Shown here: piece by piece, positions 1 to 64,000 of the stretch
Position numbering within the stretch: position 1 is the stretch's first letter
Layout of the letters: each line of letters starts with the position of its first letter
Assembly (NCBI GenBank): GCA_030524175.1
Contig: JAUNHC010000022.1
Coordinates: 21,669 to 85,668 of the forward strand
Length of the DNA stretch: 64,000 nucleotides
DNA from: Eubacteriales bacterium
GTDB lineage: Bacteria > Bacillota > Clostridia > Lachnospirales > Lachnospiraceae
Direction: 5' to 3'
Translations under genes and position numbers: made by a program
The notes under the pieces: generated by a model
Seen by the model: the letters and a program-made list of their open reading frames with translations, nothing else
Told to the model about the DNA's origin: nothing
Database searches by the model: none

Positions 1-233
1 TTTCCAGATTCCGTAATCTTGTAATATTTCCGCATCCGTCCATTATACTCCTGCTTATAAGTAGTTAAATTTCCGGCCGTCTCCAGCCTCTTCAGAATCG
101 GGTATAAGGTGGACTCAGAAATCTCAATACATTCCGATACTTCCTTGACGATCAAATACCCGTAGGAAGGCCCCTTCTGCAGGACAGACAGAACACAAAT
201 ATCAAGGATACCTTTTTTTCGCTGTATATCCAT
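1..233 (-). CDS. PadR-family transcriptional regulator (3' part outside window)
   Basis: Reading on the minus strand from ATG at 233 gives about 77 residues of a winged-helix protein beginning MDIQRKKGILDICVLSVL, followed by GPSYGYLIVKEV and ESTLYPILKRLE, which match the PadR N-terminal domain (the SYGYxL and STLYPxLxRLE motifs). The C-terminal part runs off the left edge. ATG 233 is preferred over ATG 239 because AGGAG lies 7 nt upstream of it. PadR proteins are usually ligand-responsive repressors of neighbouring membrane or transporter genes; its partner would lie left of the window. It is divergent from the GntR-ABC operon across an AT-rich intergenic region with symmetric repeats. Confidence 0.85.
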   Translation of the reverse strand, partial: MDIQRKKGILDICVLSVLQKGPSYGYLIVKEVSECIEISESTLYPILKRLETAGNLTTYKQEYNGRMRKYYKITESG

Positions 234-273
234 GCCCATTCTCCTTTATATTTTGCAATGTATAATATTATGC

Positions 274-299
274 ATTGCATACTATATATTGCATAGTAT
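274..299. promoter_or_regulatory. Symmetric repeat upstream of padR, candidate PadR operator
   Basis: An inverted repeat ATACTAT-ATATTGC-ATAGTAT spans 279-299. ATTGCAT also occurs twice as a direct repeat at 274-280 and 288-294. The position, just upstream of the PadR start, is where PadR proteins usually autoregulate. The assignment is inference from position and symmetry. Confidence 0.45.
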
Positions 300-337
300 A
301 ATACAAATGGAGATTTGTCAATATGTATATTATTTTA

Positions 338-393
338 TTGACAACTTCCTCTACGCGCATTATACTGTACTTGTTTATATGATACAGTATAAT
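338..393 (+). promoter_or_regulatory. Promoter and operator of the GntR-ABC operon
   Basis: A near-consensus sigma-A promoter is visible: -35 TTGACA at 338-343, a 17-nt spacer and -10 TATACT at 361-366. A perfect inverted repeat with 11-bp arms, ATTATACTGTA (359-369) and TACAGTATAAT (383-393), overlaps the -10 and the start region. That layout fits autorepression by the adjacent GntR/YtrA-type protein. Confidence 0.8.
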
Positions 394-401
394 ACAGTGA
401 G

Positions 402-785
402 GTGAGTACAGTGGAAATACATATCAATAACCATGCAAGCAAACCAATATATGAGCAGATTGCAGACCAGCTTAAAGCATTGATCATGGACGGGGAGTTA
501 AAAGCAGGAGACGCCATCCCCTCAATACGGTCTATGGCCAAATCTCTCCACATAAGCGTACTAACTGTGCAGAAGGCATATGATTCCCTTCAGGCAGACG
601 GATTTATTGAGACAACAGCAGGCAAGGGTTGTTTTGTATCAGTTCAGAATCAGGACTTTTATCTGGAAGAACAACAGAAAAAAATCGAGGAACATTTCAC
701 AAAAGCAATCGAAATCGCCCGTTGCAGCGGAATTAAACTAGATAAATTAACCAATCTTTTAACACTATTATATGAGGAGGATTAA
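402..785 (+). CDS. GntR-family regulator, YtrA subfamily
   Basis: This protein of about 127 residues has an N-terminal winged helix-turn-helix (PIYEQIADQLKALI, then AIPSIRSMAKSL and VLTVQKAYDSL) and only a short helical tail. That short tail is typical of the YtrA branch of GntR regulators, which repress the ABC transporter operon they lead. The start is GTG 402, or GTG 411, which has a better spaced GAGGTGAG. It is followed after 2 nt by the ATPase gene, so the three genes form one operon. The perfect 11-bp inverted repeat over the promoter is the likely binding site. In the family the inducing signal is often a cell-wall-active antibiotic; that is not visible here. Confidence 0.88.
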   Translation: MSTVEIHINNHASKPIYEQIADQLKALIMDGELKAGDAIPSIRSMAKSLHISVLTVQKAYDSLQADGFIETTAGKGCFVSVQNQDFYLEEQQKKIEEHFTKAIEIARCSGIKLDKLTNLLTLLYEED

Positions 786-787
786 AG

Positions 788-1642
788 GTGAAAAATGCAT
801 TGACTGTTGACAGACTGACAAAAAAATATAAAGATTTTGCGCTGAAAGACATCTCTTTTCAAGTGCCCCGGGGATCTATTGTGGGACTCATCGGAGAAAA
901 CGGCGCGGGCAAAAGCACTACGATCAAGTCAATTCTGGGACTGATCAAAAAGGACGGAGGAGAAATCACTGTCTTAGGCCAAAAGGAAGAAGAGGTGAGC
1001 GCTGAAACCCGGGAACAGATAGGCGTTGTTTTTGACGGTACCAACTTTTCGGAGGAACTCACTCCAGTCAGGCTAAACAAGGTACTGAAAGACATCTATC
1101 AATCATGGGATGAGAACTTATATTTTTCTCTTCTGAAACAGTTATCACTGCCTGAAAACAAAAAGATAAGCGCATTTTCAAGGGGAATGAAAATGAAACT
1201 TTCTATCGCTGCAGCATTTTCACACCATCCCCGGCTGCTGATCCTGGACGAGGCCACGAGCGGACTGGACCCGGTCATGAGAGACGATATCTTAGATATG
1301 TTTTTAGACTTTGTACAAGAAGAAGAGAATTCTATTCTGGTCTCCTCACATATAACAAGTGACCTGGAAAAGATTGCAGATTATATTGTTTTCATCCATA
1401 AAGGTGAGATAATTTTCTCCCAGGCAAAGGATGAACTGCTGGAGAATTATGGGATCATCAAGTGCGGTGCAGCCCAGTTTGATGAGATTGAAAATCAGGA
1501 TATCATCACTTGCCGGAGGATGGATTACGAGTGGCAGATATTAACTGCTGACAGGAAAAAGGCAGCAAAAAAATACCCTGAAGCTATGATAGTCCCAGCA
1601 ACCATTGATGAAATCATGCTTCTTTATGTGAAAGGAGAATAA
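788..1642 (+). CDS. ABC transporter ATP-binding protein (YtrB-like)
   Basis: A 284-residue ATPase with Walker A GENGAGKST, a degenerate signature segment (AFSRGMKMKLSIAAA), Walker B LLILDEATSGLD and an H-loop (VSSHI). A C-terminal extension of about 70 residues is common in ABC-2 type exporters. It starts with GTG after a GAGGAGG site. It lies between the GntR regulator and the six-TM permease and presumably energises it. The signature has SRG instead of SGG, as seen in many YtrB and BcrA-like ATPases. Substrate unknown; drug or peptide export is the family expectation. Confidence 0.9.
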   Translation: MKNALTVDRLTKKYKDFALKDISFQVPRGSIVGLIGENGAGKSTTIKSILGLIKKDGGEITVLGQKEEEVSAETREQIGVVFDGTNFSEELTPVRLNKVLKDIYQSWDENLYFSLLKQLSLPENKKISAFSRGMKMKLSIAAAFSHHPRLLILDEATSGLDPVMRDDILDMFLDFVQEEENSILVSSHITSDLEKIADYIVFIHKGEIIFSQAKDELLENYGIIKCGAAQFDEIENQDIITCRRMDYEWQILTADRKKAAKKYPEAMIVPATIDEIMLLYVKGE

Positions 1643-1645
1643 CTG

Positions 1646-2284
1646 ATGAAAGGACTTATCCGAAACAACTTTTATTCTATGGAGAGCAATATAAAAACTG
1701 CATTTTTAATGTCTGCACTTTTAATTTTTACACCTTTTTTTATCAACCATCCACGGATTCTATCTGTCATTGTCTCAGTTCAGATATTTATTTTTATAGC
1801 CAATATAGGGACCTCCCTCCATGCTGACGAGGTTGCAAAATGGAATATATTTGAACTTACACTGCCTGTTGATCCTGGTATGGTCATCATGGCCAAATAT
1901 GTGTCCTTTTCCTTACTGATAGTTTTCGGCCTTATAATAAGCGCTTTTACCGGTATTGTTTCCAGTTTATTATCGACATCAGCGGACCTGAGTTCCATTA
2001 TTGCAGGATATGAATATGGACTGACACTGTCTCTCATTGTAGCCGCAATCATGTATCCGGTTATGCTGAAAATAGGAACCGAGAAAAACGAATTGATCAT
2101 TCTTTTTTCTGCATTTATATCGGTTATACTTATGCTTTTCATCGCATTTATAGTATCTCTGTTCAGCGGAGAAATGGCATGGCAGGCTGCACTTGTTAGG
2201 ACAATTTCTCTAGTTGTTTCACTGCTCCTATTCCTTCTTTCCTATTTTGTATCTTTAAAAATTTATAAGAAAAAAGAGTTTTAA
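1646..2284 (+). CDS. ABC-2 type permease
   Basis: A 212-residue, highly hydrophobic protein with about six membrane segments (for example FLMSALLIFTPFFI, VIVSVQIFIFIANI and LLIVFGLIISAFTGIV) and a basic C-terminus. Start ATG 1646 lies 4 nt after the ATPase stop with AAAGGAG upstream. Length and arrangement match the short ABC-2 permeases found with YtrA-type regulators. It is the last gene of the operon and is followed by a strong hairpin. Substrate unknown. Confidence 0.8.
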   Translation: MKGLIRNNFYSMESNIKTAFLMSALLIFTPFFINHPRILSVIVSVQIFIFIANIGTSLHADEVAKWNIFELTLPVDPGMVIMAKYVSFSLLIVFGLIISAFTGIVSSLLSTSADLSSIIAGYEYGLTLSLIVAAIMYPVMLKIGTEKNELIILFSAFISVILMLFIAFIVSLFSGEMAWQAALVRTISLVVSLLLFLLSYFVSLKIYKKKEF

Positions 2285-2312
2285 CTGATCAAAGGAACAA
2301 ATAATAATAGTA

Positions 2313-2358
2313 TGGCTGTCCCATGTGCTTCTGCCTTTGGCAACACATGAGACAGCCA
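2313..2358. terminator. Strong hairpin between convergent operons
   Basis: TGGCTGTC-C-CATGTG (2313-2327) pairs with CACATG-A-GACAGCCA (2344-2358), giving a long stem with a 16-nt loop. It lies between the end of the ABC operon and the end of crcB, so it may serve both directions. A U-run is weak. Confidence 0.6.
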
Positions 2359-2398
2359 ATTATGCATCTAAACTGGATTTTGTATACCTATGTCAAAC

Positions 2399-2770
2399 TT
2401 ACTTCCCCCATATCCTGCAAGCGGCATACCGTCCAATCACCACTCCTGCCACACAAAGACACACACTCGCCGCCACATACACAGATCCATATATGTATCT
2501 CCCTTTCTCAAAAAGCCCCACGGCTTCCAAGGAAAAGGTAGAAAAGGTGGTAAAGCCCCCGCAGACTCCTGTTTTCCAGAACAATATCCATCTCTCCTGC
2601 ATACCTTTTGCCGAAGAGGTTCCCACAATGAAGCCAATCAGCATAGCCCCAAGCAGATTCGTAACCAGCGTCAGGACCGGAAAAACCGTCTTACCGGGCA
2701 GCAGACTGATTAAATATCTTCCCACAGCGCCTACAGCACCGCCCATACCTACCATTAAAATATTCATCAT
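2399..2770 (-). CDS. crcB: Fluoride channel CrcB/Fluc
   Basis: A 123-residue, four-TM protein with the family motifs GAVGAVGRY near the N-terminus, TNLLGAMLIG and the GGFTTFSTFS segment that lines the fluoride path. Fluc proteins form antiparallel dimers in the membrane and let toxic fluoride leave the cell. Only one crcB copy is present here, so it would act as a dual-topology homodimer unless a partner lies elsewhere. No fluoride riboswitch could be recognised in the roughly 50 nt upstream. It follows the hydrolase gene by 51 nt on the same strand. Confidence 0.9.
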   Translation of the reverse strand: MMNILMVGMGGAVGAVGRYLISLLPGKTVFPVLTLVTNLLGAMLIGFIVGTSSAKGMQERWILFWKTGVCGGFTTFSTFSLEAVGLFEKGRYIYGSVYVAASVCLCVAGVVIGRYAACRIWGK

Positions 2771-2821
2771 AAATACACTCCGTTATCCAGTTATCACACT
2801 CTACTTTAACACGTACCCGTC

Positions 2822-3829
2822 TTAAAAACAAAAACGGGCATCCTTCCTGAAGGATTTCCGCCCGGGATTTCCCTCAACACGGAAAATCTCGCGGGCCTTC
2901 AAATCATAGATCACTGACCACACTGTGTCCTTTCCTGTTCTCCTGTCATACTGGCAGATAAATCCATCCTTCCCTGATAAAAGTTCCATTGCGTGAGACT
3001 TCTCCATCGTATCTGCCTTCTCATCCAGCGCCTTTACCATAGTCTCATACCGTGGCTGTGCATCCCAATTATCCACTTCCGCAGCTGCACAGTTCTCCAT
3101 TGCACGGGAATGAAAAATATTAGCAGCACACACATATGTTTTTTCCGGCACCGGTCTGATGACTTCTGCCTTCTCAGCATTGCATTCCACAACTGCAATA
3201 TCCCCAGTGGTATCCGCTATGGTGAAGGTCTGTGACGAACTGACAGGCACCTGGTTTATCATCTTGATCACTTCATCCGTTGACCGGCATTTCTCTAAGA
3301 AAAGACGAAGCAGCATCCCGGCATTTAACCCGGGCCGGATTACACGGGGATATACAGAAGTCAACCCCACTGCCAGTCCATGCTCATTCACCCCGTCCTC
3401 CATCTCCACAAAAGCAGTGGTATTTCCGGTAAAGGAATAGGAATTGCTGCTGAATTTGTATATCACATTCTTATTTGACTTTTCCAACCGCACTAAAAAA
3501 TCGCTGTTTCTTCCAAACAAAATCTCATTTCCGTTGGCAACCGCAAAACAGGAACAACAGCACGCCGGCGGCATTGCATACATACTGAACAAAAAGGTCT
3601 GCAATTTTTCCACGCTGCAGCCTTGCCCTTCTCCAATTCCCCGGATTTCCTCCAGTATCTCCGGAAAATATTCCTGATAAACAGGCAGGCAGTCCGCCGC
3701 AAACTCCATCCGCGCCTCATCAATAGGAAAATCAATCATTTCTAAAATAAAATTACCGTACTTTTTAAGAAGGGAACCCCATTGAAAACCGATGTCATAA
3801 TGCTCTCCCTTAAATCTGTTATGATACAT
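2822..3829 (-). CDS. C45-type N-terminal nucleophile hydrolase/acyltransferase
   Basis: A 335-residue protein related to acyl-CoA:6-aminopenicillanate acyltransferase and other peptidase family C45 linear-amide hydrolases. A helical N-terminal part (YDIGFQWGSLLKKYG, IRGIGEGQG) leads to CCCSCFAVANG and LFGRNSDF, the expected context of the autocatalytic cleavage and nucleophilic cysteine. GLAVGLTSVYPR and TFTIADTTGD are further family-like segments. The start is placed at ATG 3829, after AAAGGAG. Upstream frames remain open into the permease gene but have no start with a good RBS. It lies directly downstream of a Bce module, so it may inactivate or process an acylated compound sensed there; this is inference. 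Confidence 0.78.
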   Translation of the reverse strand: MYHNRFKGEHYDIGFQWGSLLKKYGNFILEMIDFPIDEARMEFAADCLPVYQEYFPEILEEIRGIGEGQGCSVEKLQTFLFSMYAMPPACCCSCFAVANGNEILFGRNSDFLVRLEKSNKNVIYKFSSNSYSFTGNTTAFVEMEDGVNEHGLAVGLTSVYPRVIRPGLNAGMLLRLFLEKCRSTDEVIKMINQVPVSSSQTFTIADTTGDIAVVECNAEKAEVIRPVPEKTYVCAANIFHSRAMENCAAAEVDNWDAQPRYETMVKALDEKADTMEKSHAMELLSGKDGFICQYDRRTGKDTVWSVIYDLKAREIFRVEGNPGRKSFRKDARFCF

Positions 3830-3914
3830 AAAACTGCTCTCCTTTACCATATAATAGAGAGCTGCCGGCAACCCTAAAGTAATGGTAATTGAATAAAAAT
3901 TTATTGTCAAGCAT

Positions 3915-5939
3915 TTACTCCAAACTCCTGTCCCCTTCATAAGCATTCCGTTTAAATCCCACATAAGTTGCCCCAAAATATATAACATAAATACCCCCAA
4001 ACAATGCCAGCGCCAGTGCAAAAAACTTCCATGCAGGTGCAATAACCCCGGAATAGGTCACAAACAATATGCTTATATACCCGATGATCCCCCCTGAAAG
4101 CAATACTGCCCCTGCGAAGGGAAACACATAATAAAGTGCCAGTTCCTTTAGGATCACCTTGTTCAGTTCCTTTTTCTTCATGCCCAGCTTCTGCAGTATA
4201 TGATAACGCTTCCTGTATTTTGATGAATCACTGAGCTGCTGCACAGATAAGACTGTAACTGCCACCAGGAAAAAAACCATGCCGATATAAAACAATGGAA
4301 AAATCAGAGCTGTAAGCAGGAATTTCATTTCCGGTATTTCCTCATCCCGCACAAACAAAGGGGAACTGGTTGAATAAATATTATCACTGCCATACCCAAA
4401 ATCGCCGTCAAGCATTACTTCCGTTGCATCCCACAAGGAATCAAACCCCCACAAATTCAAAATTTTCGTTGAAAGCCCTTCAGGTGCATCTCCCTTAAGC
4501 ATTGCCATATATGCTGAATAGTAGGGTGTCATACTTTTTATTGCTTCATCAGGCACCACCAAAACATAGTCAGCGCCGTTATGTCCGTTCTGTTCGAAAA
4601 AGATAGTCTCAGTTCCTCCAAAATGATACTCCTTGCCCCCAAGGGAAATGCTTTTCTCCGTCATAGGCTTCAAGGTTTCCGTGAGCCGCTCCTTTACCTG
4701 GACAAGATACTCATTCTCTTTCATCTCCACAGGTCCATATCCCAGCATTCCCCGAAGGATATTATAATCACTCACCTTCATATACGTATCATAACGGAAG
4801 TACGCTCCTGTATCAGCCCCTGCATAGTTCTCCCCAAGAAAAGTATTCCAGTCATCGGTTCCGTTCTGGTAAATCCTGTAGGTGTGTTCTGTGTCAATGG
4901 CAGCCTCCTTCTCCACCAGTTCTATTTCCTGCCGGAAATCATAGTCTGCTTCACTTCTGTAGGCGGCCACATCAAAAGGAAACTTCTCATCCCCCTGTGT
5001 GTTCTGGTACTGGCCCAGCATCAATGCCCAGGAAGCCCCCACAAGAGCAACCATAAACAGCACCGTTAAAGTTCCAAGTGTAAACTGCATGGTCCGTATC
5101 TTTGCGGAAAGCTGACGGTATACAAAAACATTACCGCCCTTCCTCACATGCTTTCCCTTTCTCCTTATATGGCCCACCAGAAAAGCCGCAAGCCCCATAT
5201 AGAGAAAGTATACGGAAATCACAAGCCCCAGAATCATAAGGTAAACGTTCCATTCATTAAACCTTTCCGTTACCATCATCCATTCAAACACACCGATAAA
5301 AATCAAAGCAGCCCAAAACATCCACTGTCTGCCGGACTTATTTCCGCCCTTGATCTCCTCGTTCTGCCGTTCCATATTCATCATACCCTGGATCGTCATC
5401 TTTTTAAACCGACGCTGATTTCGGAAAAGGGCCAGCAGATAAGAACCTGCATAAATTCCTGCTGTCATTGCCAGGGATGCCAGGCTGAAATCAATTTTAA
5501 TTTTATAATCCGACTGGATCATTGCATAGATCGCAGAAGTCATCATCTGCTGAAGCACCATTCCCGGAAGAAGTCCGATCACAAACGCCGCAGCGCCCAT
5601 GAGCACATTTTCACGGAAAAATAATCTGGCTACCTGTTTTTTACGGAAACCCAGCAGAAGGTACGTGGCAAACTCCCTGCTCCGCTTTTCTGCCATAAAT
5701 TTCACCATATAGTGGACCAGCCAAACAATGATCAGGACAATAAAGAAGGTCATAAGCCCGATCATCATCCCCATCATTCCCGCTTCTCTGGAGATTGTCC
5801 TGATATCCTCAGAGAAAATCATGGAATCGAAGGCAAACATCATGGTGGTAATGATGATCATGGTCAAAAGATATACAAAATAATCATGAAGGGAACGTTT
5901 CGCATTCCGAAGTGCCAGTTTACCTAACATCCCCGTCAC
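3915..5939 (-). CDS. BceB-type ABC transporter permease (FtsX family)
   Basis: A 674-residue permease with one TM at the N-terminus, two FtsX-like domains and a large extracytoplasmic loop (about residues 310-540) between TM segments 7 and 8, the layout of BceB. It starts KLALRNAKRSLHDYFVYLL, a typical BceB opening. Together with the ATPase it forms a transporter that frees lipid-II-cycle targets from peptide antibiotics and also acts as the sensor for the partner kinase. The start overlaps the ATPase stop by 20 nt, so translation is probably coupled. Drug specificity cannot be read from the sequence. Confidence 0.92.
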   Translation of the reverse strand: MTGMLGKLALRNAKRSLHDYFVYLLTMIIITTMMFAFDSMIFSEDIRTISREAGMMGMMIGLMTFFIVLIIVWLVHYMVKFMAEKRSREFATYLLLGFRKKQVARLFFRENVLMGAAAFVIGLLPGMVLQQMMTSAIYAMIQSDYKIKIDFSLASLAMTAGIYAGSYLLALFRNQRRFKKMTIQGMMNMERQNEEIKGGNKSGRQWMFWAALIFIGVFEWMMVTERFNEWNVYLMILGLVISVYFLYMGLAAFLVGHIRRKGKHVRKGGNVFVYRQLSAKIRTMQFTLGTLTVLFMVALVGASWALMLGQYQNTQGDEKFPFDVAAYRSEADYDFRQEIELVEKEAAIDTEHTYRIYQNGTDDWNTFLGENYAGADTGAYFRYDTYMKVSDYNILRGMLGYGPVEMKENEYLVQVKERLTETLKPMTEKSISLGGKEYHFGGTETIFFEQNGHNGADYVLVVPDEAIKSMTPYYSAYMAMLKGDAPEGLSTKILNLWGFDSLWDATEVMLDGDFGYGSDNIYSTSSPLFVRDEEIPEMKFLLTALIFPLFYIGMVFFLVAVTVLSVQQLSDSSKYRKRYHILQKLGMKKKELNKVILKELALYYVFPFAGAVLLSGGIIGYISILFVTYSGVIAPAWKFFALALALFGGIYVIYFGATYVGFKRNAYEGDRSLE

Positions 5940-6684
5940 CTCCAGTCACAGACAGCACATCCAGAATCTCATTAAGAAAATCCTTTCTGTCAACGGTTCC
6001 CCTGATAAGCTCATGGAAAATCTGTCCGTCCTTCAGAAACAATATCCTTTTACAATAGCTGGCAGAAAATGCATCATGGGTGACCATCAGGATTGTTGCC
6101 CCCATATCTACATTCATCTGCGTAAAGGTTTCCAGAAGCATACGGGCCGATTTGGAATCAAGGGCACCTGTAGGCTCATCTGCGAAAATGATCCTGGGCT
6201 TATTGATCAATGCCCGGGCACAGGCACAGCGCTGCTTCTGCCCTCCGGAAACCTGGTAAGGAAACTTATCACGAAGTTCCCAAATTCCCAGCCGCTCCAT
6301 GATCTCCTTTGTCCTTCGGTCAATCTCCTTTTTCCCTTTATTAGCCAGGGACATTGCCAGTGAAATATTTTCTTCCAGAGTCAATGTATCCAGCAGATTA
6401 AAATCCTGGAATACAAACCCAAGATTATCCTTGCGGAAATCTGATTTCTGGTCTTCACTTAAACCCGTGATATCATCCTTACCATAGAAAATATGACCCG
6501 AGGTTACAGTATCCACTGTGGCCAGCATATTCAGCAAGGTGGTCTTTCCGCTGCCGCTGGCTCCCATAATAGCTGTGAACTCCCCCCGGTTTACAGAAAA
6601 GGTTACCCTGTCCAACGCCTTTGTAAGATTATTTTTTGAGCCGTAATATTTCTCTATATCCTCAGCATAAATTAATTCATCCAT
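5920..6684 (-). CDS. BceA-type ABC transporter ATPase
   Basis: A 254-residue ATPase of the LolD/MacB/BceA group: Walker A GASGSGKTT, Q-loop FVFQDFNLLD, signature VSGGQKQR, Walker B IIFADEPTGALD and H-loop MVTHD. It is the first gene of the transporter pair and overlaps BceB. The response regulator and kinase genes lie 126 nt upstream on the same strand. Bce operons are normally induced by their cognate regulator when the target peptide is present; the 126-nt gap upstream is where that regulator would bind. Confidence 0.93.
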   Translation of the reverse strand: MDELIYAEDIEKYYGSKNNLTKALDRVTFSVNRGEFTAIMGASGSGKTTLLNMLATVDTVTSGHIFYGKDDITGLSEDQKSDFRKDNLGFVFQDFNLLDTLTLEENISLAMSLANKGKKEIDRRTKEIMERLGIWELRDKFPYQVSGGQKQRCACARALINKPRIIFADEPTGALDSKSARMLLETFTQMNVDMGATILMVTHDAFSASYCKRILFLKDGQIFHELIRGTVDRKDFLNEILDVLSVTGGDGDVR

Positions 6685-6810
6685 TATCTTTCCGCCTTTC
6701 TTTTCCTTATATTGACGATGCCAGGTTCATCATACCTTTCGCCCTCTGCATCATAGTGATATCATAGCGGAATATTTCTCAATCTTCTATGGAAGTAGAT
6801 TAAGGAAACC

Positions 6811-7851
6811 TTACGTTTTCTTAAGATAACCTCTTCCGAAATGCTCACTGCCATCGGGAAATCCAAGAACCACTCTTGTATACTTCCCTTCCTCAGACTG
6901 TATATCAATCCCCATGTCAAGCTTTCTGCACAGCTTTTTACAGAGATAAAGTCCGATTCCTGTTGACTGTCTGTTCTGCCTTCCGTTGGTACCTGTAAAG
7001 CCTTTTTGAAATACACGCCCAAGTTCAGAGGCTTTAATGCCAATACCATTGTCTTCCACAATAAGTATTGTCCTGCCCTCCTGCTCCATGGCCCGGATCA
7101 CGATCCTGCATTCCCTTTCCCTTCTGTACTTCACCCCATTGATCAAAAGCTGGCTGAGGATAAAGGCAAGCCACTTATCATCACAATATACAGAAACCTC
7201 CCCCACCTCAACATCGATTCCCATCTGATTCATGCGAAGATACATCTGGTTTCTTTCTATCACCTCATACACCACTTCATCCAGGCGTATCTGCCGTATG
7301 AAATAATCCTGGTAAACCCTGTCGGAACGTGCATAGAATAAAGCCTTTTCCACATCGTTTTCCAGAAGGTTAAGCTGAAGCTTTATCCTTCTTGTCTCAT
7401 CATTCTTCACATTGTCGCAGATGAGATTCATAGCTGTGATAGGCAGCTTCACCTCATGTATCCAGTTCTCTATGAATTCCTTATACTCTGCCTGCTCTCT
7501 TTCCAAATGGCGCACAGCATCAACCACTGACTTATTGGAGAATTTCAGAATCTGTGCATAAAGCTTGTCTTCAAGACGGTAAGAGTAAGGCATGATCTCA
7601 GATATAAGATAAGGCTCCTTAAGCTCTCCCAAAGTATGGAATATTTCATCAAAAAATTTCTTCCTTCTGTACCATTCAACGCCCATATACACAACAAGAA
7701 CCATGAACCAAACCATATATATAAAAAACAACTGATCCGGCTTCAAACCGCAGATTTTCAGATAAACAAAACTGACGATCACGGCAAGTCCCTGGAACAG
7801 CAGCACCATAACTTTATCCTTCAAATATTCACTAAATTTCATCTCATCCAC
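6811..7851 (-). CDS. Intramembrane-sensing histidine kinase, BceS-type
   Basis: A 346-residue kinase with two N-terminal TM helices (around residues 14-33 and 40-58) separated by almost no loop, the mark of intramembrane-sensing kinases that take their signal from the BceB permease. The phosphoacceptor segment is WIHEVKLPITAM, followed by an N-box (LLINGVKYR), a G-box (VEDNGIGI) and STGIGLYLCKKL. The gene starts 13 nt after the regulator stop. It lacks a HAMP domain, as is normal for this group. Confidence 0.92.
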   Translation of the reverse strand: MDEMKFSEYLKDKVMVLLFQGLAVIVSFVYLKICGLKPDQLFFIYMVWFMVLVVYMGVEWYRRKKFFDEIFHTLGELKEPYLISEIMPYSYRLEDKLYAQILKFSNKSVVDAVRHLEREQAEYKEFIENWIHEVKLPITAMNLICDNVKNDETRRIKLQLNLLENDVEKALFYARSDRVYQDYFIRQIRLDEVVYEVIERNQMYLRMNQMGIDVEVGEVSVYCDDKWLAFILSQLLINGVKYRRERECRIVIRAMEQEGRTILIVEDNGIGIKASELGRVFQKGFTGTNGRQNRQSTGIGLYLCKKLCRKLDMGIDIQSEEGKYTRVVLGFPDGSEHFGRGYLKKT

Positions 7852-7864
7852 CTTACGTCCCAGG

Positions 7865-8545
7865 TCAGTGCACCAGATACCCCTGCCCTCTCTTAGTCTC
7901 TATAAAATCAGCAAGACCGATTTTTTTAAGCTTTGCCCTGATATGGGTAATATGCACACTTAAGGTATTATCATCTATGAAAATATGGTTCTCCCACAGA
8001 TCATCCATGATTTCCTCTCTTGGCACGATCCTTCCCTCATTGGAAAACAAACAGTAACAAATACGAAATTCGTTCTTCGTAAGCTCCTGGCTTTTTCCAT
8101 CATATAATATGGTACTGTTAAGAAGATTCAGGACACATCCCTGCACGGTAATCCGGTTTCCTTCTCCCCGTTCCGGCTTTTCCCCTGCAGCGCGCTTCAC
8201 AACCGCCGCAATCCTGGCAAGGAGTATAGGGGCATAGAACGGCTTGGAAATATAATCGTCCCCGCCCATAGTCATACCGTTCAGCTCATCCATAGCCGTG
8301 TTTCTGCTGGTGAGAAAAATGATAGGTACGTCAGATGTTTTCCTGATATTTTTACAAACGGTAATTCCATCTGTTCCCGGCAAAGTGACATCCAACAATA
8401 CCAGATCAGGGGCTTCCTCCGCCACCTGCTGCTCCAGATTTTCGAACTGTTCCGCAGCCACTGTCTGATAAAGAGCATTTCCCAACAATACCTTCAGCTC
8501 CTGACGGATCTGCTCCTCATCCTCAATAACCATAATTTTATACAT
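7865..8545 (-). CDS. OmpR-family response regulator, BceR-type
   Basis: A 226-residue regulator: receiver domain with acidic pocket MVIEDEEQ, phosphoacceptor Asp in LVLLDVTLPGTDG and Lys in ISKPF, then an OmpR/PhoB winged helix (LTKNEFRICYCLF, DNTLSVHITHIRAKL). The start is ATG 8545 (MYKIMVIEDE) after CCAGGAGGAAATTAT; the open frame extends further upstream without an RBS. First gene of the BceRS-BceAB set; expected to activate the transporter genes. Confidence 0.93.
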   Translation of the reverse strand: MYKIMVIEDEEQIRQELKVLLGNALYQTVAAEQFENLEQQVAEEAPDLVLLDVTLPGTDGITVCKNIRKTSDVPIIFLTSRNTAMDELNGMTMGGDDYISKPFYAPILLARIAAVVKRAAGEKPERGEGNRITVQGCVLNLLNSTILYDGKSQELTKNEFRICYCLFSNEGRIVPREEIMDDLWENHIFIDDNTLSVHITHIRAKLKKIGLADFIETKRGQGYLVH

Positions 8546-8629
8546 ATAATTTCCTCCTGGATATAAAGCTTTCCTGTACAGAAAAACAGCAGGCGGACTG
8601 CCCACTGCTGATCCCCTGCTGTTTTCTTA

Positions 8630-10486
8630 TTAACAGTTTTGCAATACACTATTGTCCAGTATAAATGCAAACTCGTCTTCCGGCATCGGCCTGTAAAAAT
8701 AATATCCCTGTATTAAATCACATCCGTTAGAACGCAGGAACTCAACCTGTTCCTCTGTCTCAATCCCCTCTGCCACTGTGCGCATCTCCAGTTTCCGGAT
8801 CATCTGAAGGATTCCCTGTACAATAATACGTTCCTTCTCAATATCTGCACTTTTCTTGAAAAAACGGGCATCCAGCTTCAAAACATCAATTGACATATCC
8901 TTCAGCATACTGAGGGAAGAATACCCTGTCCCAAAATCATCCAATGAACATAAAAAACCATTATTGTGAAGCTCATTTACAATATCCATCATGTATTCCT
9001 GATTCTCACAGGCCACTGTCTCTGTAAACTCAATCTCAATAACATTGTCAGGTATCCCATATTTATTTTTTATTTCCGCATAGATTTCCACAAAATTAGG
9101 CGTGTAGAACCGGATCTTTGATACATTCACCGATATGGGGATTACTTTCAATCCCTTTACTAATCTGTCATGAAGGAACCGGCACACCTCTTCGAACACA
9201 TATTGGTCCAGTATCCTGATACTGTGGTTCTTCTCAAAAACAGGAATAAACTGACCGGGCATATAAAAGCTTCCGTCTGTACTTCTCCACCGCACCAAGG
9301 CTTCCGCAGACTGGACACTCCCGTCCGCCGGTGAGACCTTTGGCTGGAAATATACAAGAAACTCATGGTTTGCCAAAGCACTAGCCATCCTGTCGGAAAT
9401 CCTTATTTCAGAAAGCATCTTGTCCCGGATGCTCTCATCATAAAAAGCATAATGCTTTCTCGGCATATTTTTCACGGTTTTTTTAGCATAGTTGGCACGG
9501 TTGATCAGCCCTTGGACATCTAACTGCTCAATAACATCCTCTATACAGCAGAACCCGCACACAACTGTAACATTATGCCTGTCAGGAAGAACCTCCTGCT
9601 CCAAAAAGGAATTATCAATATCCATCTGCCTGGCTAATAGTTCATCCTTATCCTCATAACGCCTGAGAGCCATGAAACAATCCGCCACATTTCTGCCGAA
9701 CAGTTCATCCTCCCCCATGGATTCCTGCATGAGCTGTGTATATTTCTTTAAAAGCAGATCCCCGCTCTCATAACCAAACACATCATTTATATACTTAAAA
9801 TTCTCAAAATCTATATACAGCACAGCAAACTTAAGTCCCGGATTCTTAAGGATGATGTCATCCCCATCCTTAAGAAAACGGGCAAGATTTAACGCTCCTG
9901 TAAGAGGATCTCTTCCTGCCTGTTCCGTAAGCATCTCCGTCTTCTTGTTCAAGTCAAAATATTTTTTCACATAATTTATAACCGCAGCAATACAGGCGAT
10001 CAAACAAAAAACAGCCGTAATGATCAGTCGTCTGGACAATGCGTATGAACGCTCACCGGAATACTCTTCTATAGAAAATACAGTTTCATTGGCCAAGTCG
10101 AAAAAATCTTCACTGCACTCAAGGAGCGGTTCCTTGCTGCCGCCCTCCCTGACTGCTTCGATCTCCTCCAGCATATGTCCCCATTGATCGTCCAGCATTT
10201 CCAAATCTTTATTAAAGCTCTCATACCCGGTCCGTTTGAGACCGTATTTCCCTTCTCCTGTCAAAAGCTCATCAAGAATACCACTCACATAGCCGATCAG
10301 TTCATCATTAGGCTTATCATTTGTCTCCAGCTTTATCACTCTTTGAGAAGCTCCGCGCACAATCCCAACATAATTTATCAGCTTCCCATAGGTACTGATA
10401 TCCGTCATAGTCCTTGCCGACAGAAAACTCACCGCCAGAACCACCATTAACACAAATGGAAGCACTAATTTTATCTTCTTGCTCAT
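8630..10486 (-). CDS. Membrane-bound GGDEF-EAL protein, probable c-di-GMP phosphodiesterase
   Basis: A 618-residue protein. Residues 7-24 and about 152-170 are TM helices bounding an extracytoplasmic sensor region. A GGDEF domain (GRDPLTGALNLARFL...IDFENFKYINDVFGY) follows, but the signature loop reads GRNVADCF instead of GGDEF, so it is very likely inactive as a cyclase. The C-terminal EAL domain keeps EALVRW, EFTET, DDFGTGYSSL and VAEGIETEEQ, the metal and substrate residues of active phosphodiesterases. It should lower c-di-GMP in response to an external cue. It stands alone between the Bce module and an acetyltransferase gene; its RBS is weak. Confidence 0.92.
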   Translation of the reverse strand: MSKKIKLVLPFVLMVVLAVSFLSARTMTDISTYGKLINYVGIVRGASQRVIKLETNDKPNDELIGYVSGILDELLTGEGKYGLKRTGYESFNKDLEMLDDQWGHMLEEIEAVREGGSKEPLLECSEDFFDLANETVFSIEEYSGERSYALSRRLIITAVFCLIACIAAVINYVKKYFDLNKKTEMLTEQAGRDPLTGALNLARFLKDGDDIILKNPGLKFAVLYIDFENFKYINDVFGYESGDLLLKKYTQLMQESMGEDELFGRNVADCFMALRRYEDKDELLARQMDIDNSFLEQEVLPDRHNVTVVCGFCCIEDVIEQLDVQGLINRANYAKKTVKNMPRKHYAFYDESIRDKMLSEIRISDRMASALANHEFLVYFQPKVSPADGSVQSAEALVRWRSTDGSFYMPGQFIPVFEKNHSIRILDQYVFEEVCRFLHDRLVKGLKVIPISVNVSKIRFYTPNFVEIYAEIKNKYGIPDNVIEIEFTETVACENQEYMMDIVNELHNNGFLCSLDDFGTGYSSLSMLKDMSIDVLKLDARFFKKSADIEKERIIVQGILQMIRKLEMRTVAEGIETEEQVEFLRSNGCDLIQGYYFYRPMPEDEFAFILDNSVLQNC

Positions 10487-10632
10487 AGAGATAACCCCCG
10501 CCCCTGTCTTCTGTCATAGAAATCAATGACATCTATTTCATTCTATCACTTTGCCGGACAAATATCATCATCTATTTAGCTTATTTATGCCATTTTTCCC
10601 CTCTTTACACGCCCACATTCACCCGGCATATC

Positions 10633-11244
10633 CTATAAATCAATTTCCCTGTTTTTAAAGTAATATTTTCTGTCATTGTCATTAATTTCCCTCAGCACCC
10701 GGCAGGGATTCCCCACCGCAACCACATTGGCAGGTATGTCCTTATTCACTATACTTCCAGCTCCTATGACAGAGTTCTCCCCAACAGTCACACCGGGAAG
10801 TATTACAGAATTGGAACCGATCCAGGCATTTTTGCCGATATGTACAGGCAGGTTATACTGTACCTGCTTTATCCTTAACTCCGGCGAAATAGGATGTGTC
10901 GCTGCACACAAGGTTACATTCGGCCCAAACATTACATTATCCCCAACATATATGCCGGTGTCATCCACCAGGACCAGATTAAAATTAGCATATATATTCT
11001 TCCCGAAATGCACATTCCTGCCGCCCCAGTTAGCGCGCAGGGGAGACTCGATATAGCAGCCCTCACCTATTTCTGCGAACATTTCCTTTAACAATTCATT
11101 TTTCTCACTCTGCTGCGCGGGACTTAATTGATTGTACTGAAAAAGCTTCTCCGCATAAGCCATCTGCTCCTTGATGAGCCTTTCATTATCACAAAAATAA
11201 AGCCTTCCGCTGTGCATTCTTTCTATTGTCTCTTCATAGTTCAT
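10633..11244 (-). CDS. Sugar O-acetyltransferase (maltose/galactoside acetyltransferase family)
   Basis: A 203-residue left-handed beta-helix enzyme. The N-terminal Mac domain (RMHSGRLYFCDNERLIKEQ) is followed by hexapeptide repeats and the active-site region ATHPISPELR, which supplies the catalytic His, then IGSNSVILPGVTVGENSVIGAGS. Members transfer acetyl from acetyl-CoA to the 6-OH of maltose, glucose or galactosides in the cytoplasm. A good RBS (AAGGAG) precedes ATG 11244. It is a single gene with no obvious partner; the substrate cannot be fixed. Confidence 0.9.
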   Translation of the reverse strand: MNYEETIERMHSGRLYFCDNERLIKEQMAYAEKLFQYNQLSPAQQSEKNELLKEMFAEIGEGCYIESPLRANWGGRNVHFGKNIYANFNLVLVDDTGIYVGDNVMFGPNVTLCAATHPISPELRIKQVQYNLPVHIGKNAWIGSNSVILPGVTVGENSVIGAGSIVNKDIPANVVAVGNPCRVLREINDNDRKYYFKNREIDL

Positions 11245-11331
11245 ATCTTACACTCTCCTTATACTGCGTTTACAGCCCGCGCTGCGGCTCCGGGTTTACT
11301 TTCTGCGGCCGCCTGGCCTAAAGGTCAGTAT

Positions 11332-12600
11332 TCAGTATAGCATAAACACTAATACAAATGCCATTCCGTCAGCGCATTTTTCCCCATAGATTTCTCCCCC
11401 CATTTTGCGCATTATTTCCCGGCAGATATACAGGCCCAGTCCGTTCCCCTGGCTACGGGTGCTGTTAGTGCCTCTGAAGAAGCTTTCAAAAATATGATTG
11501 ATGTCATTGTCTGTGACAATACTTCCTGTGTTGTAAATACGGATGAGCCTGCAATATTCTTCCTGGTAAAAACTGATTTCAATCCTTCCTCCGTCACCGT
11601 ACTTGAAGGCGTTCTCAAATATATTTTCCAGTACTTCCAGGGAACGTTCCAAATCGCCCTTCAAAAGACAGTTCTCATACCTGCCCATCTTCAATTCCAC
11701 CATGCGGAGTCTGCATTTTTCCTTGTATACGCTGAGAAATTTCTCCATAAGATCCGATAGATAGAACTCACTGTTCTCAACCTTGATATCAATAATATCT
11801 TCCCTGGACGTCTCCATTATCCTTTCCACATACTGCTCGATTTCCTGTACCTTTTTCCCTATCTGGGTCAATGCGTACTGCTTCTCTTCCTCTGTTCCGT
11901 AAAGTTCTTCTGTCAGAGCCTTTTCATATAATTTAATGGTATTAAGGGGTGTCTTGATATCATGGGAAAGAGATAAAAGCATCATTTTTTTCTCTTTGAC
12001 AAGCTGAAGTTCTCTTTTCTTAGACACTGCAAGTGTGTCTTTAAGCCGCCCTACCGCCCGCATAAAATCCCCGAAATATTTTCCCTTTTCTTCACTGATC
12101 TCGCTGTTCAGATGTCCTTTTGCCAGTTCATGAGGAAGTTCACTCATACGGCTAAAGGGTTTGATAAGCTTTCTCTTAAGGTAAAACAACAAAACAAGGA
12201 TATATGTTTCCATCAAGAGAAGCACTGTCTCACTTACCAAAAACATATATCCTGTATTCTTATCAGACCGGAGATAATCAAACCGGAGATTTCCGAGAAA
12301 CTTCCCATTTTCATACCAGGGTCTTATCTCTGTCTGCATATCACCGGACTGCCGGAAGAAATCAACAACCTCTGACTCACCGCTGCCATTTGGAAGAAAT
12401 CTCACCTTTTTTACATATTCATAGTTATCCAGGGACGGTTGGACGAACGTTCCCTCCAGACTGTGATAAATCCGGTTGATCTCCACCCTGTACAGATTGT
12501 TTTCATGGTTTGTCCAGAAATATAAGAAAAAACCACAGGATGCTGCCAGTAAGAAATAAACTGCCGCAGACATTATAATAACCCTGTTATATTTCTTCAT
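11332..12600 (-). CDS. Sensor histidine kinase with extracytoplasmic loop and HAMP
   Basis: A 422-residue kinase with TM helices near residues 9-29 and 124-142 enclosing a loop of about 95 residues, then a HAMP-like linker, a HisKA box (LLSLSHDIKTPLNTI) and a HATPase domain (N-box ENAFKYG, G-box GNGLGLYICREIM). Its start overlaps the regulator stop by 14 nt. Unlike the BceS kinase upstream in this window it has a true external loop, so it may sense a ligand directly. It closes the permease-ATPase-regulator-kinase operon. Confidence 0.9.
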   Translation of the reverse strand: MKKYNRVIIMSAAVYFLLAASCGFFLYFWTNHENNLYRVEINRIYHSLEGTFVQPSLDNYEYVKKVRFLPNGSGESEVVDFFRQSGDMQTEIRPWYENGKFLGNLRFDYLRSDKNTGYMFLVSETVLLLMETYILVLLFYLKRKLIKPFSRMSELPHELAKGHLNSEISEEKGKYFGDFMRAVGRLKDTLAVSKKRELQLVKEKKMMLLSLSHDIKTPLNTIKLYEKALTEELYGTEEEKQYALTQIGKKVQEIEQYVERIMETSREDIIDIKVENSEFYLSDLMEKFLSVYKEKCRLRMVELKMGRYENCLLKGDLERSLEVLENIFENAFKYGDGGRIEISFYQEEYCRLIRIYNTGSIVTDNDINHIFESFFRGTNSTRSQGNGLGLYICREIMRKMGGEIYGEKCADGMAFVLVFMLY

Positions 12601-13267
12601 ACCGGTATCCCACTCCCCAGACTGTCTGTATTCTTTGAGGATGCTTCTGGTCCTTCTCCACTTTTTCCCTCAGCATTCTGATATGGACTGTAAGTGTCTG
12701 ATTTTCGCTTTCGCTGAAACATCCCCATATACTGTTGAAAATATACTCCTTATTCAGCACGGTCCCAGGATTTTCCACAAACAGCATGAGAAGATCAAAT
12801 TCTTTTGCATTTAGCTTCACTTCTTCCCTCTCAAGCCACACCCTCCTGGCATTTCTGTCAACAGTGATCCCCCCTGACACAAGAATACCGGAGTCCGTAT
12901 TCAGACTGTAGCTTCTGTTCAGCAGAGCTTCTGTCTTAGCCAGAAGCAGATCCATATCAAAGGGCTTTTCCATATAATCATCTGCGCCAAGCCCATAACC
13001 ATTCAGTTTATCGCTTTTATCGCATCTGGCACTAAGGATGATCACAGGCATGCTGCATTTCCTCCGGGCTGCCCGGCAGACAGCAAAACCATCAATACCG
13101 GGCAGCATAATATCAAGTATCATAAGTTTTACGCTCTCTGCCCCCAAATAATCAAGAGCCGCCTCTCCGCTGCATACATGCTCAACGGTATATCCTGACT
13201 TCTCAAGAAACAATTTTGTCAGGCTGCCGATTTCTTCGTTGTCTTCCACAAGCAAAATATCTTTCAT
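12587..13267 (-). CDS. OmpR-family response regulator
   Basis: A 226-residue regulator with acidic pocket LLVEDNEE, phosphoacceptor in LMILDIMLPGIDG and Lys in MEKPF, and a C-terminal winged helix (LNAKEFDLLMLF, LTVHIRMLREKVE, VWGVGYRYEE). It pairs with the overlapping kinase and follows the ATPase gene by 17 nt. It presumably controls this ABC module and perhaps envelope genes elsewhere. Confidence 0.92.
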   Translation of the reverse strand: MKDILLVEDNEEIGSLTKLFLEKSGYTVEHVCSGEAALDYLGAESVKLMILDIMLPGIDGFAVCRAARRKCSMPVIILSARCDKSDKLNGYGLGADDYMEKPFDMDLLLAKTEALLNRSYSLNTDSGILVSGGITVDRNARRVWLEREEVKLNAKEFDLLMLFVENPGTVLNKEYIFNSIWGCFSESENQTLTVHIRMLREKVEKDQKHPQRIQTVWGVGYRYEEI

Positions 13268-13284
13268 TCAAATGTCTCCTGTTG

Positions 13285-14055
13285 TTACCAGCCCATTTTT
13301 ACCAGCCAGGCATCCAGTTTTCGCTCTCTTGACCGGTTATCCTGTGAAGCGTCCCATTTTCCTAATGCAATCTCGTCCTTGATATCGCCGTCCTCAATAT
13401 ACAGCACTCTCTCACATCTTGACGCCACCTTCATATCATGAGTCACAAGGAGAATACTGGTTTCATACTCGCTGTTAATACGGTTCAGCTCATTCATAAC
13501 CTCAATGGAATTCTGTTTATTAAGCGCCCCGGTTGGCTCATCGGCAAAAATTATCTTAGGATTATTTATCATACTACGACAAATGCACGCCCTTTGCAAC
13601 TGTCCGCCGGATACTTCCGTGATATCATTTTGGCCAATATCACTGATTCCCAGCTTATTCATCAATACTTTAGCCCTGTCGTTGATTTCTTTTCTTTTGG
13701 ATTTGTTTCCTCCTGCTGCCTGATATGCCGGCATAATAATGTTGTCAAGAACAGAAAGATTTTTCAGCATATACATCTGCTGGAATACAAACCCCATCTC
13801 CTTCAGCCGCACATCACTTAAATCCTTACCTTTAAGGGACGTAAGATCTCTTCCGAAAAAATCCACCTTTCCGGCTGTGGCTTCATCCATTCCGCTCACT
13901 GTATATAAAAAGGTGGTTTTTCCCGACCCTGATGCCCCCATCACTGCTGTCATCTCACCCTGTTCCAGTTCCATATTTATATTGCGCAGGATATTATTCT
14001 GGCGCTTATTCACAATATATGTTTTGCATAAATTTGATACTCTAAGCTTGCTCAT
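13285..14055 (-). CDS. ABC transporter ATPase of the LolD/MacB group
   Basis: A 256-residue ATPase: Walker A GASGSGKTT, Q-loop FVFQQMYMLKNL, signature VSGGQLQR, Walker B IIFADEPTGALN and H-loop LVTHD. A short extension ends DAWLVKMGW. It serves the large FtsX-type permease encoded 61 nt upstream. Such pairs work as mechanotransmission or peptide-resistance transporters rather than classical exporters. Confidence 0.92.
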   Translation of the reverse strand: MSKLRVSNLCKTYIVNKRQNNILRNINMELEQGEMTAVMGASGSGKTTFLYTVSGMDEATAGKVDFFGRDLTSLKGKDLSDVRLKEMGFVFQQMYMLKNLSVLDNIIMPAYQAAGGNKSKRKEINDRAKVLMNKLGISDIGQNDITEVSGGQLQRACICRSMINNPKIIFADEPTGALNKQNSIEVMNELNRINSEYETSILLVTHDMKVASRCERVLYIEDGDIKDEIALGKWDASQDNRSRERKLDAWLVKMGW

Positions 14056-14116
14056 TCTTTACTCCTTTATGTTTCATATGATTTTCACTTCAGATCTGCG
14101 GCTGTGTTCAGAACTT

Positions 14117-16489
14117 TTATTCCAGGTTATTCAGCTCCTGGATACGGATACGCTTCACTCTCCCGGAAGCCGCTGCCGCTGCCAGAATAATGGCGATGAG
14201 CAAAATCCCCGGATATATCACGTATGCCTCAACGATATCAACCTGAATCGTAATCTCCGCCCCCATTATCCCGAAAATTGGAGTGAGCAAAAACCGATTG
14301 CTCAATACGGACAACGGAATAGCGGCAAGCATGGAAATCACAACCACCCATACCATACGTATCACCTGCCAGCCTCTGATCACCCTGTTGGAAAAGCCCA
14401 TGCTTTTCATCATCGCAATTTCGCCTTTTTCCCTGACAATAAACAGCTGCTCCATCATAATGGAAATCAGGGCGATCACATCGCAGAGTAAAGCTGTCAT
14501 AGGTGCCAGAACCTCTTTAAGAACAGACCGGATGCTCCCGATATTTCCTTCCAGGATTTCCATGGCAGTTCCCCATGTATATTGAGGCAGCTCTTTCTGG
14601 AGTTCTTTTTTCATCTCTTCCTGAGTCAAGGTTGTGTCCATATTCACCATCACCGACCAGGCAGCAAAGATTCTCTCACCCTGAATATCGATCACGGGAT
14701 TCATCCTGATACTGCTGCCAATCTGCATATAATCGCTGTAGGTTCCGGTGATAATAAAATCCCTCTCCCTGCCGCCTATCACAGCATGGACCGTATCTCC
14801 TAACTCCCAGCCTGTTGTTTTCAGGATGTTTTTTGAAACAGCAATTTCGTTCTCAAGAAGCGGAGCTGTTCCCTCACTGTATGTCAAATAACCGGAATCT
14901 CCCCTTATCTGTGTAGTGGACACTGCAATTTTGTCACCCTCCTGCTTGTAATAGAACAAGTTTATAAGATGGGGCACTGTTAATTCCGCCTCATATCCCT
15001 TTTCCTTTAGGTCTTTCTTTAACTGTTGTGCCCTCTCATCCACCTCTGCCACAGTCATAAGGCTCTGATTTCCGCCTCCCGTAAAGGATGTCATATACAC
15101 AGAACTGTCCGGATCCAGGGAAAACTTGCTGATCATCTCCCTGCTGTTCATAGTATTGACTGTATTCAGAGGAATACTGATAAGCACAAAACTGATGCAG
15201 AAGGTGATAATGAGCACAACATATCTTTTCAAGTGACTTAAAATATCATTTAATCCCAAATACACAGGAATAGACATTCTGCTTCTGGAAAAAAGCTTTA
15301 TGCCTTTTCTCTTGTGATACCGTTCCCCGTTCTGGCCTCCGCGTATAGCTTCTATCACTGAAATTTTATTGATCTTTTTGGTACATCTGTAACAAAAAAG
15401 TATAACAACCGCCGCCACAAGCAGCGCTCCTGCCATGTTGGCCCACAGATATGCACTGCTGTCTGCCAGTATGATATTTTTACTCACCCCGCCGATCATA
15501 GCCCTGGAAACCGGAAAGCTTAAAGCCAGGCCTATACCTGCCCCTGCCGCTGTCAGCAGCAGATACTTCACAAGATAAATTCTGCGTATAGTAAAATTCC
15601 TTAATCCTATTGCCTGCATGATGCCTATTTCGCTGTAGTTCTCCTCCATGGTAAACACCAGGGTAAAGCGCAGAACCAAAAAAGCTATGAGGATAAAGCA
15701 GATCCCCGCCAGGATCAGCAAGGCTGCTAACACTATATCCATCACATACAGAAGCTTATACATAGAGCGGTCAATTTTTGTGACAATACTGGTAAATCCC
15801 CGGGTGCTGATGGTTTTAGTGAGTTCATTTTCATTGTTGGTATGGATAAGATATACTCCAAATATATTATCGCCACCTGCCCTGCTGTACTTCTCAAAAT
15901 CCTGCCCATTCAGGAGTATCCTGCCCATTCCGCCCATATCTGTTCCGAACGCAGCATCCTTCACTTCACTCTTTATGGTAAATTCCTGTTCTGTTCCGTC
16001 TATGTCAACAATAAGCTTATCTCCCGGTACAAGATCATTTTTCTCCATAGACCTGACGTCCAGAACAATTTCACCGTTTTTCAGTTCAACCTCTTTATTG
16101 TCTCTCCCGAATACCTTACAGTATTTACCTGTATTACTGCCCAGATAATTGGTGATCCCTCCCGACTCATAATCTGACCTTTTTCCGTTCTTCTCCACCT
16201 TAAGCCCTTCTTCGGGCACTGCTACAAGCCTGGCATATTCATAGTCATTCACCTCTTGCTGATCCTCCAGAAATTCACCCAAGCCTTCATCCTCAGATGT
16301 TTTATCCGTAAGAAGTGTGATTTCCGGTATATTGGCATAGTCCAGAAAATAGTCGATCCCTTTTGATACGGTCAGGATATTGTTAAGGCTTGATGACAAA
16401 AATACTGTCGCCAGAAGTATAAACAAAAATAAAATAATATTTACACCCTTCCGCCTCTTCAAATCCTTCCTTAAAACTTTAAACAGCAT
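14117..16489 (-). CDS. Large FtsX-type ABC permease
   Basis: A 790-residue permease with an N-terminal TM (VNIILFLFILLATVFLSS), a first extracytoplasmic domain (about residues 40-250), FtsX block one (about 255-390), a second TM plus external domain (about 430-660) and FtsX block two (about 665-785). This duplicated layout is typical of the ten-TM transporters linked to antimicrobial peptide or lipoprotein handling. It is the first gene of the four-gene operon that ends with the sensor kinase at 11332, an order opposite to the first Bce module. No substrate is evident. Confidence 0.9.
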   Translation of the reverse strand: MLFKVLRKDLKRRKGVNIILFLFILLATVFLSSSLNNILTVSKGIDYFLDYANIPEITLLTDKTSEDEGLGEFLEDQQEVNDYEYARLVAVPEEGLKVEKNGKRSDYESGGITNYLGSNTGKYCKVFGRDNKEVELKNGEIVLDVRSMEKNDLVPGDKLIVDIDGTEQEFTIKSEVKDAAFGTDMGGMGRILLNGQDFEKYSRAGGDNIFGVYLIHTNNENELTKTISTRGFTSIVTKIDRSMYKLLYVMDIVLAALLILAGICFILIAFLVLRFTLVFTMEENYSEIGIMQAIGLRNFTIRRIYLVKYLLLTAAGAGIGLALSFPVSRAMIGGVSKNIILADSSAYLWANMAGALLVAAVVILFCYRCTKKINKISVIEAIRGGQNGERYHKRKGIKLFSRSRMSIPVYLGLNDILSHLKRYVVLIITFCISFVLISIPLNTVNTMNSREMISKFSLDPDSSVYMTSFTGGGNQSLMTVAEVDERAQQLKKDLKEKGYEAELTVPHLINLFYYKQEGDKIAVSTTQIRGDSGYLTYSEGTAPLLENEIAVSKNILKTTGWELGDTVHAVIGGRERDFIITGTYSDYMQIGSSIRMNPVIDIQGERIFAAWSVMVNMDTTLTQEEMKKELQKELPQYTWGTAMEILEGNIGSIRSVLKEVLAPMTALLCDVIALISIMMEQLFIVREKGEIAMMKSMGFSNRVIRGWQVIRMVWVVVISMLAAIPLSVLSNRFLLTPIFGIMGAEITIQVDIVEAYVIYPGILLIAIILAAAAASGRVKRIRIQELNNLE

Positions 16490-16578
16490 ACTCTTTACCT
16501 CTCTTTGCTTTATGAAGCTATTATAAATGGAGAATTATAAAAAAATCCTTAAATATATGAAAACGATGTAGGCAAAAC

Positions 16579-16624
16579 AAAAAAAGCTGCCGCTTCATGA
16601 TTTTTCATCTTGAAGCAACAGCTC
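16579..16624 (-). terminator. Rho-independent terminator of hcp
   Basis: Read on the minus strand, AGCTGTTGCTTCA pairs with TGAAGCGGCAGCT around a short loop and is followed by TTTTTTTG. It lies 16 nt past the hcp stop codon. Confidence 0.88.
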
Positions 16625-16640
16625 TCTTTTGCCTTTTCCA

Positions 16641-18233
16641 TTATCCCAATATAGCCTTTAAATCCTCTTCCGGTGTTGTAACAGGAGCAATATTGTAATG
16701 CTCTGCCAGATAACTGAGCACATTTGGGGATATAAATGCCGGCAAGGTGGGACCAAGACGGATATTCTTAATCCCCAGATGGAGCAGGGTCAGCAGGATA
16801 CAAACTGCCTTCTGCTCATACCACGACAGGATCATGGATAAAGGCAGCTCATTTACCTCACAGCCAAAAGCCTCCCCAAGGGCTGCCGCTACTTTAATGG
16901 CACTATACGCGTCATTGCACTGCCCCATATCCATCAGGCGGGGAAGTCCTGCCACAGAGCCTAAATCCATATCATTGAATCTGTACTTTCCGCAGGCCAA
17001 AGTAAGCACAACCGTATCCTCAGGTGTCTGCTTTACAAATTCCGTGTAATAATTCCGTCCCGGACGGGCACCGTCACAGCCTCCCACAAGGAAGAAGTGC
17101 TTGATCTTCCCGTCTTTTACAGCCTGGATAACCTGGTCAGCCACACCCAGAACAGTGCCATGACCAAATCCTGTTACCACTTTTCTTCCCCCGTTGATTC
17201 CGCAGAAGGATGTGTCTTCACTGAATCCCCCAAGCTCCAAAGCTTTTTCTATCACCGGAGAAAAATCTCTGTCATTTCCCACATGCTCTATGCCGGGATA
17301 TGAAACAACCTCTGTGGTAAACACTCTGTCCCGGTAGCTGTCCTTCACAGGCATGAGACAGTTTGTGGTGAAAAGTATGGGTGCAGGAAGGTGTGCAAAT
17401 TCCTTCTGCTGATTCTGCCACGCAGTACCGAAGTTGCCTTTCAGGTGTTTATACTTTTTCAGTTCCGGATACGCATGGGCCGGCAGCATTTCACCGTGCG
17501 TATAAACATTCACGCCTTTTCCATCCGTCTGCTCAAGAAGCAGCTTCAAGTCATAAAGGTCATGGCCCGTAATAACTATAAACGGTCCCTTTTCTACTGT
17601 CAGCGTAACCTCCGCGGGCGCAGGTGTACCGAAGGTATCTGTATTAGCCTTATCCAACATTTCCATACAAACAAGATTAACCTCTCCTGTTTCCATTACA
17701 ACGGGAAGAAGTTCCTCCATTCCCCAATCCTCTGCCAGAACAAACAAAGCCTTGCAGAGAAAATCGTTCACCTTGCTGCTGGTTCTGCCAAGCACCTCAG
17801 CATGGTACGCATAAGCGGCTATCCCTCTGATTCCAAATAAAATCAAGGATTTAAGAGAACGTACATCCTCCTGTGCATTCCACATTTTGTCCATATCATA
17901 ATTCTCTGTGTTTCCGCACGGAGAACAGCAGGAACCACATCCGGGAGCAAGCTTCCCTTTTTCTCCATTCACTCTCTTGATCAAATCCCGGAGAGTTTCC
18001 TCATTAAAATCCACATTCGTAACTGTGGCAAACAAACCCTCCATGATCAGTCTGTCTGTGTCCTTTGACCTTGGAAAACTACTGCATACACGAGCCAATC
18101 CAATCAAAGCACCTGTCAATTCATCCTGAAGCTTTGCCGCACCTGCAGACTTTCCGCAGACACCTGCCTTTCCCGTACAGCCTGTACACCCGGCTGTCTG
18201 CTCACACTGAAAACAAAACATTTTTTGTTCCAT
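16641..18233 (-). CDS. hcp: Hydroxylamine reductase / hybrid cluster protein
   Basis: A 530-residue enzyme. The N-terminal cysteine cluster (CFQCEQTAGCTGCTG and VCGK) binds the cubane cluster. The hybrid cluster ligands are recognisable in THGEMLPAH, TTNCLMPV, GGCDGARPGR, LACGKYRFN, GQCNDAYSA and SWYEQKAV. Hcp reduces NO or hydroxylamine in the cytoplasm and protects anaerobes from nitrosative stress; no hcr reductase partner is adjacent, which is usual for Clostridia. Start ATG 18233 follows GAGGAG. It is monocistronic with its own terminator; a palindrome at 18336-18350 upstream may be a regulator site. Confidence 0.95.
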   Translation of the reverse strand: MEQKMFCFQCEQTAGCTGCTGKAGVCGKSAGAAKLQDELTGALIGLARVCSSFPRSKDTDRLIMEGLFATVTNVDFNEETLRDLIKRVNGEKGKLAPGCGSCCSPCGNTENYDMDKMWNAQEDVRSLKSLILFGIRGIAAYAYHAEVLGRTSSKVNDFLCKALFVLAEDWGMEELLPVVMETGEVNLVCMEMLDKANTDTFGTPAPAEVTLTVEKGPFIVITGHDLYDLKLLLEQTDGKGVNVYTHGEMLPAHAYPELKKYKHLKGNFGTAWQNQQKEFAHLPAPILFTTNCLMPVKDSYRDRVFTTEVVSYPGIEHVGNDRDFSPVIEKALELGGFSEDTSFCGINGGRKVVTGFGHGTVLGVADQVIQAVKDGKIKHFFLVGGCDGARPGRNYYTEFVKQTPEDTVVLTLACGKYRFNDMDLGSVAGLPRLMDMGQCNDAYSAIKVAAALGEAFGCEVNELPLSMILSWYEQKAVCILLTLLHLGIKNIRLGPTLPAFISPNVLSYLAEHYNIAPVTTPEEDLKAILG

Positions 18234-18335
18234 AAATATTCACTCCTCGCTTTCATGTTATCGTAACAGTTCAGACAGACTGCCTTTAAGCTCTGTTACT
18301 GAGATAAGCATAATGAAACTTTAAGGTTTTGTATG

Positions 18336-18350
18336 TTGTTATTACAACAA
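18336..18350. promoter_or_regulatory. Palindrome upstream of hcp
   Basis: TTGTTATTACAACAA has matching 5-bp arms (TTGTT/AACAA) about 100 nt upstream of the hcp start. FNR/Crp-type regulators of hcp in other bacteria use sites of this general shape. The regulator is not in the window, so the role is inference. Confidence 0.4.
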
Positions 18351-18501
18351 AAACAATGGGCATTCTCAAAAGTTGAGTGTTAAACTGCCTGCCAATATGT
18401 CATTTCCTCATTTGTCCCGTTTTATCGTACTGTGTTTGAAGTAGAATAAAAGTAACTAGAACAAACGTTCGAAGTTAGTAATGATAAAGGAGAGCGTGCA
18501 T

Positions 18502-18729
18502 ATGGAAGATAACGACAGACTCATAGAAGTAGGAAAGCAGGTTAAGAGAATACGCAGAAGCCGGGACATCAGCCAGTTTAACTTCGCAGAAGCATTAGGA
18601 ATTTCAGATACCACTGTTTCCAGAATTGAAAACGGCTCCACAGCCATGAATATTCTGCTTTTGATGAAAATATCAGATGTTCTTAAAGTTGAAGTAAATG
18701 AAATTCTTATTCCTCCAAAAGACCAATAA
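18502..18729 (+). CDS. Small XRE-family regulator
   Basis: About 75 residues forming a single helix-turn-helix domain (QVKRIRRSRDISQFNFAEALGI, DTTVSRIENGST) plus a short tail. The start at ATG 18502 has AAAGGAG 9 nt upstream; the open frame begins slightly earlier at 18481. It stands between hcp and the giant RHS gene and is in the same direction as the latter, so it may regulate it. The 156 nt between the two genes hold no further feature I can support. Confidence 0.8.
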   Translation: MEDNDRLIEVGKQVKRIRRSRDISQFNFAEALGISDTTVSRIENGSTAMNILLLMKISDVLKVEVNEILIPPKDQ

Positions 18730-18885
18730 GGGCTGAAATCCCACAATATTGATATAAAACCCGACAAATCTGCTATTCCAGCAAGAACATATGTTTGGTA
18801 TCATAAAGATGTAAAGGAGCTCCTTACATGCCGGCACTGCAGGCCGGAAACCAAATAACAGACATGTATACAGGAGGAACATCTA

Positions 18886-21800
18886 ATGAAACGAACAGAA
18901 TTAACAAGTAAAAGAACCGTTAATACCAAATTTTTTGAAAACCAGGATCACTCCATGACCGCAGAAATTTATCTTGACAAGATTCACTATCAGGATGAAG
19001 ACGGTTCCTGGAAGGATATGGACGACACACTGACCGAGGCAGAGGAAGACGAAAGCGAAACTCCAGATCTCCTGAACCAACAGAACCAGAATACGAAAAA
19101 ACCAAAAGACTTTAAGAACCGCAAAGGCGACTTTGAAATCAAATTTAAGAACCAGACAAACCAGCAGGGCACCATCACTATGTCCAAAGGAGCGGCAGCC
19201 CTTACCTGGGGAATTGAGGGATGCAACAAGGTTAAAGTACAGAAAACAAAGGAAAATCAGATATGCTACCCCGGTATCCTTAAAAACACTGACTTGGTGT
19301 GCGGAGTCCACGGGGAACAAATCAAAGAAGATTTAATCCTCTCCGGCCCTGAAGCGCCTTCAAAGGTGACCTATATCTATAAGATGAAGAATCTGGAAGC
19401 AGTTGACAGAGGCAGGTACATATCTTTTACAGATACCCAGGGAGAAGATATTTTCTCCGTAAGTGCGCCGTACATGAAGGACGCATCCGGCGAAAGATCA
19501 GAGGCAATTACTCTCTCCTTAGAAAAAGATAAAAAAGATACTGTGAAAGTCACCTTTACACCTGACAGAGAATGGCTGGAAAGCCCTTCCCGTCAATATC
19601 CGGTAGTCATCGACCCTGTAACCACCACCTCCAAAAAGGCAGCGGATATTCAGGATGCATCTGTATCCTCACTGTATGAGGAAGATAATTTTTATAACAA
19701 TATTCTTCTCAAAACCATGGGCGGAAACGAAATCTGGCGAAGCTTCCTGAAATTCGATCTTCCGGAAATCAAAACCGGGGACATGGTTGTAGGGGCCAGG
19801 CTTGTACTGGTATCCCTGGCAGAAGACCAGAAAGAACATACGGTACAGGTACATAAGGTACTTCAGACCTGGGACTCTAATACTGTCAACTGGTATAATA
19901 AACCTATTTATGAAGAGACTGTGCAGGATCTGTGCAAATATAAGGGAGATAAACAGAAATATATTACCCTGGATATCACCCGGCTGGTCAAAGACTGGTA
20001 TCAGAATGGAAGCAATAACGGCCTCATGCTGAAAGATCCCTATGAACTGTCAGGTTATACAGAATTCCTTTCCTCTGACTGTGACAACGGATATCAGGAC
20101 ATGCGGCCAAGGATTGAAATATCTTATGTAAATTATTCCGGCATAGAAGATTACTGGACCTACCACAGCCAGGATATAGGCAGGGCAGGTACTGCCTGTG
20201 TAAATGACTACAACGGCAATCTGATCCTCACCCACGAAACCCTGACGATGACAGGAAGCCGGATGCCCGTCAGCCTGTCCCATGTTTACAACACAAATAA
20301 CAGTGAAGAAAATATCGGCTACGGAAACGGTTTCCGCTTAAACTACCACCAGACACTGAACAAGGTGACCATAGCCGGAACAGATTATTATAAGCACGTA
20401 GACGGGGACGGAACTGTCCATTACTTCTGTTATGATTCAACCAAAAAAGAGTGGAAAGAAGAATCCGGGCTGGATTTCAAGCTGACTGTCAGTACAGAAG
20501 CTGCAGAGCCTTATATCATCAAGGACAAAGAAGAAAATTGTCTGGTTTTCAATGCAAAGGGCTACCTTATAAAGGTAAGGGATAAAAACAGCAATACACT
20601 TACCATCGGCTATGCCAATAACCGCATCACGAAACTTACCGACGGCGCAGGGCGTGTTACAACCCTTCTGTATTCCAAGGACAGCGCAGGAAAAGCTGCA
20701 GACCTCATTGAGATGACAGCACCTTCCGGACAGAAAAAACTCTTTTCCTATAATTCCGGAAATCTGGTTTCCATCACAGATGTGGACGGCGAAACCATAA
20801 CTTATGCATATAACAATAACAAAATGCTTACGGAAGCCGCAAATATAGATGGTTATAAAGTAAAATACAGCTATTATACCACCAAGCCTTACCGTGTAAA
20901 AACCATCACCGAATATGCAGGAACCGTGAAGGGCGGCAGCCTCACACTTACTTATGGATACAACAGCACAAAATTTAAAGACAATAAAGGACGCAGCGAA
21001 ATCTTCCGCTTCGACAATAAAGGCAACCTCCTCCATATCCATGATGGCTTCGGACATGCGGCAAGCGGTAAATACAGCAAGGATTCCAATTATACTAACA
21101 GGCTGGAAAACGCCACAAGCCTTCAGGCAAACGTAGTTCAGCTTTTAAAGGATCCTATTATCCAGGCCAAAACCTGCGGCTGGTCCTCTAAGATTTCACC
21201 TGCAGGAGCCGGAAAAGTGGGTATTAATGAGAACATAAACAACTGCAAAGTAGGAACAAGATCCCTGATGGCAGAAGGCACAACCCTCACCGGCTATGCA
21301 TACTGGGCACAGAACGTGACCGTTATAAAAGGCGAAACCTATACGGCTTCCATGTATGTAAAAGCATCCATCAAGCAGACCGCTGAGGATGGCGGAGCTA
21401 TCCTCAGGGTAGCTTACCAGGACAAAGAGGGTAAGCAGCAGCTTCTGGACAGTGAAATACTTAAAAAAACCACCACAGACTTTGTCCGCCTGACAAATAC
21501 CTTTACTCTCCCGGAAGATGCTTCCAGCGCCACTGTCAAAATTTATATGGTCATGTGGCATGCTATTGGAGTCATGTACGGAGATATGGCACAGCTTGAA
21601 ACCGGTGAAACACCAAGTCGTGTGAATCTGGTTGACAACGGAGATTTCCATCTCGGAACGATCAGCGGCTTTACAAAATCAGGACGAGCTTTTGACAAAA
21701 TCACTTCTGTGGGTACAGCAGAATTTATTCCAGTACAGAGCGCCCTTACCGTTACTGCCGCTTCAGCTATCATCAGATACACAGCGTCAACAACCGGAAC

Positions 21801-24800
21801 TACCGTTGCCACCGTAACAAAAAACACGCATCTGGCAGGGCTGCTCACAGTCACAAATGAGGACAAAACCTGGTACCGCGTACAGACATCCGATGGTAAA
21901 CTGGGCTACATTCTTACCTCACAGGCCGTCCCCTACCTTGGAGGCAGCGAGGGTGTAAACTCTGCGGCCGTAGGAGTCACCGGAGCTATTCTCCGTGCAA
22001 CCGCTTCTCCCACAGGTACACCGGTTGAAGAAGATATACCAGAATGGACAAGTGTTGCCGTAGCTAACACAAAGACAGGCACTGACGGGAAAAAATGGTA
22101 TTATGTAGGCTTGCAGATTGACAAGACCCGCTATTTCGGCTACCTGCGCCAGGATCAGGTTATGTCTCTGTGCAGAAATGCTGCCTCTGGTACAACAACC
22201 GACAATACAGGCCTGTACGAAATCATGGTTGCCCAAGGAACACCTCCCATAAAAATTGCCAAAAATGAGAGCATTGATATCAGAGGTACAGCAACCGACA
22301 GCAGCGGCAAGCTTTGGTACGTTGTCAGGTGGGGAATGAAATTACTTTACCTGCCTTCAGATAAACTGCAGATTAAAGTCGCCCCTGTTGCAGACCGGAT
22401 CAAAACCTCTAAGGTCACAGAAACCATAGGCGGCCTGGATAAGAATATCTTCCGGTTCGTGGGTGAACCAGCCATGAACAAAAAACTTACAAAAACCCTG
22501 GATATCAAAGGAACTAAAGGTGACACCTACATGGTAAATGCCTGGGGCTGCGGCACACCCCTGCCTGAGACAGATAATGATAAGGCCCGCCGCTTTGGAA
22601 CAGAAGTAATTTTTGTGGATGATGCCGGAAATGAAGACATACATTACACCAATTTCAGCCCGGATATCCTGGACTGGCAGTTCCTCAGTGACGTTTATGT
22701 GGCGAAACAAAATTACACAAGCATCAAAGTTTCCTACACCTATTGCCATAATGCAAACATGGCATTTTTCGACGGACTTTCCCTGTACCGCGAAGAATAT
22801 GGTCAGTCCTACACCTACGACAGTAAGAATAACCTTATTTCCGTAACAGATGCCCAGAAACAGGCGGTTAAATTTGAATATAACGCCAACAACGACATGA
22901 CAGGGGTTGTTGATGCCAAAGGGAATAAATTCAAATATGAATACGATACAAAACACAACGTGACAAAAGGTACATCTGCCCAGGGTGTTGTCTACAAGCT
23001 TAATTACGATACGGCTGGAAATGTGCTCAAGAGCGGCTGTGTGGATCCGGCCGATGAAGCTGTGGGAACCTGGATCACCAGAACCATGACAAACAATCAG
23101 AACCATGTACGCACAGTGACCGATGCAGGAAACAATACCATACAGTATTACTGGAACCATGACAGAGACCAGCTTGTGTATATGCTGGACGGCAAAGGCA
23201 GCAAGATATCCTACACTTATGATGAGGCTGACCGCCTGGCCAGCGTTTCACAGAATGTAACGGCAGACGGCACCGAGCAGACAGTAACCAACACCTATGC
23301 ATACACCAAGGACAGGCTTACCTCCATTGGCCACAATGGGTTTACTTATGGATTTGCTTATGACAACTTCGGAAATACACTCAATGCGTCCGTGGCAGGA
23401 ACACAGGTTGTAGGCTATGAATACGAGCCCAACAACGGCAATCTGTTAAAGGTACTTTACGGAAACGGAAGCTATATCCGCTATACTTATGACAATCAGG
23501 ACCGTCTGCTTCTGAGCTATTATAAAAATACATCCGATGACACAGAGCAGAAGCTGAACGAGTATATCTACGACCGGGAAGGAAATCTTTACCAGGTGAT
23601 CTCCCACATGTCAGGGAAAACCTACTTCCTGTCCTATGACCTCCTGGACCGCCTCATGCGTGTGACAGATGAACAGGGAAACTCCTATACCTACACGTAT
23701 GATGTCAACAACAATATGACACATATGAACCATACCTGCGGCACATCCTCGGCAGATACTTCCTATACTTACGACAAAGACAGCAGAGAGGTCACTACGA
23801 AATGCGCCACAAGCTACACACGTACCACCACTTACGATAAATTCGGCAGGCCGTCTAAATTGTCCTGGAATACTCCGACTGTATTTGATACAACGTTCAC
23901 ATATTTTGATGTGGGAACAAACAACCGCCATAACCTGATAAAGGCCATGAAAAACGGAAGTGAAACCCTGCAGTACGCATATGATGCAAACGCAAACATA
24001 ACCAGTATCAAAGACGGAACAGGAGAGAGCACCTTCCAGTACGATGAACTGAACCAGCTTATCCGCGAGAACAACCACATTCTTGGAAAGACTATTACCT
24101 ACAAGTATGATTTAGGCGGAAATCTTATCACGGTTAAAGAATATGCATTTACCACCGCAGATTCTCTCCCTTCCGCAGCAGTCAGGACAGAATCAGGGGA
24201 GTACGATACTCTTTGGAAAGATAAACTTCTTAACTGGAATGGCACGGCAATGACCTATGATGCAATAGGCAATATGCTGACAAAAGGAAACATTTCCTAT
24301 ACCTGGACACAAGGCAGGAAACTGTCAGGTGTGAATAATGGAAAAAGTATTCAGTATTATTATGACCATAACGGTGCACGTACAAGGAAAGTCGTGGATG
24401 GAGTAGCTACAGAATACCGTATGGCTGGTGATCTGCTGGTATCCGAAAAGACCGGTACTCAGACATACTGGTATCGCTATGACTCCGGAGCAAACCTGGT
24501 ATCCGTAACCATTAAAGGAAAAATCTACTTCTACGTAAAAAATGCCCAGAATGACGTAATTGCCCTTGTTGACGCTGACGGAAATGTGGTGGTAAAATAC
24601 AGCTATGACAGCTGGGGAAAACTGCTTAACATCACAGGCAGCCTGGCAGATACGGTAGGGGTGCAGAATCCATTTAGGTATCGGGGGTACTACTATGATA
24701 ATGAGACGGGGATGTATTATCTGAGAAACAGGTATTATGACCCGGAGATTAGACGATTTATTTGTGCAGACAAGTTTATGACCGTAGGGGCATCTCCTGA

Positions 24801-25458
24801 AACAATGCACAATCGGAATTTATATTCCTATTGCAATGGAAACCCTCTTGTCCGTGCGGATGACGATGGTCAACTCTGGATAACCGCCGCAGTATCTTTT
24901 GTAGTAGGAGCAGCAGTTTCTGTAGGAACACAAATGGTTACTAAGGGCGAAGTAAATGTAGTTGAAGCAATCACAACTGGGGCTACCACAGCAATGTCTT
25001 TTCTTGGAATGGGATACGTAGCCCAAGCAGTGGTCAGTGCAGTGGGAACATTTATTAGTAACCAGGTTGATGGAGAAAGTATTTCTAAATCAGTGTTTAA
25101 TGCTTTAGTTAGTGGGGGTATTACTTATGGATTTGGTCGTATTAATAAATATGGTGTAAATCCTAAGACAGCCCAGAAAAATTATAATGATGCACTTTCT
25201 ATGGTAAAAGAATCAAAGCTAGGAGCCTTTGAACGAGTTCAACATTATCAAAGAGAATATAAAATATATGCTACAAGCAGAAAAAGAATAGTCAAATATA
25301 GTGTTAATACATATATGGGCGGTTATGCAGCTTCCGCTACGATATCAAATGGTGCTTCCGCCGTTAAGAAATATACAACCCGTAGATTAATCGGCTGGGG
25401 ATCTTATTTTGATGGAAAAACAGGGTATAAAAAAACCTATCCTATATATGGATATTAA
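18886..25458 (+). CDS. Giant RHS/YD-repeat protein, polymorphic-toxin-like (WapA-type)
   Basis: A 2190-residue protein with ATG after AGGAGGAAC. Visible order: N-terminal region without a Sec signal; a DNRLRE-like beta domain (about 250-410); a first YD/RHS block (about 420-750); carbohydrate-binding-like beta domains; three SH3-like repeats (about 945-1165); a long YD-repeat block (about 1300-1920); the RHS core segment RYRGYYYDNETGMYYLRNRY (about 1930-1995); and a diverse C-terminal tail of about 195 residues with a hydrophobic glycine-rich stretch. In this family the shell encloses the C-terminal toxin, which is delivered to competitors. The tail is more AT-rich than the shell, as expected for exchangeable toxin ends; its activity is not recognisable. 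A holin and an amidase follow downstream. Confidence 0.88.
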   Translation: MKRTELTSKRTVNTKFFENQDHSMTAEIYLDKIHYQDEDGSWKDMDDTLTEAEEDESETPDLLNQQNQNTKKPKDFKNRKGDFEIKFKNQTNQQGTITMSKGAAALTWGIEGCNKVKVQKTKENQICYPGILKNTDLVCGVHGEQIKEDLILSGPEAPSKVTYIYKMKNLEAVDRGRYISFTDTQGEDIFSVSAPYMKDASGERSEAITLSLEKDKKDTVKVTFTPDREWLESPSRQYPVVIDPVTTTSKKAADIQDASVSSLYEEDNFYNNILLKTMGGNEIWRSFLKFDLPEIKTGDMVVGARLVLVSLAEDQKEHTVQVHKVLQTWDSNTVNWYNKPIYEETVQDLCKYKGDKQKYITLDITRLVKDWYQNGSNNGLMLKDPYELSGYTEFLSSDCDNGYQDMRPRIEISYVNYSGIEDYWTYHSQDIGRAGTACVNDYNGNLILTHETLTMTGSRMPVSLSHVYNTNNSEENIGYGNGFRLNYHQTLNKVTIAGTDYYKHVDGDGTVHYFCYDSTKKEWKEESGLDFKLTVSTEAAEPYIIKDKEENCLVFNAKGYLIKVRDKNSNTLTIGYANNRITKLTDGAGRVTTLLYSKDSAGKAADLIEMTAPSGQKKLFSYNSGNLVSITDVDGETITYAYNNNKMLTEAANIDGYKVKYSYYTTKPYRVKTITEYAGTVKGGSLTLTYGYNSTKFKDNKGRSEIFRFDNKGNLLHIHDGFGHAASGKYSKDSNYTNRLENATSLQANVVQLLKDPIIQAKTCGWSSKISPAGAGKVGINENINNCKVGTRSLMAEGTTLTGYAYWAQNVTVIKGETYTASMYVKASIKQTAEDGGAILRVAYQDKEGKQQLLDSEILKKTTTDFVRLTNTFTLPEDASSATVKIYMVMWHAIGVMYGDMAQLETGETPSRVNLVDNGDFHLGTISGFTKSGRAFDKITSVGTAEFIPVQSALTVTAASAIIRYTASTTGTTVATVTKNTHLAGLLTVTNEDKTWYRVQTSDGKLGYILTSQAVPYLGGSEGVNSAAVGVTGAILRATASPTGTPVEEDIPEWTSVAVANTKTGTDGKKWYYVGLQIDKTRYFGYLRQDQVMSLCRNAASGTTTDNTGLYEIMVAQGTPPIKIAKNESIDIRGTATDSSGKLWYVVRWGMKLLYLPSDKLQIKVAPVADRIKTSKVTETIGGLDKNIFRFVGEPAMNKKLTKTLDIKGTKGDTYMVNAWGCGTPLPETDNDKARRFGTEVIFVDDAGNEDIHYTNFSPDILDWQFLSDVYVAKQNYTSIKVSYTYCHNANMAFFDGLSLYREEYGQSYTYDSKNNLISVTDAQKQAVKFEYNANNDMTGVVDAKGNKFKYEYDTKHNVTKGTSAQGVVYKLNYDTAGNVLKSGCVDPADEAVGTWITRTMTNNQNHVRTVTDAGNNTIQYYWNHDRDQLVYMLDGKGSKISYTYDEADRLASVSQNVTADGTEQTVTNTYAYTKDRLTSIGHNGFTYGFAYDNFGNTLNASVAGTQVVGYEYEPNNGNLLKVLYGNGSYIRYTYDNQDRLLLSYYKNTSDDTEQKLNEYIYDREGNLYQVISHMSGKTYFLSYDLLDRLMRVTDEQGNSYTYTYDVNNNMTHMNHTCGTSSADTSYTYDKDSREVTTKCATSYTRTTTYDKFGRPSKLSWNTPTVFDTTFTYFDVGTNNRHNLIKAMKNGSETLQYAYDANANITSIKDGTGESTFQYDELNQLIRENNHILGKTITYKYDLGGNLITVKEYAFTTADSLPSAAVRTESGEYDTLWKDKLLNWNGTAMTYDAIGNMLTKGNISYTWTQGRKLSGVNNGKSIQYYYDHNGARTRKVVDGVATEYRMAGDLLVSEKTGTQTYWYRYDSGANLVSVTIKGKIYFYVKNAQNDVIALVDADGNVVVKYSYDSWGKLLNITGSLADTVGVQNPFRYRGYYYDNETGMYYLRNRYYDPEIRRFICADKFMTVGASPETMHNRNLYSYCNGNPLVRADDDGQLWITAAVSFVVGAAVSVGTQMVTKGEVNVVEAITTGATTAMSFLGMGYVAQAVVSAVGTFISNQVDGESISKSVFNALVSGGITYGFGRINKYGVNPKTAQKNYNDALSMVKESKLGAFERVQHYQREYKIYATSRKRIVKYSVNTYMGGYAASATISNGASAVKKYTTRRLIGWGSYFDGKTGYKKTYPIYGY

Positions 25459-25493
25459 GTATTAATACATATTTTTATATTAAATAATCAGTT

Positions 25494-25537
25494 TATATTG
25501 GCAAAGTCATACATAGTTCAAAAACTTTGCCAATATA
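25494..25537. terminator. Long hairpin after the RHS gene
   Basis: TATATTGGCAAAGT (25494-25507) pairs perfectly with ACTTTGCCAATATA (25524-25537). There is no T-run, so termination is uncertain. The rest of the 340-nt gap before the next gene (25459-25799) holds only a GGAGATG-type ribosome site near 25754 followed by a three-codon ATG ORF. Confidence 0.5.
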
Positions 25538-25799
25538 CATAAAAACCATAATATGTTTTTACCGAAATCCACTAATGAGATAGAACTGTGAAGGATCATA
25601 TTTAATCTTCCAGTCATCCCGCCTTTACTGCTGTTGTGTTTCACTAACATTAGGCTATGGAATTTTAATGTATAACTCAGCACACGTAAATCCACAGGGC
25701 TTAAATAAGTATATCAAATAAGAATTAAACTTCGCCCAAAAATTTAAAAGAAAGGAGATGTCCAATGACATTCTAATACTATTGGACTACATAAGTTAA

Positions 25800-26816
25800 A
25801 TGTACGGGCTACTTTTGGTACTTTTTGTCTTCATCATTTGTCCAGGTTTTTGTGCATATCTAGTGTATAATTTGGGTATAGCAGGATTTGCGGCAGCATT
25901 TTCGTTTACTATATGTTGGTTACCTTTTGATCGGTATAATAAACTGGAGGGATTCAAAGAATATAATAACACAAACCCTCTGTATGTAAGGGGATTTCTC
26001 ATAAAAAAGTCTCCCAAGAGCAAGTTACTTTGTAAGTTAAAAGGAATATACTACTGCCAAATCATCTCTGCTATTTTAATGTGTTGCGTTTTTATATACC
26101 TGGGCTATTATTATTTAAATGGTTTTCAGCGAATATTTCATCTTGAAATCATATTTACAATATGTTTTACCATCTTGTTTATAGCTAGGTTATTTTTTCA
26201 GTCATATTATTTATGGTGCTATCATGAGGCATATCGTTATTCTCAAAACAAAAATGGTATTTGGACACCATTTAGTTTTATATTCAAGGGAAATGGCGGA
26301 GACATACTTAAAAGCTTTTCCTGCAACTATCACATTGACTTTGAAAAAATAATGGAAACTGTTAAGGAATCATGCAAAACAAATAACTATACTTTCTCTG
26401 AGAGCTATAAAATAGATGATAAAGCTGAACTGTCATTCTTCACCCGACATTTTTCAAATAAACTGGATGTACTTTCTCTTGTCCATGTGGATATGCTTGA
26501 AATAGAGCATTGGGATAAATTCAATGAAATTTTCGGAGTTTATTGGAAATGTTTTGTAAAAGAAAAATATGAATTTGAGGAAGCCAGGTTTACCTTTTTA
26601 TTATGCATTGACAATCAGTGTAAACAATTGAGAAGAATAGATATAGGGCACAGTATAGACCAGAAAAAGGGAAGGTACCGTCTTCCAGCAGTTTTATCAT
26701 ATTATGATAATGATACCCTTACAATCAATTCGAATTGTAGCAGGAGGCGTGGACAGAAGCAATATAATGAAATGAGGGAAGAGCTACTGAGCATATTAAA
26801 AGTACCAGAAACATAA
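25800..26816 (+). CDS. Membrane protein, candidate RHS immunity protein (copy 1)
   Basis: A 338-residue protein not recognised as a named family. The N-terminal half is hydrophobic (MYGLLLVLFVFIICPGF, then GIAGFAAAFSFTICWL, a central IISAILMCCVFIYLGYYYL and LEIIFTICFTILFIARLFF), giving about four TM segments; the C-terminal 190 residues look cytoplasmic and charged. ATG 25800 lacks a nearby Shine-Dalgarno site. It lies directly after the RHS toxin tail, the usual place of the cognate immunity gene, and a clear paralogue lies at 28474 behind an RHS remnant. The immunity role is inferred from position only. Confidence 0.6.
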   Translation: MYGLLLVLFVFIICPGFCAYLVYNLGIAGFAAAFSFTICWLPFDRYNKLEGFKEYNNTNPLYVRGFLIKKSPKSKLLCKLKGIYYCQIISAILMCCVFIYLGYYYLNGFQRIFHLEIIFTICFTILFIARLFFQSYYLWCYHEAYRYSQNKNGIWTPFSFIFKGNGGDILKSFSCNYHIDFEKIMETVKESCKTNNYTFSESYKIDDKAELSFFTRHFSNKLDVLSLVHVDMLEIEHWDKFNEIFGVYWKCFVKEKYEFEEARFTFLLCIDNQCKQLRRIDIGHSIDQKKGRYRLPAVLSYYDNDTLTINSNCSRRRGQKQYNEMREELLSILKVPET

Positions 26817-26864
26817 TTACTCACATACCCAAAGAGCAAGGTATTGAATAATCTACAAATATAT

Positions 26865-26900
26865 GAGCGGTTGGACATTCCACACCGACCGCTCTTTTTT
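26865..26900 (+). terminator. Rho-independent terminator
   Basis: GAGCGGTTGG and CCGACCGCTC form a 10-bp stem (one wobble) with a 10-nt loop, followed by TTTTTT. It lies between the first membrane protein and the holin gene. Confidence 0.85.
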
Positions 26901-26945
26901 GTACTCTTTTTTAGAAAAAATGTACAAAGAAAGAAGGTGAAAACT

Positions 26946-27374
26946 ATGAAATACAAACTAATTACAGCTATCGGACTTGCCGGCAGCACTCTTGCAACTC
27001 TATTCGGCGGTTGGGACAGCTTCTTGCAAACTCTTCTAATTTTTATGGCAGTGGACTGGTTCACAGGAGGAATCCTTCTCCCGGCAGTATTCGGCAAAAG
27101 TCCTAAATCCCCTAACGGTGCATTGGAGAGCCGGGCTGGTTGGAAGGGGTTATGCCGAAAAGCCATGACACTATTTTATGTACTTGTGGCGGCACAGCTT
27201 GACCAATTAATGGGCACAGAATATCTGCGGAATGCCGTGTGCATTGGATTTATTGCCAATGAGGGGCTATCTATTATAGAAAATGCCGGGCTGATGGGGC
27301 TTCCCCTGCCCACGAGACTAAAAAAGGGTATCGACATGCTGAAATCAAGTGTTGAGGAAATCCCAAACCAATGA
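26946..27374 (+). CDS. Phage-type holin (toxin secretion/phage lysis holin family)
   Basis: A 142-residue membrane protein with the family core VDWFTGGILLPAVFGKSPKS and ESRAGWKGLCRKAMTLFYVL, with several hydrophobic segments. The start is ATG 26946 after AAGGTG. The open frame begins upstream at 26844, but that part overlaps the terminator. Members of this family (including the TcdE type) form membrane lesions that release endolysins or large toxins. It is followed after 27 nt by an amidase, together a lysis-type cassette. No phage structural genes are near. Confidence 0.88.
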   Translation: MKYKLITAIGLAGSTLATLFGGWDSFLQTLLIFMAVDWFTGGILLPAVFGKSPKSPNGALESRAGWKGLCRKAMTLFYVLVAAQLDQLMGTEYLRNAVCIGFIANEGLSIIENAGLMGLPLPTRLKKGIDMLKSSVEEIPNQ

Positions 27375-27401
27375 GACAATTTCAAAGAAAGTGAGGCTAT
27401 T

Positions 27402-28163
27402 ATGAATTTAAATAAGGATTACATATCAAATAACAACAGCTACCCTAACCAGAAAGCAGCTTATATCGTCATCCATAATACAGATAACTACAATGTCGGG
27501 GCTGATGCCAAAGCCCATGCTCTGGCACAGCATAACGGCAATTTCAACGACATGTCCGCTCATGTGTATGTAGATGACAAATCCGCCTTCCAGGCAATGC
27601 CTTTTGACCGTGGAGCATGGCATGTAGGCGTAAATTACGGGGGAAAACTATTCGGAACAGTAACTAACCGGAACTCTATCGGCATCGAAATGTGTGTTCA
27701 GGCGGGTTTTGACTATGAAAAAGCATTTCAGAATACGATCCAGATTTGCAGACAGATCATGAGTAATTTTAATATTCCCCAGGATCATGTAGTCCAGCAT
27801 TTCGATGTTTGTGCAAAAAATTGTCCCTCTGCAATTCGCTCCAGAAATGATTGGCAGCGGTTTAAGGAAGCAGTCGGAGGGAACAGCAGCACCACTTCTC
27901 CCACAGTTCCAAATAAAATAAAAGCAGACTTGACCGGAACACTGTCACTCCGTTTCCCGGAAATCTCTAAAGGCTGCACAGGAACTGCTGTAAAGATGCT
28001 GCAGACATTCCTGGAAGTGGACGCCGACGGAATTTGGGGCTCTGATACACAAAATGCATTTATAATCTTCCAAAAGAATACAATGCAATCGCAGGACGGA
28101 ATCTGCGGCCGAAATGGCTGGACAGCCATAGTAGATCAAATGATAGAAAATACATTTCAATAA
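27402..28163 (+). CDS. N-acetylmuramoyl-L-alanine amidase with peptidoglycan-binding domain
   Basis: A 253-residue endolysin-like enzyme. The Amidase_2 domain covers residues about 1-150: zinc ligands are visible in YIVIHNTDN and VVQHFDVCAKNCPS, with NRNSIGIEMCV between. A PG_binding_1 domain follows (about 180-253: VKMLQTFLEVDADGIWG, AFIIFQ). No signal peptide, so it would need the adjacent holin to reach the wall. The pair could open the envelope for release of the signal-less RHS protein; that link is inference. Confidence 0.92.
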   Translation: MNLNKDYISNNNSYPNQKAAYIVIHNTDNYNVGADAKAHALAQHNGNFNDMSAHVYVDDKSAFQAMPFDRGAWHVGVNYGGKLFGTVTNRNSIGIEMCVQAGFDYEKAFQNTIQICRQIMSNFNIPQDHVVQHFDVCAKNCPSAIRSRNDWQRFKEAVGGNSSTTSPTVPNKIKADLTGTLSLRFPEISKGCTGTAVKMLQTFLEVDADGIWGSDTQNAFIIFQKNTMQSQDGICGRNGWTAIVDQMIENTFQ

Positions 28164-28233
28164 TGAACACGCTCAGATGAATCGTGTCCTATGTCTGATC
28201 AGATATCTGTGCTGAATATCTAAAAAATCAGCT

Positions 28234-28395
28234 GATATGCCAGAATGGACTTTCATAACCAGGGCTTGATCACCCTCGTTGACGCAGACAGAAAGGTGGT
28301 GGTAAAATACAGCTATCATAGCATTGGAAAACTGCTTAACATCAAAATCAGCCTGGCGGATATAGTAAGAATGAACAATGCATTTATATATTGAG
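28234..28395 (+). pseudogene. Remnant of an RHS tail
   Basis: This stretch aligns with 24541-24670 inside the RHS gene: it still encodes LVDADRKVVVKYSYHSIGK and LLNIKISLAD against LVDADGNVVVKYSYDSWGK and LLNITGSLAD, in one open frame that ends at TGA before the core motif. There is no start and the rest of the RHS shell is missing. It marks a former RHS C-terminal module, now an orphan fragment upstream of the second membrane-protein copy. Confidence 0.8.
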
Positions 28396-28473
28396 TATAC
28401 CACAAAATTTCAAGGGAAAGGAGAAGTCCAATCATATTCTAATGTTATTGTATTGTTGGGCTATGCAGATTAA

Positions 28474-29490
28474 ATGTACGGATTACTTTTGGTTCTTTTT
28501 GTGTTTGTTGTTTGTCCATATTTTGCAGTGTTCTTAATGTTCCATTTGGGACCAGCCGGGTATGTGGTAGCATTTATCTTTTATTTTTGCTGGACTCCTT
28601 TAAAAAGTTATAGTAATCCGGAAAACACCTATGATTACGATAACATGAATCCACTGTATGTAAAAGGATTCCTCAGAAAAAATCCGCCAAAACTTTCGAT
28701 TCTAAACAAATTAGAGGGAATATACTTTTGCCAAAACATTTCTGCTGTTTTGATGGCTTGTCTTTTTATATATTTGGGCTATTGCTATCTGAATGGAATT
28801 CAGCGGTTTTTTCTTATTGAAATTATATTTGAATTATGTTTTGCCGGCTTGTTTATAATAAGGTCATTTTTTCAGATATATTATTCACAAAGCTATAATA
28901 ATGCGTATCGTTATTCGCAAAATAAAAATGGCATATGGACGCCGTTTAGTTTTGTATTCAAAGAGCACAGCGGAAATTATTTTAAAAGCTTCTCCTGTAA
29001 CTATCATGTGAGCTTTGATAAAATAATGGAAACTTTAGGTGAATCATGCAGGACAAACGGCTACCATTTCTGTGAGCGCTATAAAACCGATGATAAAACT
29101 GAATTGTCTTTTTTCACCCGGCATTCTTCAAACAGACTTGATATACTATCTATTGTCCATGTAGATATACTTGAAATAGAACATTGGGATAAATTTAATG
29201 AAGTTTTTGAGGTTTATTGGAAAAATTTTGTAGAAGGAAAATATGAATTTGAGGAATCCAGATTTACTTTTTTATTGTGTATTGATAATCGGTGTAAACA
29301 ACTGAGAAAGATAAATAACTTGCACAGTATAGATCAGAAAAAGGGACGATACCGCCTTCCGGCAGTCTTATCCTATTATCATAATGATACCCTTTCAATC
29401 TGTCCTATTTGTAGCAGGTTGCGAGGACAAAAACAATATAATGAAATGAGGAAAGAACTATTAAGCATGTTAAAAGTGTCCGAAACATAA
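28474..29490 (+). CDS. Membrane protein, candidate orphan RHS immunity protein (copy 2)
   Basis: A 338-residue protein of exactly the same length as the product at 25800 and about two-thirds identical to it by eye, with the same start (MYGLLLVLFVF) and end (KQYNEMRKELLSMLKV). About four TM segments lie in the N-terminal half and a soluble part follows (SRFTFLLCIDNRCKQL). It follows the RHS remnant just as copy 1 follows the intact RHS gene. Orphan toxin/immunity pairs of this kind are a known feature of RHS loci. Molecular activity is unknown. Confidence 0.6.
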   Translation: MYGLLLVLFVFVVCPYFAVFLMFHLGPAGYVVAFIFYFCWTPLKSYSNPENTYDYDNMNPLYVKGFLRKNPPKLSILNKLEGIYFCQNISAVLMACLFIYLGYCYLNGIQRFFLIEIIFELCFAGLFIIRSFFQIYYSQSYNNAYRYSQNKNGIWTPFSFVFKEHSGNYFKSFSCNYHVSFDKIMETLGESCRTNGYHFCERYKTDDKTELSFFTRHSSNRLDILSIVHVDILEIEHWDKFNEVFEVYWKNFVEGKYEFEESRFTFLLCIDNRCKQLRKINNLHSIDQKKGRYRLPAVLSYYHNDTLSICPICSRLRGQKQYNEMRKELLSMLKVSET

Positions 29491-29538
29491 CAGTCCACAT
29501 GCTCAAAGAGCAAAGTATTGAATCATCTACAAATATAT

Positions 29539-29575
29539 GAGCGATTGAAACTTCCACACCGACCGCTCATTTTTA
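29539..29575 (+). terminator. Degraded copy of the terminator at 26865
   Basis: GAGCGATTG and the ACCGCTC arm, followed by ATTTTTAG, match the terminator after copy 1 but with a mismatch in the stem. It is part of the duplicated block and is probably weaker. Confidence 0.5.
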
Positions 29576-29606
29576 GAAAAAACACACAAAGAAAAAAGGT
29601 GAAAAC

Positions 29607-29723
29607 TTGGCTGTTATTCCCGTAAATACAGGAATGGTCTACATATCCAACCCCATAGGAACCTATGACAAAACCAAATATAATTCGTTGCAGCATGAAC
29701 TGTTAGAAGTTTTATCTAAGTAA
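29607..29723 (+). CDS. Possible 38-residue ORF or remnant at the holin position
   Basis: After the duplicated AAAGGTGAAAACT leader, where copy 1 continues into the holin ATG, the sequence diverges into a TTG-initiated frame of 38 codons (ending SLQHELLEVLSK). It may be a small gene using the old ribosome site, or the tail of a lost gene. The 149 nt from here to the next gene hold nothing else I can support. Confidence 0.25.
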   Translation: MAVIPVNTGMVYISNPIGTYDKTKYNSLQHELLEVLSK

Positions 29724-29872
29724 GAATATGAGAATTTTTCATAAGCCGCAACAACAATTAAAATTTAAATTATACAAACACATGCCATATACTGTAATCA
29801 ATAAGTTAAACAAAACATTACTTTACCAACACACAACTTCGGGAGATTTATATGTAAAGAAAGGAAACTCTA

Positions 29873-30736
29873 ATGATATATGATAAAATAATCTTACTGG
29901 GAACCGGAAAACTATTTCTTGACTGTATGGCTCATTTGAAAAATTTGGGTCTTCCGTTTGCAGGTTATGATATGAGCGGTAAACCGCAGAAAATAACAAA
30001 ACTTCAGGCTGAGAAAAAGCAGCTTCCATATTACCAGAAGGAAAAAATAGAAGTATGCAAGGAACTGCGAAGTGAAGAAGAGAAGATTTTGCTTTTGAGT
30101 GTGATAAATCCCTGCATTATTCCCGGGGATATACTTAGTAAAGAGAATATTCTGGCTCTGAATATCCACCAGGCGCTTCTTCCAAGACATAAAGGAAGAA
30201 ATGCGGAGGCTTGGGCTATTTATGACGGTGATACCGTGTCAGGAATCACCTGGCATAAAATGCTGGCTGCAGTGGATAAAGGGGCTGTACTTTCACAAAA
30301 ACAAATTGAGATCACAGAGCGGACTACTTCTTATCAGTTATTCAGACAACAGCTTGCTGCTGCCTATGAAAGCTTTACAGAATTCCTGCCTGCTGTTCTA
30401 AAGGGAGAAGAAACTTATCAAATTCAGCCTGAAGGTCCATCTGAGTTCCGGTATTCCTATGAGATTCCTAATGAAGGCCGGCTTGACCTGAACTGGGACG
30501 GTTCCCGAATCAGCCGCTTTCTCAGGGCAATTGATTATGGCGGTCTGCCTGTATTTAAGCCGGCAACAGTGGCGCTGGATGGTGAGATATATACCTATAA
30601 ATCATATAGGATCACAAGGGTTGAAGATATCCCTGACCTGGGTACTGTAAAAGATGGAGATACCATAATTATCCGAAAAAAAGGATATGAAATTGTGTTG
30701 TCAAAATGCAGTGTATTTGATGTTGAAAATATATAA
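29873..30736 (+). CDS. Formyltransferase-family protein
   Basis: A 287-residue protein of the methionyl-tRNA/sugar formyltransferase fold. The catalytic signature is visible: Asn-x-His in ALNIHQALLPRHKGRN and the Asp in AAVDKGAVLSQ, with HKGRNAEAWAI and GITWHKM between. A C-terminal OB-like part ends with GTVKDGDTIIIRKKGYEI. Members use 10-formyl-THF to formylate amino groups of sugars or tRNA. It is shorter than housekeeping Fmt (about 310) and begins unlike it, so a sugar or small-molecule substrate is more likely. It has its own RBS (AAAGGAAAC) and no operon partner. Confidence 0.8.
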   Translation: MIYDKIILLGTGKLFLDCMAHLKNLGLPFAGYDMSGKPQKITKLQAEKKQLPYYQKEKIEVCKELRSEEEKILLLSVINPCIIPGDILSKENILALNIHQALLPRHKGRNAEAWAIYDGDTVSGITWHKMLAAVDKGAVLSQKQIEITERTTSYQLFRQQLAAAYESFTEFLPAVLKGEETYQIQPEGPSEFRYSYEIPNEGRLDLNWDGSRISRFLRAIDYGGLPVFKPATVALDGEIYTYKSYRITRVEDIPDLGTVKDGDTIIIRKKGYEIVLSKCSVFDVENI

Positions 30737-30840
30737 ATCATATATTGATGATAAGGGCTGTGGGATCATTGCCGGTGAGAGTTACGTTTTTCTGTATTCA
30801 CAGATAACTCTTCCTGACAGTGAAGCCACAGCCTCTATTA

Positions 30841-31746
30841 CTATTCTTTCGGCGGATATTCTTCCATGGCCGGCTGGTAGGATACTATATTTCTCATCAT
30901 TCCGCTGTCAGCGACCACACATTCCCCTGTCATGCCATCAGACATTTTCGTGCACAGACCATAGATCACAATAGCCACACTGTCTGCCGTGGGTACGCTG
31001 TCCAGCTTAGCCACTGTCATTTCTTTGTAAAGCTCCTGCTGTTTTTCAGGGGGCAAGGTGCGCACCGTGCCGTTTGTCATGCCGCCTGGTGTCATCATCC
31101 CGCCGGGAGCAACACTGTTTACCATGATCCCAAACCGCTTAAGCTCCTTTGCCAGTTCCTGTGTCATGGCCACAACACCGCCTTTGGACGCTACATAGTG
31201 TGCATAACCGCCGAAAACCGGTTGAGATAGGAAGGCGCAGTTTGAGGAGACAAGCACCAGTTTGCCTTGAATTTTATGCTGGATCATATAACGGCTCACA
31301 TGCTTGGCGCACCGGAAGGCCCCCACAAGATTGATATCTAAGGTTTTAATAAACTCTTCTTCCGGCATATCGTAGATATGGGCAAAGCTCCAAGCCCCTC
31401 CTGCTGTCACCAGAATATCCACAGAGCCATAGGTTTCTGCAGCAAATGCAACAAGCTGTTCCACTTCCTTCTCACTTCTCAGGTCTGCTTTACAGAAGGA
31501 TACCTCATATCCTTTTTCTTTAAGCAGCTCAATGGCCACCTTGCCCTTTTCCTCTGTAGATCCGGCGATCACTACTCTGGCACCGCCCTGACAAAGCCGT
31601 TGGGCTACACAGAAACCAAGTCCCGAAGTACCCCCGGTGACAATAGCTGTTTTTCCTTTTACATACAGCATATCTTCCAATGGCAACGTATCCGTAATAT
31701 ATCCTCTCATAAGCGCTGCTGACATTGCTGCTGGATCAAAATTCAT
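30841..31746 (-). CDS. Short-chain dehydrogenase/reductase
   Basis: A 301-residue classical SDR with cofactor motif GGTSGLGF, adenine-region ADLRSEKEV, SSNCAF and the catalytic YVASKGG (Tyr-x3-Lys). The usual NAG motif reads TAGGAWS. The start is ATG 31746 after GGGAGG. An N-terminal extension of about 30 residues precedes the Rossmann fold. It is the last gene of a minus-strand set with a GcvT-like and an unknown gene, so it probably oxidises or reduces the same substrate or product. Confidence 0.88.
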   Translation of the reverse strand: MNFDPAAMSAALMRGYITDTLPLEDMLYVKGKTAIVTGGTSGLGFCVAQRLCQGGARVVIAGSTEEKGKVAIELLKEKGYEVSFCKADLRSEKEVEQLVAFAAETYGSVDILVTAGGAWSFAHIYDMPEEEFIKTLDINLVGAFRCAKHVSRYMIQHKIQGKLVLVSSNCAFLSQPVFGGYAHYVASKGGVVAMTQELAKELKRFGIMVNSVAPGGMMTPGGMTNGTVRTLPPEKQQELYKEMTVAKLDSVPTADSVAIVIYGLCTKMSDGMTGECVVADSGMMRNIVSYQPAMEEYPPKE

Positions 31747-31807
31747 GAAACACACCTCCCTGATTTTTTCTCACGCGTACTATAAAAGAAATTTCCATAT
31801 ATCTGTC

Positions 31808-32824
31808 CTAAATAAATCTTTTCTCAGTGATGACAGCTTCGTGATTGTGGATAAGGATATGGCAGCCTGTCTTTAAGGCATCTTTTTCAGCCAAAATATA
31901 ACCCACATTTTTTTCCAGCACATAGCTGTACACCAGCTTTGACACACGTCCCACTTCCTCGCCGTCTATGAGAACCGCTTCTCCCGGCCCGCCCAGGTGT
32001 TTGCTGCGGATATAAATATCAGCCTCGTCCACGGTGAAGCCTTTCATCTCTCTCGCAGGCCCTGCTTCTCTTATTTTCAGGAGAGCTTCCTTGCCGATAA
32101 ATTCCTTGTCCCAGCCGATTCCCCGGTCAAGCCCTACCTCAAGAGGATTTGTATGTATCAGATCACGCATATAATAAAAGCCTGCCTCTGTTGGCAATGT
32201 CCACGCCATCACCTGGAACTCAGTGACCTGTACCGCCCCGAATTCCTTTCCTGTCTCCCTTAATTTTTCTTCAATATCATCTGCTTTGTCTGCTGCCATA
32301 TAAATTTCATAGCCAAGCTTCTCACCTGTAAATCCTGCACGGTTTATTTTCACAGGGATACTGTCAATCTCATTGTCACGGATCGTGAAGAATTTCTGGT
32401 CATCCACTTTATCCTTGACCAGCTTATTGACTATATCCTTGGATTTCGGTCCTTGTACGGCAAACATATGATATTCCGGAGTTATATTTGTATACTGTAC
32501 TTCCAATCCACCCTTATGGCCGTCAAGCCACTTTACCAGCTTTGTGAGAAACAGAGTGGATATCCAGAACTTCTCTTCTTCCATTCGGAATACAACTACA
32601 TCATCAATAATTTCTGCGTTTTCGTTAAGCATTGTTGTATAACGCTCACTGCCTGTTTTCAGATTAGCAATGGGATTTGCAAATATGCGGTCAAGAAACG
32701 CAGGAGAATCCTTGCCTGTGACCTCCAGAAGCTGATGCGTCCACAGATACCAGCCCGCTGTCTCTCTCACAGCCATATGTTCAGCGCGCTTCATATGGTC
32801 GTATTTATAATTATTTTTATACAT
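31808..32824 (-). CDS. GcvT-like folate-dependent (amino)methyltransferase
   Basis: A 338-residue protein of the GcvT/YgfZ superfamily: AVQGPKSKDI, NRAGFTGEKLGYEIYM (the GcvT folate-binding signature), GFYYMRDLIHTNP and KEFIGKEALL, followed by the C-terminal barrel domain. Members move a one-carbon unit from an N- or O-methyl substrate to tetrahydrofolate. It is unlinked to gcvP/gcvH, so it is not the glycine cleavage T-protein; demethylation of a small methylated compound is the likelier job. It follows the 413-residue unknown gene by 38 nt. Confidence 0.82.
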   Translation of the reverse strand: MYKNNYKYDHMKRAEHMAVRETAGWYLWTHQLLEVTGKDSPAFLDRIFANPIANLKTGSERYTTMLNENAEIIDDVVVFRMEEEKFWISTLFLTKLVKWLDGHKGGLEVQYTNITPEYHMFAVQGPKSKDIVNKLVKDKVDDQKFFTIRDNEIDSIPVKINRAGFTGEKLGYEIYMAADKADDIEEKLRETGKEFGAVQVTEFQVMAWTLPTEAGFYYMRDLIHTNPLEVGLDRGIGWDKEFIGKEALLKIREAGPAREMKGFTVDEADIYIRSKHLGGPGEAVLIDGEEVGRVSKLVYSYVLEKNVGYILAEKDALKTGCHILIHNHEAVITEKRFI

Positions 32825-32862
32825 AAACTGTACACTCCTTTCCTTTCAGAATATGGCAACGG

Positions 32863-34104
32863 TCAACAGAACTTGTCAATCTTTTTGGCGATTTTAATAC
32901 GCAGCTTATCATCGGCCGTGCTGCCCGGCTCCTCCCACAGACACCACTGGGCATTGACGAGCGTCTTTGTCTCCCCGTACCAGTATGCCAGATATGCGTT
33001 CACAAGCTTTGGCATATTGTTTGCCAGCTCTTTTCGGTCTATGATGTAGATAACCTCGTCTTTGTTAAAAGCTTCTATTTCGTATGAATAACGCATACAC
33101 TGGAGGAACATTTCAAGGCGGGCTCCCATCACACGCCCATCATCAATATCACCGGGCACACCCAGCCAGTTACGTAATCCTTCCTTGGCATAGAACTCTC
33201 CAAAGGCTGCTTTTCCTGCGGCTTCACATACACACCAGAGCACATGGTCCACCGTCTTTTCATCAAGCCTGCCCTCTCTGATCAGATCATCAATAGTAGG
33301 AAGAATATAAGAAGAACCGTTTGACATTGCCACCATAGGATAGGCACTGGTGGAATCGTCTTCTGTGGTAGTCCCGTTTACAAAAGTATAATTACACTCT
33401 TCCCGGAACATCATGGACTCACTTACAGTATCTTCTTCTTTGGTGAACTTAATCTGATCGGCAGTTGCCACCGGTCCGAAGCACTCCCACTGTTCATGGT
33501 CAGGCATAGGATATTTGTCCCTGCTCTCAGCAACAATGCGGCAATGCCGGTCACCGCAGCCTTTTGCCTCAACCATATGGTATTCAAGATGAGGGCCTTT
33601 ACGTCTTAAATCCGCCTGTACATCGGCACAGGCCTGGAGGGACTGGGTGGTGGAACGGCACAGTTCTGATCCGATGATATCCCAGTAGCATATATCCAGT
33701 TCTTTTTCCACCCGATAGGTACCGAAATCATTCACACGGCCGCACATCAGAAGTTTTTCATCTCCTGCATCTCCCACCAGCCCTCCGGGAAAGTTTCCTG
33801 CACAGAAGGGATGCACATTCAGTTCGTCCGTCTGCATCGCCGCCACTCCAGGTATACAGTTAATAAAGTGAAGACGGTTATAGGCATTGGTACAAAGTGC
33901 TTTGCTCCTCTCTACATAATCGGGTACCAGAATACGGAAGGCCTGCATAACTGCAGCACCGAGCACTGACGAATATCGCTGTGCGTAATGGGCTGCATCA
34001 TGATAGGAAACCAGCTTTTCCCAGGGTGACTTCACCGCCGCATGATTAGGCAGCGCTCCTTCCCCGATTTCACGGGGAAGCCGTTCATCAATTTTTTTAC
34101 TCAT
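32863..34104 (-). CDS. Uncharacterised 413-residue protein in the GcvT/SDR cluster
   Basis: I do not recognise this protein with confidence. It has no signal peptide or TM helix. A Cys-rich segment EAKGCGDRHCRIVAES recalls the C-terminal pattern of V4R or L-2-amino-thiazoline-4-carboxylate-hydrolase-like domains. Other conserved-looking patches are FCAGNFPGGLVGD and NAYLAYWYGETKTL. The first half around ERSKALCTNAYNRLH is helical. It opens the operon with a good RBS (AAAGGAG) and faces the PucR regulator across a 449-nt gap. A role as partner enzyme of the GcvT-like protein is inferred from linkage. Confidence 0.6.
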   Translation of the reverse strand: MSKKIDERLPREIGEGALPNHAAVKSPWEKLVSYHDAAHYAQRYSSVLGAAVMQAFRILVPDYVERSKALCTNAYNRLHFINCIPGVAAMQTDELNVHPFCAGNFPGGLVGDAGDEKLLMCGRVNDFGTYRVEKELDICYWDIIGSELCRSTTQSLQACADVQADLRRKGPHLEYHMVEAKGCGDRHCRIVAESRDKYPMPDHEQWECFGPVATADQIKFTKEEDTVSESMMFREECNYTFVNGTTTEDDSTSAYPMVAMSNGSSYILPTIDDLIREGRLDEKTVDHVLWCVCEAAGKAAFGEFYAKEGLRNWLGVPGDIDDGRVMGARLEMFLQCMRYSYEIEAFNKDEVIYIIDRKELANNMPKLVNAYLAYWYGETKTLVNAQWCLWEEPGSTADDKLRIKIAKKIDKFC

Positions 34105-34412
34105 ATATCCATTCTCCTTTCTTGATCAGTGACATATTCTTGTGTGTTTCGCTGTGATAACAATAACATATCCCCTAACTTTTCGTCAGACTGCATAATT
34201 ATGAAAGTTTTTTCCGGAGATGCACATTTATATTACAGAAAGGTGCCAGAGGCATATAAGAAATGACCCTGCACACATCCTGAAGGTGTAAAAAATGCGG
34301 AAAATGCGAATGAAAGGAGATCAAAATGTAGGTTATCATCCTCCATCGCTGCCTCTTTATTTTTTCTGGAGTTTTCGAAGAAATTAAGATATAATCTGAT
34401 TATAAGATGCCA

Positions 34413-34467
34413 GGGTCAAAAGGTCACTCAATGGATGCTTGCATGCAATTGTATGAGTTTGGGACCC
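34413..34467. other. Structured inverted-repeat element in the 449-nt gap
   Basis: GGGTC (34413-34417) pairs with GACCC (34463-34467) and ACTCA (34426-34430) with TGAGT (34454-34458), with GCATGC at the top, giving one long imperfect stem. It lies upstream of the PucR gene. The remainder of 34105-34553 holds an AT-rich promoter-like part near 34390 and no ORF I can support. Confidence 0.45.
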
Positions 34468-34553
34468 GTAAAACATGAGGATGCAACCCGAATAGGGCGG
34501 ATTTCAAAGACCTCTTCACTATACTGAATAAATTTCATGCCGGAGGTGCTGTT

Positions 34554-36101
34554 ATGAAGCTTAATCTTGACATTATACAAGATAATCTTCCAAAAACATA
34601 TGAGACAAAACGTTTCGGACCGTCAGACCGGACATTATCTTTCGGCCGCCCGCTGCTGTATGGTCCTGATTGCGATTGGACACCCGGCCACATTTATGTC
34701 TCACATACAGATACACTGCCCCGGACTCCCCCTCCTGCAGGCACGGCTTTTATCTGCGTGTACGGCCGGATTCCCCAGGACTGGCTTGCCCAGGGCATAC
34801 AGCTTCTCCTGGTTTCCAATGCCACAGATGTAATAACCGTATTCAATATAATAAATGGGATATATGACAAATTTGACGACTGGGAAGGTATGCTGCGCGA
34901 CGAATTGGAGAATGACATAGACTTTAACATAAAACGGATCCTCCAGCTTGGTTCTGAAATACTGGGGAATCCCATATCAGTTACTGACCATACTTTACAG
35001 GTAATCTTTCAGTGTGAGCTTATTACCAGGAACGATGGTATGCTGCGCGTGGAAGTAGATGATACTCCCGTTCCTATACCTGTGGAGTACAGTGAAGGAA
35101 TAAAGGAAGCCTGTCATCTTGAGCGTATGATCACAGTCCCTTATCTTACTACTATGCGCGGTTTGGAGAACAAGGTATACTGTAATAATCTCTATCCCCT
35201 GGGATATTTCACCGGCTGCGTCTATTTGAGCGAACTCGCCCGAACGTTTCGGGAAAGTGATTTTGCCCTGGCTGATTATTTTTTCGGATATTTTCAAAAA
35301 GCATTTACAAAATATCTCAGGGATTTCCACCAGACAGAATCACCGGGTGTGAGGGCTCTGCATAATCTTCTCAATCACGCTCCCTTAAGTGCAAAAGAAC
35401 GGAGTATGCTTGAACTGGCGCCCGGTGAACACTGGCTTTGTTTTAATCTGAAGGCAAAACAGAATAAAAAATATATGCCCAAGGATTATACATACGCCAC
35501 TCTAAGCGCATTGATGCCCTGGACTGTTTATGCTGTGCTTCACCATGGTGAGATTGTAGGCTTGCTGAGAATAGGAAATGGAGAGGAGCATACAGATAAT
35601 GAATCCATGAAATTTTTCCGGGAGATTCTGTGCCGCATGGATTACACTGCTTGCTTCAGCAACGAATTTACAGATCTGGACAAAATTAATGACTATCTCA
35701 TGCAGGCCTCCTATGTGGCTGAAAAGCATGTCCAGTGTGACTCTGAGAATCCTGTATGTTATTTTCACGAGCACATTCTGGACTATATGCTGTATGAATG
35801 CACGGGAAATCTGTCCCTTGAATCTCTGTTTACAAAGGGAATGAGCGCCTTGATCGACCATGACCGGCATAAAAAGACTGATTATATCCATACACTGAAC
35901 ATATATCTGAAAAACGAAATGAGTGTCACACGTACCTCAGAAGAATTGTACATACACCGCAGCAGCCTGCTGAAGCGCCTGGAAAAAATACACCATCTCA
36001 TTGACGGAGATTTGAATGATCCTGACACACGACTGTATTACAGGCTTTGCCTGGCTCTCCTGGAAAACAGACAGAAGGACGAAGCGGGGAGAGATACATA
36101 A
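34554..36101 (+). CDS. PucR/CdaR-family transcriptional regulator
   Basis: A 515-residue protein. The N-terminal two thirds are a sensor region (FGPSDRTLSFGRPLL, GIYDKFDDWEGMLRDELEND) and the C-terminus carries the PucR helix-turn-helix (HTLNIYLKNEMSVTRTSEEL, then LYIHRSSLLKRLEKI). Such regulators activate catabolic genes in response to their substrate. It is divergent from the unknown/GcvT/SDR operon, its most likely target, and lies 62 nt before the YczE-like membrane protein, which may be co-transcribed. ATG 34554 follows GGAGG. Confidence 0.88.
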   Translation: MKLNLDIIQDNLPKTYETKRFGPSDRTLSFGRPLLYGPDCDWTPGHIYVSHTDTLPRTPPPAGTAFICVYGRIPQDWLAQGIQLLLVSNATDVITVFNIINGIYDKFDDWEGMLRDELENDIDFNIKRILQLGSEILGNPISVTDHTLQVIFQCELITRNDGMLRVEVDDTPVPIPVEYSEGIKEACHLERMITVPYLTTMRGLENKVYCNNLYPLGYFTGCVYLSELARTFRESDFALADYFFGYFQKAFTKYLRDFHQTESPGVRALHNLLNHAPLSAKERSMLELAPGEHWLCFNLKAKQNKKYMPKDYTYATLSALMPWTVYAVLHHGEIVGLLRIGNGEEHTDNESMKFFREILCRMDYTACFSNEFTDLDKINDYLMQASYVAEKHVQCDSENPVCYFHEHILDYMLYECTGNLSLESLFTKGMSALIDHDRHKKTDYIHTLNIYLKNEMSVTRTSEELYIHRSSLLKRLEKIHHLIDGDLNDPDTRLYYRLCLALLENRQKDEAGRDT

Positions 36102-36163
36102 ATATCAGAAGCCGAAATACTTTTTGACTCCTATATCATTATATTTAAGAGAGGAAAAGAAAT

Positions 36164-36832
36164 ATGAACCAGGAAAAGAAACAAACATTTGCCGCGGACA
36201 CCTCCGGGCGATCCGCATCTGACTGGGCCAGGGCATTGCTTGTGCTGTTGATCGGTTTAACCATCGCACACTTAGGAGTAACCTTATTTTTGCTGTCAGA
36301 AATGGGAACCGATACCTTCACCGTGTTCATCCAGGGGCTGGCCAGAACCTTCGGGCTTACAGTGGGGACCATGCATGTAATTATTCTTGTGATCCTAATG
36401 ATACTTATGCTTATATTTACAAAAGGTTACATAAAACCAGGCTCCGTGGTCTGTGCCTTCTGCGGCGGGCCGATCATAGACCTCTTTACCTGGATGTTCG
36501 GAAGTTATATCAATGCTGGATCTGCCATGATGATCCGTATTCTAAGCATGCTTGCCGGCTGTATCATACTGGCTCTGGGTATGTCAGTGGTGATCAACAG
36601 CAATGCAGGTACCGGCCCCAACGACCTTGTAGCTATCATTCTCTCAGATAAACTTCCCTCCGTGGAATTCCGCTGGGTAAGAGTCTTCTGTGATATTTTC
36701 TTTGTAGCTTTGGGATGGGTATTGGGGGGCACTGTGGGAGCCGGCACATTAGTCGCTGTTTTCCTCACAGGACCCCTTGTACAGTTCTGGCTCCCGAAAT
36801 CAAAAAAGGTGGTACAAAAGGTTGTCAGGTAG
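36164..36832 (+). CDS. YczE/YitT-like integral membrane protein
   Basis: A 222-residue protein with about five TM helices, including ALLVLLIGLTIAHLGVTLFL, VIILVILMILMLIF and the conserved NSNAGTGPNDLVAI segment of YczE-type proteins. The biochemical role of the family is unsettled. Its place after the PucR regulator suggests that it handles the same compound, possibly as transporter. A good RBS (GAGAGGAAA) precedes the ATG. Its end overlaps the end of the convergent XRE gene by 8 nt. Confidence 0.8.
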   Translation: MNQEKKQTFAADTSGRSASDWARALLVLLIGLTIAHLGVTLFLLSEMGTDTFTVFIQGLARTFGLTVGTMHVIILVILMILMLIFTKGYIKPGSVVCAFCGGPIIDLFTWMFGSYINAGSAMMIRILSMLAGCIILALGMSVVINSNAGTGPNDLVAIILSDKLPSVEFRWVRVFCDIFFVALGWVLGGTVGAGTLVAVFLTGPLVQFWLPKSKKVVQKVVR

Positions 36833-37919
36833 CAGTATCCTGCTCAGAACATTCCTCAATGTTCCTGCGAAGCCTTTCCACTGCTTCTTTGAAGTCCTGA
36901 TCCCCGCGGAACGGTTTACAATCATCACTGGTCAACAGATTATTCAGTAAATATTCCTTGACCTGCTTGGGCACTGCTGCCTGGTCTGTTTCCACCTTTA
37001 ACGCGGGGTGGAACAACAAGGGATTGGGCATCCTTGCCGGCCCAAGAATCAGATCGATCATCTGGATCATGTATTTTTTAGTCTCTTCCATATTGTTCAT
37101 GCGCTGGTAAGCCTGGATATAAAAACCTATCCCTAATCCGCCGCCTACCCCGAAAAGTTTCTCCGTCTCTCCGTAAATCTTACATATTTCCAATACCTTT
37201 TCCGGGTCCGGCATAACCTTTTCGTTCATCATCTGCATCAGGTATCTCTGGACCTTTGTGACTGTTGCATATAAAGCCTTCTGAATGGTTTCCAAGGCCT
37301 GTTCCGGCTCCTCACGCTTTAAATGGATCATGGTCCACATCATGGGGGGATCATCTGTATGATCCGGCAGCTTCTTTAAAAGCTCCTCAGCATCATCCAG
37401 CCGGTCTTCCCCTATGGCAATACCTGCCAGTCCTGACACAGCCCGCAGCCAGTATTTTGCATCCCCGCTCCTATAAATCTCTTCTAAAAGCTGCTTTTTC
37501 CACCCAGTCCATTCCGTTCTTTTCTCTTTCCCTGCCGACATACAGGTCAGCATGATCATATCAAGTGCAACAGCCGCATGGAATTTCAGTGAAATACTTG
37601 AAGGATAAGAATGCAGCAGATTCTTCAGCATAACCTCCGCTTCCTCATATCCTTTCTCCATCACATTATCTAAAATCTCATTCATGGAATCCATCATTCT
37701 GTCTTCCGGAAGTTCATCCTCAAACTGCAGAATAGTATCTACATTTGTAGAAAGTGCTCTTGCAAGGGGACATAATAGCGCAATATCAGGGCAGGAGGAA
37801 TCTGTTTCCCACTTGCTCACCGCAGGAGATGACACCCCTACTGCCTGTGCCAGCTGTTCCTGCGTCATTCCTCTTTCTTTACGAAGCTTGGCTATCTGCC
37901 TTCCCAATTTAATCTCCAT
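36825..37919 (-). CDS. XRE-family regulator with helical-repeat C-terminal domain
   Basis: A 364-residue protein: N-terminal helix-turn-helix (QIAKLRKERGMTQEQLAQAVGV, PAVSKWETDSSCPDI) and a C-terminal helical-repeat region of the TPR type (AEELLKKLPDHTDDP, EPEQALETIQKALYA). This architecture is common in Firmicutes regulators that sense peptides or metabolites through the repeat domain. ATG 37919 follows AAGGAGG. It overlaps the 3' end of the YczE-like gene; no target is evident. Confidence 0.88.
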   Translation of the reverse strand: MEIKLGRQIAKLRKERGMTQEQLAQAVGVSSPAVSKWETDSSCPDIALLCPLARALSTNVDTILQFEDELPEDRMMDSMNEILDNVMEKGYEEAEVMLKNLLHSYPSSISLKFHAAVALDMIMLTCMSAGKEKRTEWTGWKKQLLEEIYRSGDAKYWLRAVSGLAGIAIGEDRLDDAEELLKKLPDHTDDPPMMWTMIHLKREEPEQALETIQKALYATVTKVQRYLMQMMNEKVMPDPEKVLEICKIYGETEKLFGVGGGLGIGFYIQAYQRMNNMEETKKYMIQMIDLILGPARMPNPLLFHPALKVETDQAAVPKQVKEYLLNNLLTSDDCKPFRGDQDFKEAVERLRRNIEECSEQDTAT

Positions 37920-38170
37920 ATCTGCCTCCTTAACCGCTGCCTTAACAGTATCTTTCTTTGATATGATAAGTATAAGCGCGGCTGCACATTTTTACAATGG
38001 AGGGCAAATCAGATTATATTCATGTTTTCCTGAATGGTGGTTATATTAGGGAAAATATTCAACATATGCCGCATATCATCCGCCCTCCCTACTTCCGACG
38101 GAACGGGCAGAAGTATCATCATTTCGGAATAAAGTGCAAATTTGCGGTATAGAGCCTTTTTTAAGTAGTG

Positions 38171-38515
38171 TCACCTTTTATCTTCTGTCTGCCTTAAGAA
38201 TTCTACAAAAGCAAAGATGATAGAGATCACCGTAAGCACACCTATGATCAGTTCTGATATGCTGTTTGCATAGTCTGCCTGATCCGGTACCAACACACCC
38301 AGCACCAGAAAGTATGTACACCATACAAGACCTAATGAAAGCAGGAGAAATGTAACATATTTTAAAATAAAGGCTAACTTATTTAAAATTTTTCTTGCTG
38401 ATCTGCTGCGCGCTTCTGTATATTTCTTTTTTCTGGCTATCTTAACTCCTCCGGCTAAAAAGCCGGCGATAATACCAACAGATATCCCTCTGCAAATAAG
38501 AAAAAAACTATCCAC
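38171..38515 (-). CDS. Small membrane protein, unknown function
   Basis: A 114-residue protein with three likely TM helices (FLICRGISVGIIAGFLAGG, YVTFLLLSLGLVWCTYFLVL, ISELIIGVLTVISIIFAFV) joined by a basic linker (KKKYTEARSRSARK). It starts with GTG after AAAGGCGG. I do not recognise the family. The 250 nt between it and the XRE gene contain no supported feature. Confidence 0.6.
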   Translation of the reverse strand: MDSFFLICRGISVGIIAGFLAGGVKIARKKKYTEARSRSARKILNKLAFILKYVTFLLLSLGLVWCTYFLVLGVLVPDQADYANSISELIIGVLTVISIIFAFVEFLRQTEDKR

Positions 38516-38598
38516 CTTGTCCGCCTTTCCCGAAGCCAGAATGGTTATTCGTTTATAGTCTGTCCCTCCATATGGATTATGCTTAGGATATCATTACT

Positions 38599-38883
38599 TC
38601 ATCGTTCTTGCAAGGAATATGTATAGGCTTTGCTATATTCTTCATCCGTCACAGGGCGTACCCATTCATTTGATGCACCCTCAGCCGGGACCTCAATTGC
38701 AAGATGTGAAAACCAGCTGTCCGGCGCCGCACCGTGAAAATGCAGCACTTCAGGAGGAATTGATATCACAGTCCCCGGTACCATCTCAACCGGCGCTTCA
38801 CCTTCAGCCTGATAATATCCTCTTCCGCCTGTACACAGAAGAATCTGGCCGCCCTTGTGATGAATATGCCACCAGTTACGGCA
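38599..38883 (-). pseudogene. Cupin-domain protein, 5'-truncated
   Basis: The minus strand encodes HIHHKGGQILLCTGGRGYY, PPEVLHFHGAAPDSWFSHLA and PAEGASNEW, nearly the same as the intact cupin at 39350. The frame is closed by TAA immediately upstream of CRNWWHIHH and no start with an RBS remains; the upstream 100 nt look like eroded N-terminal sequence. It is a second, broken copy of the cupin gene on the other side of the CMD gene. Confidence 0.75.
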
Positions 38884-38986
38884 TTAAACTGGACTCCCTC
38901 TCCGCAATCCCTTGTAGTTGTTGGCTTTAACGCCATACACGTCTGTGCTTTGTGCGAACCTTTCCGGACGAGCAGTTTTTTCCAGG

Positions 38987-39325
38987 TTACTTCTCTGCTT
39001 CATCCTCATTCCAAACCTCTTTTGCAAGGTTAAAAACTGCCCAGCCTTTTGGCCAGCCTGCATAAAATGCTACATGAGTGATGATCGCTGCAATCTCCTT
39101 CTGTGTTACCCCATGATCCTTAGCATTCTGTAAATGGAACTTTAAAGAAGAGTCTGTGATTCCCTGCGCCATCAATGCTACGACTGTGATAATACTTCTT
39201 GTTTTTAAATCGATATCGTCGTTGTTCCAGTTCTCCCCAAAGAGAACGTCATCGTTAAAATGTGCAAACTCTGGTGCAAATGTTCCCAGAGCATTTCTTC
39301 CTGCTGTCTGTGTGATCTTTGCCAT
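38987..39325 (-). CDS. Carboxymuconolactone decarboxylase (CMD/AhpD-like) family protein
   Basis: A 112-residue all-helical protein (FAHFNDDVLFGE, TRSIITVVALMAQG, HGVTQKEIAAIITHVAFYAG). The CxxC of true AhpD peroxidases is absent, so this belongs to the CMD-type branch; a peroxidase role is unlikely. It is co-directional with the cupin gene 24 nt upstream, a very common pairing in gut anaerobes whose substrate is not established. Confidence 0.87.
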   Translation of the reverse strand: MAKITQTAGRNALGTFAPEFAHFNDDVLFGENWNNDDIDLKTRSIITVVALMAQGITDSSLKFHLQNAKDHGVTQKEIAAIITHVAFYAGWPKGWAVFNLAKEVWNEDEAEK

Positions 39326-39349
39326 GATGCCAAACCTCCATCTTTTTAT

Positions 39350-39772
39350 TTATGGTAATTTGTTATATTCTTCTTCCGGTAAAAACTCAAGCCATTCGTT
39401 GGAGGCTCCCTCTGCCGGAACTTCAACAGCCAGATGCTGGAACCAACTGTCTTTCGCTGCTCCGTGCCAGTGTTTTACTTCTGGTGGAATATTTACTACA
39501 TCTCCAGCTTTCAGTTCACGAGCCGGCTTCCCTTCTTCCTGGTACCATCCTCTTCCACCAGTAACCATAAGAATCTGTCCGCCTTTATGATGGATGTGGT
39601 ATGCATTGATTGTTCCTGGCGCAAAAGTAACCAGACCAACAGGCACACGCTCTGTTGTAAGCATATTCAAATAGCATTCGCCTGTAAAATACTTTGCAAA
39701 TGCTACATTTTCTTCACCGATTGGAAATACGTTGCCTCCACCCAAGTCTTTTTTCATCTGTTCTATATCCAT
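39350..39772 (-). CDS. Cupin-domain protein
   Basis: A 140-residue single-domain cupin. Metal-binding residues are visible in YHIHHKGGQILMVTGGRG (motif 1) and PPEVKHWHGAAKD (motif 2). ATG 39772 follows AAGGAGG. It is co-transcribed with the CMD gene and is the intact relative of the broken copy at 38599. It is the last chromosomal gene before the mobile element. Confidence 0.88.
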   Translation of the reverse strand: MDIEQMKKDLGGGNVFPIGEENVAFAKYFTGECYLNMLTTERVPVGLVTFAPGTINAYHIHHKGGQILMVTGGRGWYQEEGKPARELKAGDVVNIPPEVKHWHGAAKDSWFQHLAVEVPAEGASNEWLEFLPEEEYNKLP

Positions 39773-40002
39773 AAAGAATTCCTCCTTGTGCTTTTTATTT
39801 TATAGTACAACCTGAAGTAAGCTCTGAGTCAACAGCTTTTGCAACTTTTTACATAAAGATAATTCCATGTGACAGTTTGCATTTCAAGTGCACTCTATTT
39901 CTTATTAATTTCATTATACACCCATATTACTTTCTATGTCTAATGCCTATTATTATGGGTTACTTAATGCCTTTTGAGCATAATCCATTTCTATATCACA
40001 AT

Positions 40003-40034
40003 GCAAAACAGGCCTGCCGCATCCTTGCAGACCT
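40003..40034 (-). terminator. Terminator after the recombinase module
   Basis: On the minus strand AGGTCTGC pairs with GCAGGCCT and is followed by GTTTTGC. It lies about 20 nt past the stop of the DUF6262-like gene. The preceding 230 nt up to the cupin gene contain no ORF and may hold the element end. Confidence 0.65.
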
Positions 40035-40054
40035 ACTTTACATTATGATATAGC

Positions 40055-40438
40055 TTACATCTGTTTGATAAGATTCAATTCTCTTTTGGACAGTGCTTTT
40101 TTCAATTTCTGATTTTCTTTTTTCAGATTTTCATTTTCGCTTTTCAGTTTCTGCAGCTGTTGCCGAAGCAGATCCATTTCTACTTCCATGGCCTGGTTGA
40201 TAATGCTTCTCCTTGGATCTGTCATGCCAGCCTGCTGTTCCACTGCAGCATCAATTTCACTTCTCACGATTGGATTCTTATAAAAGAATCCTCTGGATAA
40301 GCCCGTCTTTTGCATCAGTGCTGGCACGGACACCTTTTCTCTCTCCAATACCATTGTTCGAATTGTCAGAACTGCCCGTTCCACTTTTTCTTCGCTCTTT
40401 CTTTTATTCGATTCCAGCATCTTGTCGTATTTGCTCAT
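40055..40438 (-). CDS. TnpC-like small protein (DUF6262 type)
   Basis: A 127-residue protein: N-terminal helices with a DNA-binding-like segment (TIRTMVLEREKVSVPALMQK, GLSRGFFYKNPIVR) and a C-terminal coiled coil (LRQQLQKLKSENENLKKEN). It resembles in size and place the TnpC of Tn554, which helps orient integration. The start is ATG 40438 (MSKYDKMLE) after GGGGAGAA; the frame overlaps the upstream recombinase by 35 nt. Fourth and last gene of the module. Confidence 0.75.
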   Translation of the reverse strand: MSKYDKMLESNKRKSEEKVERAVLTIRTMVLEREKVSVPALMQKTGLSRGFFYKNPIVRSEIDAAVEQQAGMTDPRRSIINQAMEVEMDLLRQQLQKLKSENENLKKENQKLKKALSKRELNLIKQM

Positions 40439-41921
40439 ATTCTTCTCCCCATCCATCCAGATTTGCCAGTATAATCTGTGACATAAAATTTCTAACTTCT
40501 CTTGTTTCATCTGCCATCCGCTGATTACTCATTTTCCGGTAATATTGGACACTTCGTACTCCCTTATGTCCCAGAAGTTTCGCTATCGTCCAGTCATCCA
40601 CATGGAGTTCTGTTAATTTTGCCCCATAGCAGTGCCGGAACATATGCGTTCCAAATCCAAATAAGTTTCCGCCGTCGTCCCGGATATTTTTTTCATAGAT
40701 CATTCGAAGCACTTTATCCTGCAAGGTTCGGTAGCTGATTGGCTTCTCCGGCTTGTTTTCGTCCGCAAAAATATAAATGCTTTCAGGATAATACTCATCA
40801 GCATAACTGACTGCCTTTCCAATCAGCTGTGCCAGTTCCCGGCTGATCGGCTTTTCATATCTTCTTGTTTTCGGCTGATATATGATGATCATATCCTGTC
40901 GGTCATTTTTATACAGGCAGTCTTTCCGCAAAGTCAGCGTATCGGAAATTCTGGTTCCAAGCATTTGATGGATGATCATTGCTCTTGCTATCTGTTCTTC
41001 CATTTTCACGATCTGGGCATTCAGTCTTTTCAGCTCACTGTCTGAATACGATTTGAATTCCGCTTTCCGTTCTGGTGGAAAATCCGATTTTAAAAACAGT
41101 TTTGTAAGATGTGGAAAATCATAAATTTTTCCAACTGTCTCCAGCACGTTTCGGATTTTTTGCAGATCATCCCGGATACCATTGCCTCCGCTTGCTTCTA
41201 CTTTGATGTTGATTATAAATTGTTCTATGATCTCCCTGTCAATTTCTTCGCAGCTGCTGATCTTGGGCTGTTCTTCATCCAGATACTTTGAAAACTTATT
41301 CATTGCGGACAGCTCACGTTTTACACTACCAAGGGCTTCGGTTTCCAGATGATGGTAAATTGCTTTTTTTACTTCTTCCCGAATATCTGGCTGCCGGATT
41401 CCTCTGAAATTTAGTGTCTTATGGTTGACAATCGGATTAGTCCGCAGGATAAGCGGAAGTCTTTCCAGATGCCAGATATCCTTTGCAAGCTCATTGGTTT
41501 CTGATCGATCCAAGGTAAATTCCAGAAGGCTTTCAAAATACCGGATCAGGGCAGCTTTCTCCACCGATTCTGTCTGAATGCTCGTTACCTTGTGCTTCGT
41601 CAATACCCTGCCTTTTTGCATCATCCACATTTTCAACTGTTTTATCCAGAAATCTTTTTTTCTGTCCATCAGACTATTTTCCTGGTGGGATGGCTTCTGG
41701 AAAAATTCACATAAGCTATTAAAATAATGTCTTTCCGCTTTTATGGTCAAGATGGATACCTGCGTTCCACGATAATAAATATATTCGGCAAATTCCATCT
41801 GAAGCTGTTTCCCCGGCAGTTTGTCCAAATCAAAATATTGTTCCTTATTCAACTTTTTCTTTTGCTCATCAGTAGCCTGCCAATAACATTCCAGTTGTTG
41901 GAATTCCAGTTTGTTATTCAT
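40404..41921 (-). CDS. Tyrosine recombinase, third of the module
   Basis: A 505-residue phage-integrase-family protein. The catalytic residues are present: Arg in GTRISDTLTL, HMFRHCYG (His-x2-Arg), LLGHKGVRS and the nucleophile Tyr in VQYYRKM. ATG 41921 follows AAAGGAG and overlaps the preceding stop by 8 nt, so translation is coupled. The usual Tn554 set has only two recombinases; this is an extra one of the TnpB-size class. Confidence 0.88.
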   Translation of the reverse strand: MNNKLEFQQLECYWQATDEQKKKLNKEQYFDLDKLPGKQLQMEFAEYIYYRGTQVSILTIKAERHYFNSLCEFFQKPSHQENSLMDRKKDFWIKQLKMWMMQKGRVLTKHKVTSIQTESVEKAALIRYFESLLEFTLDRSETNELAKDIWHLERLPLILRTNPIVNHKTLNFRGIRQPDIREEVKKAIYHHLETEALGSVKRELSAMNKFSKYLDEEQPKISSCEEIDREIIEQFIINIKVEASGGNGIRDDLQKIRNVLETVGKIYDFPHLTKLFLKSDFPPERKAEFKSYSDSELKRLNAQIVKMEEQIARAMIIHQMLGTRISDTLTLRKDCLYKNDRQDMIIIYQPKTRRYEKPISRELAQLIGKAVSYADEYYPESIYIFADENKPEKPISYRTLQDKVLRMIYEKNIRDDGGNLFGFGTHMFRHCYGAKLTELHVDDWTIAKLLGHKGVRSVQYYRKMSNQRMADETREVRNFMSQIILANLDGWGEEYEQIRQDAGIE

Positions 41922-43671
41922 GTTTCTCTCCTTTCTGCATACAGGCAATCAGACTATTTTCTTCTTCAGCGAAGTATGCGTCGTTTTCTTTTGCAATTTT
42001 TCTTGGCATATAATCTACATACTGCATGGTCATTTCTTCAAACGTATGTCCCAGATAGTCCCGGATGCTTTGCAGTGACACACCATGCTCATAAAAATTG
42101 GTTGCTACGGTATGGCGGTAATCATGGGATTTAAAAATATATTCTCCATTCTGTATGCCTATTTTAGCGCAGTATTTTTTCATCTGCCCCATGAAGGTAC
42201 TTTTGGAAAATGCTCCGCCTTTCCGATTCTGAAAAATGTATGCTTCTTTTTCGGTAAGTTGTTTTTTCAAATAAACTTGCATCAGCCGATACAATGTTAC
42301 CGGAATGGGAACTCTTTTATAATTTTTCATTTTCACCTGGTAGACCTTCATCCAGCAATCACCATTCTGGATATAATACGCATCTCCTTTTAAAGTACAG
42401 ACCTCACTAATCCGGAGTCCCACACACCAGAGATGCAAAAACATCATTCTCAGGTGTTCGGGAAACTGTGCGAGGTTCTGGATAATTTCCATATACACAT
42501 CTTCTTCCACACTCCTGTTATGATGCACTGGGATTTGTTTCTCCCAGTAATACGATGCATAAAACGGAACCTTTTTTATATACCCTTTCACTTCCAGAAA
42601 TTTCATAAAAAACTGTATTCCCGAAACATTGGTATTAAACGTCTTTGCTCCTATCGTTCCATTCTGCAAATTCTTTAAATATACATCCATCAGGCTGGCA
42701 TCACACTCTGTAACTTCCAACTGTTTTTCACTGATCTCCCGCAAAAAATTTCGGATTATACGGAATCTTTCATAAACAGTGCTAAGTGCCAGTTCACCAA
42801 TTCCAATTTCGTATTTCATGTATTCTTGAAGCAGCCTGCGGTTCTTTGGCTGTAGGACTTCCTGAAACGATATTTTATCTATGTTGTCACTTTGATTCCT
42901 TCTTTCTTTTGCAATATGAAACCGCTCTAAATACCAGATAGTAGCATCCCATCTTATTTCATCGGTCTGCATAAAAATCACTTTACGAGCAGTTTCTACA
43001 ATAGTTTTCAACCGTTTTCGCCGTTGTTCCTTCTCGATTTTCTGATTCAGGTAGTCTTGAAATAATGCTTCCTGTTCCAATTCCAGTAGCTGGATATCTG
43101 TAATCTGCTTCCGAATACAAAATTCATAAAAAAGCTGCAGTCCAGTCAGTTTATATTCCCTCAGTCTGGAAACTTCATAATGTTCCAGAATATATTCCAA
43201 CACCATGAAAATCTGACGTTTCATTCTTTCACTGGCTGCCACCTTAAAATTCCAGACCATGTTGCTGCGGCATCGTACTGTTTCCACACTCTTTACAATT
43301 ACCGGATTTGAGTGATATGGTACAAACAATATTTCATTTTTATATTTCCATTCACATTCCCGTTGTCCAGCCGGTGTTTTCATCCGTTCCCGGATGTACG
43401 CCTGTCGTATCCGGTCGAACGTTCCTGTATATCGGTAAAGGTAATTTGGCCTTATCAGTGGTGTTATGTATAATTCAAATTTCTTTCGCAGTTCATAATC
43501 TATTTCTGAAATATGTTCTACCATCTCGTCTGCCAGAAACAGCAGAATCTGTTCTGTAATGGAATCTCCTGCTTCCTTTTCTGCAAATTCTCGAACTTCC
43601 TTTCGCAGCTGCTCAATCCGCCTGCTCCGTTCTTGTTCCGCTTCTATAAAAGGCTGTAAAAACGCAGGCAT
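41914..43671 (-). CDS. Tyrosine recombinase, TnpB-like
   Basis: A 585-residue recombinase. The catalytic domain is C-terminal: CVGLRISEVCTL (Arg), KSHDYRHTVAT (His-x2-Arg), LGHTFEEMT and MQYVDYM (Tyr). The long N-terminal part is helical. The start is ATG 43671 with GGAGG 8 nt upstream. Length agrees with TnpB of Tn554 (about 630). Second gene of the coupled module. Confidence 0.88.
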   Translation of the reverse strand: MPAFLQPFIEAEQERSRRIEQLRKEVREFAEKEAGDSITEQILLFLADEMVEHISEIDYELRKKFELYITPLIRPNYLYRYTGTFDRIRQAYIRERMKTPAGQRECEWKYKNEILFVPYHSNPVIVKSVETVRCRSNMVWNFKVAASERMKRQIFMVLEYILEHYEVSRLREYKLTGLQLFYEFCIRKQITDIQLLELEQEALFQDYLNQKIEKEQRRKRLKTIVETARKVIFMQTDEIRWDATIWYLERFHIAKERRNQSDNIDKISFQEVLQPKNRRLLQEYMKYEIGIGELALSTVYERFRIIRNFLREISEKQLEVTECDASLMDVYLKNLQNGTIGAKTFNTNVSGIQFFMKFLEVKGYIKKVPFYASYYWEKQIPVHHNRSVEEDVYMEIIQNLAQFPEHLRMMFLHLWCVGLRISEVCTLKGDAYYIQNGDCWMKVYQVKMKNYKRVPIPVTLYRLMQVYLKKQLTEKEAYIFQNRKGGAFSKSTFMGQMKKYCAKIGIQNGEYIFKSHDYRHTVATNFYEHGVSLQSIRDYLGHTFEEMTMQYVDYMPRKIAKENDAYFAEEENSLIACMQKGEKHE

Positions 43672-43683
43672 AAAAATCACCTC

Positions 43684-44802
43684 CTATAGTAATTCCTCTA
43701 TCCCATATAAAGAGGAGTGTTTCTCATAGAATTCCTTACTGGCATCCAGTAGTTCATCATCCACAATATCCAGATAGTTGATGGTTGTCTGGATGTGATG
43801 GTGTCCATAGGCCAGCTGTATCAGTTCCAGTGACCATCCTGCTTTTCTCCGCTCATTTCCAAAGTAATGCCGGAGCATATGCGGCGTGATCTTGATCCCG
43901 GTTTTCTTTTCCATTCTTTTCAGCATGGAATATACCGCTTCCACATTCATTGGTTTTCCGATGTTATTCCCAGAAATATTTACAAACAGGCTTGTCTGAT
44001 GCTGAAGAAGCTTTCGGTACTCTGCGATATACAGATTTAAAAAATCGAAGGTATCCTTACTAACCTTCGCATTCCGGTATTCCGCATTTTTTGCCCGCGC
44101 CCCATTTTCATTGTCATCTCGGAAATAGACTTTTATTACACGGTTTCTATAATCAATGTCTTTACTGTAATCAATTCCTAAGATTTCACCGATTCGGTAG
44201 CCAGTCTCTGCCAGAAGCAGCATGAGAAGCCGATCTCTTATATTGGTACACGCTTTCAGGATTTCTACAATTTCATCTTTCTTTGCAGCCCTTGCCTTAT
44301 GATCTTCCTCTTTTAAATAGCCTTTGAAGCTTTTTGACCGTATGCTTTTCTTTACACCTACCGTATCCACAGCTACAAAATAACTATAGGACAGAACTTT
44401 CAGCTCCCCGAACTGCTGGTACTCTTCTTCTATAAAAAGATAGAACCTGAACACATCTTTTAAATATGCGTTGCAGGTTCCATTGTTTGGGGATCTGTGA
44501 TTTTCGTCTTTAGTATGGTTTCCAGCTTTCAGCCAGTATAGAAATTCCACAAAATGCTTTGTCTGTTCAACATAAGGCATTTGGTATATATCTGTCAGTT
44601 CCTGTTCTTTTTCATGGATGTATTCCAAATAATACAGGATCGCAAATGCAGAGCGCCGTACCGTATTCGGTGAACATTTACTCCGTATCTTGTGCATCAG
44701 ATACTTGGTTGGAAGCAGGACGATATCCAGGGTTTCCGTATCTCTGATAAAAAAATAAATAGCAGAACCTTCTCTTTCTTTTTCCAGTTCATATCGTCTC
44801 AT
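43684..44802 (-). CDS. Tyrosine recombinase, TnpA-like
   Basis: A 372-residue recombinase similar in length to TnpA of Tn554 (361). The SAM-like N-domain is followed by ETGYRIGEILGI (Arg), TPHMLRHYFGN (His-x2-Arg), YGHHHIQTT and INYLDI (Tyr). First gene of the four-gene recombination module, 12 nt before the TnpB-like gene. All three recombinases keep their catalytic residues, so the module appears functional. Confidence 0.88.
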   Translation of the reverse strand: MRRYELEKEREGSAIYFFIRDTETLDIVLLPTKYLMHKIRSKCSPNTVRRSAFAILYYLEYIHEKEQELTDIYQMPYVEQTKHFVEFLYWLKAGNHTKDENHRSPNNGTCNAYLKDVFRFYLFIEEEYQQFGELKVLSYSYFVAVDTVGVKKSIRSKSFKGYLKEEDHKARAAKKDEIVEILKACTNIRDRLLMLLLAETGYRIGEILGIDYSKDIDYRNRVIKVYFRDDNENGARAKNAEYRNAKVSKDTFDFLNLYIAEYRKLLQHQTSLFVNISGNNIGKPMNVEAVYSMLKRMEKKTGIKITPHMLRHYFGNERRKAGWSLELIQLAYGHHHIQTTINYLDIVDDELLDASKEFYEKHSSLYGIEELL

Positions 44803-44870
44803 TTCTGCTCACTTCCCTTCTCTCTAACGCTATACACAGTATACCCACTTTACGGCAACAAAGCTATCAC

Positions 44871-44905
44871 AAATACCAACAAACCCGGTAAAAATACCAA
44901 CAAAC
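44871..44905. repeat. Direct repeats upstream of the recombinase operon
   Basis: AAATACCAACAAAC occurs at 44871-44884 and again at 44892-44905, with a 21-nt period. The repeats lie between the DinG-like gene and the TnpA-like gene and could be recombinase or regulator binding sites. Confidence 0.5.
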
Positions 44906-44962
44906 TTTCACCCAAAAAACCGTTCAAAATCAAGCAGAACCAACAATGCTGGAATCCTGCTT

Positions 44963-46936
44963 CTACATATAATATTCTTCTGGTTTCTGTCTACGGATAA
45001 AATCCTCCACATCCTCCATTGTTTCTGCCATCTGGCAGACCGGAAGTGCACACAAAACCTCCTCATGGTATCTACCTCCTGCGGCTGCCCGTCGGTCCAA
45101 AATCGATACCACACAAGTATCACACTCTGTCCGGAGCGCTCGTCCAAATCCCTGGCGCAATCTTTTCTGCATATCCGGAACAATACTGTCATGAATATAA
45201 TCTTCTAAAGAATCATACTGTTCTCTTTCCGCTTCACGGAGCGGATCCGGTACAGCAAACGGCAGTCTTACAATGATCAAAGACGAAACCATATCCCCCG
45301 GAAAGTCCACGCCTTCCCAACAGGAACCAGCTGCAAACAGCACCGCATTCTCTAATGTTTTAAACCTCATGATTTCTTCCTGCGCATTACGCCACACCTC
45401 GATCATCGGAAAGGGCAGATTGTCCCGCAAGATCTGATAAACATTTCCCATTAAAGAATAGGAGGTAAACAACACAAGTGTATGTCCATAAGTGGAACAG
45501 ATCAATCGCTGGATATGCTCTGCCAGGACAGCAGCCTCCTCCTGGCTTCCATGTCGTGTTCTTTTCAATGTCTGAGGCAAATACAACAGACAATTCTTCT
45601 CATATGCAAATGGGGATTCCGCCACATATTCCATCACTCTGGATTCCTTTTCCAGCCCGTTTTCCTGCCGGGTCCTTGAAAATCCTTTTCCGGCCTTCAG
45701 AGTGCCGCTGGTCAGGATGGCCGGGAACCCCCGGCTCCATAACATTTCTGAAAGAAGATCCGGGATCTTTCTGCTTGTTGCACACAGTTTCGGCAGCTTT
45801 TCTCTTTCCTTTTCCAGGTGAAGGATGTCGTGTTTCCCATTCCCTGAAAAAATAGAAAGAATCTCCATTGCTTCTTCCAGCTGGTTCCGTATCCATCCTG
45901 GGACAAGCCCCCGCAACTTCTTTTCCAAGCTTTCCAAAGTATTTTTGCCTTCCTCTATCACAAGGGAACATTCTTCTGTCATATGAAAAGCCGTAGCAAG
46001 CCCATGTTCTGTCATATGGTTCTCACTAATCACATAAAATAAGTTTTGAAAAATCCCTCTTAACTGCTTCGCTGCCTCCCCCTGATATTCCCGTTCAAGA
46101 AAATAGCAGATTTCCAAGATATCCTCATAACACAACGATTTCCCATACATCTGCCTTGCCGTTTCCGGAAGCTTATGAGCCTCGTCCACAATCAATGCCC
46201 GGTAATCTGCAAGCAGTGGTTTATAGCCTTTTTCACGATGATAAGAGTCCGCCAAAAGATAATTATGATTACAGATCTGGAAAAAATTATCCGTATCTCT
46301 TGCTTGTTTCAGATACACCTGATACCGGCAGCTTGTCTTTCCTGGACATTCCCTGGGACAAAATTTAGGTACAGATACCAGCCTGCGGTCAAAGGGACTT
46401 AGATTAGGAACTTCATCCATATCATAAATATGTTTTAGTGAAAACAGTGCCTTCTTCTGCGCTTCATTTTTCACCTTTCCTCGTATGGCCTCTATACGGG
46501 TTTCCAGCCTGCTATCGCATACAAAATGTTCTTTTCCCTTCCGCACAACTGCCTTTAAAGGCGATGATATGAGCCCCGCCTCCTGAAAAATCTCTGACAG
46601 AAAAGGAATATACTCCTGTATAATTGCTTCCTGCAAAGCAATACTGGAGGTTGAGATCACAACCGGTCGTTTATCACACAGCCACCTGTTCCCCATTGTT
46701 CCAGCATATTTGCGCATCAAAACGCAGGCTACCAGATAAGCATACGTTTTCCCAATCCCTACCCCTGCATCACAAAGCGCAATTTTCCCTTCCAGCAGAG
46801 CCTCCAGCATTTGATGGCTTAATTTTATCTGTTCTTTCCGAACGCTTAACCCCGCCTGTGGCAAAAGTTTCAAAAAAACAAGATCCAGCTCCTGATATGC
46901 TTTTCTTTGATATTGATTCCTGTAATTCATTTCCAT
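44963..46936 (-). CDS. DinG-like superfamily 2 DNA helicase
   Basis: A 657-residue helicase with Walker A DAGVGIGKTYAY, the box LIVDEAHKLPET (DEAH), a cysteine-bearing insertion between them (CPRECPGKTSCRYQ) typical of the Fe-S cluster of DinG/XPD helicases, and C-terminal helicase motifs (FTSYSLMGNVY, GSCWEGVDFPGD, RQGFGRALRTECD). There is no exonuclease domain. Such proteins are common in Clostridia conjugative elements, where they probably aid DNA processing. The ATG follows GAGAGGCGG. Confidence 0.85.
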   Translation of the reverse strand: MEMNYRNQYQRKAYQELDLVFLKLLPQAGLSVRKEQIKLSHQMLEALLEGKIALCDAGVGIGKTYAYLVACVLMRKYAGTMGNRWLCDKRPVVISTSSIALQEAIIQEYIPFLSEIFQEAGLISSPLKAVVRKGKEHFVCDSRLETRIEAIRGKVKNEAQKKALFSLKHIYDMDEVPNLSPFDRRLVSVPKFCPRECPGKTSCRYQVYLKQARDTDNFFQICNHNYLLADSYHREKGYKPLLADYRALIVDEAHKLPETARQMYGKSLCYEDILEICYFLEREYQGEAAKQLRGIFQNLFYVISENHMTEHGLATAFHMTEECSLVIEEGKNTLESLEKKLRGLVPGWIRNQLEEAMEILSIFSGNGKHDILHLEKEREKLPKLCATSRKIPDLLSEMLWSRGFPAILTSGTLKAGKGFSRTRQENGLEKESRVMEYVAESPFAYEKNCLLYLPQTLKRTRHGSQEEAAVLAEHIQRLICSTYGHTLVLFTSYSLMGNVYQILRDNLPFPMIEVWRNAQEEIMRFKTLENAVLFAAGSCWEGVDFPGDMVSSLIIVRLPFAVPDPLREAEREQYDSLEDYIHDSIVPDMQKRLRQGFGRALRTECDTCVVSILDRRAAAGGRYHEEVLCALPVCQMAETMEDVEDFIRRQKPEEYYM

Positions 46937-46988
46937 TTCCGCCTCTCCTGTATGGCGTCAATACCAAAGAAAAACACACTTTTTATAA

Positions 46989-47016
46989 TATGGCTGTGAG
47001 TTTCCCCACAGCCATA
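46989..47016. terminator. Perfect stem-loop upstream of the DinG-like gene
   Basis: TATGGCTGTG and CACAGCCATA form a perfect 10-bp stem with an 8-nt loop. It may terminate transcription arriving from the cargo region or shape the DinG leader. Confidence 0.5.
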
Positions 47017-47048
47017 TCTATCTGATATCAACGACACACTCCAATTGA

Positions 47049-47433
47049 TTTCTAATTTATTCGTTTCTTACTGGTGTCATATTTGTCCCCGCTCCCCTGA
47101 CAGCCACTGCCTCTTTCTGGCATATATGGGAACATTACCGGCAGGCATCTGGCAATGCCATTCGCAAATGTTCTGAGGGTCTTGCTGATTACAACCCAGA
47201 GTCCATCCTCTGCTCGCTGACAGAATATCGTATCATTATCCCCTATGAATCCTCATGGCGGAAAGCCTGCCAAGGCTCTCTCTCAGATCTGATGGATCGC
47301 TCGATGGGAACCAAAACAGATGCCAGTTTCTTCGCCGCATAATCTGCAGTCAATTGATCCTGACATCCATTTTAGTTTCCCACGTCATGGCGCTCAGTCT
47401 GCAACGCTACTACCCATAGGAACGTACCAGTAA
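47049..47433 (+). pseudogene. Decayed coding sequence, unrecognised
   Basis: Two adjacent open frames without a start codon look like pieces of one former protein: 47049-47342 encodes HIWEHYRQASGNAIRK and SLTEYRIIIPYESSWRK, and a frame shifted by one base at 47347-47433 encodes IHFSFPRHGAQSATLLPIG. Codon use looks protein-like but no family was recognised. It fills most of the 576-nt gap between the DinG-like and sigma-like genes. Confidence 0.35.
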
Positions 47434-47512
47434 TGCTGGTATAAACTTATCAAGGTGCTGGAAAAGAGATATGATCTCCCTTCCACTTCATAGCCGATGA
47501 AACAATGTATTT

Positions 47513-47953
47513 TTATTCACTTTTCAAAAATTTTTTTATTTTTCCTTTTATCCTCCTTATTTTTGTATAAACAGTCTGTTCCGGCATACCAAGACGTAAA
47601 CTAATTTCTTTTGGCGTGTATCCCATCATCTTAAGCACAATGATCTGCAATGTTTTTCGGTCAGCCTCCAACAGGATATGTAAAAGCTGCTCATCGCCAA
47701 TTGCTTCCAACAGTTCCTCCACACTTTGGATTTCGGCCTCTTGCACATCCTTCTCTGCCAGTAAAATCTCCATGTATTCTAAAAGCGAAGTTTGATGTTC
47801 CTGGTAACGTCTATCAGAATTGAAATCCTTCCAATCTGCTTCGTGTAATACCTGTATGGATGCTTCATCCATTCCAAGTTCCCGAAGCCTTTTTTCTTCC
47901 TGTTCTTTCCACTCTTTCCATTTCTTTTCTTCTCTTGCTTTGTTATAAGCCAC
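47513..47953 (-). CDS. Sigma-70 region 4-like regulator
   Basis: About 146 residues. A charged N-terminal helix (AREEKKWKEWKEQEEKRL) is followed by a sigma region 4-like helix-turn-helix (RKTLQIIVLKMMGYTPKEI, SLRLGMPEQTVYTKIRRIK). GTG 47953 with GGAGG 8 nt upstream is the better start; the frame is open to 48013. Small sigma-like genes of this type are frequent in Clostridia ICEs, where they control transfer genes. It could instead regulate the adjacent secreted-protein genes. Confidence 0.7.
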   Translation of the reverse strand: MAYNKAREEKKWKEWKEQEEKRLRELGMDEASIQVLHEADWKDFNSDRRYQEHQTSLLEYMEILLAEKDVQEAEIQSVEELLEAIGDEQLLHILLEADRKTLQIIVLKMMGYTPKEISLRLGMPEQTVYTKIRRIKGKIKKFLKSE

Positions 47954-48202
47954 CTTTCTTACCTCCGATCTGAATTTTTTAGAAATCAAATCGAAGGTGG
48001 CGGCGAGCGGCACTGACAGCTTCTACAACTTTCCCAATCTTTTTCAGATAATAAATATTTTTGTAGCCTGTCTAGGATATTTAAATCTCCTCTGCGCCAA
48101 ACTTTCAAGCTCTGGTAACTCTCCTCATTGCGAAAGTTTTAAGTTGAAGAAGATTTAATATTTTTGAATAGCCATTATTACAATTTAATATCAGGCGATA
48201 AA

Positions 48203-48240
48203 CAAAAAGGTCAGGGAGCTTTTTACACTTCCTGACCTTA
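48203..48240 (-). terminator. Terminator of the secreted-protein operon
   Basis: Read on the minus strand AAGGTCAGG pairs with CCTGACCTT and is followed by TTTTGTTT. It lies about 110 nt past the stop of the gene at 48349. The rest of 47954-48348 is AT-rich and holds nothing else I can support. Confidence 0.8.
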
Positions 48241-48348
48241 CTTTGCCGTACATTCCAATGGGTGTTACCATGTATTTTTTTTAATATACAAAAATATCTG
48301 CAAATAATCACGTTTCCTAGATATTTACTACCCCTCTTATAAATGTAC

Positions 48349-49389
48349 TTACATTAAATAAATTTCTTTACCAGTTTCCGCATTCACAAGCATTACATAC
48401 TGATTGGAAGTATCACTGGTTAATTCCAGATACCAGATCGGCTCCGCGACGTACTGCTGCGCTTCATTGATGTATACACGCTCATAAAACTTTGCCCGAT
48501 TTACCGTATACACTGCTTCATCTAAAAGATTTTCATATTTCATCTCTACGGTTGCCGCAATCTCATCGAAGCTTTTTAAGGTTACACTTTCCCCTGTTTC
48601 TTTGAAATTGTATAACCCGTACACACGTAAACTTTCAATTCCTCTGGTAGAATAAATAGCCACTACCGGGCAGGAATCCGGAGTATCATATGCCAGCTGC
48701 TGTGCCATGACAGATAATTCAGGATAAACCGGGATTCCACTCACTACCTGTCTTGCATATACAACGCAGGCATCATCTTCCTTGGTCCACTCATTTTTTC
48801 TTTTGTCGTTTTCCAATAATCCTTCCTGGACCAATTGATTTTCGATTTCCTCTGAAACTTCAGCACTCAACGGATACGTCTTAAAATCCAGCGTCTCTGT
48901 CATATATCCCGCCTGCTCCAGGGCTTCTTTTACTTTTTGTACCGCCGCCTGTTCATCTACTGAAGAATTTGCTGCCGAAACATAACGTTCCATGTTCTCC
49001 GGGTTTGTTGCCCCTATCTGTCCATAATAGGTAAAGTTATCTGTCGAAATTCCAATCCCCCTTCCAATATTTACATGTGTACCATCTGCAAAAACATAGG
49101 CATTTTCTTCTGGATATAAGTCGTTTGCTGGATCATTATATTGATTAACAATATCCTGTCCTTCCACAAAATTTGCATAGGCTTTTGCACTGTCTCCAAA
49201 GTTGACACTTTCCAGAAGAATTTTGGGAGCCGTATTCTTTTCATTGATCTCCTCTGGAACCTCCAGCTCACATTGGAATCTGACTTTACCTGACTCTGAT
49301 GTTTTTTCATAGGTTTGTGCATATATGTTATGAGTAAAAAATGTACACGCAAACCCATACAGACCCAAAAGCATTATCAATTTTCTCAT
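48349..49389 (-). CDS. Secreted protein of the lipoprotein family (non-lipidated member)
   Basis: 346 residues. A signal peptide (LIMLLGLYGFACTFF...NIYA/QTYEKT) ends in a normal signal-peptidase-I site without a lipobox cysteine. The mature part is homologous to the two lipoproteins at 52899 and 54825: shared patches are EKTSxSGKVxF, GATxxxNM, LxYDTPDxxPxxxIYSTRGIE, FYERVxxNExQxYVAEPIWY and MLVNAxTGKEI. It is more divergent than those two are from each other. Function unknown; a two-lobed substrate or peptide-binding protein is possible. It ends the operon that includes the ABC transporter and the small secreted proteins. Confidence 0.75.
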   Translation of the reverse strand: MRKLIMLLGLYGFACTFFTHNIYAQTYEKTSESGKVRFQCELEVPEEINEKNTAPKILLESVNFGDSAKAYANFVEGQDIVNQYNDPANDLYPEENAYVFADGTHVNIGRGIGISTDNFTYYGQIGATNPENMERYVSAANSSVDEQAAVQKVKEALEQAGYMTETLDFKTYPLSAEVSEEIENQLVQEGLLENDKRKNEWTKEDDACVVYARQVVSGIPVYPELSVMAQQLAYDTPDSCPVVAIYSTRGIESLRVYGLYNFKETGESVTLKSFDEIAATVEMKYENLLDEAVYTVNRAKFYERVYINEAQQYVAEPIWYLELTSDTSNQYVMLVNAETGKEIYLM

Positions 49390-49408
49390 TATTTTCTCCT
49401 CATAGCAT

Positions 49409-49789
49409 TCAGGGCGTATAACGTCCCTCTACATGTAAACTACTTGTACTTGCCGTACAGTGCATAAAATATTCATAACCAGGTGCCGCATAGCTTTTAT
49501 ACGACGCACTTGATCGTGGTTTATTACTTGATATCTCAGCAACATTAGATGTCACCGTACCATGCAGTTTACTAGAAGTACATTTTAGCGTACCGCTTTT
49601 ACTAAATTTCTCTCCTGTCACATAGAACCTTTGCTCATCATCAGCTTTAACTGCCCTTTTAGAAATAATATCTCCCGGAACGGTAATATTAAATGTAACC
49701 GTCTGAGCCATAACAGGAATCGTACCAACACTCACACATGCCAGTGCCATGAGACCACACAACCATTTCCTTCTACTCGTTTTCATCAT
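49409..49789 (-). CDS. Small secreted protein, family member E
   Basis: About 126 residues. A signal peptide (KWLCGLMALACVSVGTIPVMA) leads to a mature part of about 100 residues beginning QTVTFNITVPGDIISKRA and ending LHVEGRYTP. The five family members in this window share TVPG, EQRFYVTG, the SYKSYA-type patch and the GRY ending. The mature part looks beta-rich and has two cysteines here. Start ATG 49789 follows AAGGAGG. The 60 nt upstream repeat the 3' end of the ABC ATPase gene, which shows that this gene arose by tandem duplication. Function unknown to me. Confidence 0.72.
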   Translation of the reverse strand: MMKTSRRKWLCGLMALACVSVGTIPVMAQTVTFNITVPGDIISKRAVKADDEQRFYVTGEKFSKSGTLKCTSSKLHGTVTSNVAEISSNKPRSSASYKSYAAPGYEYFMHCTASTSSLHVEGRYTP

Positions 49790-49858
49790 AACTTTTTCCT
49801 CCTTTAAAATTAAATATTTTACCTTTAATTTACAAATTACGCCTTCACTTTTCATAAC

Positions 49859-50239
49859 TTAGAGCCTATAACGTCCAGTTACTTGCAGGCCATTTGTACT
49901 CGATGTAAAGTATATATAGTAATAAGAGCCAGCTACTGCATAATTTCGATAAGAAACACTTGCTTCCGGCTTATCTTTTGATATCTCAGCAACAGCAGAT
50001 ATCCCTCTACCATTCGAGTCATAGACCATACACCTCAATATGCCATCTTTATTAAAGCTTGCCCCCCTTATATAAAACTTCTGATCATTGTTATCTTTCA
50101 CCCCCCTTATTCTCACTGCCTCCCCCGGAACTGTAATGCTAAATGAAACTGTCTCAGCCATAGCAGGAACCATACCCATATTCACACACACCAGTGCCAT
50201 TAAACCGCATAACCATTTTTTCTTACTCATTTTCTCCAT
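49859..50239 (-). CDS. Small secreted protein, family member D
   Basis: 126 residues with signal peptide KKWLCGLMALVCVNMGMVPAMA and a mature part beginning ETVSFSITVPGEAVRIRG and ending LQVTGRYRL. It is the closest relative of member E. Its ATG (after GGAGG) overlaps the end of the ABC ATPase gene by 13 nt, so its translation is tied to the transporter. This linkage suggests that the transporter and the secreted proteins work together, as exported factor and handling or immunity pump, which is inference. Confidence 0.72.
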   Translation of the reverse strand: MEKMSKKKWLCGLMALVCVNMGMVPAMAETVSFSITVPGEAVRIRGVKDNNDQKFYIRGASFNKDGILRCMVYDSNGRGISAVAEISKDKPEASVSYRNYAVAGSYYYIYFTSSTNGLQVTGRYRL

Positions 50240-50919
50240 AATTTTTCCTCCTTTAATTTTTGGGTAGTGTCCTTTAATTTACAAATTACACCTCCTTCCA
50301 TCTCATAAACCTCATCGCAAAGGACATCTATATCTTCCCGGTTATGACTGGCCAAAATGATCAGTTTGCCTTCCTCCTTCATTGTTAATAACAGTTCCCG
50401 AATCTCTCTCACTCCATTTTTATCCAGGCCATTCATCGGTTCATCCAAAATTAAAATCCCAGGATCTTCCATGATCGCCTGTGCCAGCGCCAATCTCTGG
50501 CGCATACCAAGTGAATATTTTCCCACTGGACGTTTTAGTGTAGGATCTAATCCTACTTTTTTTAATACAGAATAAAGATAATCTTTATTCCCTTTATTCC
50601 GCAGCGTATAAAGAAATTCTAAATTATGGTATCCATTCCATGTTCTTAAAAAGCCAGGTTCTTCTATAATAATCCCAGCCTCCGTCAACATATCCTTATC
50701 TTTTCCCATCACCTTTCCATTTACAGAGATCGTCCCCTCATCACATGAAAGGAAACCACAAATAGCTTTAAACAAGACGGTTTTTCCTGACCCATTATGT
50801 CCTACAAGCCCATAGATCCTGCCGCTTTCACAAAAAAGCGAAACGTCTTTTAAAACTCTATTATCTTTAAAGCTTTTACTTACATGCGATACCTCAATGA
50901 TATAATTCTTTCCATCCAT
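50227..50919 (-). CDS. ABC transporter ATPase (LanF/BcrA size class)
   Basis: A 230-residue ATPase: Walker A GHNGSGKTV, Q-loop-like IIEEPGF, signature YSLGMRQRLALAQ, Walker B ILILDEPMNGLD and H-loop LASHN. Start ATG 50919 (MDGKNYI) after TAGGAGGGG. Together with two permeases of 255 and 286 residues it has the composition of the LanFEG bacteriocin-immunity transporters. The permease sequences gave no direct family match by eye, so this is a comparison of layout. Confidence 0.88.
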   Translation of the reverse strand: MDGKNYIIEVSHVSKSFKDNRVLKDVSLFCESGRIYGLVGHNGSGKTVLFKAICGFLSCDEGTISVNGKVMGKDKDMLTEAGIIIEEPGFLRTWNGYHNLEFLYTLRNKGNKDYLYSVLKKVGLDPTLKRPVGKYSLGMRQRLALAQAIMEDPGILILDEPMNGLDKNGVREIRELLLTMKEEGKLIILASHNREDIDVLCDEVYEMEGGVICKLKDTTQKLKEEKLWRK

Positions 50920-50932
50920 ATATTCTCCCCTC

Positions 50933-51793
50933 CTAGATATCCTCATTTTCCCAATGAAACTCTATCTTCTTTACCCTAATTAAAATAAGAATTGTCATGC
51001 CCAAAATTCCAATTACCAAAAAACCGATCATATAGGGAATGGACGGCAGCCAATAATATCCATAATCCGGCGTAGCAATCCTGGCTAATTCTGGCCATAT
51101 AGTAGGGACAAAAAGTGCTAGTTTATGCCTTAATAGAGGATGCATATTTAATACAGGAAACAACGCAATCGCAAAAACGAGACTACCAGCAACAGCAAAA
51201 ATTTTATCCATAAACAAGCTCACAAGGAACATCAAAACTCCTATAAACGTGCAGACCAGCGTACAAATGAAAATTTCCATCCCCATAAGCTGAAGGGGTG
51301 TAAATTCGGAGAAAATTTCATAATAAATATACACTGAGCTGTCAAATTGCGTAAGCGCTCTAGTCAAGCCCGCAGTTCTTAACAGCTTGCCCCATTCCGT
51401 GCTCCACTCTATACTCGGCAAAAGAGGAAGGATTGTACAAACCACTGCTAAAATGGTCAGGACTACAGAGCGGATAAAAATCCCTCCAATTTGCCCTAAT
51501 ACCCAGCGTTTTCTTCCTACACGAATCGCATGATACATGTTTACATGCTGCATAAAGGGCGCGTCTGAATTGACGTAAATTACCCCGAACCAAAACATAA
51601 TTAAATAGGTAAAAGTGCACATGACAAAAGGAAACACGCACCATGAAGAAGGATAATTTACCGCCTCCGAAAATTCCCGGATCGGACCTACATAAGTTCT
51701 GCTGATCACGAGTATTAAAATTGCAAATACAGCCATTTTGCTGTTAAAAATTTTCAGCATAGAATTTTTCCAGGTATATTGCAATAACTTCAT
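50933..51793 (-). CDS. ABC transporter permease 2
   Basis: 286 residues with about six TM helices (KMAVFAILILVISRTYV, FPFVMCTFTYLIMFWFGVIY, VVLTILAVVCTILPLL, VCTFIGVLMFLVSLF, VAGSLVFAIALFPVL, MIGFLVIGILGMTILILI). A soluble loop lies between TM 3 and 4. It follows the first permease by 9 nt and precedes the ATPase. No named family recognised. Confidence 0.75.
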   Translation of the reverse strand: MKLLQYTWKNSMLKIFNSKMAVFAILILVISRTYVGPIREFSEAVNYPSSWCVFPFVMCTFTYLIMFWFGVIYVNSDAPFMQHVNMYHAIRVGRKRWVLGQIGGIFIRSVVLTILAVVCTILPLLPSIEWSTEWGKLLRTAGLTRALTQFDSSVYIYYEIFSEFTPLQLMGMEIFICTLVCTFIGVLMFLVSLFMDKIFAVAGSLVFAIALFPVLNMHPLLRHKLALFVPTIWPELARIATPDYGYYWLPSIPYMIGFLVIGILGMTILILIRVKKIEFHWENEDI

Positions 51794-51802
51794 ATTCCAC
51801 CT

Positions 51803-52570
51803 CTACAATCTGCCTTTTATTTTCTTGTAGATTCCCCAAGTAAATAGTGCGGAAAAGCCCAAACTGCAACCGAAAACAATGAAAAAGTATTGTATATCTG
51901 ATGAAAACTGGTGTAATTCAGGATTTATTAACATAATATTAAACCAGCCGCTCCCACGATATTCCATTAAGATCTGGTGCATTAAAATAGGACTGATCAA
52001 AATAAGCATCCTGTTCGATATAAACAGTGACAAAAACGATGCTGCCAAAGATAAAATCCCTGCAAGCATTCCCATCTGCAGCGCATATAAAAATATATAA
52101 AGCCAATAATGCCCTTCCGAAACCAACGAATGATACATTCCTACTAAATAACTGCCTTGATCCACGCCAGAAACTGTCCAGGGTACCTGCAAACGTATGC
52201 TCACAACAAATATCAACGCACCTAAAACCATAGTGATTACGGAACTTCCATAAACAACAATCGCTTTAGATACAACATATCTGCATGTACTTCCCCTGTT
52301 CATGCTATATCTGGCATACTTATTTTCCAGATCTTCACAGAATACAGTAGCATAAGAAAAAGCACAAAAAGCATAAGCGATCATGGTCCCTGACATATCT
52401 ACCGCCATACAATAGGTATCCAATGCGTTGCCATTTATCAAGCCTTCTTCAAACGCGTAGTTTTCAAGAGAAAACCATAAGGATACTGCGACACCTATAA
52501 TAGCGATATAGATCGGATAATTCTTCATCAGGCGGATCATATCTGTTTTCAGATAGTGTACTCTATTCAT
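51803..52570 (-). CDS. ABC transporter permease 1
   Basis: 255 residues with about six TM helices (YIAIIGVAVSLWFSL, TMIAYAFCAFSYATVF, VITMVLGALIFVVSI, YIFLYALQMGMLAGILSLAA, ILISPILMHQILM, FFIVFGCSLGFSALFTW). ATG 52570 overlaps the preceding stop (ATGA), so translation is coupled to the 97-residue protein. Layout like ABC2_membrane proteins. Confidence 0.78.
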   Translation of the reverse strand: MNRVHYLKTDMIRLMKNYPIYIAIIGVAVSLWFSLENYAFEEGLINGNALDTYCMAVDMSGTMIAYAFCAFSYATVFCEDLENKYARYSMNRGSTCRYVVSKAIVVYGSSVITMVLGALIFVVSIRLQVPWTVSGVDQGSYLVGMYHSLVSEGHYWLYIFLYALQMGMLAGILSLAASFLSLFISNRMLILISPILMHQILMEYRGSGWFNIMLINPELHQFSSDIQYFFIVFGCSLGFSALFTWGIYKKIKGRL

Positions 52571-52860
52571 ATATTCCTCCTTTTACAAACTACCCCCATA
52601 CATATAAGGCATACTATAACGATACATACAATGATTTTCGCTGCACAAAATAACAAACTTCTGCTTTTTCTCCGCTTCTCTTTTCTTTTAATGATGTCCT
52701 TACTGGCCTCAAGAATCTCCTCCAATTTATCATAGGGGATCTTCATATCTCTAACTTTTCTATATATTTCCTTTTCACACTCATCTGGTGCATTTTCGAT
52801 ACATCTATTCAGCCTTTTTCTTTCTTCCACTACATAGTACGGGATCGTTGACCTATTCAT
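52567..52860 (-). CDS. Small single-TM protein of the cargo operon
   Basis: 97 residues. A charged helical N-terminal part (EERKRLNRCIENAPDECEK, KLEEILEASKDIIKRKEKR) is followed by one TM helix (AAKIIVCIVIVCLICMGVV). It may be a membrane-anchored regulator or a transporter accessory protein; no family recognised. ATG 52860 follows AAGGAAGGCGG and it overlaps permease 1 by 4 nt. Confidence 0.6.
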   Translation of the reverse strand: MNRSTIPYYVVEERKRLNRCIENAPDECEKEIYRKVRDMKIPYDKLEEILEASKDIIKRKEKRRKSRSLLFCAAKIIVCIVIVCLICMGVVCKRRNI

Positions 52861-52898
52861 AATACCGCCTTCCTTGTCAATCTATATTGTATACTTTA

Positions 52899-54011
52899 TT
52901 ATGGCAGAAATATTTCTTTTCCCGTGTTTGCATTAACCAACATAACCGATTTACTAATATCATTCTCGATCACTTCAAAATACCATATAGGTTCTGCAAT
53001 ATATCTCTGTTCCTCATTCAAAGATACTCTCTCATAGAATTTCGCTCTCGTTACTTCATAATTTGCATCATTCAGGACATTTTCAAATTTTTCCTCTACT
53101 ACAGCCCCAATCTCTTCAAAAGATTTCAAAGGAAGAAGTTCTTCTGTATTTTTTAAATTATAGACCCCAGAAATGCTCAACTGCTCTATCCCTCTCGTAG
53201 AATATATCACTAGAATTGGCGCATTGTCCGGTGTGTCATATGCCATCTGTCTGGCTATACTCATCATCTCATGAAAAATTGGAACGCCTTCGTTTTCTTG
53301 ATATGCGTAAATAAAATACGCATCATCATCCTGACTCCAGGTTTCTTTTCTTTTCTCTTCTAGTAATAATTCCTCTTTGACATATTCTTCTTCCAAATTT
53401 TTCATCACTTGATGATTTAAAGGATAAAACTTAAAATCAAAATCTTCCACATGATACCCTAATTCTTCTATCGTTTTTTTAACTTCTTCAAGACATTCTT
53501 CGCCTGTTTTAAAGGTAACCCCCTGTCCTTCAAATGCAGCCATATTATCAGAGCTCGTAGCACCTATGTTGCTATAATATCGGGAATTTGTGCTTCCATA
53601 ACTAACTCCCGCTTCTATAGAGAGCGCTTCCTCGTCTGGAAACACATAATAATCAGACTGAGTTCTTCCCCCATCTGCGGGTATGTTCTGTTCTTCTATC
53701 ACTTCTTTTCCCTCTCCAAATATTGTCCAGGCTTTTTCCCGATCATACTGATACAGCCCCTCAACTGTCACCGCCTCTATTGATTGTGCTTTCATGTTTT
53801 CCGGTATTTCCAGCTTACAATTAAACGTCACCTTTCCTGAGTCAGATGTCTTTTCGTACTTTTCAGGAAAACTGCCTGCCTCTTGCGCTATGGAAGTCTC
53901 TGCACTTTCTGTTTTCTCATCTACTTTTTTATTTGTATTTACAGATCCTCCGCATCCAGCACAGACAACGCTTACACATAATATCGTATATAGCCATGTC
54001 ATTTTTTTCAT
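52899..54011 (-). CDS. Lipoprotein of the agr-linked cargo (copy 1)
   Basis: 370 residues. Start ATG 54011 (MKKMTWLYTIL) after TTAGGAGAA; the lipobox VVCAGC places the lipidated cysteine near residue 19. The mature part is almost identical to the copy at 54825 and homologous to the secreted protein at 48349. Shared patches include FEGQGVTFKTGEECLEEVKK, LAYDTPD-type MAYDTPDNAP and FYERVSLNEEQRYIAEP. It lies after the hairpin following secreted protein A and before the single-TM protein. Function unknown; surface binding or immunity protein are options. Confidence 0.78.
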   Translation of the reverse strand: MKKMTWLYTILCVSVVCAGCGGSVNTNKKVDEKTESAETSIAQEAGSFPEKYEKTSDSGKVTFNCKLEIPENMKAQSIEAVTVEGLYQYDREKAWTIFGEGKEVIEEQNIPADGGRTQSDYYVFPDEEALSIEAGVSYGSTNSRYYSNIGATSSDNMAAFEGQGVTFKTGEECLEEVKKTIEELGYHVEDFDFKFYPLNHQVMKNLEEEYVKEELLLEEKRKETWSQDDDAYFIYAYQENEGVPIFHEMMSIARQMAYDTPDNAPILVIYSTRGIEQLSISGVYNLKNTEELLPLKSFEEIGAVVEEKFENVLNDANYEVTRAKFYERVSLNEEQRYIAEPIWYFEVIENDISKSVMLVNANTGKEIFLP

Positions 54012-54034
54012 AATATCTTCTCCTAAAATTAACC

Positions 54035-54059
54035 GAGGGATACAATACATGTATCCCTC
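54035..54059 (-). terminator. Hairpin between secreted protein A and lipoprotein 1
   Basis: GAGGGATACA and TGTATCCCTC form a perfect 10-bp stem with a 5-nt loop. With only a weak T-run after it on the minus strand, it may act as a partial terminator or an mRNA stabiliser that sets the ratio of secreted protein to lipoprotein. Confidence 0.6.
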
Positions 54060-54095
54060 TCAATTGTACTCACTGCCAAGTTTACATCACATATA

Positions 54096-54479
54096 TCACG
54101 GTGTATATCGTCCAGTCACATGGAGACCGGATGCGCTAGCGGATGTTGTCATATAGTAATACTGTTTTGATGGCGCATATGTCCTATATGATGCATTACT
54201 TGACAATTTATTTGGAGAAATAGATGCCATGTTTGACTTTATTGAACTGGTGTTACGGTTGATTGATATACAATACAAGATTCCTGATTTATTAAACGAA
54301 GTTCCCGTTACATAGAATCTCTGTTCCGTATCCGCCTTCTCTGCCCTCTTAGAAAGAATATCACCCGGCACAGTAATGTTAAAATCAACAGTTTGTGCAA
54401 ACACTGGAACCGTACAGCCTGCCACACATAAAGATGCTACTAAACCACACATTGCTCTTTTAAGTTTTTTGTTTAACAT
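54096..54479 (-). CDS. Small secreted protein, family member A
   Basis: 127 residues. Signal peptide KRAMCGLVASLCVAGCTVPVFA/QTV, then the mature part QTVDFNITVPGDILSKRA ... EQRFYVTGTSFNKSG ... LHVTGRYTP. Start ATG 54479 has AAAGGAG upstream. The frame is also open upstream through the tail of the truncated AgrD-like leader, so a -1 frameshift in that leader would fuse the two. The mature protein looks beta-rich, with one cysteine. Members A-C are close relatives of each other, D and E are a second pair. Size and Sec export recall lactococcin-972-like bacteriocins, but no sequence homology is claimed. Confidence 0.75.
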   Translation of the reverse strand: MLNKKLKRAMCGLVASLCVAGCTVPVFAQTVDFNITVPGDILSKRAEKADTEQRFYVTGTSFNKSGILYCISINRNTSSIKSNMASISPNKLSSNASYRTYAPSKQYYYMTTSASASGLHVTGRYTP

Positions 54480-54538
54480 AGTTTGCTTCTCCTTTCGCTT
54501 TGAATTCTTCACACGTTCTGGAAATTTGGGCTGGTATC

Positions 54539-54634
54539 CTAAAAAGGACAGGTCGTATTGTCTACTCTTACAGCTATCCTTTTTGCAAGATACCCTAATG
54601 CCTTGTTACTTTTTGTAGATGGTTCCTTGTCCAT
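54539..54634 (-). CDS. Truncated AgrD-like leader peptide, copy 1
   Basis: ATG 54634 with GGGAGG 9 nt upstream opens a 31-codon frame, MDKEPSTKSNKALGYLAKR, then IAVRVDNTTCPF and TAG. Cys29 and the NTTCP context align exactly with the intact AgrD at 58541. The rest of an AgrD tail, LGYQPKFPERVKN, is present immediately downstream in the -1 frame, across CCT TTT TAG. Either a T was lost from a run or the ribosome slips back one base at TTT. The peptide as read lacks the recognition tail. Confidence 0.7.
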   Translation of the reverse strand: MDKEPSTKSNKALGYLAKRIAVRVDNTTCPF

Positions 54635-54663
54635 TGGTTTATACCTCCCTTTAAAGTAGTTGC

Positions 54664-54722
54664 ATTATAACATAAAACTTTTGACTTCTCTGCCAATTGT
54701 AAAAAACAGACTATAATTTTGT
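54664..54722 (-). promoter_or_regulatory. Promoter of unit copy 1 with candidate LytTR half-sites
   Basis: On the minus strand an extended -10 (TGTTATAAT, TATAAT at 54664-54669) has no good -35. ACAATTGGC (54692-54700) and ACAAAATTA (54714-54722) lie 22 nt apart in direct orientation just upstream of the -35 position, the layout used by AgrA/LytTR activators. Confidence 0.5.
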
Positions 54723-54824
54723 CAAAAATAGACTTCTCAAAATACGGACATGACATACATACACAGAAATCACTCTTATATTCCTGGCATCCTTCTTCCT
54801 TACCAATCCATGTTGTATACTTTA

Positions 54825-55937
54825 TTACGGCAGAAATATTTCTTTTCCCGTATTTGCATTAACCAAAGTTACCGATTTACTAATATCATTCTCGATCACT
54901 TCAAAATACCATATAGGTTCTGCAATATATCTCTGTTCCTCATTCAAAGATACTCTCTCATAGAATTTCGCTCTCGTTACTTCATAATTTGCATCATTCA
55001 GGACATTTTCAAATTTTTCCTCTACTACAGCCCCAATCTCTTCAAAAGATTTCAAAGGAAGAAGTTCTTCTGTATTTTTTAAATTATAGACCCCAGAAAT
55101 ATTCAAATACTCTATTCCTCTTGCAGAATATATCACTTGAATTGGCGCATTGTCCGGTGTGTCATACGCCATCTGTCTGGCTATACTCATCATCTCATGA
55201 AAAATTGGAACGCCCTCGTTTTCTTGATATGCATAAATAAAATACGCATCATCATCCTGACTCCAGGTTTCTTTTCTTTTATCTTCTGGTAATAATTCCT
55301 CTTTGACATATTCTTCTTCCAAATTTTTCATTACTTGATAATTTAAAGGATAAAACTTAAAATCAAAATCTTCCACATGATACCCTAATTCTTTTATCGT
55401 TTTTTTAACTTCTTCAAGACATTCTTCGCCTTTTTTGAAGGTAACCCCCTGTCCTTCAAATGCAGCCATATTATCAGAGTTCATAGCACCTATGTAGCTA
55501 TAATATCGGAAATTTGTACTTCCATAAAAAACTCCCGCCCCTATAGAGAGTGATTCTTCATCTGGAAACCTATAATAATCAGTCTGAGCTCTTGCCTTAT
55601 CCGCTGATGTATTCTGTTCTTCTATTACTTCTTTTCCCTCTCCAAACATTGTCCAGGCTTTTTCTCGATCACACTGATACAGCCCCTCAGCCGTTACAGC
55701 CTTTATCGAATTTGCATTCATGTTTTCCGGCATTTCCAGCTTACAATTAAATGTCACCTTTCCTGAGTCAGATATCTTTTCATACTTTTCAGGAAAACTG
55801 CCTGCCTCTTGCTCTATGGAAGCCTCTGCGCTTTCTGTTTTCTCATCTACTTTTTTATTTGTATTTACAGATCCTCCGCATCCAGCACAGACAACGCTTA
55901 CACATAATATCGTATATAGCCATGTCATTTTCTTCAT
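54825..55937 (-). CDS. Lipoprotein of the agr-linked cargo (copy 2)
   Basis: 370 residues starting at ATG 55937 after TTGGGAGAA, with lipobox VVCAGC as in copy 1. The two copies differ at scattered positions, mostly in the N-terminal 130 residues (for example AVTAEGLYQCDREKAWTMF against AVTVEGLYQYDREKAWTIF), and are nearly identical over the last 200. It belongs to unit copy 2, after secreted protein B. The high similarity suggests recent duplication or gene conversion. Function unknown. Confidence 0.78.
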   Translation of the reverse strand: MKKMTWLYTILCVSVVCAGCGGSVNTNKKVDEKTESAEASIEQEAGSFPEKYEKISDSGKVTFNCKLEMPENMNANSIKAVTAEGLYQCDREKAWTMFGEGKEVIEEQNTSADKARAQTDYYRFPDEESLSIGAGVFYGSTNFRYYSYIGAMNSDNMAAFEGQGVTFKKGEECLEEVKKTIKELGYHVEDFDFKFYPLNYQVMKNLEEEYVKEELLPEDKRKETWSQDDDAYFIYAYQENEGVPIFHEMMSIARQMAYDTPDNAPIQVIYSARGIEYLNISGVYNLKNTEELLPLKSFEEIGAVVEEKFENVLNDANYEVTRAKFYERVSLNEEQRYIAEPIWYFEVIENDISKSVTLVNANTGKEIFLP

Positions 55938-55960
55938 ACTTTCTTCTCCCAAAATTAACC

Positions 55961-55985
55961 GAGGGATACAATATATGTATCCCTC
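55961..55985 (-). terminator. Hairpin between secreted protein B and lipoprotein 2
   Basis: Same perfect 10-bp inverted repeat as at 54035 (GAGGGATACA / TGTATCCCTC), loop ATATA. Conservation in both full units supports a function in mRNA control. Confidence 0.6.
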
Positions 55986-56021
55986 TTAATTATAATCGCT
56001 GCCAAGTTTACATCACATATA

Positions 56022-56405
56022 TCACGGTGTATATCTTCCAGTCACATGGAGACCGGACACGCTAGCGGACGTTGACATATAATAATACTGCCCTGCTGGC
56101 GCATATTTTCTATACGATGCATTACTTGACGGTTTGCTTCGAGAAATAGATGCGGTGTTCGACCTTATCGTACTATCATTAAGATTAATCGACGTACAAT
56201 ATAGTGTCCCTGCCGAACTAAACGAAGTTCCTGTTACATAAAATCTCTGTTCAGAATCAGCCTTCAATGCTCTTTTAGAAATGATATCTCCCGGCACAGT
56301 AATGTTAAAAGTAACAGTTTCTGCAAACACTGGAACCGTACAGCCTGCCACACATAAAGATGCTACTAAACCACACATTGCTCTTTTAAGTTTTTTGTTT
56401 AACAT
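56022..56405 (-). CDS. Small secreted protein, family member B
   Basis: 127 residues, same signal peptide as member A (ending VPVFA), mature part ETVTFNITVPGDIISKRA ... EQRFYVTGTSFSSAG ... LHVTGRYTP. Start ATG 56405 after AAAGGAG. Compared with A, changes cluster in the central third (SINLNDSTIRSNTASISRSK against SINRNTSSIKSNMASISPNK), while the motifs at both ends are kept. The central diversity may reflect selection for new specificities. Confidence 0.75.
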   Translation of the reverse strand: MLNKKLKRAMCGLVASLCVAGCTVPVFAETVTFNITVPGDIISKRALKADSEQRFYVTGTSFSSAGTLYCTSINLNDSTIRSNTASISRSKPSSNASYRKYAPAGQYYYMSTSASVSGLHVTGRYTP

Positions 56406-56464
56406 AGTTTGCTTCTCCTTTCGCTTTGAATTCTTCACACGTTCTGGAAATTTGGGCTGGTATC

Positions 56465-56560
56465 CTAAAAAGGACAGGTCGTATTGTCTACTCTTACAGC
56501 TATCCTTTTTGCAAGATACCCTAATGCCTTGTTACTTTTTGTAGATGGTTCCTTGTCCAT
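56465..56560 (-). CDS. Truncated AgrD-like leader peptide, copy 2
   Basis: Identical in arrangement to copy 1: 31 codons from ATG 56560, ending NTTCPF and TAG, with LGYQPKFPERV in the -1 frame. The -1 frame is open through the start of secreted protein B. Confidence 0.7.
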   Translation of the reverse strand: MDKEPSTKSNKALGYLAKRIAVRVDNTTCPF

Positions 56561-56589
56561 TGGTTTATACCTCCCTTTAAAGTAATTGC

Positions 56590-56648
56590 ATTATAACATA
56601 AAACTTTTGACTTCTCTGCCAATTGTAAAAAACAGGCTATAATTTTGT
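56590..56648 (-). promoter_or_regulatory. Promoter of unit copy 2
   Basis: Extended -10 TATAAT at 56590-56595 (minus strand), ACAATTGGC at 56618-56626 and ACAAAATTA at 56640-56648, as in copy 1. Confidence 0.5.
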
Positions 56649-56712
56649 CAAAAATAGACTTCTCGAAATATATGTATCCCTCTTAATCGTTACCAAATTT
56701 ACATCACGTGTA

Positions 56713-57096
56713 TTACGGTGCATATTTTCCAGTCACACGGAGATTTGATACGCTAGCCATCACCGTCATATGATAATACTGCCCTACTGGCGCATATTTC
56801 CTATATGATGCGGTATCTAACAGTCTGCTTTGAGAAATAGATGCGGTGTTCGACTTTATCGTACTATCATTAAGATTAATCGACGTACAATATAAAGTTC
56901 CTGCCGAACTAAACGAAGTTCCCCTTACATAAAATCGTTGTTCAGAATCAGACTTCAATGCTTTTTTAGAAACAATAACACCCGGCACAGTAATGTCAAA
57001 AGGAACTGTTTCCGCAAACACCGGAACCGTACAGCCTGCCACACATAAAGATGCTACTAAACCGCACATTGCTCTTTTAAGTTTTTCGTTTAACAT
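56713..57096 (-). CDS. Small secreted protein, family member C
   Basis: 127 residues: signal peptide KRAMCGLVASLCVAGCTVPVFA, mature part ETVPFDITVPGVIVSKKA ... EQRFYVRGTSFSSAG ... LRVTGKYAP. It is the most divergent of A-C at the conserved positions (TGKYAP instead of TGRYTP, YVRG instead of YVTG). It is the first cargo gene downstream of the XRE/agr intergenic region, and it lacks the lipoprotein partner that follows A and B. Confidence 0.75.
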   Translation of the reverse strand: MLNEKLKRAMCGLVASLCVAGCTVPVFAETVPFDITVPGVIVSKKALKSDSEQRFYVRGTSFSSAGTLYCTSINLNDSTIKSNTASISQSRLLDTASYRKYAPVGQYYHMTVMASVSNLRVTGKYAP

Positions 57097-57155
57097 GTTT
57101 TACTTCTCCTTTCGCTTTGAATTTTTCACATGTTCTGGAAATTTGGATTGGTATC

Positions 57156-57251
57156 CTAAAAAGGACAGGTCATATTGTCTGCTCTTACAGCTATCCTTTT
57201 TGCAAGATACCCTAATGCCTTGTTACTTTTTGTAGATGGTTCCTTGTCCAT
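57156..57251 (-). CDS. Truncated AgrD-like leader peptide, copy 3
   Basis: 31 codons from ATG 57251, ending RADNMTCPF and TAG. Here the -1 frame continues LGYQSKFPEHVKNSKRKEK and then stops at TAA (57100-57102), just before the ATG of secreted protein C. This is the expected length of a full AgrD and suggests the ancestral form. Substitutions relative to copies 1 and 2 show that the frame break predates the last duplications. Confidence 0.7.
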   Translation of the reverse strand: MDKEPSTKSNKALGYLAKRIAVRADNMTCPF

Positions 57252-57280
57252 TGGTTTATACCTCCCTTTAAAGTAATTGC

Positions 57281-57339
57281 ATTATAACATAAAACTTTTG
57301 ATTTCTCTGTCAACTGTATAAAACAAGCTATAATTTTGT
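57281..57339 (-). promoter_or_regulatory. Promoter of unit copy 3
   Basis: Extended -10 TATAAT at 57281-57286 (minus strand). The half-site reads ACAGTTGAC (57309-57317), closer to the ACAGTT core of known LytTR sites than in copies 1 and 2, with ACAAAATTA at 57331-57339. Confidence 0.55.
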
Positions 57340-57447
57340 CAAAAATAGACTTCGGACAATTTTTCCACGGACATCTGCAAAGTTGCCTTTCATTATTTTT
57401 CTTATCCCCGCCCAATTCTACACGATTTTCCAATTATACTTTTTAAA

Positions 57448-57464
57448 ACTTCATCTTTAGAAGT
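57448..57464. promoter_or_regulatory. 17-bp palindromic operator, site 1
   Basis: ACTTCATCTTTAGAAGT, arms ACTTC/GAAGT. On the minus strand the adjacent ATACTTC context is the same as at the agr promoter site (60889), so this site probably controls leftward transcription into the cargo. The 176 nt from copy 3's promoter to the XRE gene hold only these sites. Confidence 0.7.
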
Positions 57465-57500
57465 ATATCTGCATTTTAACACGGTAAAATTATATATTAA

Positions 57501-57517
57501 ACTTCAACTTTAGAAGT
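57501..57517. promoter_or_regulatory. 17-bp palindromic operator, site 2
   Basis: ACTTCAACTTTAGAAGT, one base different from site 1, lying just before the ribosome site of the XRE gene. Its place suggests autoregulation by the XRE protein. Confidence 0.7.
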
Positions 57518-57527
57518 GAGGGATAAA

Positions 57528-57779
57528 ATGAAAATATATTGGAACGGAAAGTCCAAAAATATCATCGGAACAAAAGTAAAAGAATTGCGTAAGGCACAAG
57601 GCATTTCCCAAAGAACCCTCGCCGCCCGGTTACAGACGGAGGGGTTTGAATTTACAGATTTGACAATTCTTAGAATCGAACAAGGAAAACGCTTTGTACC
57701 AGATTATGAAATCGCCGCAATCGCAAGCTATTTTCATATTTCAACCGATTATCTTTTAGGACTCACAGACATAAAATGA
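57528..57779 (+). CDS. XRE-family regulator of the agr-linked cargo
   Basis: 83 residues, one helix-turn-helix domain (IIGTKVKELRKAQGISQRTL, FTDLTILRIEQGKRFVPDYE) and a short tail (ISTDYLLGLTDIK). ATG 57528 is chosen over GTG 57516 because GAGGG is well placed. It is the only gene on the plus strand between 47.5 and 63 kb. Its promoter region and that of the agr regulator share a palindrome, so it is the best candidate for a repressor that keeps the quorum-sensing genes and the cargo off. Confidence 0.85.
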   Translation: MKIYWNGKSKNIIGTKVKELRKAQGISQRTLAARLQTEGFEFTDLTILRIEQGKRFVPDYEIAAIASYFHISTDYLLGLTDIK

Positions 57780-57825
57780 GCGGCTCTGTCTTTTAACTCT
57801 TGACGGATACCGCTTATTTCATTTT
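57773..57825. terminator. Bidirectional terminator between the XRE gene and agrB
   Basis: AAAATGA-GCGG pairs with CCGC-(TTATT)-TCATTTT around a long loop. It is placed between two convergent genes and carries A/T runs on both sides. Confidence 0.65.
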
Positions 57826-57840
57826 ATCGTATTATGAAAC

Positions 57841-58428
57841 CTATGCCTTATTTCCTATATCCTTCTGGTTATATTTCAATATGCCTGCTATCATGGCAAC
57901 AGCAATCAATATGTGAATCCAGACGCCGACTTCCATCAAATATTGTTGCTGCAGACATATTCCTAACACCATCACGATTGCATAGCACACCAAAATTTTT
58001 CTTGTATTTTTAACATATTTTCTTTTCTCATTTTCATCCAGACAATGAATCGGATTTTCTACGGGAGCATATATCCAAATAAATACAGCCGTACCAATCC
58101 AAATACATATAAGAAGTATTTGTGGGAAATGTATCATTTTCTTTCCTAAAATAGCTGCATTCATGACTGCCGTTGAAATCAGATAGCAACGTAATTCTGT
58201 ATCCGCATGATATCCTCCCGCATAAGGTCTCAAAAGAAAAATTCCTAAAAATACAAGCAGAATAAATGGCAGCTCTCTCCAAAAAATACCGCAAACAACT
58301 AATGTCAGGACATTCATCAATATCATGATCCCCTGGTGCAACCCGTATTGAATAATCTCCCGTTCTTCCTCATCACTGCAAATTTTTTCTGCTATTTTTA
58401 CCGTATATGGCTTCTTTCCTTTTTTCAT
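57841..58428 (-). CDS. agrB: AgrB-like autoinducer-processing protease
   Basis: 195 residues, five to six TM helices. The catalytic region is conserved: LRPYAGGYHADTELRCYLIS holds the essential His and Cys of AgrB cysteine endopeptidases, which cut the AgrD C-terminal tail and help form the thiolactone ring. The start is ATG 58428 (MKKGKK) with GGGAGG 5 nt upstream, not the earlier ATG at 58446. It lies 112 nt after the agrD gene and is the last gene of the agr operon. Confidence 0.93.
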   Translation of the reverse strand: MKKGKKPYTVKIAEKICSDEEEREIIQYGLHQGIMILMNVLTLVVCGIFWRELPFILLVFLGIFLLRPYAGGYHADTELRCYLISTAVMNAAILGKKMIHFPQILLICIWIGTAVFIWIYAPVENPIHCLDENEKRKYVKNTRKILVCYAIVMVLGICLQQQYLMEVGVWIHILIAVAMIAGILKYNQKDIGNKA

Positions 58429-58540
58429 CAAAACCTCCCATTTCAAATAAATACGGTTGTCATAGACTCCCCTGCCTATAACAACCGCATTCTTTTAATC
58501 AAAAAAGCATATTTCCCTACGACCTTTTTCTACCATCAAA

Positions 58541-58687
58541 TTATGACTTTTTTAACTTTTTTACAGCAGAAGGAAGCTTCGCTTGATAACCATAATACGG
58601 ACACGTTGTATTTGCATCCCTCTCTGCCAGCTTTTTCGCAATACCTTTTACTATTTTTGTGCCAAATTTTGTGGTATCTCTTTTCAT
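58541..58687 (-). CDS. agrD: AgrD-like cyclic (thio)lactone autoinducer precursor
   Basis: 48 residues too short for routine ORF calling: MKRDTTKFGTKIVKGIAKK, then LAERDANTTCPYYGYQAKLP and SAVKKLKKS. An amphipathic N-terminal helix, Cys29 as ring former and a charged tail with a conserved GYQxKxP patch match Clostridia AgrD peptides. RBS AAAGGAGG lies 7 nt before ATG 58687. The mature signal should be a ring starting at Cys29; its exact C-terminal residue cannot be set by inspection. It sits between agrC and agrB, as expected. Confidence 0.9.
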   Translation of the reverse strand: MKRDTTKFGTKIVKGIAKKLAERDANTTCPYYGYQAKLPSAVKKLKKS

Positions 58688-58820
58688 GTCAGTTCCTCCT
58701 TTTATTTGTTACTAATAACATACCACATATTCTTTATATATTTTCGCCAATGTCAAAACCTGTATATTTTTTTGTCAAAATTGGAACTAAGTAAGATCCA
58801 AACCGATTAATTCTTCCCCC

Positions 58821-60098
58821 TTATATAACATTTGACAAATATATTAAAACCTGTACCCGGAAACGATTTCCCGTATACTCGATTTTCATATCGCCTTCGT
58901 ATGATTCCACTACCTGCCGCACGCTTTCCAGCCCCAATCCATGAATCGCTGTGTTTTCCTGGCTTGTCTTAAATTTGTTGGCTTCTTTTCTCACCGTATT
59001 TGCATAACTGTTCTCAACTAAAATGAGCAATACATCCTTTTGCACCCGAACATGAACGGATAAATATTTTTCATCAGATTTACTTGATTCCCTGATCGCG
59101 TTGTCAACTAAATTTCCCAGGATGACACATATATTAAAATTTTTACTATATAGCTGTTTCGGGATCTGGATATCAATATCCATCACATCCAGTAATTCAT
59201 CTGCCCGTCGAAGCATATAGTTCAAAACGCCATCAATCTCTCTATTTCCCGTAGAAACCTTTTCAGAGGGATTTAGCATGAACTTCTCCATATTCGCTAA
59301 ATAGCGCACCATATCCTCATTGCTATTCTGCTGCGCCATAGCAGACAGTTCTATCATATGATGTTTCATATCGTGCTGTAATTTCTTTATGCGTTCTTGA
59401 GACTCCTGCATAACATCAAGTTGGTTTGCATATACGTCAACCATCTGTTCTAATTTTTTCTTATTCATTTGCGCCACATAAAACTTTGTTAATGTATGGT
59501 ACAAATAAAACAAAAATACGTTAATAAGTATCAAGCTGAAGGCAGCCGTCAGAACCACTTGTTTATCATTCCCAGTCAAAATTGCAATACAATGCATACA
59601 GATAATACTAATTATAGGAATCATCCCTAAAATAAATATATCCATGAGGGGCAGCGAAACATCTTTTTCCTCGTCTTGAGACCTTTTTAAAAAAGCAGTG
59701 GAAATCAAAATTGCCAGACTAGTTATTAGTTCATAGCTTGCTTCTACTGGCTGTCCTGACACATATCCACTCAATAATTGAATAACTATGATATCTGCAA
59801 ATATATTGACAGCATCTATTACAAATATCATGAATAATTTTTTAGTTAATTTAATATCATAAGGAAATAATAATAGCAATAAAGCTAAAATATTTGAAAT
59901 GACATTGATACTCGGTGTCACAAAAATCTCGCTAACAGCATATGTAAAAAAACATCCCAGAATATATGATATCCAAATGTTTTTCCATCTGCATTTTTCC
60001 TTGGACACAAAAAAATCTATGTATCTCTTAATTGCATAAAATCGAATCCCATTTGCAGCCAACCCTAGCAAAAGCTCAGCCATTATAATGAATTTCAT
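58821..60098 (-). CDS. AgrC-like sensor histidine kinase
   Basis: 425 residues. About six TM helices in the N-terminal 200 residues, then a coiled linker, a phosphoacceptor segment (KKLQHDMKHHMIELSAM) and a GHKL ATPase (VILGNLVDNAIRES, HGLGLESVRQVVESY). This is the HPK10 type that senses cyclic autoinducer peptides. The start overlaps the response regulator stop by 23 nt. All motifs are intact, in contrast to its partner regulator. 133 nt separate it from agrD. Confidence 0.92.
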   Translation of the reverse strand: MKFIIMAELLLGLAANGIRFYAIKRYIDFFVSKEKCRWKNIWISYILGCFFTYAVSEIFVTPSINVISNILALLLLLFPYDIKLTKKLFMIFVIDAVNIFADIIVIQLLSGYVSGQPVEASYELITSLAILISTAFLKRSQDEEKDVSLPLMDIFILGMIPIISIICMHCIAILTGNDKQVVLTAAFSLILINVFLFYLYHTLTKFYVAQMNKKKLEQMVDVYANQLDVMQESQERIKKLQHDMKHHMIELSAMAQQNSNEDMVRYLANMEKFMLNPSEKVSTGNREIDGVLNYMLRRADELLDVMDIDIQIPKQLYSKNFNICVILGNLVDNAIRESSKSDEKYLSVHVRVQKDVLLILVENSYANTVRKEANKFKTSQENTAIHGLGLESVRQVVESYEGDMKIEYTGNRFRVQVLIYLSNVI

Positions 60099-60808
60099 TT
60101 GACATACTCTCCATCACTTTTCTTCTTATCATCACACGGTTCGATCTGCTGATATCCAGCACATCTCCATTTACCATTTTTACCCATTGATAAGTAATTT
60201 CTTTTACATTATGGATATTGATCAAATATGATTTATGAATACGCAAAAACAAGTTCTCAGGACAGTCATCTTCCACTTCTGATAGTTTGCCGTAAAAACT
60301 TTGCACCTCTTTTCCCATCACAATATTGATTTTTCTTCCGTCACTTTGAAAATATAAAATGTCTTTATACATAATGCGATATGTATTCCCCTGATTTTTG
60401 TATTTAAAATTACCCTCATTCCTACCGACAATATGAAATATTTTCTCCATAACATGATAGAGTTTTTCTTTTCTTATCGGCTTTACTAGAAAATCAAATG
60501 GCTGGTTTTGAAACAGTTCCATCGCATACTCTTTCTTGGAAGAGATATATACAAGAAACATTCCTGAGTTCTTCAGTATGTCTCTGATATACTTTCCAAT
60601 TTCCACACCGTTCAGCCCTGGCAGCTCAATATCCAGGAAAAGAATATCTGGTGCTTTTTCATTTTTTAAATACTTACTTAGCACCCCCCCCGTCGTAAAA
60701 AATATCCACCTCCAGCTTGATACATTTTTCAAATGCAAAATCTCGGAGCATTTGTTCTATTTCTGCACAGGTACTGATTTCATCGTCACATACAATAATA
60801 CGCATCAT
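60076..60808 (-). pseudogene. AgrA-type LytTR response regulator, frameshifted at a G8 tract
   Basis: ATG 60808 (after GGGAGGGAAA) opens a receiver domain: IIVCDDEISTCAEIEQML ... KLEVDIFYDGG. At eight G residues the frame shifts and ends at TAA 60674. The rest of the protein continues in the other frame: LSKYLKNEKAPDILFLDIEL (phosphoacceptor Asp), FLVKPIRKEKL, then a LytTR DNA-binding domain (MYKDILYFQSDGRKINIVM, LRIHKSYLINIHNVKEI). Seven G would restore one continuous protein of about 243 residues. It could be a phase-variable gene, a fixed mutation or a homopolymer error in the assembly. First gene of the agr operon. Confidence 0.85.
60684..60691 (-). repeat. G8 homopolymer tract at the frame break
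   Basis: Eight consecutive C on the plus strand (G on the coding strand), within codons for a Gly-Gly turn of the receiver domain. Loss of one G, or gain of two, restores the reading frame. Confidence 0.9.
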
Positions 60809-60888
60809 TTTCCCTCCCACACCGTATACTACTCTATTCTTTTTATCCATGCAAGATACCCCTTTCAAATTTTTCCTAATTTTCACAA

Positions 60889-60908
60889 ACTTCATCTTTA
60901 GAAGTATA
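60889..60908 (-). promoter_or_regulatory. 17-bp operator and -10 of the agr operon
   Basis: ACTTCATCTTTAGAAGT (60889-60905) is identical to site 1 at 57448. On the minus strand TATACT (60903-60908) overlaps its edge as a -10 element about 95 nt before the regulator ATG. Binding there would block transcription of the agr genes. Confidence 0.7.
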
Positions 60909-60980
60909 GTAGCAAGAGTTTTCCTTAAAATCAATCATTTATTGTACTTTTCTGTATAATATAGTCTTACTTTTTTAATA

Positions 60981-61010
60981 GGCAGGACGCTAGCCCTGCC
61001 TTCTTTTTTA
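60981..61010. terminator. Stem-loop between the hydrolase gene and the agr operon
   Basis: GGCAGG and CCTGCC with an 8-nt loop, followed on the plus strand by TTCTTTTTT. It separates the conjugation gene from the agr promoter; on the minus strand the T-run is poor. Confidence 0.55.
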
Positions 61011-61017
61011 CAAGTTT

Positions 61018-62892
61018 CTAATAAGTTACTAGGCCATATCCCATAATCGAGGCATTATTAATATCATAGCTTCTCTGATTCACAGCATTGCTGGAGTTTC
61101 CTTCCACCGTATAAACCATGCCGCCTTCACATTTTTCTACGATTCCTACATGATCACTGACCCCGTCCTGCCCTGGCCAGTCAAAAAAGATCAAAGTTCC
61201 CGGACTTGGGGTATATCCCCGTTCCTGCCACTTTCCTTTACTCTTAAACCATGCGATCCCATCATCACAAAGAGCGAACTTTGGCATCTGGCCGCTCTCA
61301 ATAAGGCCGCACTGATCCCCGCACCAGCTTACGAAACAAGCGCACCAGGATACATGGCTGTCAAATCCATACCAGGACCAAAACTTCTGGCCTCCCGCAT
61401 TTCCCAGCTGAGAAAGCGCAACCGATACGATCTGCTCATTTCCGAACAATGCCCCAAAAGGATTTCCTCCGGAATAATAGCGAAGCACATGAGGGACGTA
61501 CTCTGGATCCCCGTACCTCGCCCATCCATGGGAAGCTGCCTGCTGTTGGGAAAACAATAAAGCATTCGCCTCGCTGTATCCCCCATAATGCTGCAGCGCC
61601 CATGATATGTATCCATTCCCGTAATTATATCCTTGCAATGACAGCTTCAGCTTGTCCATATCCTGCGGGCTGCTACACCCGGCCTCCCGAAGGCAGTCTG
61701 CATAATACTGGATCCCTACTTCTATGGAATATTCTGGATCAGTGATCGCTCCAGGACTGTTGGGAAAGCGGGTATTATACGGGCATTCGCTCGATTGCAT
61801 AGGGTCTGTCCCATTTCCTCCCGACTCCTGCATCATGATCGCCTGGATCACCGGAACATACTCTGGGATTCCATACTGGCTTGCATACCGCTGGATCGCT
61901 GCCGTATACGCAAGGACTTGTTCACTTAAGGAGGCGCTATTTTGGGAGGAAGAACTGTACGCAAAAACACCTCCAATGACCCCTGCAATAATCACCAACA
62001 CCAGGAACATGGAGCCAGCTCCGGCCAACAATGCAATGGCCCCATTCCGGATCGCTTTAGCCGCAGCCTCCACTACCCGTTTCATCCGTACCGCCATGGA
62101 AGCCGCATGCTGGCTTCTTCGGGTTCCGCTCTGCAGCCTGTAAATGGCTGCCTGTTTCGCCATTTTTTCTGCCCGCATTTTACCAGCTGCCAGTACCGCC
62201 TTGCCATTCTTCTTTTCCTGCAGAATGATTGCTCCCGACATACGGGGCGCCCGTTTTACCGATATCTGGCCGATCTGCTTTCCCGCTGGAATCTGTCTGG
62301 TCATCGGCTCTTTTATCGTGCGGCTTATGGTTTCTTTTGTGCGGATGCTTCTCTCCCGTTGGGGATTCTCGCTTCTACTGGGCAGAGCATTTCCTGCCGG
62401 CCGTTCCGGCTCCCTGGCCTGTGTTTTCTTTTTAGCCGCCTCTTTCTCAGCTGCCTTTACCGCCAGTTCTTTCCCTTTCTGTACAGGTGTCTCCGGCGCT
62501 TTCTGCGCTCCCGAAGCTCCCTGCGTTTCCGGTGTCTCCACCGCTTTGGCAGCCCCTTCCGAAGACGGCTCCCTGTTCTTTGTTTCTGACGCCGACCGCA
62601 TTTTTAACTTCTGGTAAGTTTCCTGGGCAGTTTTCTTTCCTGCCTGATAGGAAACCTGAAGTGCAGTGCGGCTGCCTTTTTCCATTCCCCGTCCCAGTAC
62701 CGCCTCTGCTTTGTTTCCGGCATACTCTGAGGGGGATTCCCTGGCTTCGATCCCGTCCGAAATCCGGGAACCCTGGAGGGACTTTTCTTTTGCTTCCAGC
62801 ACAGCCTTCCTTGCCAGTTCCTTTGGCATCCGGGAAGCCTTTGTTAAGATCTTTGGCTTCCTGTCACGCTCTTTTGTTTTAATATCCCTCAT
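61018..62892 (-). CDS. ICE cell-wall hydrolase: lysozyme-like plus CHAP/NlpC domain
   Basis: 624 residues. A long charged, low-complexity N-terminal part (about 1-270) precedes one TM helix (ALLAGAGSMFLVLVIIAGVI, about 283-310). Then a lysozyme-like domain (YVPVIQAIMMQESGGNGTDP, LSLQGYNYGNGYISW) and a C-terminal CHAP-like cysteine peptidase (SHVSWCACFVSWCGDQCG, SDHVGIVEKCEG). Such bifunctional enzymes open the wall for the conjugation channel (Tn916 Orf14/VirB1 role). The start codon lies inside a 59-bp tandem duplication. Confidence 0.92.
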   Translation of the reverse strand: MRDIKTKERDRKPKILTKASRMPKELARKAVLEAKEKSLQGSRISDGIEARESPSEYAGNKAEAVLGRGMEKGSRTALQVSYQAGKKTAQETYQKLKMRSASETKNREPSSEGAAKAVETPETQGASGAQKAPETPVQKGKELAVKAAEKEAAKKKTQAREPERPAGNALPSRSENPQRERSIRTKETISRTIKEPMTRQIPAGKQIGQISVKRAPRMSGAIILQEKKNGKAVLAAGKMRAEKMAKQAAIYRLQSGTRRSQHAASMAVRMKRVVEAAAKAIRNGAIALLAGAGSMFLVLVIIAGVIGGVFAYSSSSQNSASLSEQVLAYTAAIQRYASQYGIPEYVPVIQAIMMQESGGNGTDPMQSSECPYNTRFPNSPGAITDPEYSIEVGIQYYADCLREAGCSSPQDMDKLKLSLQGYNYGNGYISWALQHYGGYSEANALLFSQQQAASHGWARYGDPEYVPHVLRYYSGGNPFGALFGNEQIVSVALSQLGNAGGQKFWSWYGFDSHVSWCACFVSWCGDQCGLIESGQMPKFALCDDGIAWFKSKGKWQERGYTPSPGTLIFFDWPGQDGVSDHVGIVEKCEGGMVYTVEGNSSNAVNQRSYDINNASIMGYGLVTY

Positions 62893-62989
62893 CTCTCACC
62901 TCCCCTCTGTGCCTGTCCACATGATACTAATTTTGTTTTAATATCCCTCATCTCTCACCTCCCCTCTGTGCCTGTCCACATGATACTAA
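62872..62989. repeat. Perfect 59-bp tandem duplication over the hydrolase start
   Basis: Two exact copies, 62872-62930 and 62931-62989, each holding the ribosome site GGGGAGGTGAGAG and ATGAGGGATATT. The upstream copy gives a 20-codon ORF that ends at the ATG region of the real gene; the downstream copy starts the hydrolase. Confidence 0.9.
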
Positions 62990-63031
62990 AAAAGTCTTGC
63001 TCCTGTTTTCCAACAGTGTCTCCAAATATTT

Positions 63032-63949
63032 TTACTGGATCTGCCCCTGGCTCTCCCCCGGCTTCGTTGTCATCAAACGGTACAATGCCGTATTTTTCGG
63101 AAAACTATTCTCAAAAGGCACGAGATTCCCGGAACAACGAATCAGGCCATGTCCAGCGCCCACATTCGTGATGTACGACAGCTGGTTATCGGAAATATTC
63201 AAAAGGGAGGCAAGTTCATCCCGGTCTGTTGTCGCCTGGTTCAAAAGGATCAAAAACTCGCTGTTGGCCAGCATCAGTCTCGCCGTATCGGATCGCAAAA
63301 GCTCCTCCACGTTCTGCGTCAGCCCCGTCACAAACCCGGAATACTTTCGGATTCGCTTATACAGACGATAGAAAAAGTCTGCGCTATACTGATACCGGAA
63401 CAGAAGGTAAAACTCGTCTGCAAAGATCCAGGTAGTCTTTCCCTTCTTCCAGTTCTGGATCACCCGGTTGAAAATGGAATCCAGTGTCACCAGCATCCCC
63501 AAGGGCATAAGCTGCTCCCCCAGTTCCCGGATATCATAGGCAATGATCCGGTTTTTCGTATTGACATTTGTTGGCTGGGCAAACGTATTCAGGCTTCCGT
63601 TGATAAACAACTCGGAAGACAGCGCCAGACCTCTCGCTTCTTCCTCCGGCTGAAGCATCAGCTGGCGGTACAGATCCTTCAGTGTTGGCGTCTGGCCTTG
63701 ATAGCCGCCCCGGATATAATCCCGGTAGACATCCGCCGTACAGCGGTCCAGGATGGACTTTTCCTTTGCAGATAAGTTTCCTGCACCCACCAGCTGCTCA
63801 AACAGGGAAAGGATAAATTCCGACTTTTCGATCAACGAATTCTTATCGTTGCCATAGGCCGAGTCCATATCCATGGCATTTAAATGGGTATCCGATGTGG
63901 CGGAAATCTTGATGACTTCCCCCTGCAGGGCTTCTACCAGAGAGGCAAA
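63032..63949 (-). CDS. VirB4/TraE-like conjugation ATPase, 3' exon
   Basis: 306 codons of the C-terminal half: FASLVEALQGEVIKISATS, HLNAMDMDSAYG, a Walker B-like IFADEFYLLF and the GLTQNVEELLRSD and NSEFLILLNQ segments of VirB4/TraE ATPases, ending TKPGESQGQIQ. VirB4 powers assembly of the type IV secretion channel. The Walker A half is absent because the frame meets a group II intron end at 63950; the 5' exon lies outside the window. ATG 63874 is internal to the domain and not the real start. Confidence 0.88.
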   Translation of the reverse strand, partial: FASLVEALQGEVIKISATSDTHLNAMDMDSAYGNDKNSLIEKSEFILSLFEQLVGAGNLSAKEKSILDRCTADVYRDYIRGGYQGQTPTLKDLYRQLMLQPEEEARGLALSSELFINGSLNTFAQPTNVNTKNRIIAYDIRELGEQLMPLGMLVTLDSIFNRVIQNWKKGKTTWIFADEFYLLFRYQYSADFFYRLYKRIRKYSGFVTGLTQNVEELLRSDTARLMLANSEFLILLNQATTDRDELASLLNISDNQLSYITNVGAGHGLIRCSGNLVPFENSFPKNTALYRLMTTKPGESQGQIQ

Positions 63950-64000
63950 ATCGAGTGGGTCGGCGGTATTACTACCGCTTTCCCCTCTAAGAACCGTACG
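63950..64000 (-). mobile_element. 3' end of a group II intron inside virB4
   Basis: On the minus strand the last 51 nt before the exon read as the end of domain V (CGTACGGTTCT) and domain VI: GAGGGG pairs with CCC-A-CTC leaving a bulged A eight nt from the end, the branch point, and GCGGTA pairs with TACCGC on a GTAA loop. The intron ends ...CTCGAT (AY end) and TTTGCC resumes the VirB4 frame. The rest, including any reverse transcriptase, lies beyond the window. Confidence 0.8.

What the first reader, a model, noticed from the sequence alone, without database searches (positions are those of the whole stretch)
48349..60808. Agr quorum-sensing set fused to an amplified family of small secreted proteins, lipoproteins and an ABC transporter
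A complete agr-type gene set reads into a cargo of five small Sec-exported proteins (A-E, ~100-residue mature part with TVPG, EQRFYVTG and GRY motifs), three related ~350-residue exported proteins (two lipidated) and an ATPase with two permeases of LanFEG size. Gene overlaps tie one secreted protein to the transporter. I know no described system with this composition. The best guess is a quorum-controlled bacteriocin/immunity or surface-protein system carried by an ICE.
Basis: partly seen in the sequence, partly recalled or inferred. Interest (0 to 1): 0.82.

Follow-up and report, generated by a model that had tools for sequence, protein, structure and literature searches.

The report
Quorum-linked secreted-protein and transporter cassette
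A mobile stretch of a gut-type bacterium's DNA links a cell-to-cell signalling switch to a widespread, undescribed gene set for a small secreted protein, a surface lipoprotein and a pump, which most resembles a self-protected bacterial weapon, though that activity is untested.

Summary
The cargo is not a one-off. Small secreted protein (S), lipoprotein (L), two permeases (P1, P2) and ATPase (ATP) form an operon, nearly always in that order, in unrelated genomes of the family, in other families of the class and on a Niallia (Bacilli) plasmid. S has no significant Pfam or NCBIfam match (20 scanned). L has one distant solved relative, 5coz.
The agr link is real but optional: AgrA/AgrC-type genes lie within 6 kb of 13 of 35 cassettes against 0 of 40 control stretches, and one relative has a single operon agrD-agrB-S-L-P1-P2-ATP. 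In this genome the 22-nt double box upstream of agrD recurs upstream of three S units, with only two other matches. A strong hairpin follows S in 22 of 29 cases, against 1 of 74 for L, so S is probably the abundant product.
Best reading, unproven: a quorum-switched, Sec-exported bacteriocin-like protein with a LanI/LanFEG-like self-protection module, carried by a conjugative element. S could not be folded (tool off).

The parts
60076..60808 (-). agrA-type response regulator (receiver + LytTR), reading frame broken at the 8-G run 60684-60691
   Evidence: ORFs in two frames; PF04397 3.8e-18 and PF00072 1.3e-10 on the 3' part; only run of >=7 G/C in the window
58821..60098 (-). agrC-type GHKL histidine kinase
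   Evidence: PF14501 6.9e-22
58751..58780 (-). 22-nt-period double box TTTTGACA...TTTTGACA upstream of agrD
58541..58687 (-). agrD, 48-aa autoinducer precursor (core ...TTCPYYGYQAKLP...)
   Evidence: TIGR04223 2.8e-7, over cut-off
57841..58446 (-). agrB
   Evidence: PF04647 5.5e-37
57516..57779 (+). small HTH gene on the opposite strand; a similar ORF (by eye) lies in L026
   Evidence: PF01381 4.3e-6; L026 6637-6900
57315..57344 (-). double box upstream of the S_E unit (1 mismatch)
   Evidence: C9:78983-79012
57156..57251 (-). agrD-like short ORF 1 (31 aa, stops after ...TCPF)
   Evidence: no NCBIfam match on its own
56713..57096 (-). S_E small secreted protein
56624..56653 (-). double box upstream of the S_D unit
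56465..56560 (-). agrD-like short ORF 2
56022..56405 (-). S_D small secreted protein
55961..55985 (-). hairpin between S_D and lipoprotein 2
   Evidence: z -6.9, -3.2; fold
54825..55937 (-). lipoprotein 2 (L family)
54698..54727 (-). double box upstream of the S_C unit
54539..54634 (-). agrD-like short ORF 3
   Evidence: no NCBIfam match
54096..54479 (-). S_C small secreted protein
54035..54059 (-). hairpin between S_C and lipoprotein 1
   Evidence: z -5.0; fold; missed (called L start too far upstream)
52899..54011 (-). lipoprotein 1 (L family)
   Evidence: broad family profile matches 5coz_A 3.6e-11
52567..52860 (-). 97-aa single-TM protein; a similar reading frame (by eye) lies in L026 between L and P1
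51803..52570 (-). permease P1
50933..51793 (-). permease P2
50227..50919 (-). ATPase with Glu at the Q-loop position
   Evidence: PF00005 1.4e-29; best NCBIfam TIGR03740, 174.2 bits, below cut-off 309.75
49859..50239 (-). S_B small secreted protein, overlaps the ATPase
49409..49789 (-). S_A small secreted protein
48349..49389 (-). L3: exported L-family protein without a lipobox

Best explanation
This is an agr-controlled copy of a Bacillota cassette, S-L-P1-P2-ATP, carried on a conjugative element. AgrB trims AgrD to a cyclic peptide, AgrC senses it, and AgrA (broken in this assembly) would bind the double boxes upstream of agrD and of three S units, raising the signal and the S proteins together. 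Each S is exported by Sec and released as a mostly basic protein of about 100 residues. A hairpin after S lets most transcripts end there and a minority read into L and the transporter. L at the outer membrane face and the LanFEG-like pump P1-P2-ATP most likely protect the producer from S by binding it and expelling it from the membrane. S would then be a secreted antagonistic protein of a new family. Shown: genes, order, boxes, hairpins and co-occurrence. Inferred: that AgrA binds the boxes, that the hairpin limits read-through, that S is antagonistic, that L-P1-P2-ATP is immunity.
For: Conserved operon order in unrelated genomes. S found with the cassette in 29 of 29; no S detected in 25 of 44 complete cassettes, as for orphan immunity. 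agrD-agrB-S-L-P1-P2-ATP contiguous in L124; agrB-agrD-S-L in L107. AgrA/AgrC-type genes near 13 of 35 cassettes against 0 of 40 control stretches, Fisher 1.2e-5. Double box: 6 matches in the 5.95-Mb genome at <=1 mismatch, 4 of them upstream of agrD and the S_E, S_D and S_C units; reversed control pattern 3. Hairpin (z<-2) in the 120 nt after the stop: S 22 of 29, L 1 of 74, P1 4 of 58, P2 2 of 54, ATP 15 of 56. Best NCBIfam match of the ATPase is the lantibiotic-protection subunit, below cut-off; Glu at the Q-loop in 38 of 39 ATPases that score E<1e-60 with the cassette model (one of the 39 is in a second ABC set of L035), Gln in 20 of 31 others. LanI lipoprotein plus LanFEG pump is the known self-protection pair (passages of PMC4239024, PMC5786555, PMC8538875). 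Purifying selection on S and L.
Against: No family, solved structure or fold supports S as a bacteriocin (structure prediction unavailable). agrA is out of frame here, so this copy may be silent. The ATPase misses the TIGR03740 cut-off by far. Across loci the double box is weak: P<=0.05 in 4 of 18 TCS-bearing against 1 of 17 other loci. Promoter similarity is modest: 44-46 of 80 against 43 at most in 2000 random stretches. Most cassettes have no agrB near (31 of 36). 4 of 22 S proteins are acidic. In the window only S_D and S_C, not S_E, S_B or S_A, have the hairpin.
Confidence: 0.5

Rival explanations
1. The cassette is a resistance module against peptides made by others. The sensor system (agr, other TCS or BlaI/MecR-like) turns on S as a secreted decoy or sequestering protein and L-P1-P2-ATP as a pump; S itself harms nobody.
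For: Other regulators beside some copies (BlaI/MecR-like by eye in L029 and L036); no S detected in 25 of 44 complete cassettes; LanFEG-like pumps occur in non-producers (PMC4239024 passages).
Against: Tandem S copies and the hairpin after S suggest a product made in excess; agr control answers to own density, not to foreign peptides; S was found only beside cassette genes.
Confidence: 0.22
2. S and L are density-controlled surface or matrix proteins (adhesion, biofilm), and the ABC transporter acts in their assembly or in the envelope.
For: Sec signal and lipobox; C-terminal G-x-[YWF]-x-P end shared by most S over great distance, unusual for fast-changing toxins; only weak Ig-type matches.
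Against: No wall anchor seen by eye in S; the ATPase is nearest to peptide-protection ATPases; such a pump is not needed for Sec proteins.
Confidence: 0.15
3. The agr neighbours are chance passengers of a cargo site and do not control the cassette.
For: agrB is absent near most cassettes; agrA is broken here; labels are scattered on the L tree.
Against: 13 of 35 against 0 of 40; single operon in L124; shared double boxes rare elsewhere in the genome.
Confidence: 0.1

Closest known systems
LanI lipoprotein + LanFEG ABC transporter (NisI/NisFEG, SpaI/SpaFEG; CprABC)
   Same: One lipoprotein, one ATPase and two different permeases of about 255-290 aa in one operon, often beside a two-component system; closest curated ATPase model is TIGR03740; Glu at the Q-loop position (that this marks LanF is recalled, not read).
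   Different: ATPase scores 174 bits against a cut-off of 309.75; permeases match no Pfam or NCBIfam family over its cut-off; L is ~350 aa, akin to 5coz and distantly DUF6034; lanthipeptide genes were not searched for; partner is a ~100-residue Sec-exported protein.
Lactococcin 972-like bacteriocins (e.g. streptococcin B, scbABC)
   Same: Sec-exported small protein encoded with predicted immunity and transporter genes and under peptide quorum sensing (PMC11796350, passages).
   Different: S matches neither Pfam nor NCBIfam models of such a family (20 scanned); scb is described with two partner genes (B, C), here there are four; scb is tied to ComE and ComR, not agr.
agr (AgrBDCA) quorum-sensing systems
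   Same: AgrB and AgrD over curated cut-offs; GHKL kinase and LytTR regulator domains; double boxes upstream of agrD.
   Different: Local target is the S units; agrA is out of frame here; extra decayed agrD-like ORFs lead three S units.

Membership tests
agr quorum-sensing system | AgrB peptidase | tested here: met
   PF04647 127.3 bits, cut-off 23
agr quorum-sensing system | AgrD precursor with Cys-containing core | tested here: met
   TIGR04223 30.6 bits, cut-off 19
agr quorum-sensing system | AgrC GHKL kinase and intact AgrA LytTR regulator | tested here: not met
   kinase met (PF14501); agrA has both domains but its frame is broken in this assembly
agr quorum-sensing system | AIP-dependent induction of targets | not testable with these tools
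   only shared promoter boxes seen
LanI/LanFEG immunity | ATPase over the TIGR03740 cut-off | tested here: not met
   174.2 against 309.75 bits
LanI/LanFEG immunity | one ATPase with two distinct permeases and a lipoprotein | tested here: met
LanI/LanFEG immunity | Glu in place of Gln in the ATPase Q-loop (recalled as a LanF trait) | tested here: met
   38 of 39 ATPases scoring E<1e-60 with the cassette model, the other Asp; the LanF trait itself not confirmed in print here
LanI/LanFEG immunity | protects against a cognate bacteriocin | not testable with these tools
   needs bench work
Lactococcin 972 family | match to the curated family models | tested here: not met
   no such family among matches of 20 S proteins at E<=0.1 in Pfam and NCBIfam
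Lactococcin 972 family | fold | not testable with these tools
   structure prediction switched off
DUF6034 lipoproteins (for L) | over the PF19499 cut-off | tested here: not met
   of the L proteins scanned only L036:9030-10094 hits it, 25.8 bits against 27; window L1 and L3 do not (L2 not scanned)

The most novel reading that the evidence does not exclude
S is a new, Bacillota-wide class of Sec-exported, unmodified ~100-residue antagonistic proteins. Most are followed by a hairpin and a dedicated lipoprotein plus Glu-loop ABC self-protection module, and several lineages independently placed it under agr control, here amplified to five copies on a conjugative element.
Probability: 0.4. Interest if true: 0.8.

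Novelty: new variant of a known kind. Interest (0 to 1): 0.62.

Why it matters
To my knowledge (recalled, not searched) direct targets of agr-type systems in gut Clostridia are little known; here a specific local regulon is suggested by shared promoter boxes. I found no name for the cassette although it occurs across a class and beyond: a new secreted-protein family with its own pump and lipoprotein. If S is antagonistic, it opens a bacteriocin class that the curated models scanned here do not see; if not, it is still a conserved unexplained secretion-linked system.

Tried and rejected
Family searches for S: no significant match in Pfam, NCBIfam or PADLOC (best E 0.0086 for one member of 20); PDB profile best E 0.16 and 0.077 to immunoglobulin-type chains and receptors, taken as noise. 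Relatives of S: none in genome contigs or viral contigs; of L: three in genome contigs, none in viral contigs or phages. S_A in plasmids: none, but a P2 search led to Niallia, and further plasmid searches found only that record. DUF2712/DUF2705 came to mind for S and the permeases from memory; no Pfam hit to them appeared, so not used. A class-wide double box was tested and is weak. Programmed frameshifting at the decayed agrD-like ORFs (all three share the same stop) was considered; common descent explains it as well. A phage-defence role: no PADLOC match of window S_A, L1, L3, P1, P2 or the 97-aa protein at E<=0.01; matches of the ATPase there look generic. Papers; DUF6034 is in 0 papers of the held library. 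No listing or passage I saw describes this cassette, but the library holds only open-licence papers and these were word searches.

Weak points of my counts: the AgrA/AgrC models were built from hits in the same loci, so repeats the test with single window sequences; its control slices (13 kb) only roughly match the space searched around L. The 40 control stretches were picked by hand at round coordinates. L026, L027 and L028 are close kin and not independent. I read neighbourhoods of 51 loci and 17, not of every hit; some lie at contig ends. 'No S detected' can mean a diverged S. One search tested only gaps of 25-700 nt (S>L 14 of 18, L>P1 1 of 10, P1>P2 0 of 3, P2>ATP 0 of 4, P1>ATP 1 of 3, S>S 1 of 2, ATP>S 0 of 2, L>L and L>S 0 of 1 each) and left out S>L pairs with smaller called gaps, so repeats it after every stop codon; both use mononucleotide shuffles (25 or 30). 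Regulators and recombinases named 'by eye' were not scanned. One row of A8 (L031) was cut at the wrong end by my mistake.
Full report
Anatomy. The genes read on the minus strand from 60808 to 48349: agrA, agrC, agrD, agrB, then (after a small HTH gene on the other strand) three units each headed by a short agrD-like ORF, S_E, S_D-L2 and S_C-L1, then a 97-aa one-TM protein, P1, P2, ATPase, S_B, S_A and L3. AgrB (PF04647), AgrD (TIGR04223) and the GHKL kinase are clear; the LytTR regulator is clear but out of frame at 60684-60691. S proteins are 44-83% identical to the first row; L2 is 90% and L3 43% identical to L1. dN/dS is 0.23-0.52 for mature S pairs and 0.31 for L1/L2, which points to purifying selection.

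Not a one-off. In 397 genomes of the family, L matched 98 at E<=1e-3, but many of these cover only the signal-peptide end; by my count 38 have E<1e-6. S gave 46 at E<=0.01, of which by my reading about 12 are more than a signal-peptide match. In 391 genomes of the class, L matched 20 at E<=1e-6, 18 of them outside the family. Reading neighbourhoods shows 44 complete L-P1-P2-ATP loci, 19 of them with a detected S. P1-P2-ATP keep their order; L usually stands first, but follows ATP in L125 and L204; S stands before L in most and also after ATP in a few (window, L031, L036). 29 of 29 S ORFs (E<1e-5) lie within 2.5 kb of a cassette gene. The own genome has further copies on C87 and C64. The plasmid pMEGANia of Niallia taxi, a member of the Bacilli, carries S-L-P1-P2-ATP; the record used lists no genes there. 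Most S proteins keep a C-terminal G-x-[YWF]-x-P end; exceptions are S_B and those of L034, L107, L124, L207 and Niallia. The nearest named relatives are Lachnospiraceae, so the host is probably one too.

The agr link. With HMMs, AgrA- or AgrC-type genes lie within 6 kb in 16 of 36 cassettes with two or more transporter genes (window included), both in 13, agrB in 5; controls 0 of 40. With single window sequences as queries, 13 of 35 (window excluded) against 0 of 40, Fisher 1.2e-5; agrB 4 of 35. AgrD over the curated cut-off accompanies agrB or its remnants in the window, L035, L107, L124 and L127. In L124 agrD, agrB and S follow each other with gaps of 2 and 5 nt, then L-P1-P2-ATP. On the L tree the S-with-agrB label needs four changes, so the link is scattered, by repeated gain or loss.

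Promoters. Upstream of agrD and of the three agrD-like ORFs lie two TTTTGACA-like boxes with a 22-nt period, followed by a TATGTTAT stretch at a spacing that differs by about 5 nt (by eye). In the whole genome the pattern has 6 matches at <=1 mismatch, 4 of them these sites; the reversed control gives 3. The pattern was derived from these sites, so the point is its rarity elsewhere. Similarity over 80 nt is 44-46, above 300 shuffles each (maximum 41-43) and 2000 random stretches (maximum 43), but not by much. Across other loci such boxes are clear only in some, e.g. L096, L111, L126; overall 4 of 18 TCS-bearing loci against 1 of 17 others.

Hairpin. In the 120 nt after the stop codon a hairpin with z<-2 occurs after S in 22 of 29, after L in 1 of 74, P1 4 of 58, P2 2 of 54 and ATP 15 of 56, the last as expected at an operon end. 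An earlier test of intergenic gaps gave the same picture: S>L 14 of 18, L>P1 1 of 10. In the window S_D and S_C have it, S_E, S_B and S_A do not. This suggests that S is made in excess over L and the pump; the same logic at lantibiotic structural genes is recalled, not read.

Transporter and L. The ATPase's best curated match is the lantibiotic-protection ATPase, below its cut-off. Glu stands at the Q-loop in 38 of 39 ATPases that score E<1e-60 with the cassette model (38 in cassettes, one in a second ABC set of L035); of 31 other ATPases (control stretches and weaker matches) 20 have Gln and 3 Glu. That Glu here marks LanF is recalled; two searches found no held paper on it. LanI lipoproteins and LanFEG pumps protect lantibiotic producers (passages read: PMC4239024, PMC5786555, PMC8538875). 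L's broad profile aligns over most of its length to 5coz_A, an uncharacterised solved protein; the narrow profile A7 found nothing.

Mobility. A TraG-type ATPase (63032-64000) and a lysozyme/CHAP gene (61018-62892) lie on one side, three tyrosine recombinases (40404-44802) on the other. L026 (Merdimonas faecis) and L027 (Blautia hansenii), 63-90% identical in L, P1, P2 and ATP, have a serine recombinase nearby (by eye). L026 starts with a remnant of an agrD-like ORF before L, and in L096 a similar leader runs into L (read by eye), so the agrD-like leader has decayed in different ways in the closest kin.

Verdict. The set is real, conserved and in part agr-linked; agr control here is likely (boxes) though agrA is broken in this assembly. 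That S is an antagonistic protein with L-P1-P2-ATP as its immunity is the best but unproven reading (about 0.5). For published parallels I saw only passages or abstracts: streptococcin B (PMC11796350, passages) and TMcins (PMC12328743, abstract, outline and passages; a different system).

Noticed in passing
window 60684-60691: The only run of seven or more G/C in the window lies in agrA and coincides with its frame break: phase variation, fixed loss or assembly error.
   Followed up: partly
window 57251-57156, 56560-56465, 54634-54539: Three agrD-like ORFs share the same early stop after the core Cys-Pro-Phe; the reading continues in the -1 frame, and in two copies runs on into S.
   Followed up: partly
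L035 12909-15001 and 4980-8365: A second agr set (agrB cut short) with its own L-P1-P2-ATP cassette and another ABC set between them in the same genome.
   Followed up: partly
L036: Two S/L/ABC cassettes back to back, followed by BlaI/MecR-like genes (by eye) and another S-like ORF.
   Followed up: partly
window 18886-25458, 25800-26816, 28474-29490: A 2190-aa ORF followed by two 338-aa ORFs 69% identical to each other; looks like a large polymorphic-toxin-type protein with candidate immunity genes, by sequence impression only.
   Followed up: no
window 40404-44802: Three tyrosine recombinase genes in tandem, two of them overlapping, like three-recombinase elements (recalled).
   Followed up: no
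L218 4509-8424: Complete S-L-P1-P2-ATP cassette on the Niallia taxi plasmid pMEGANia; the plasmid record used lists no genes there.
   Followed up: yes
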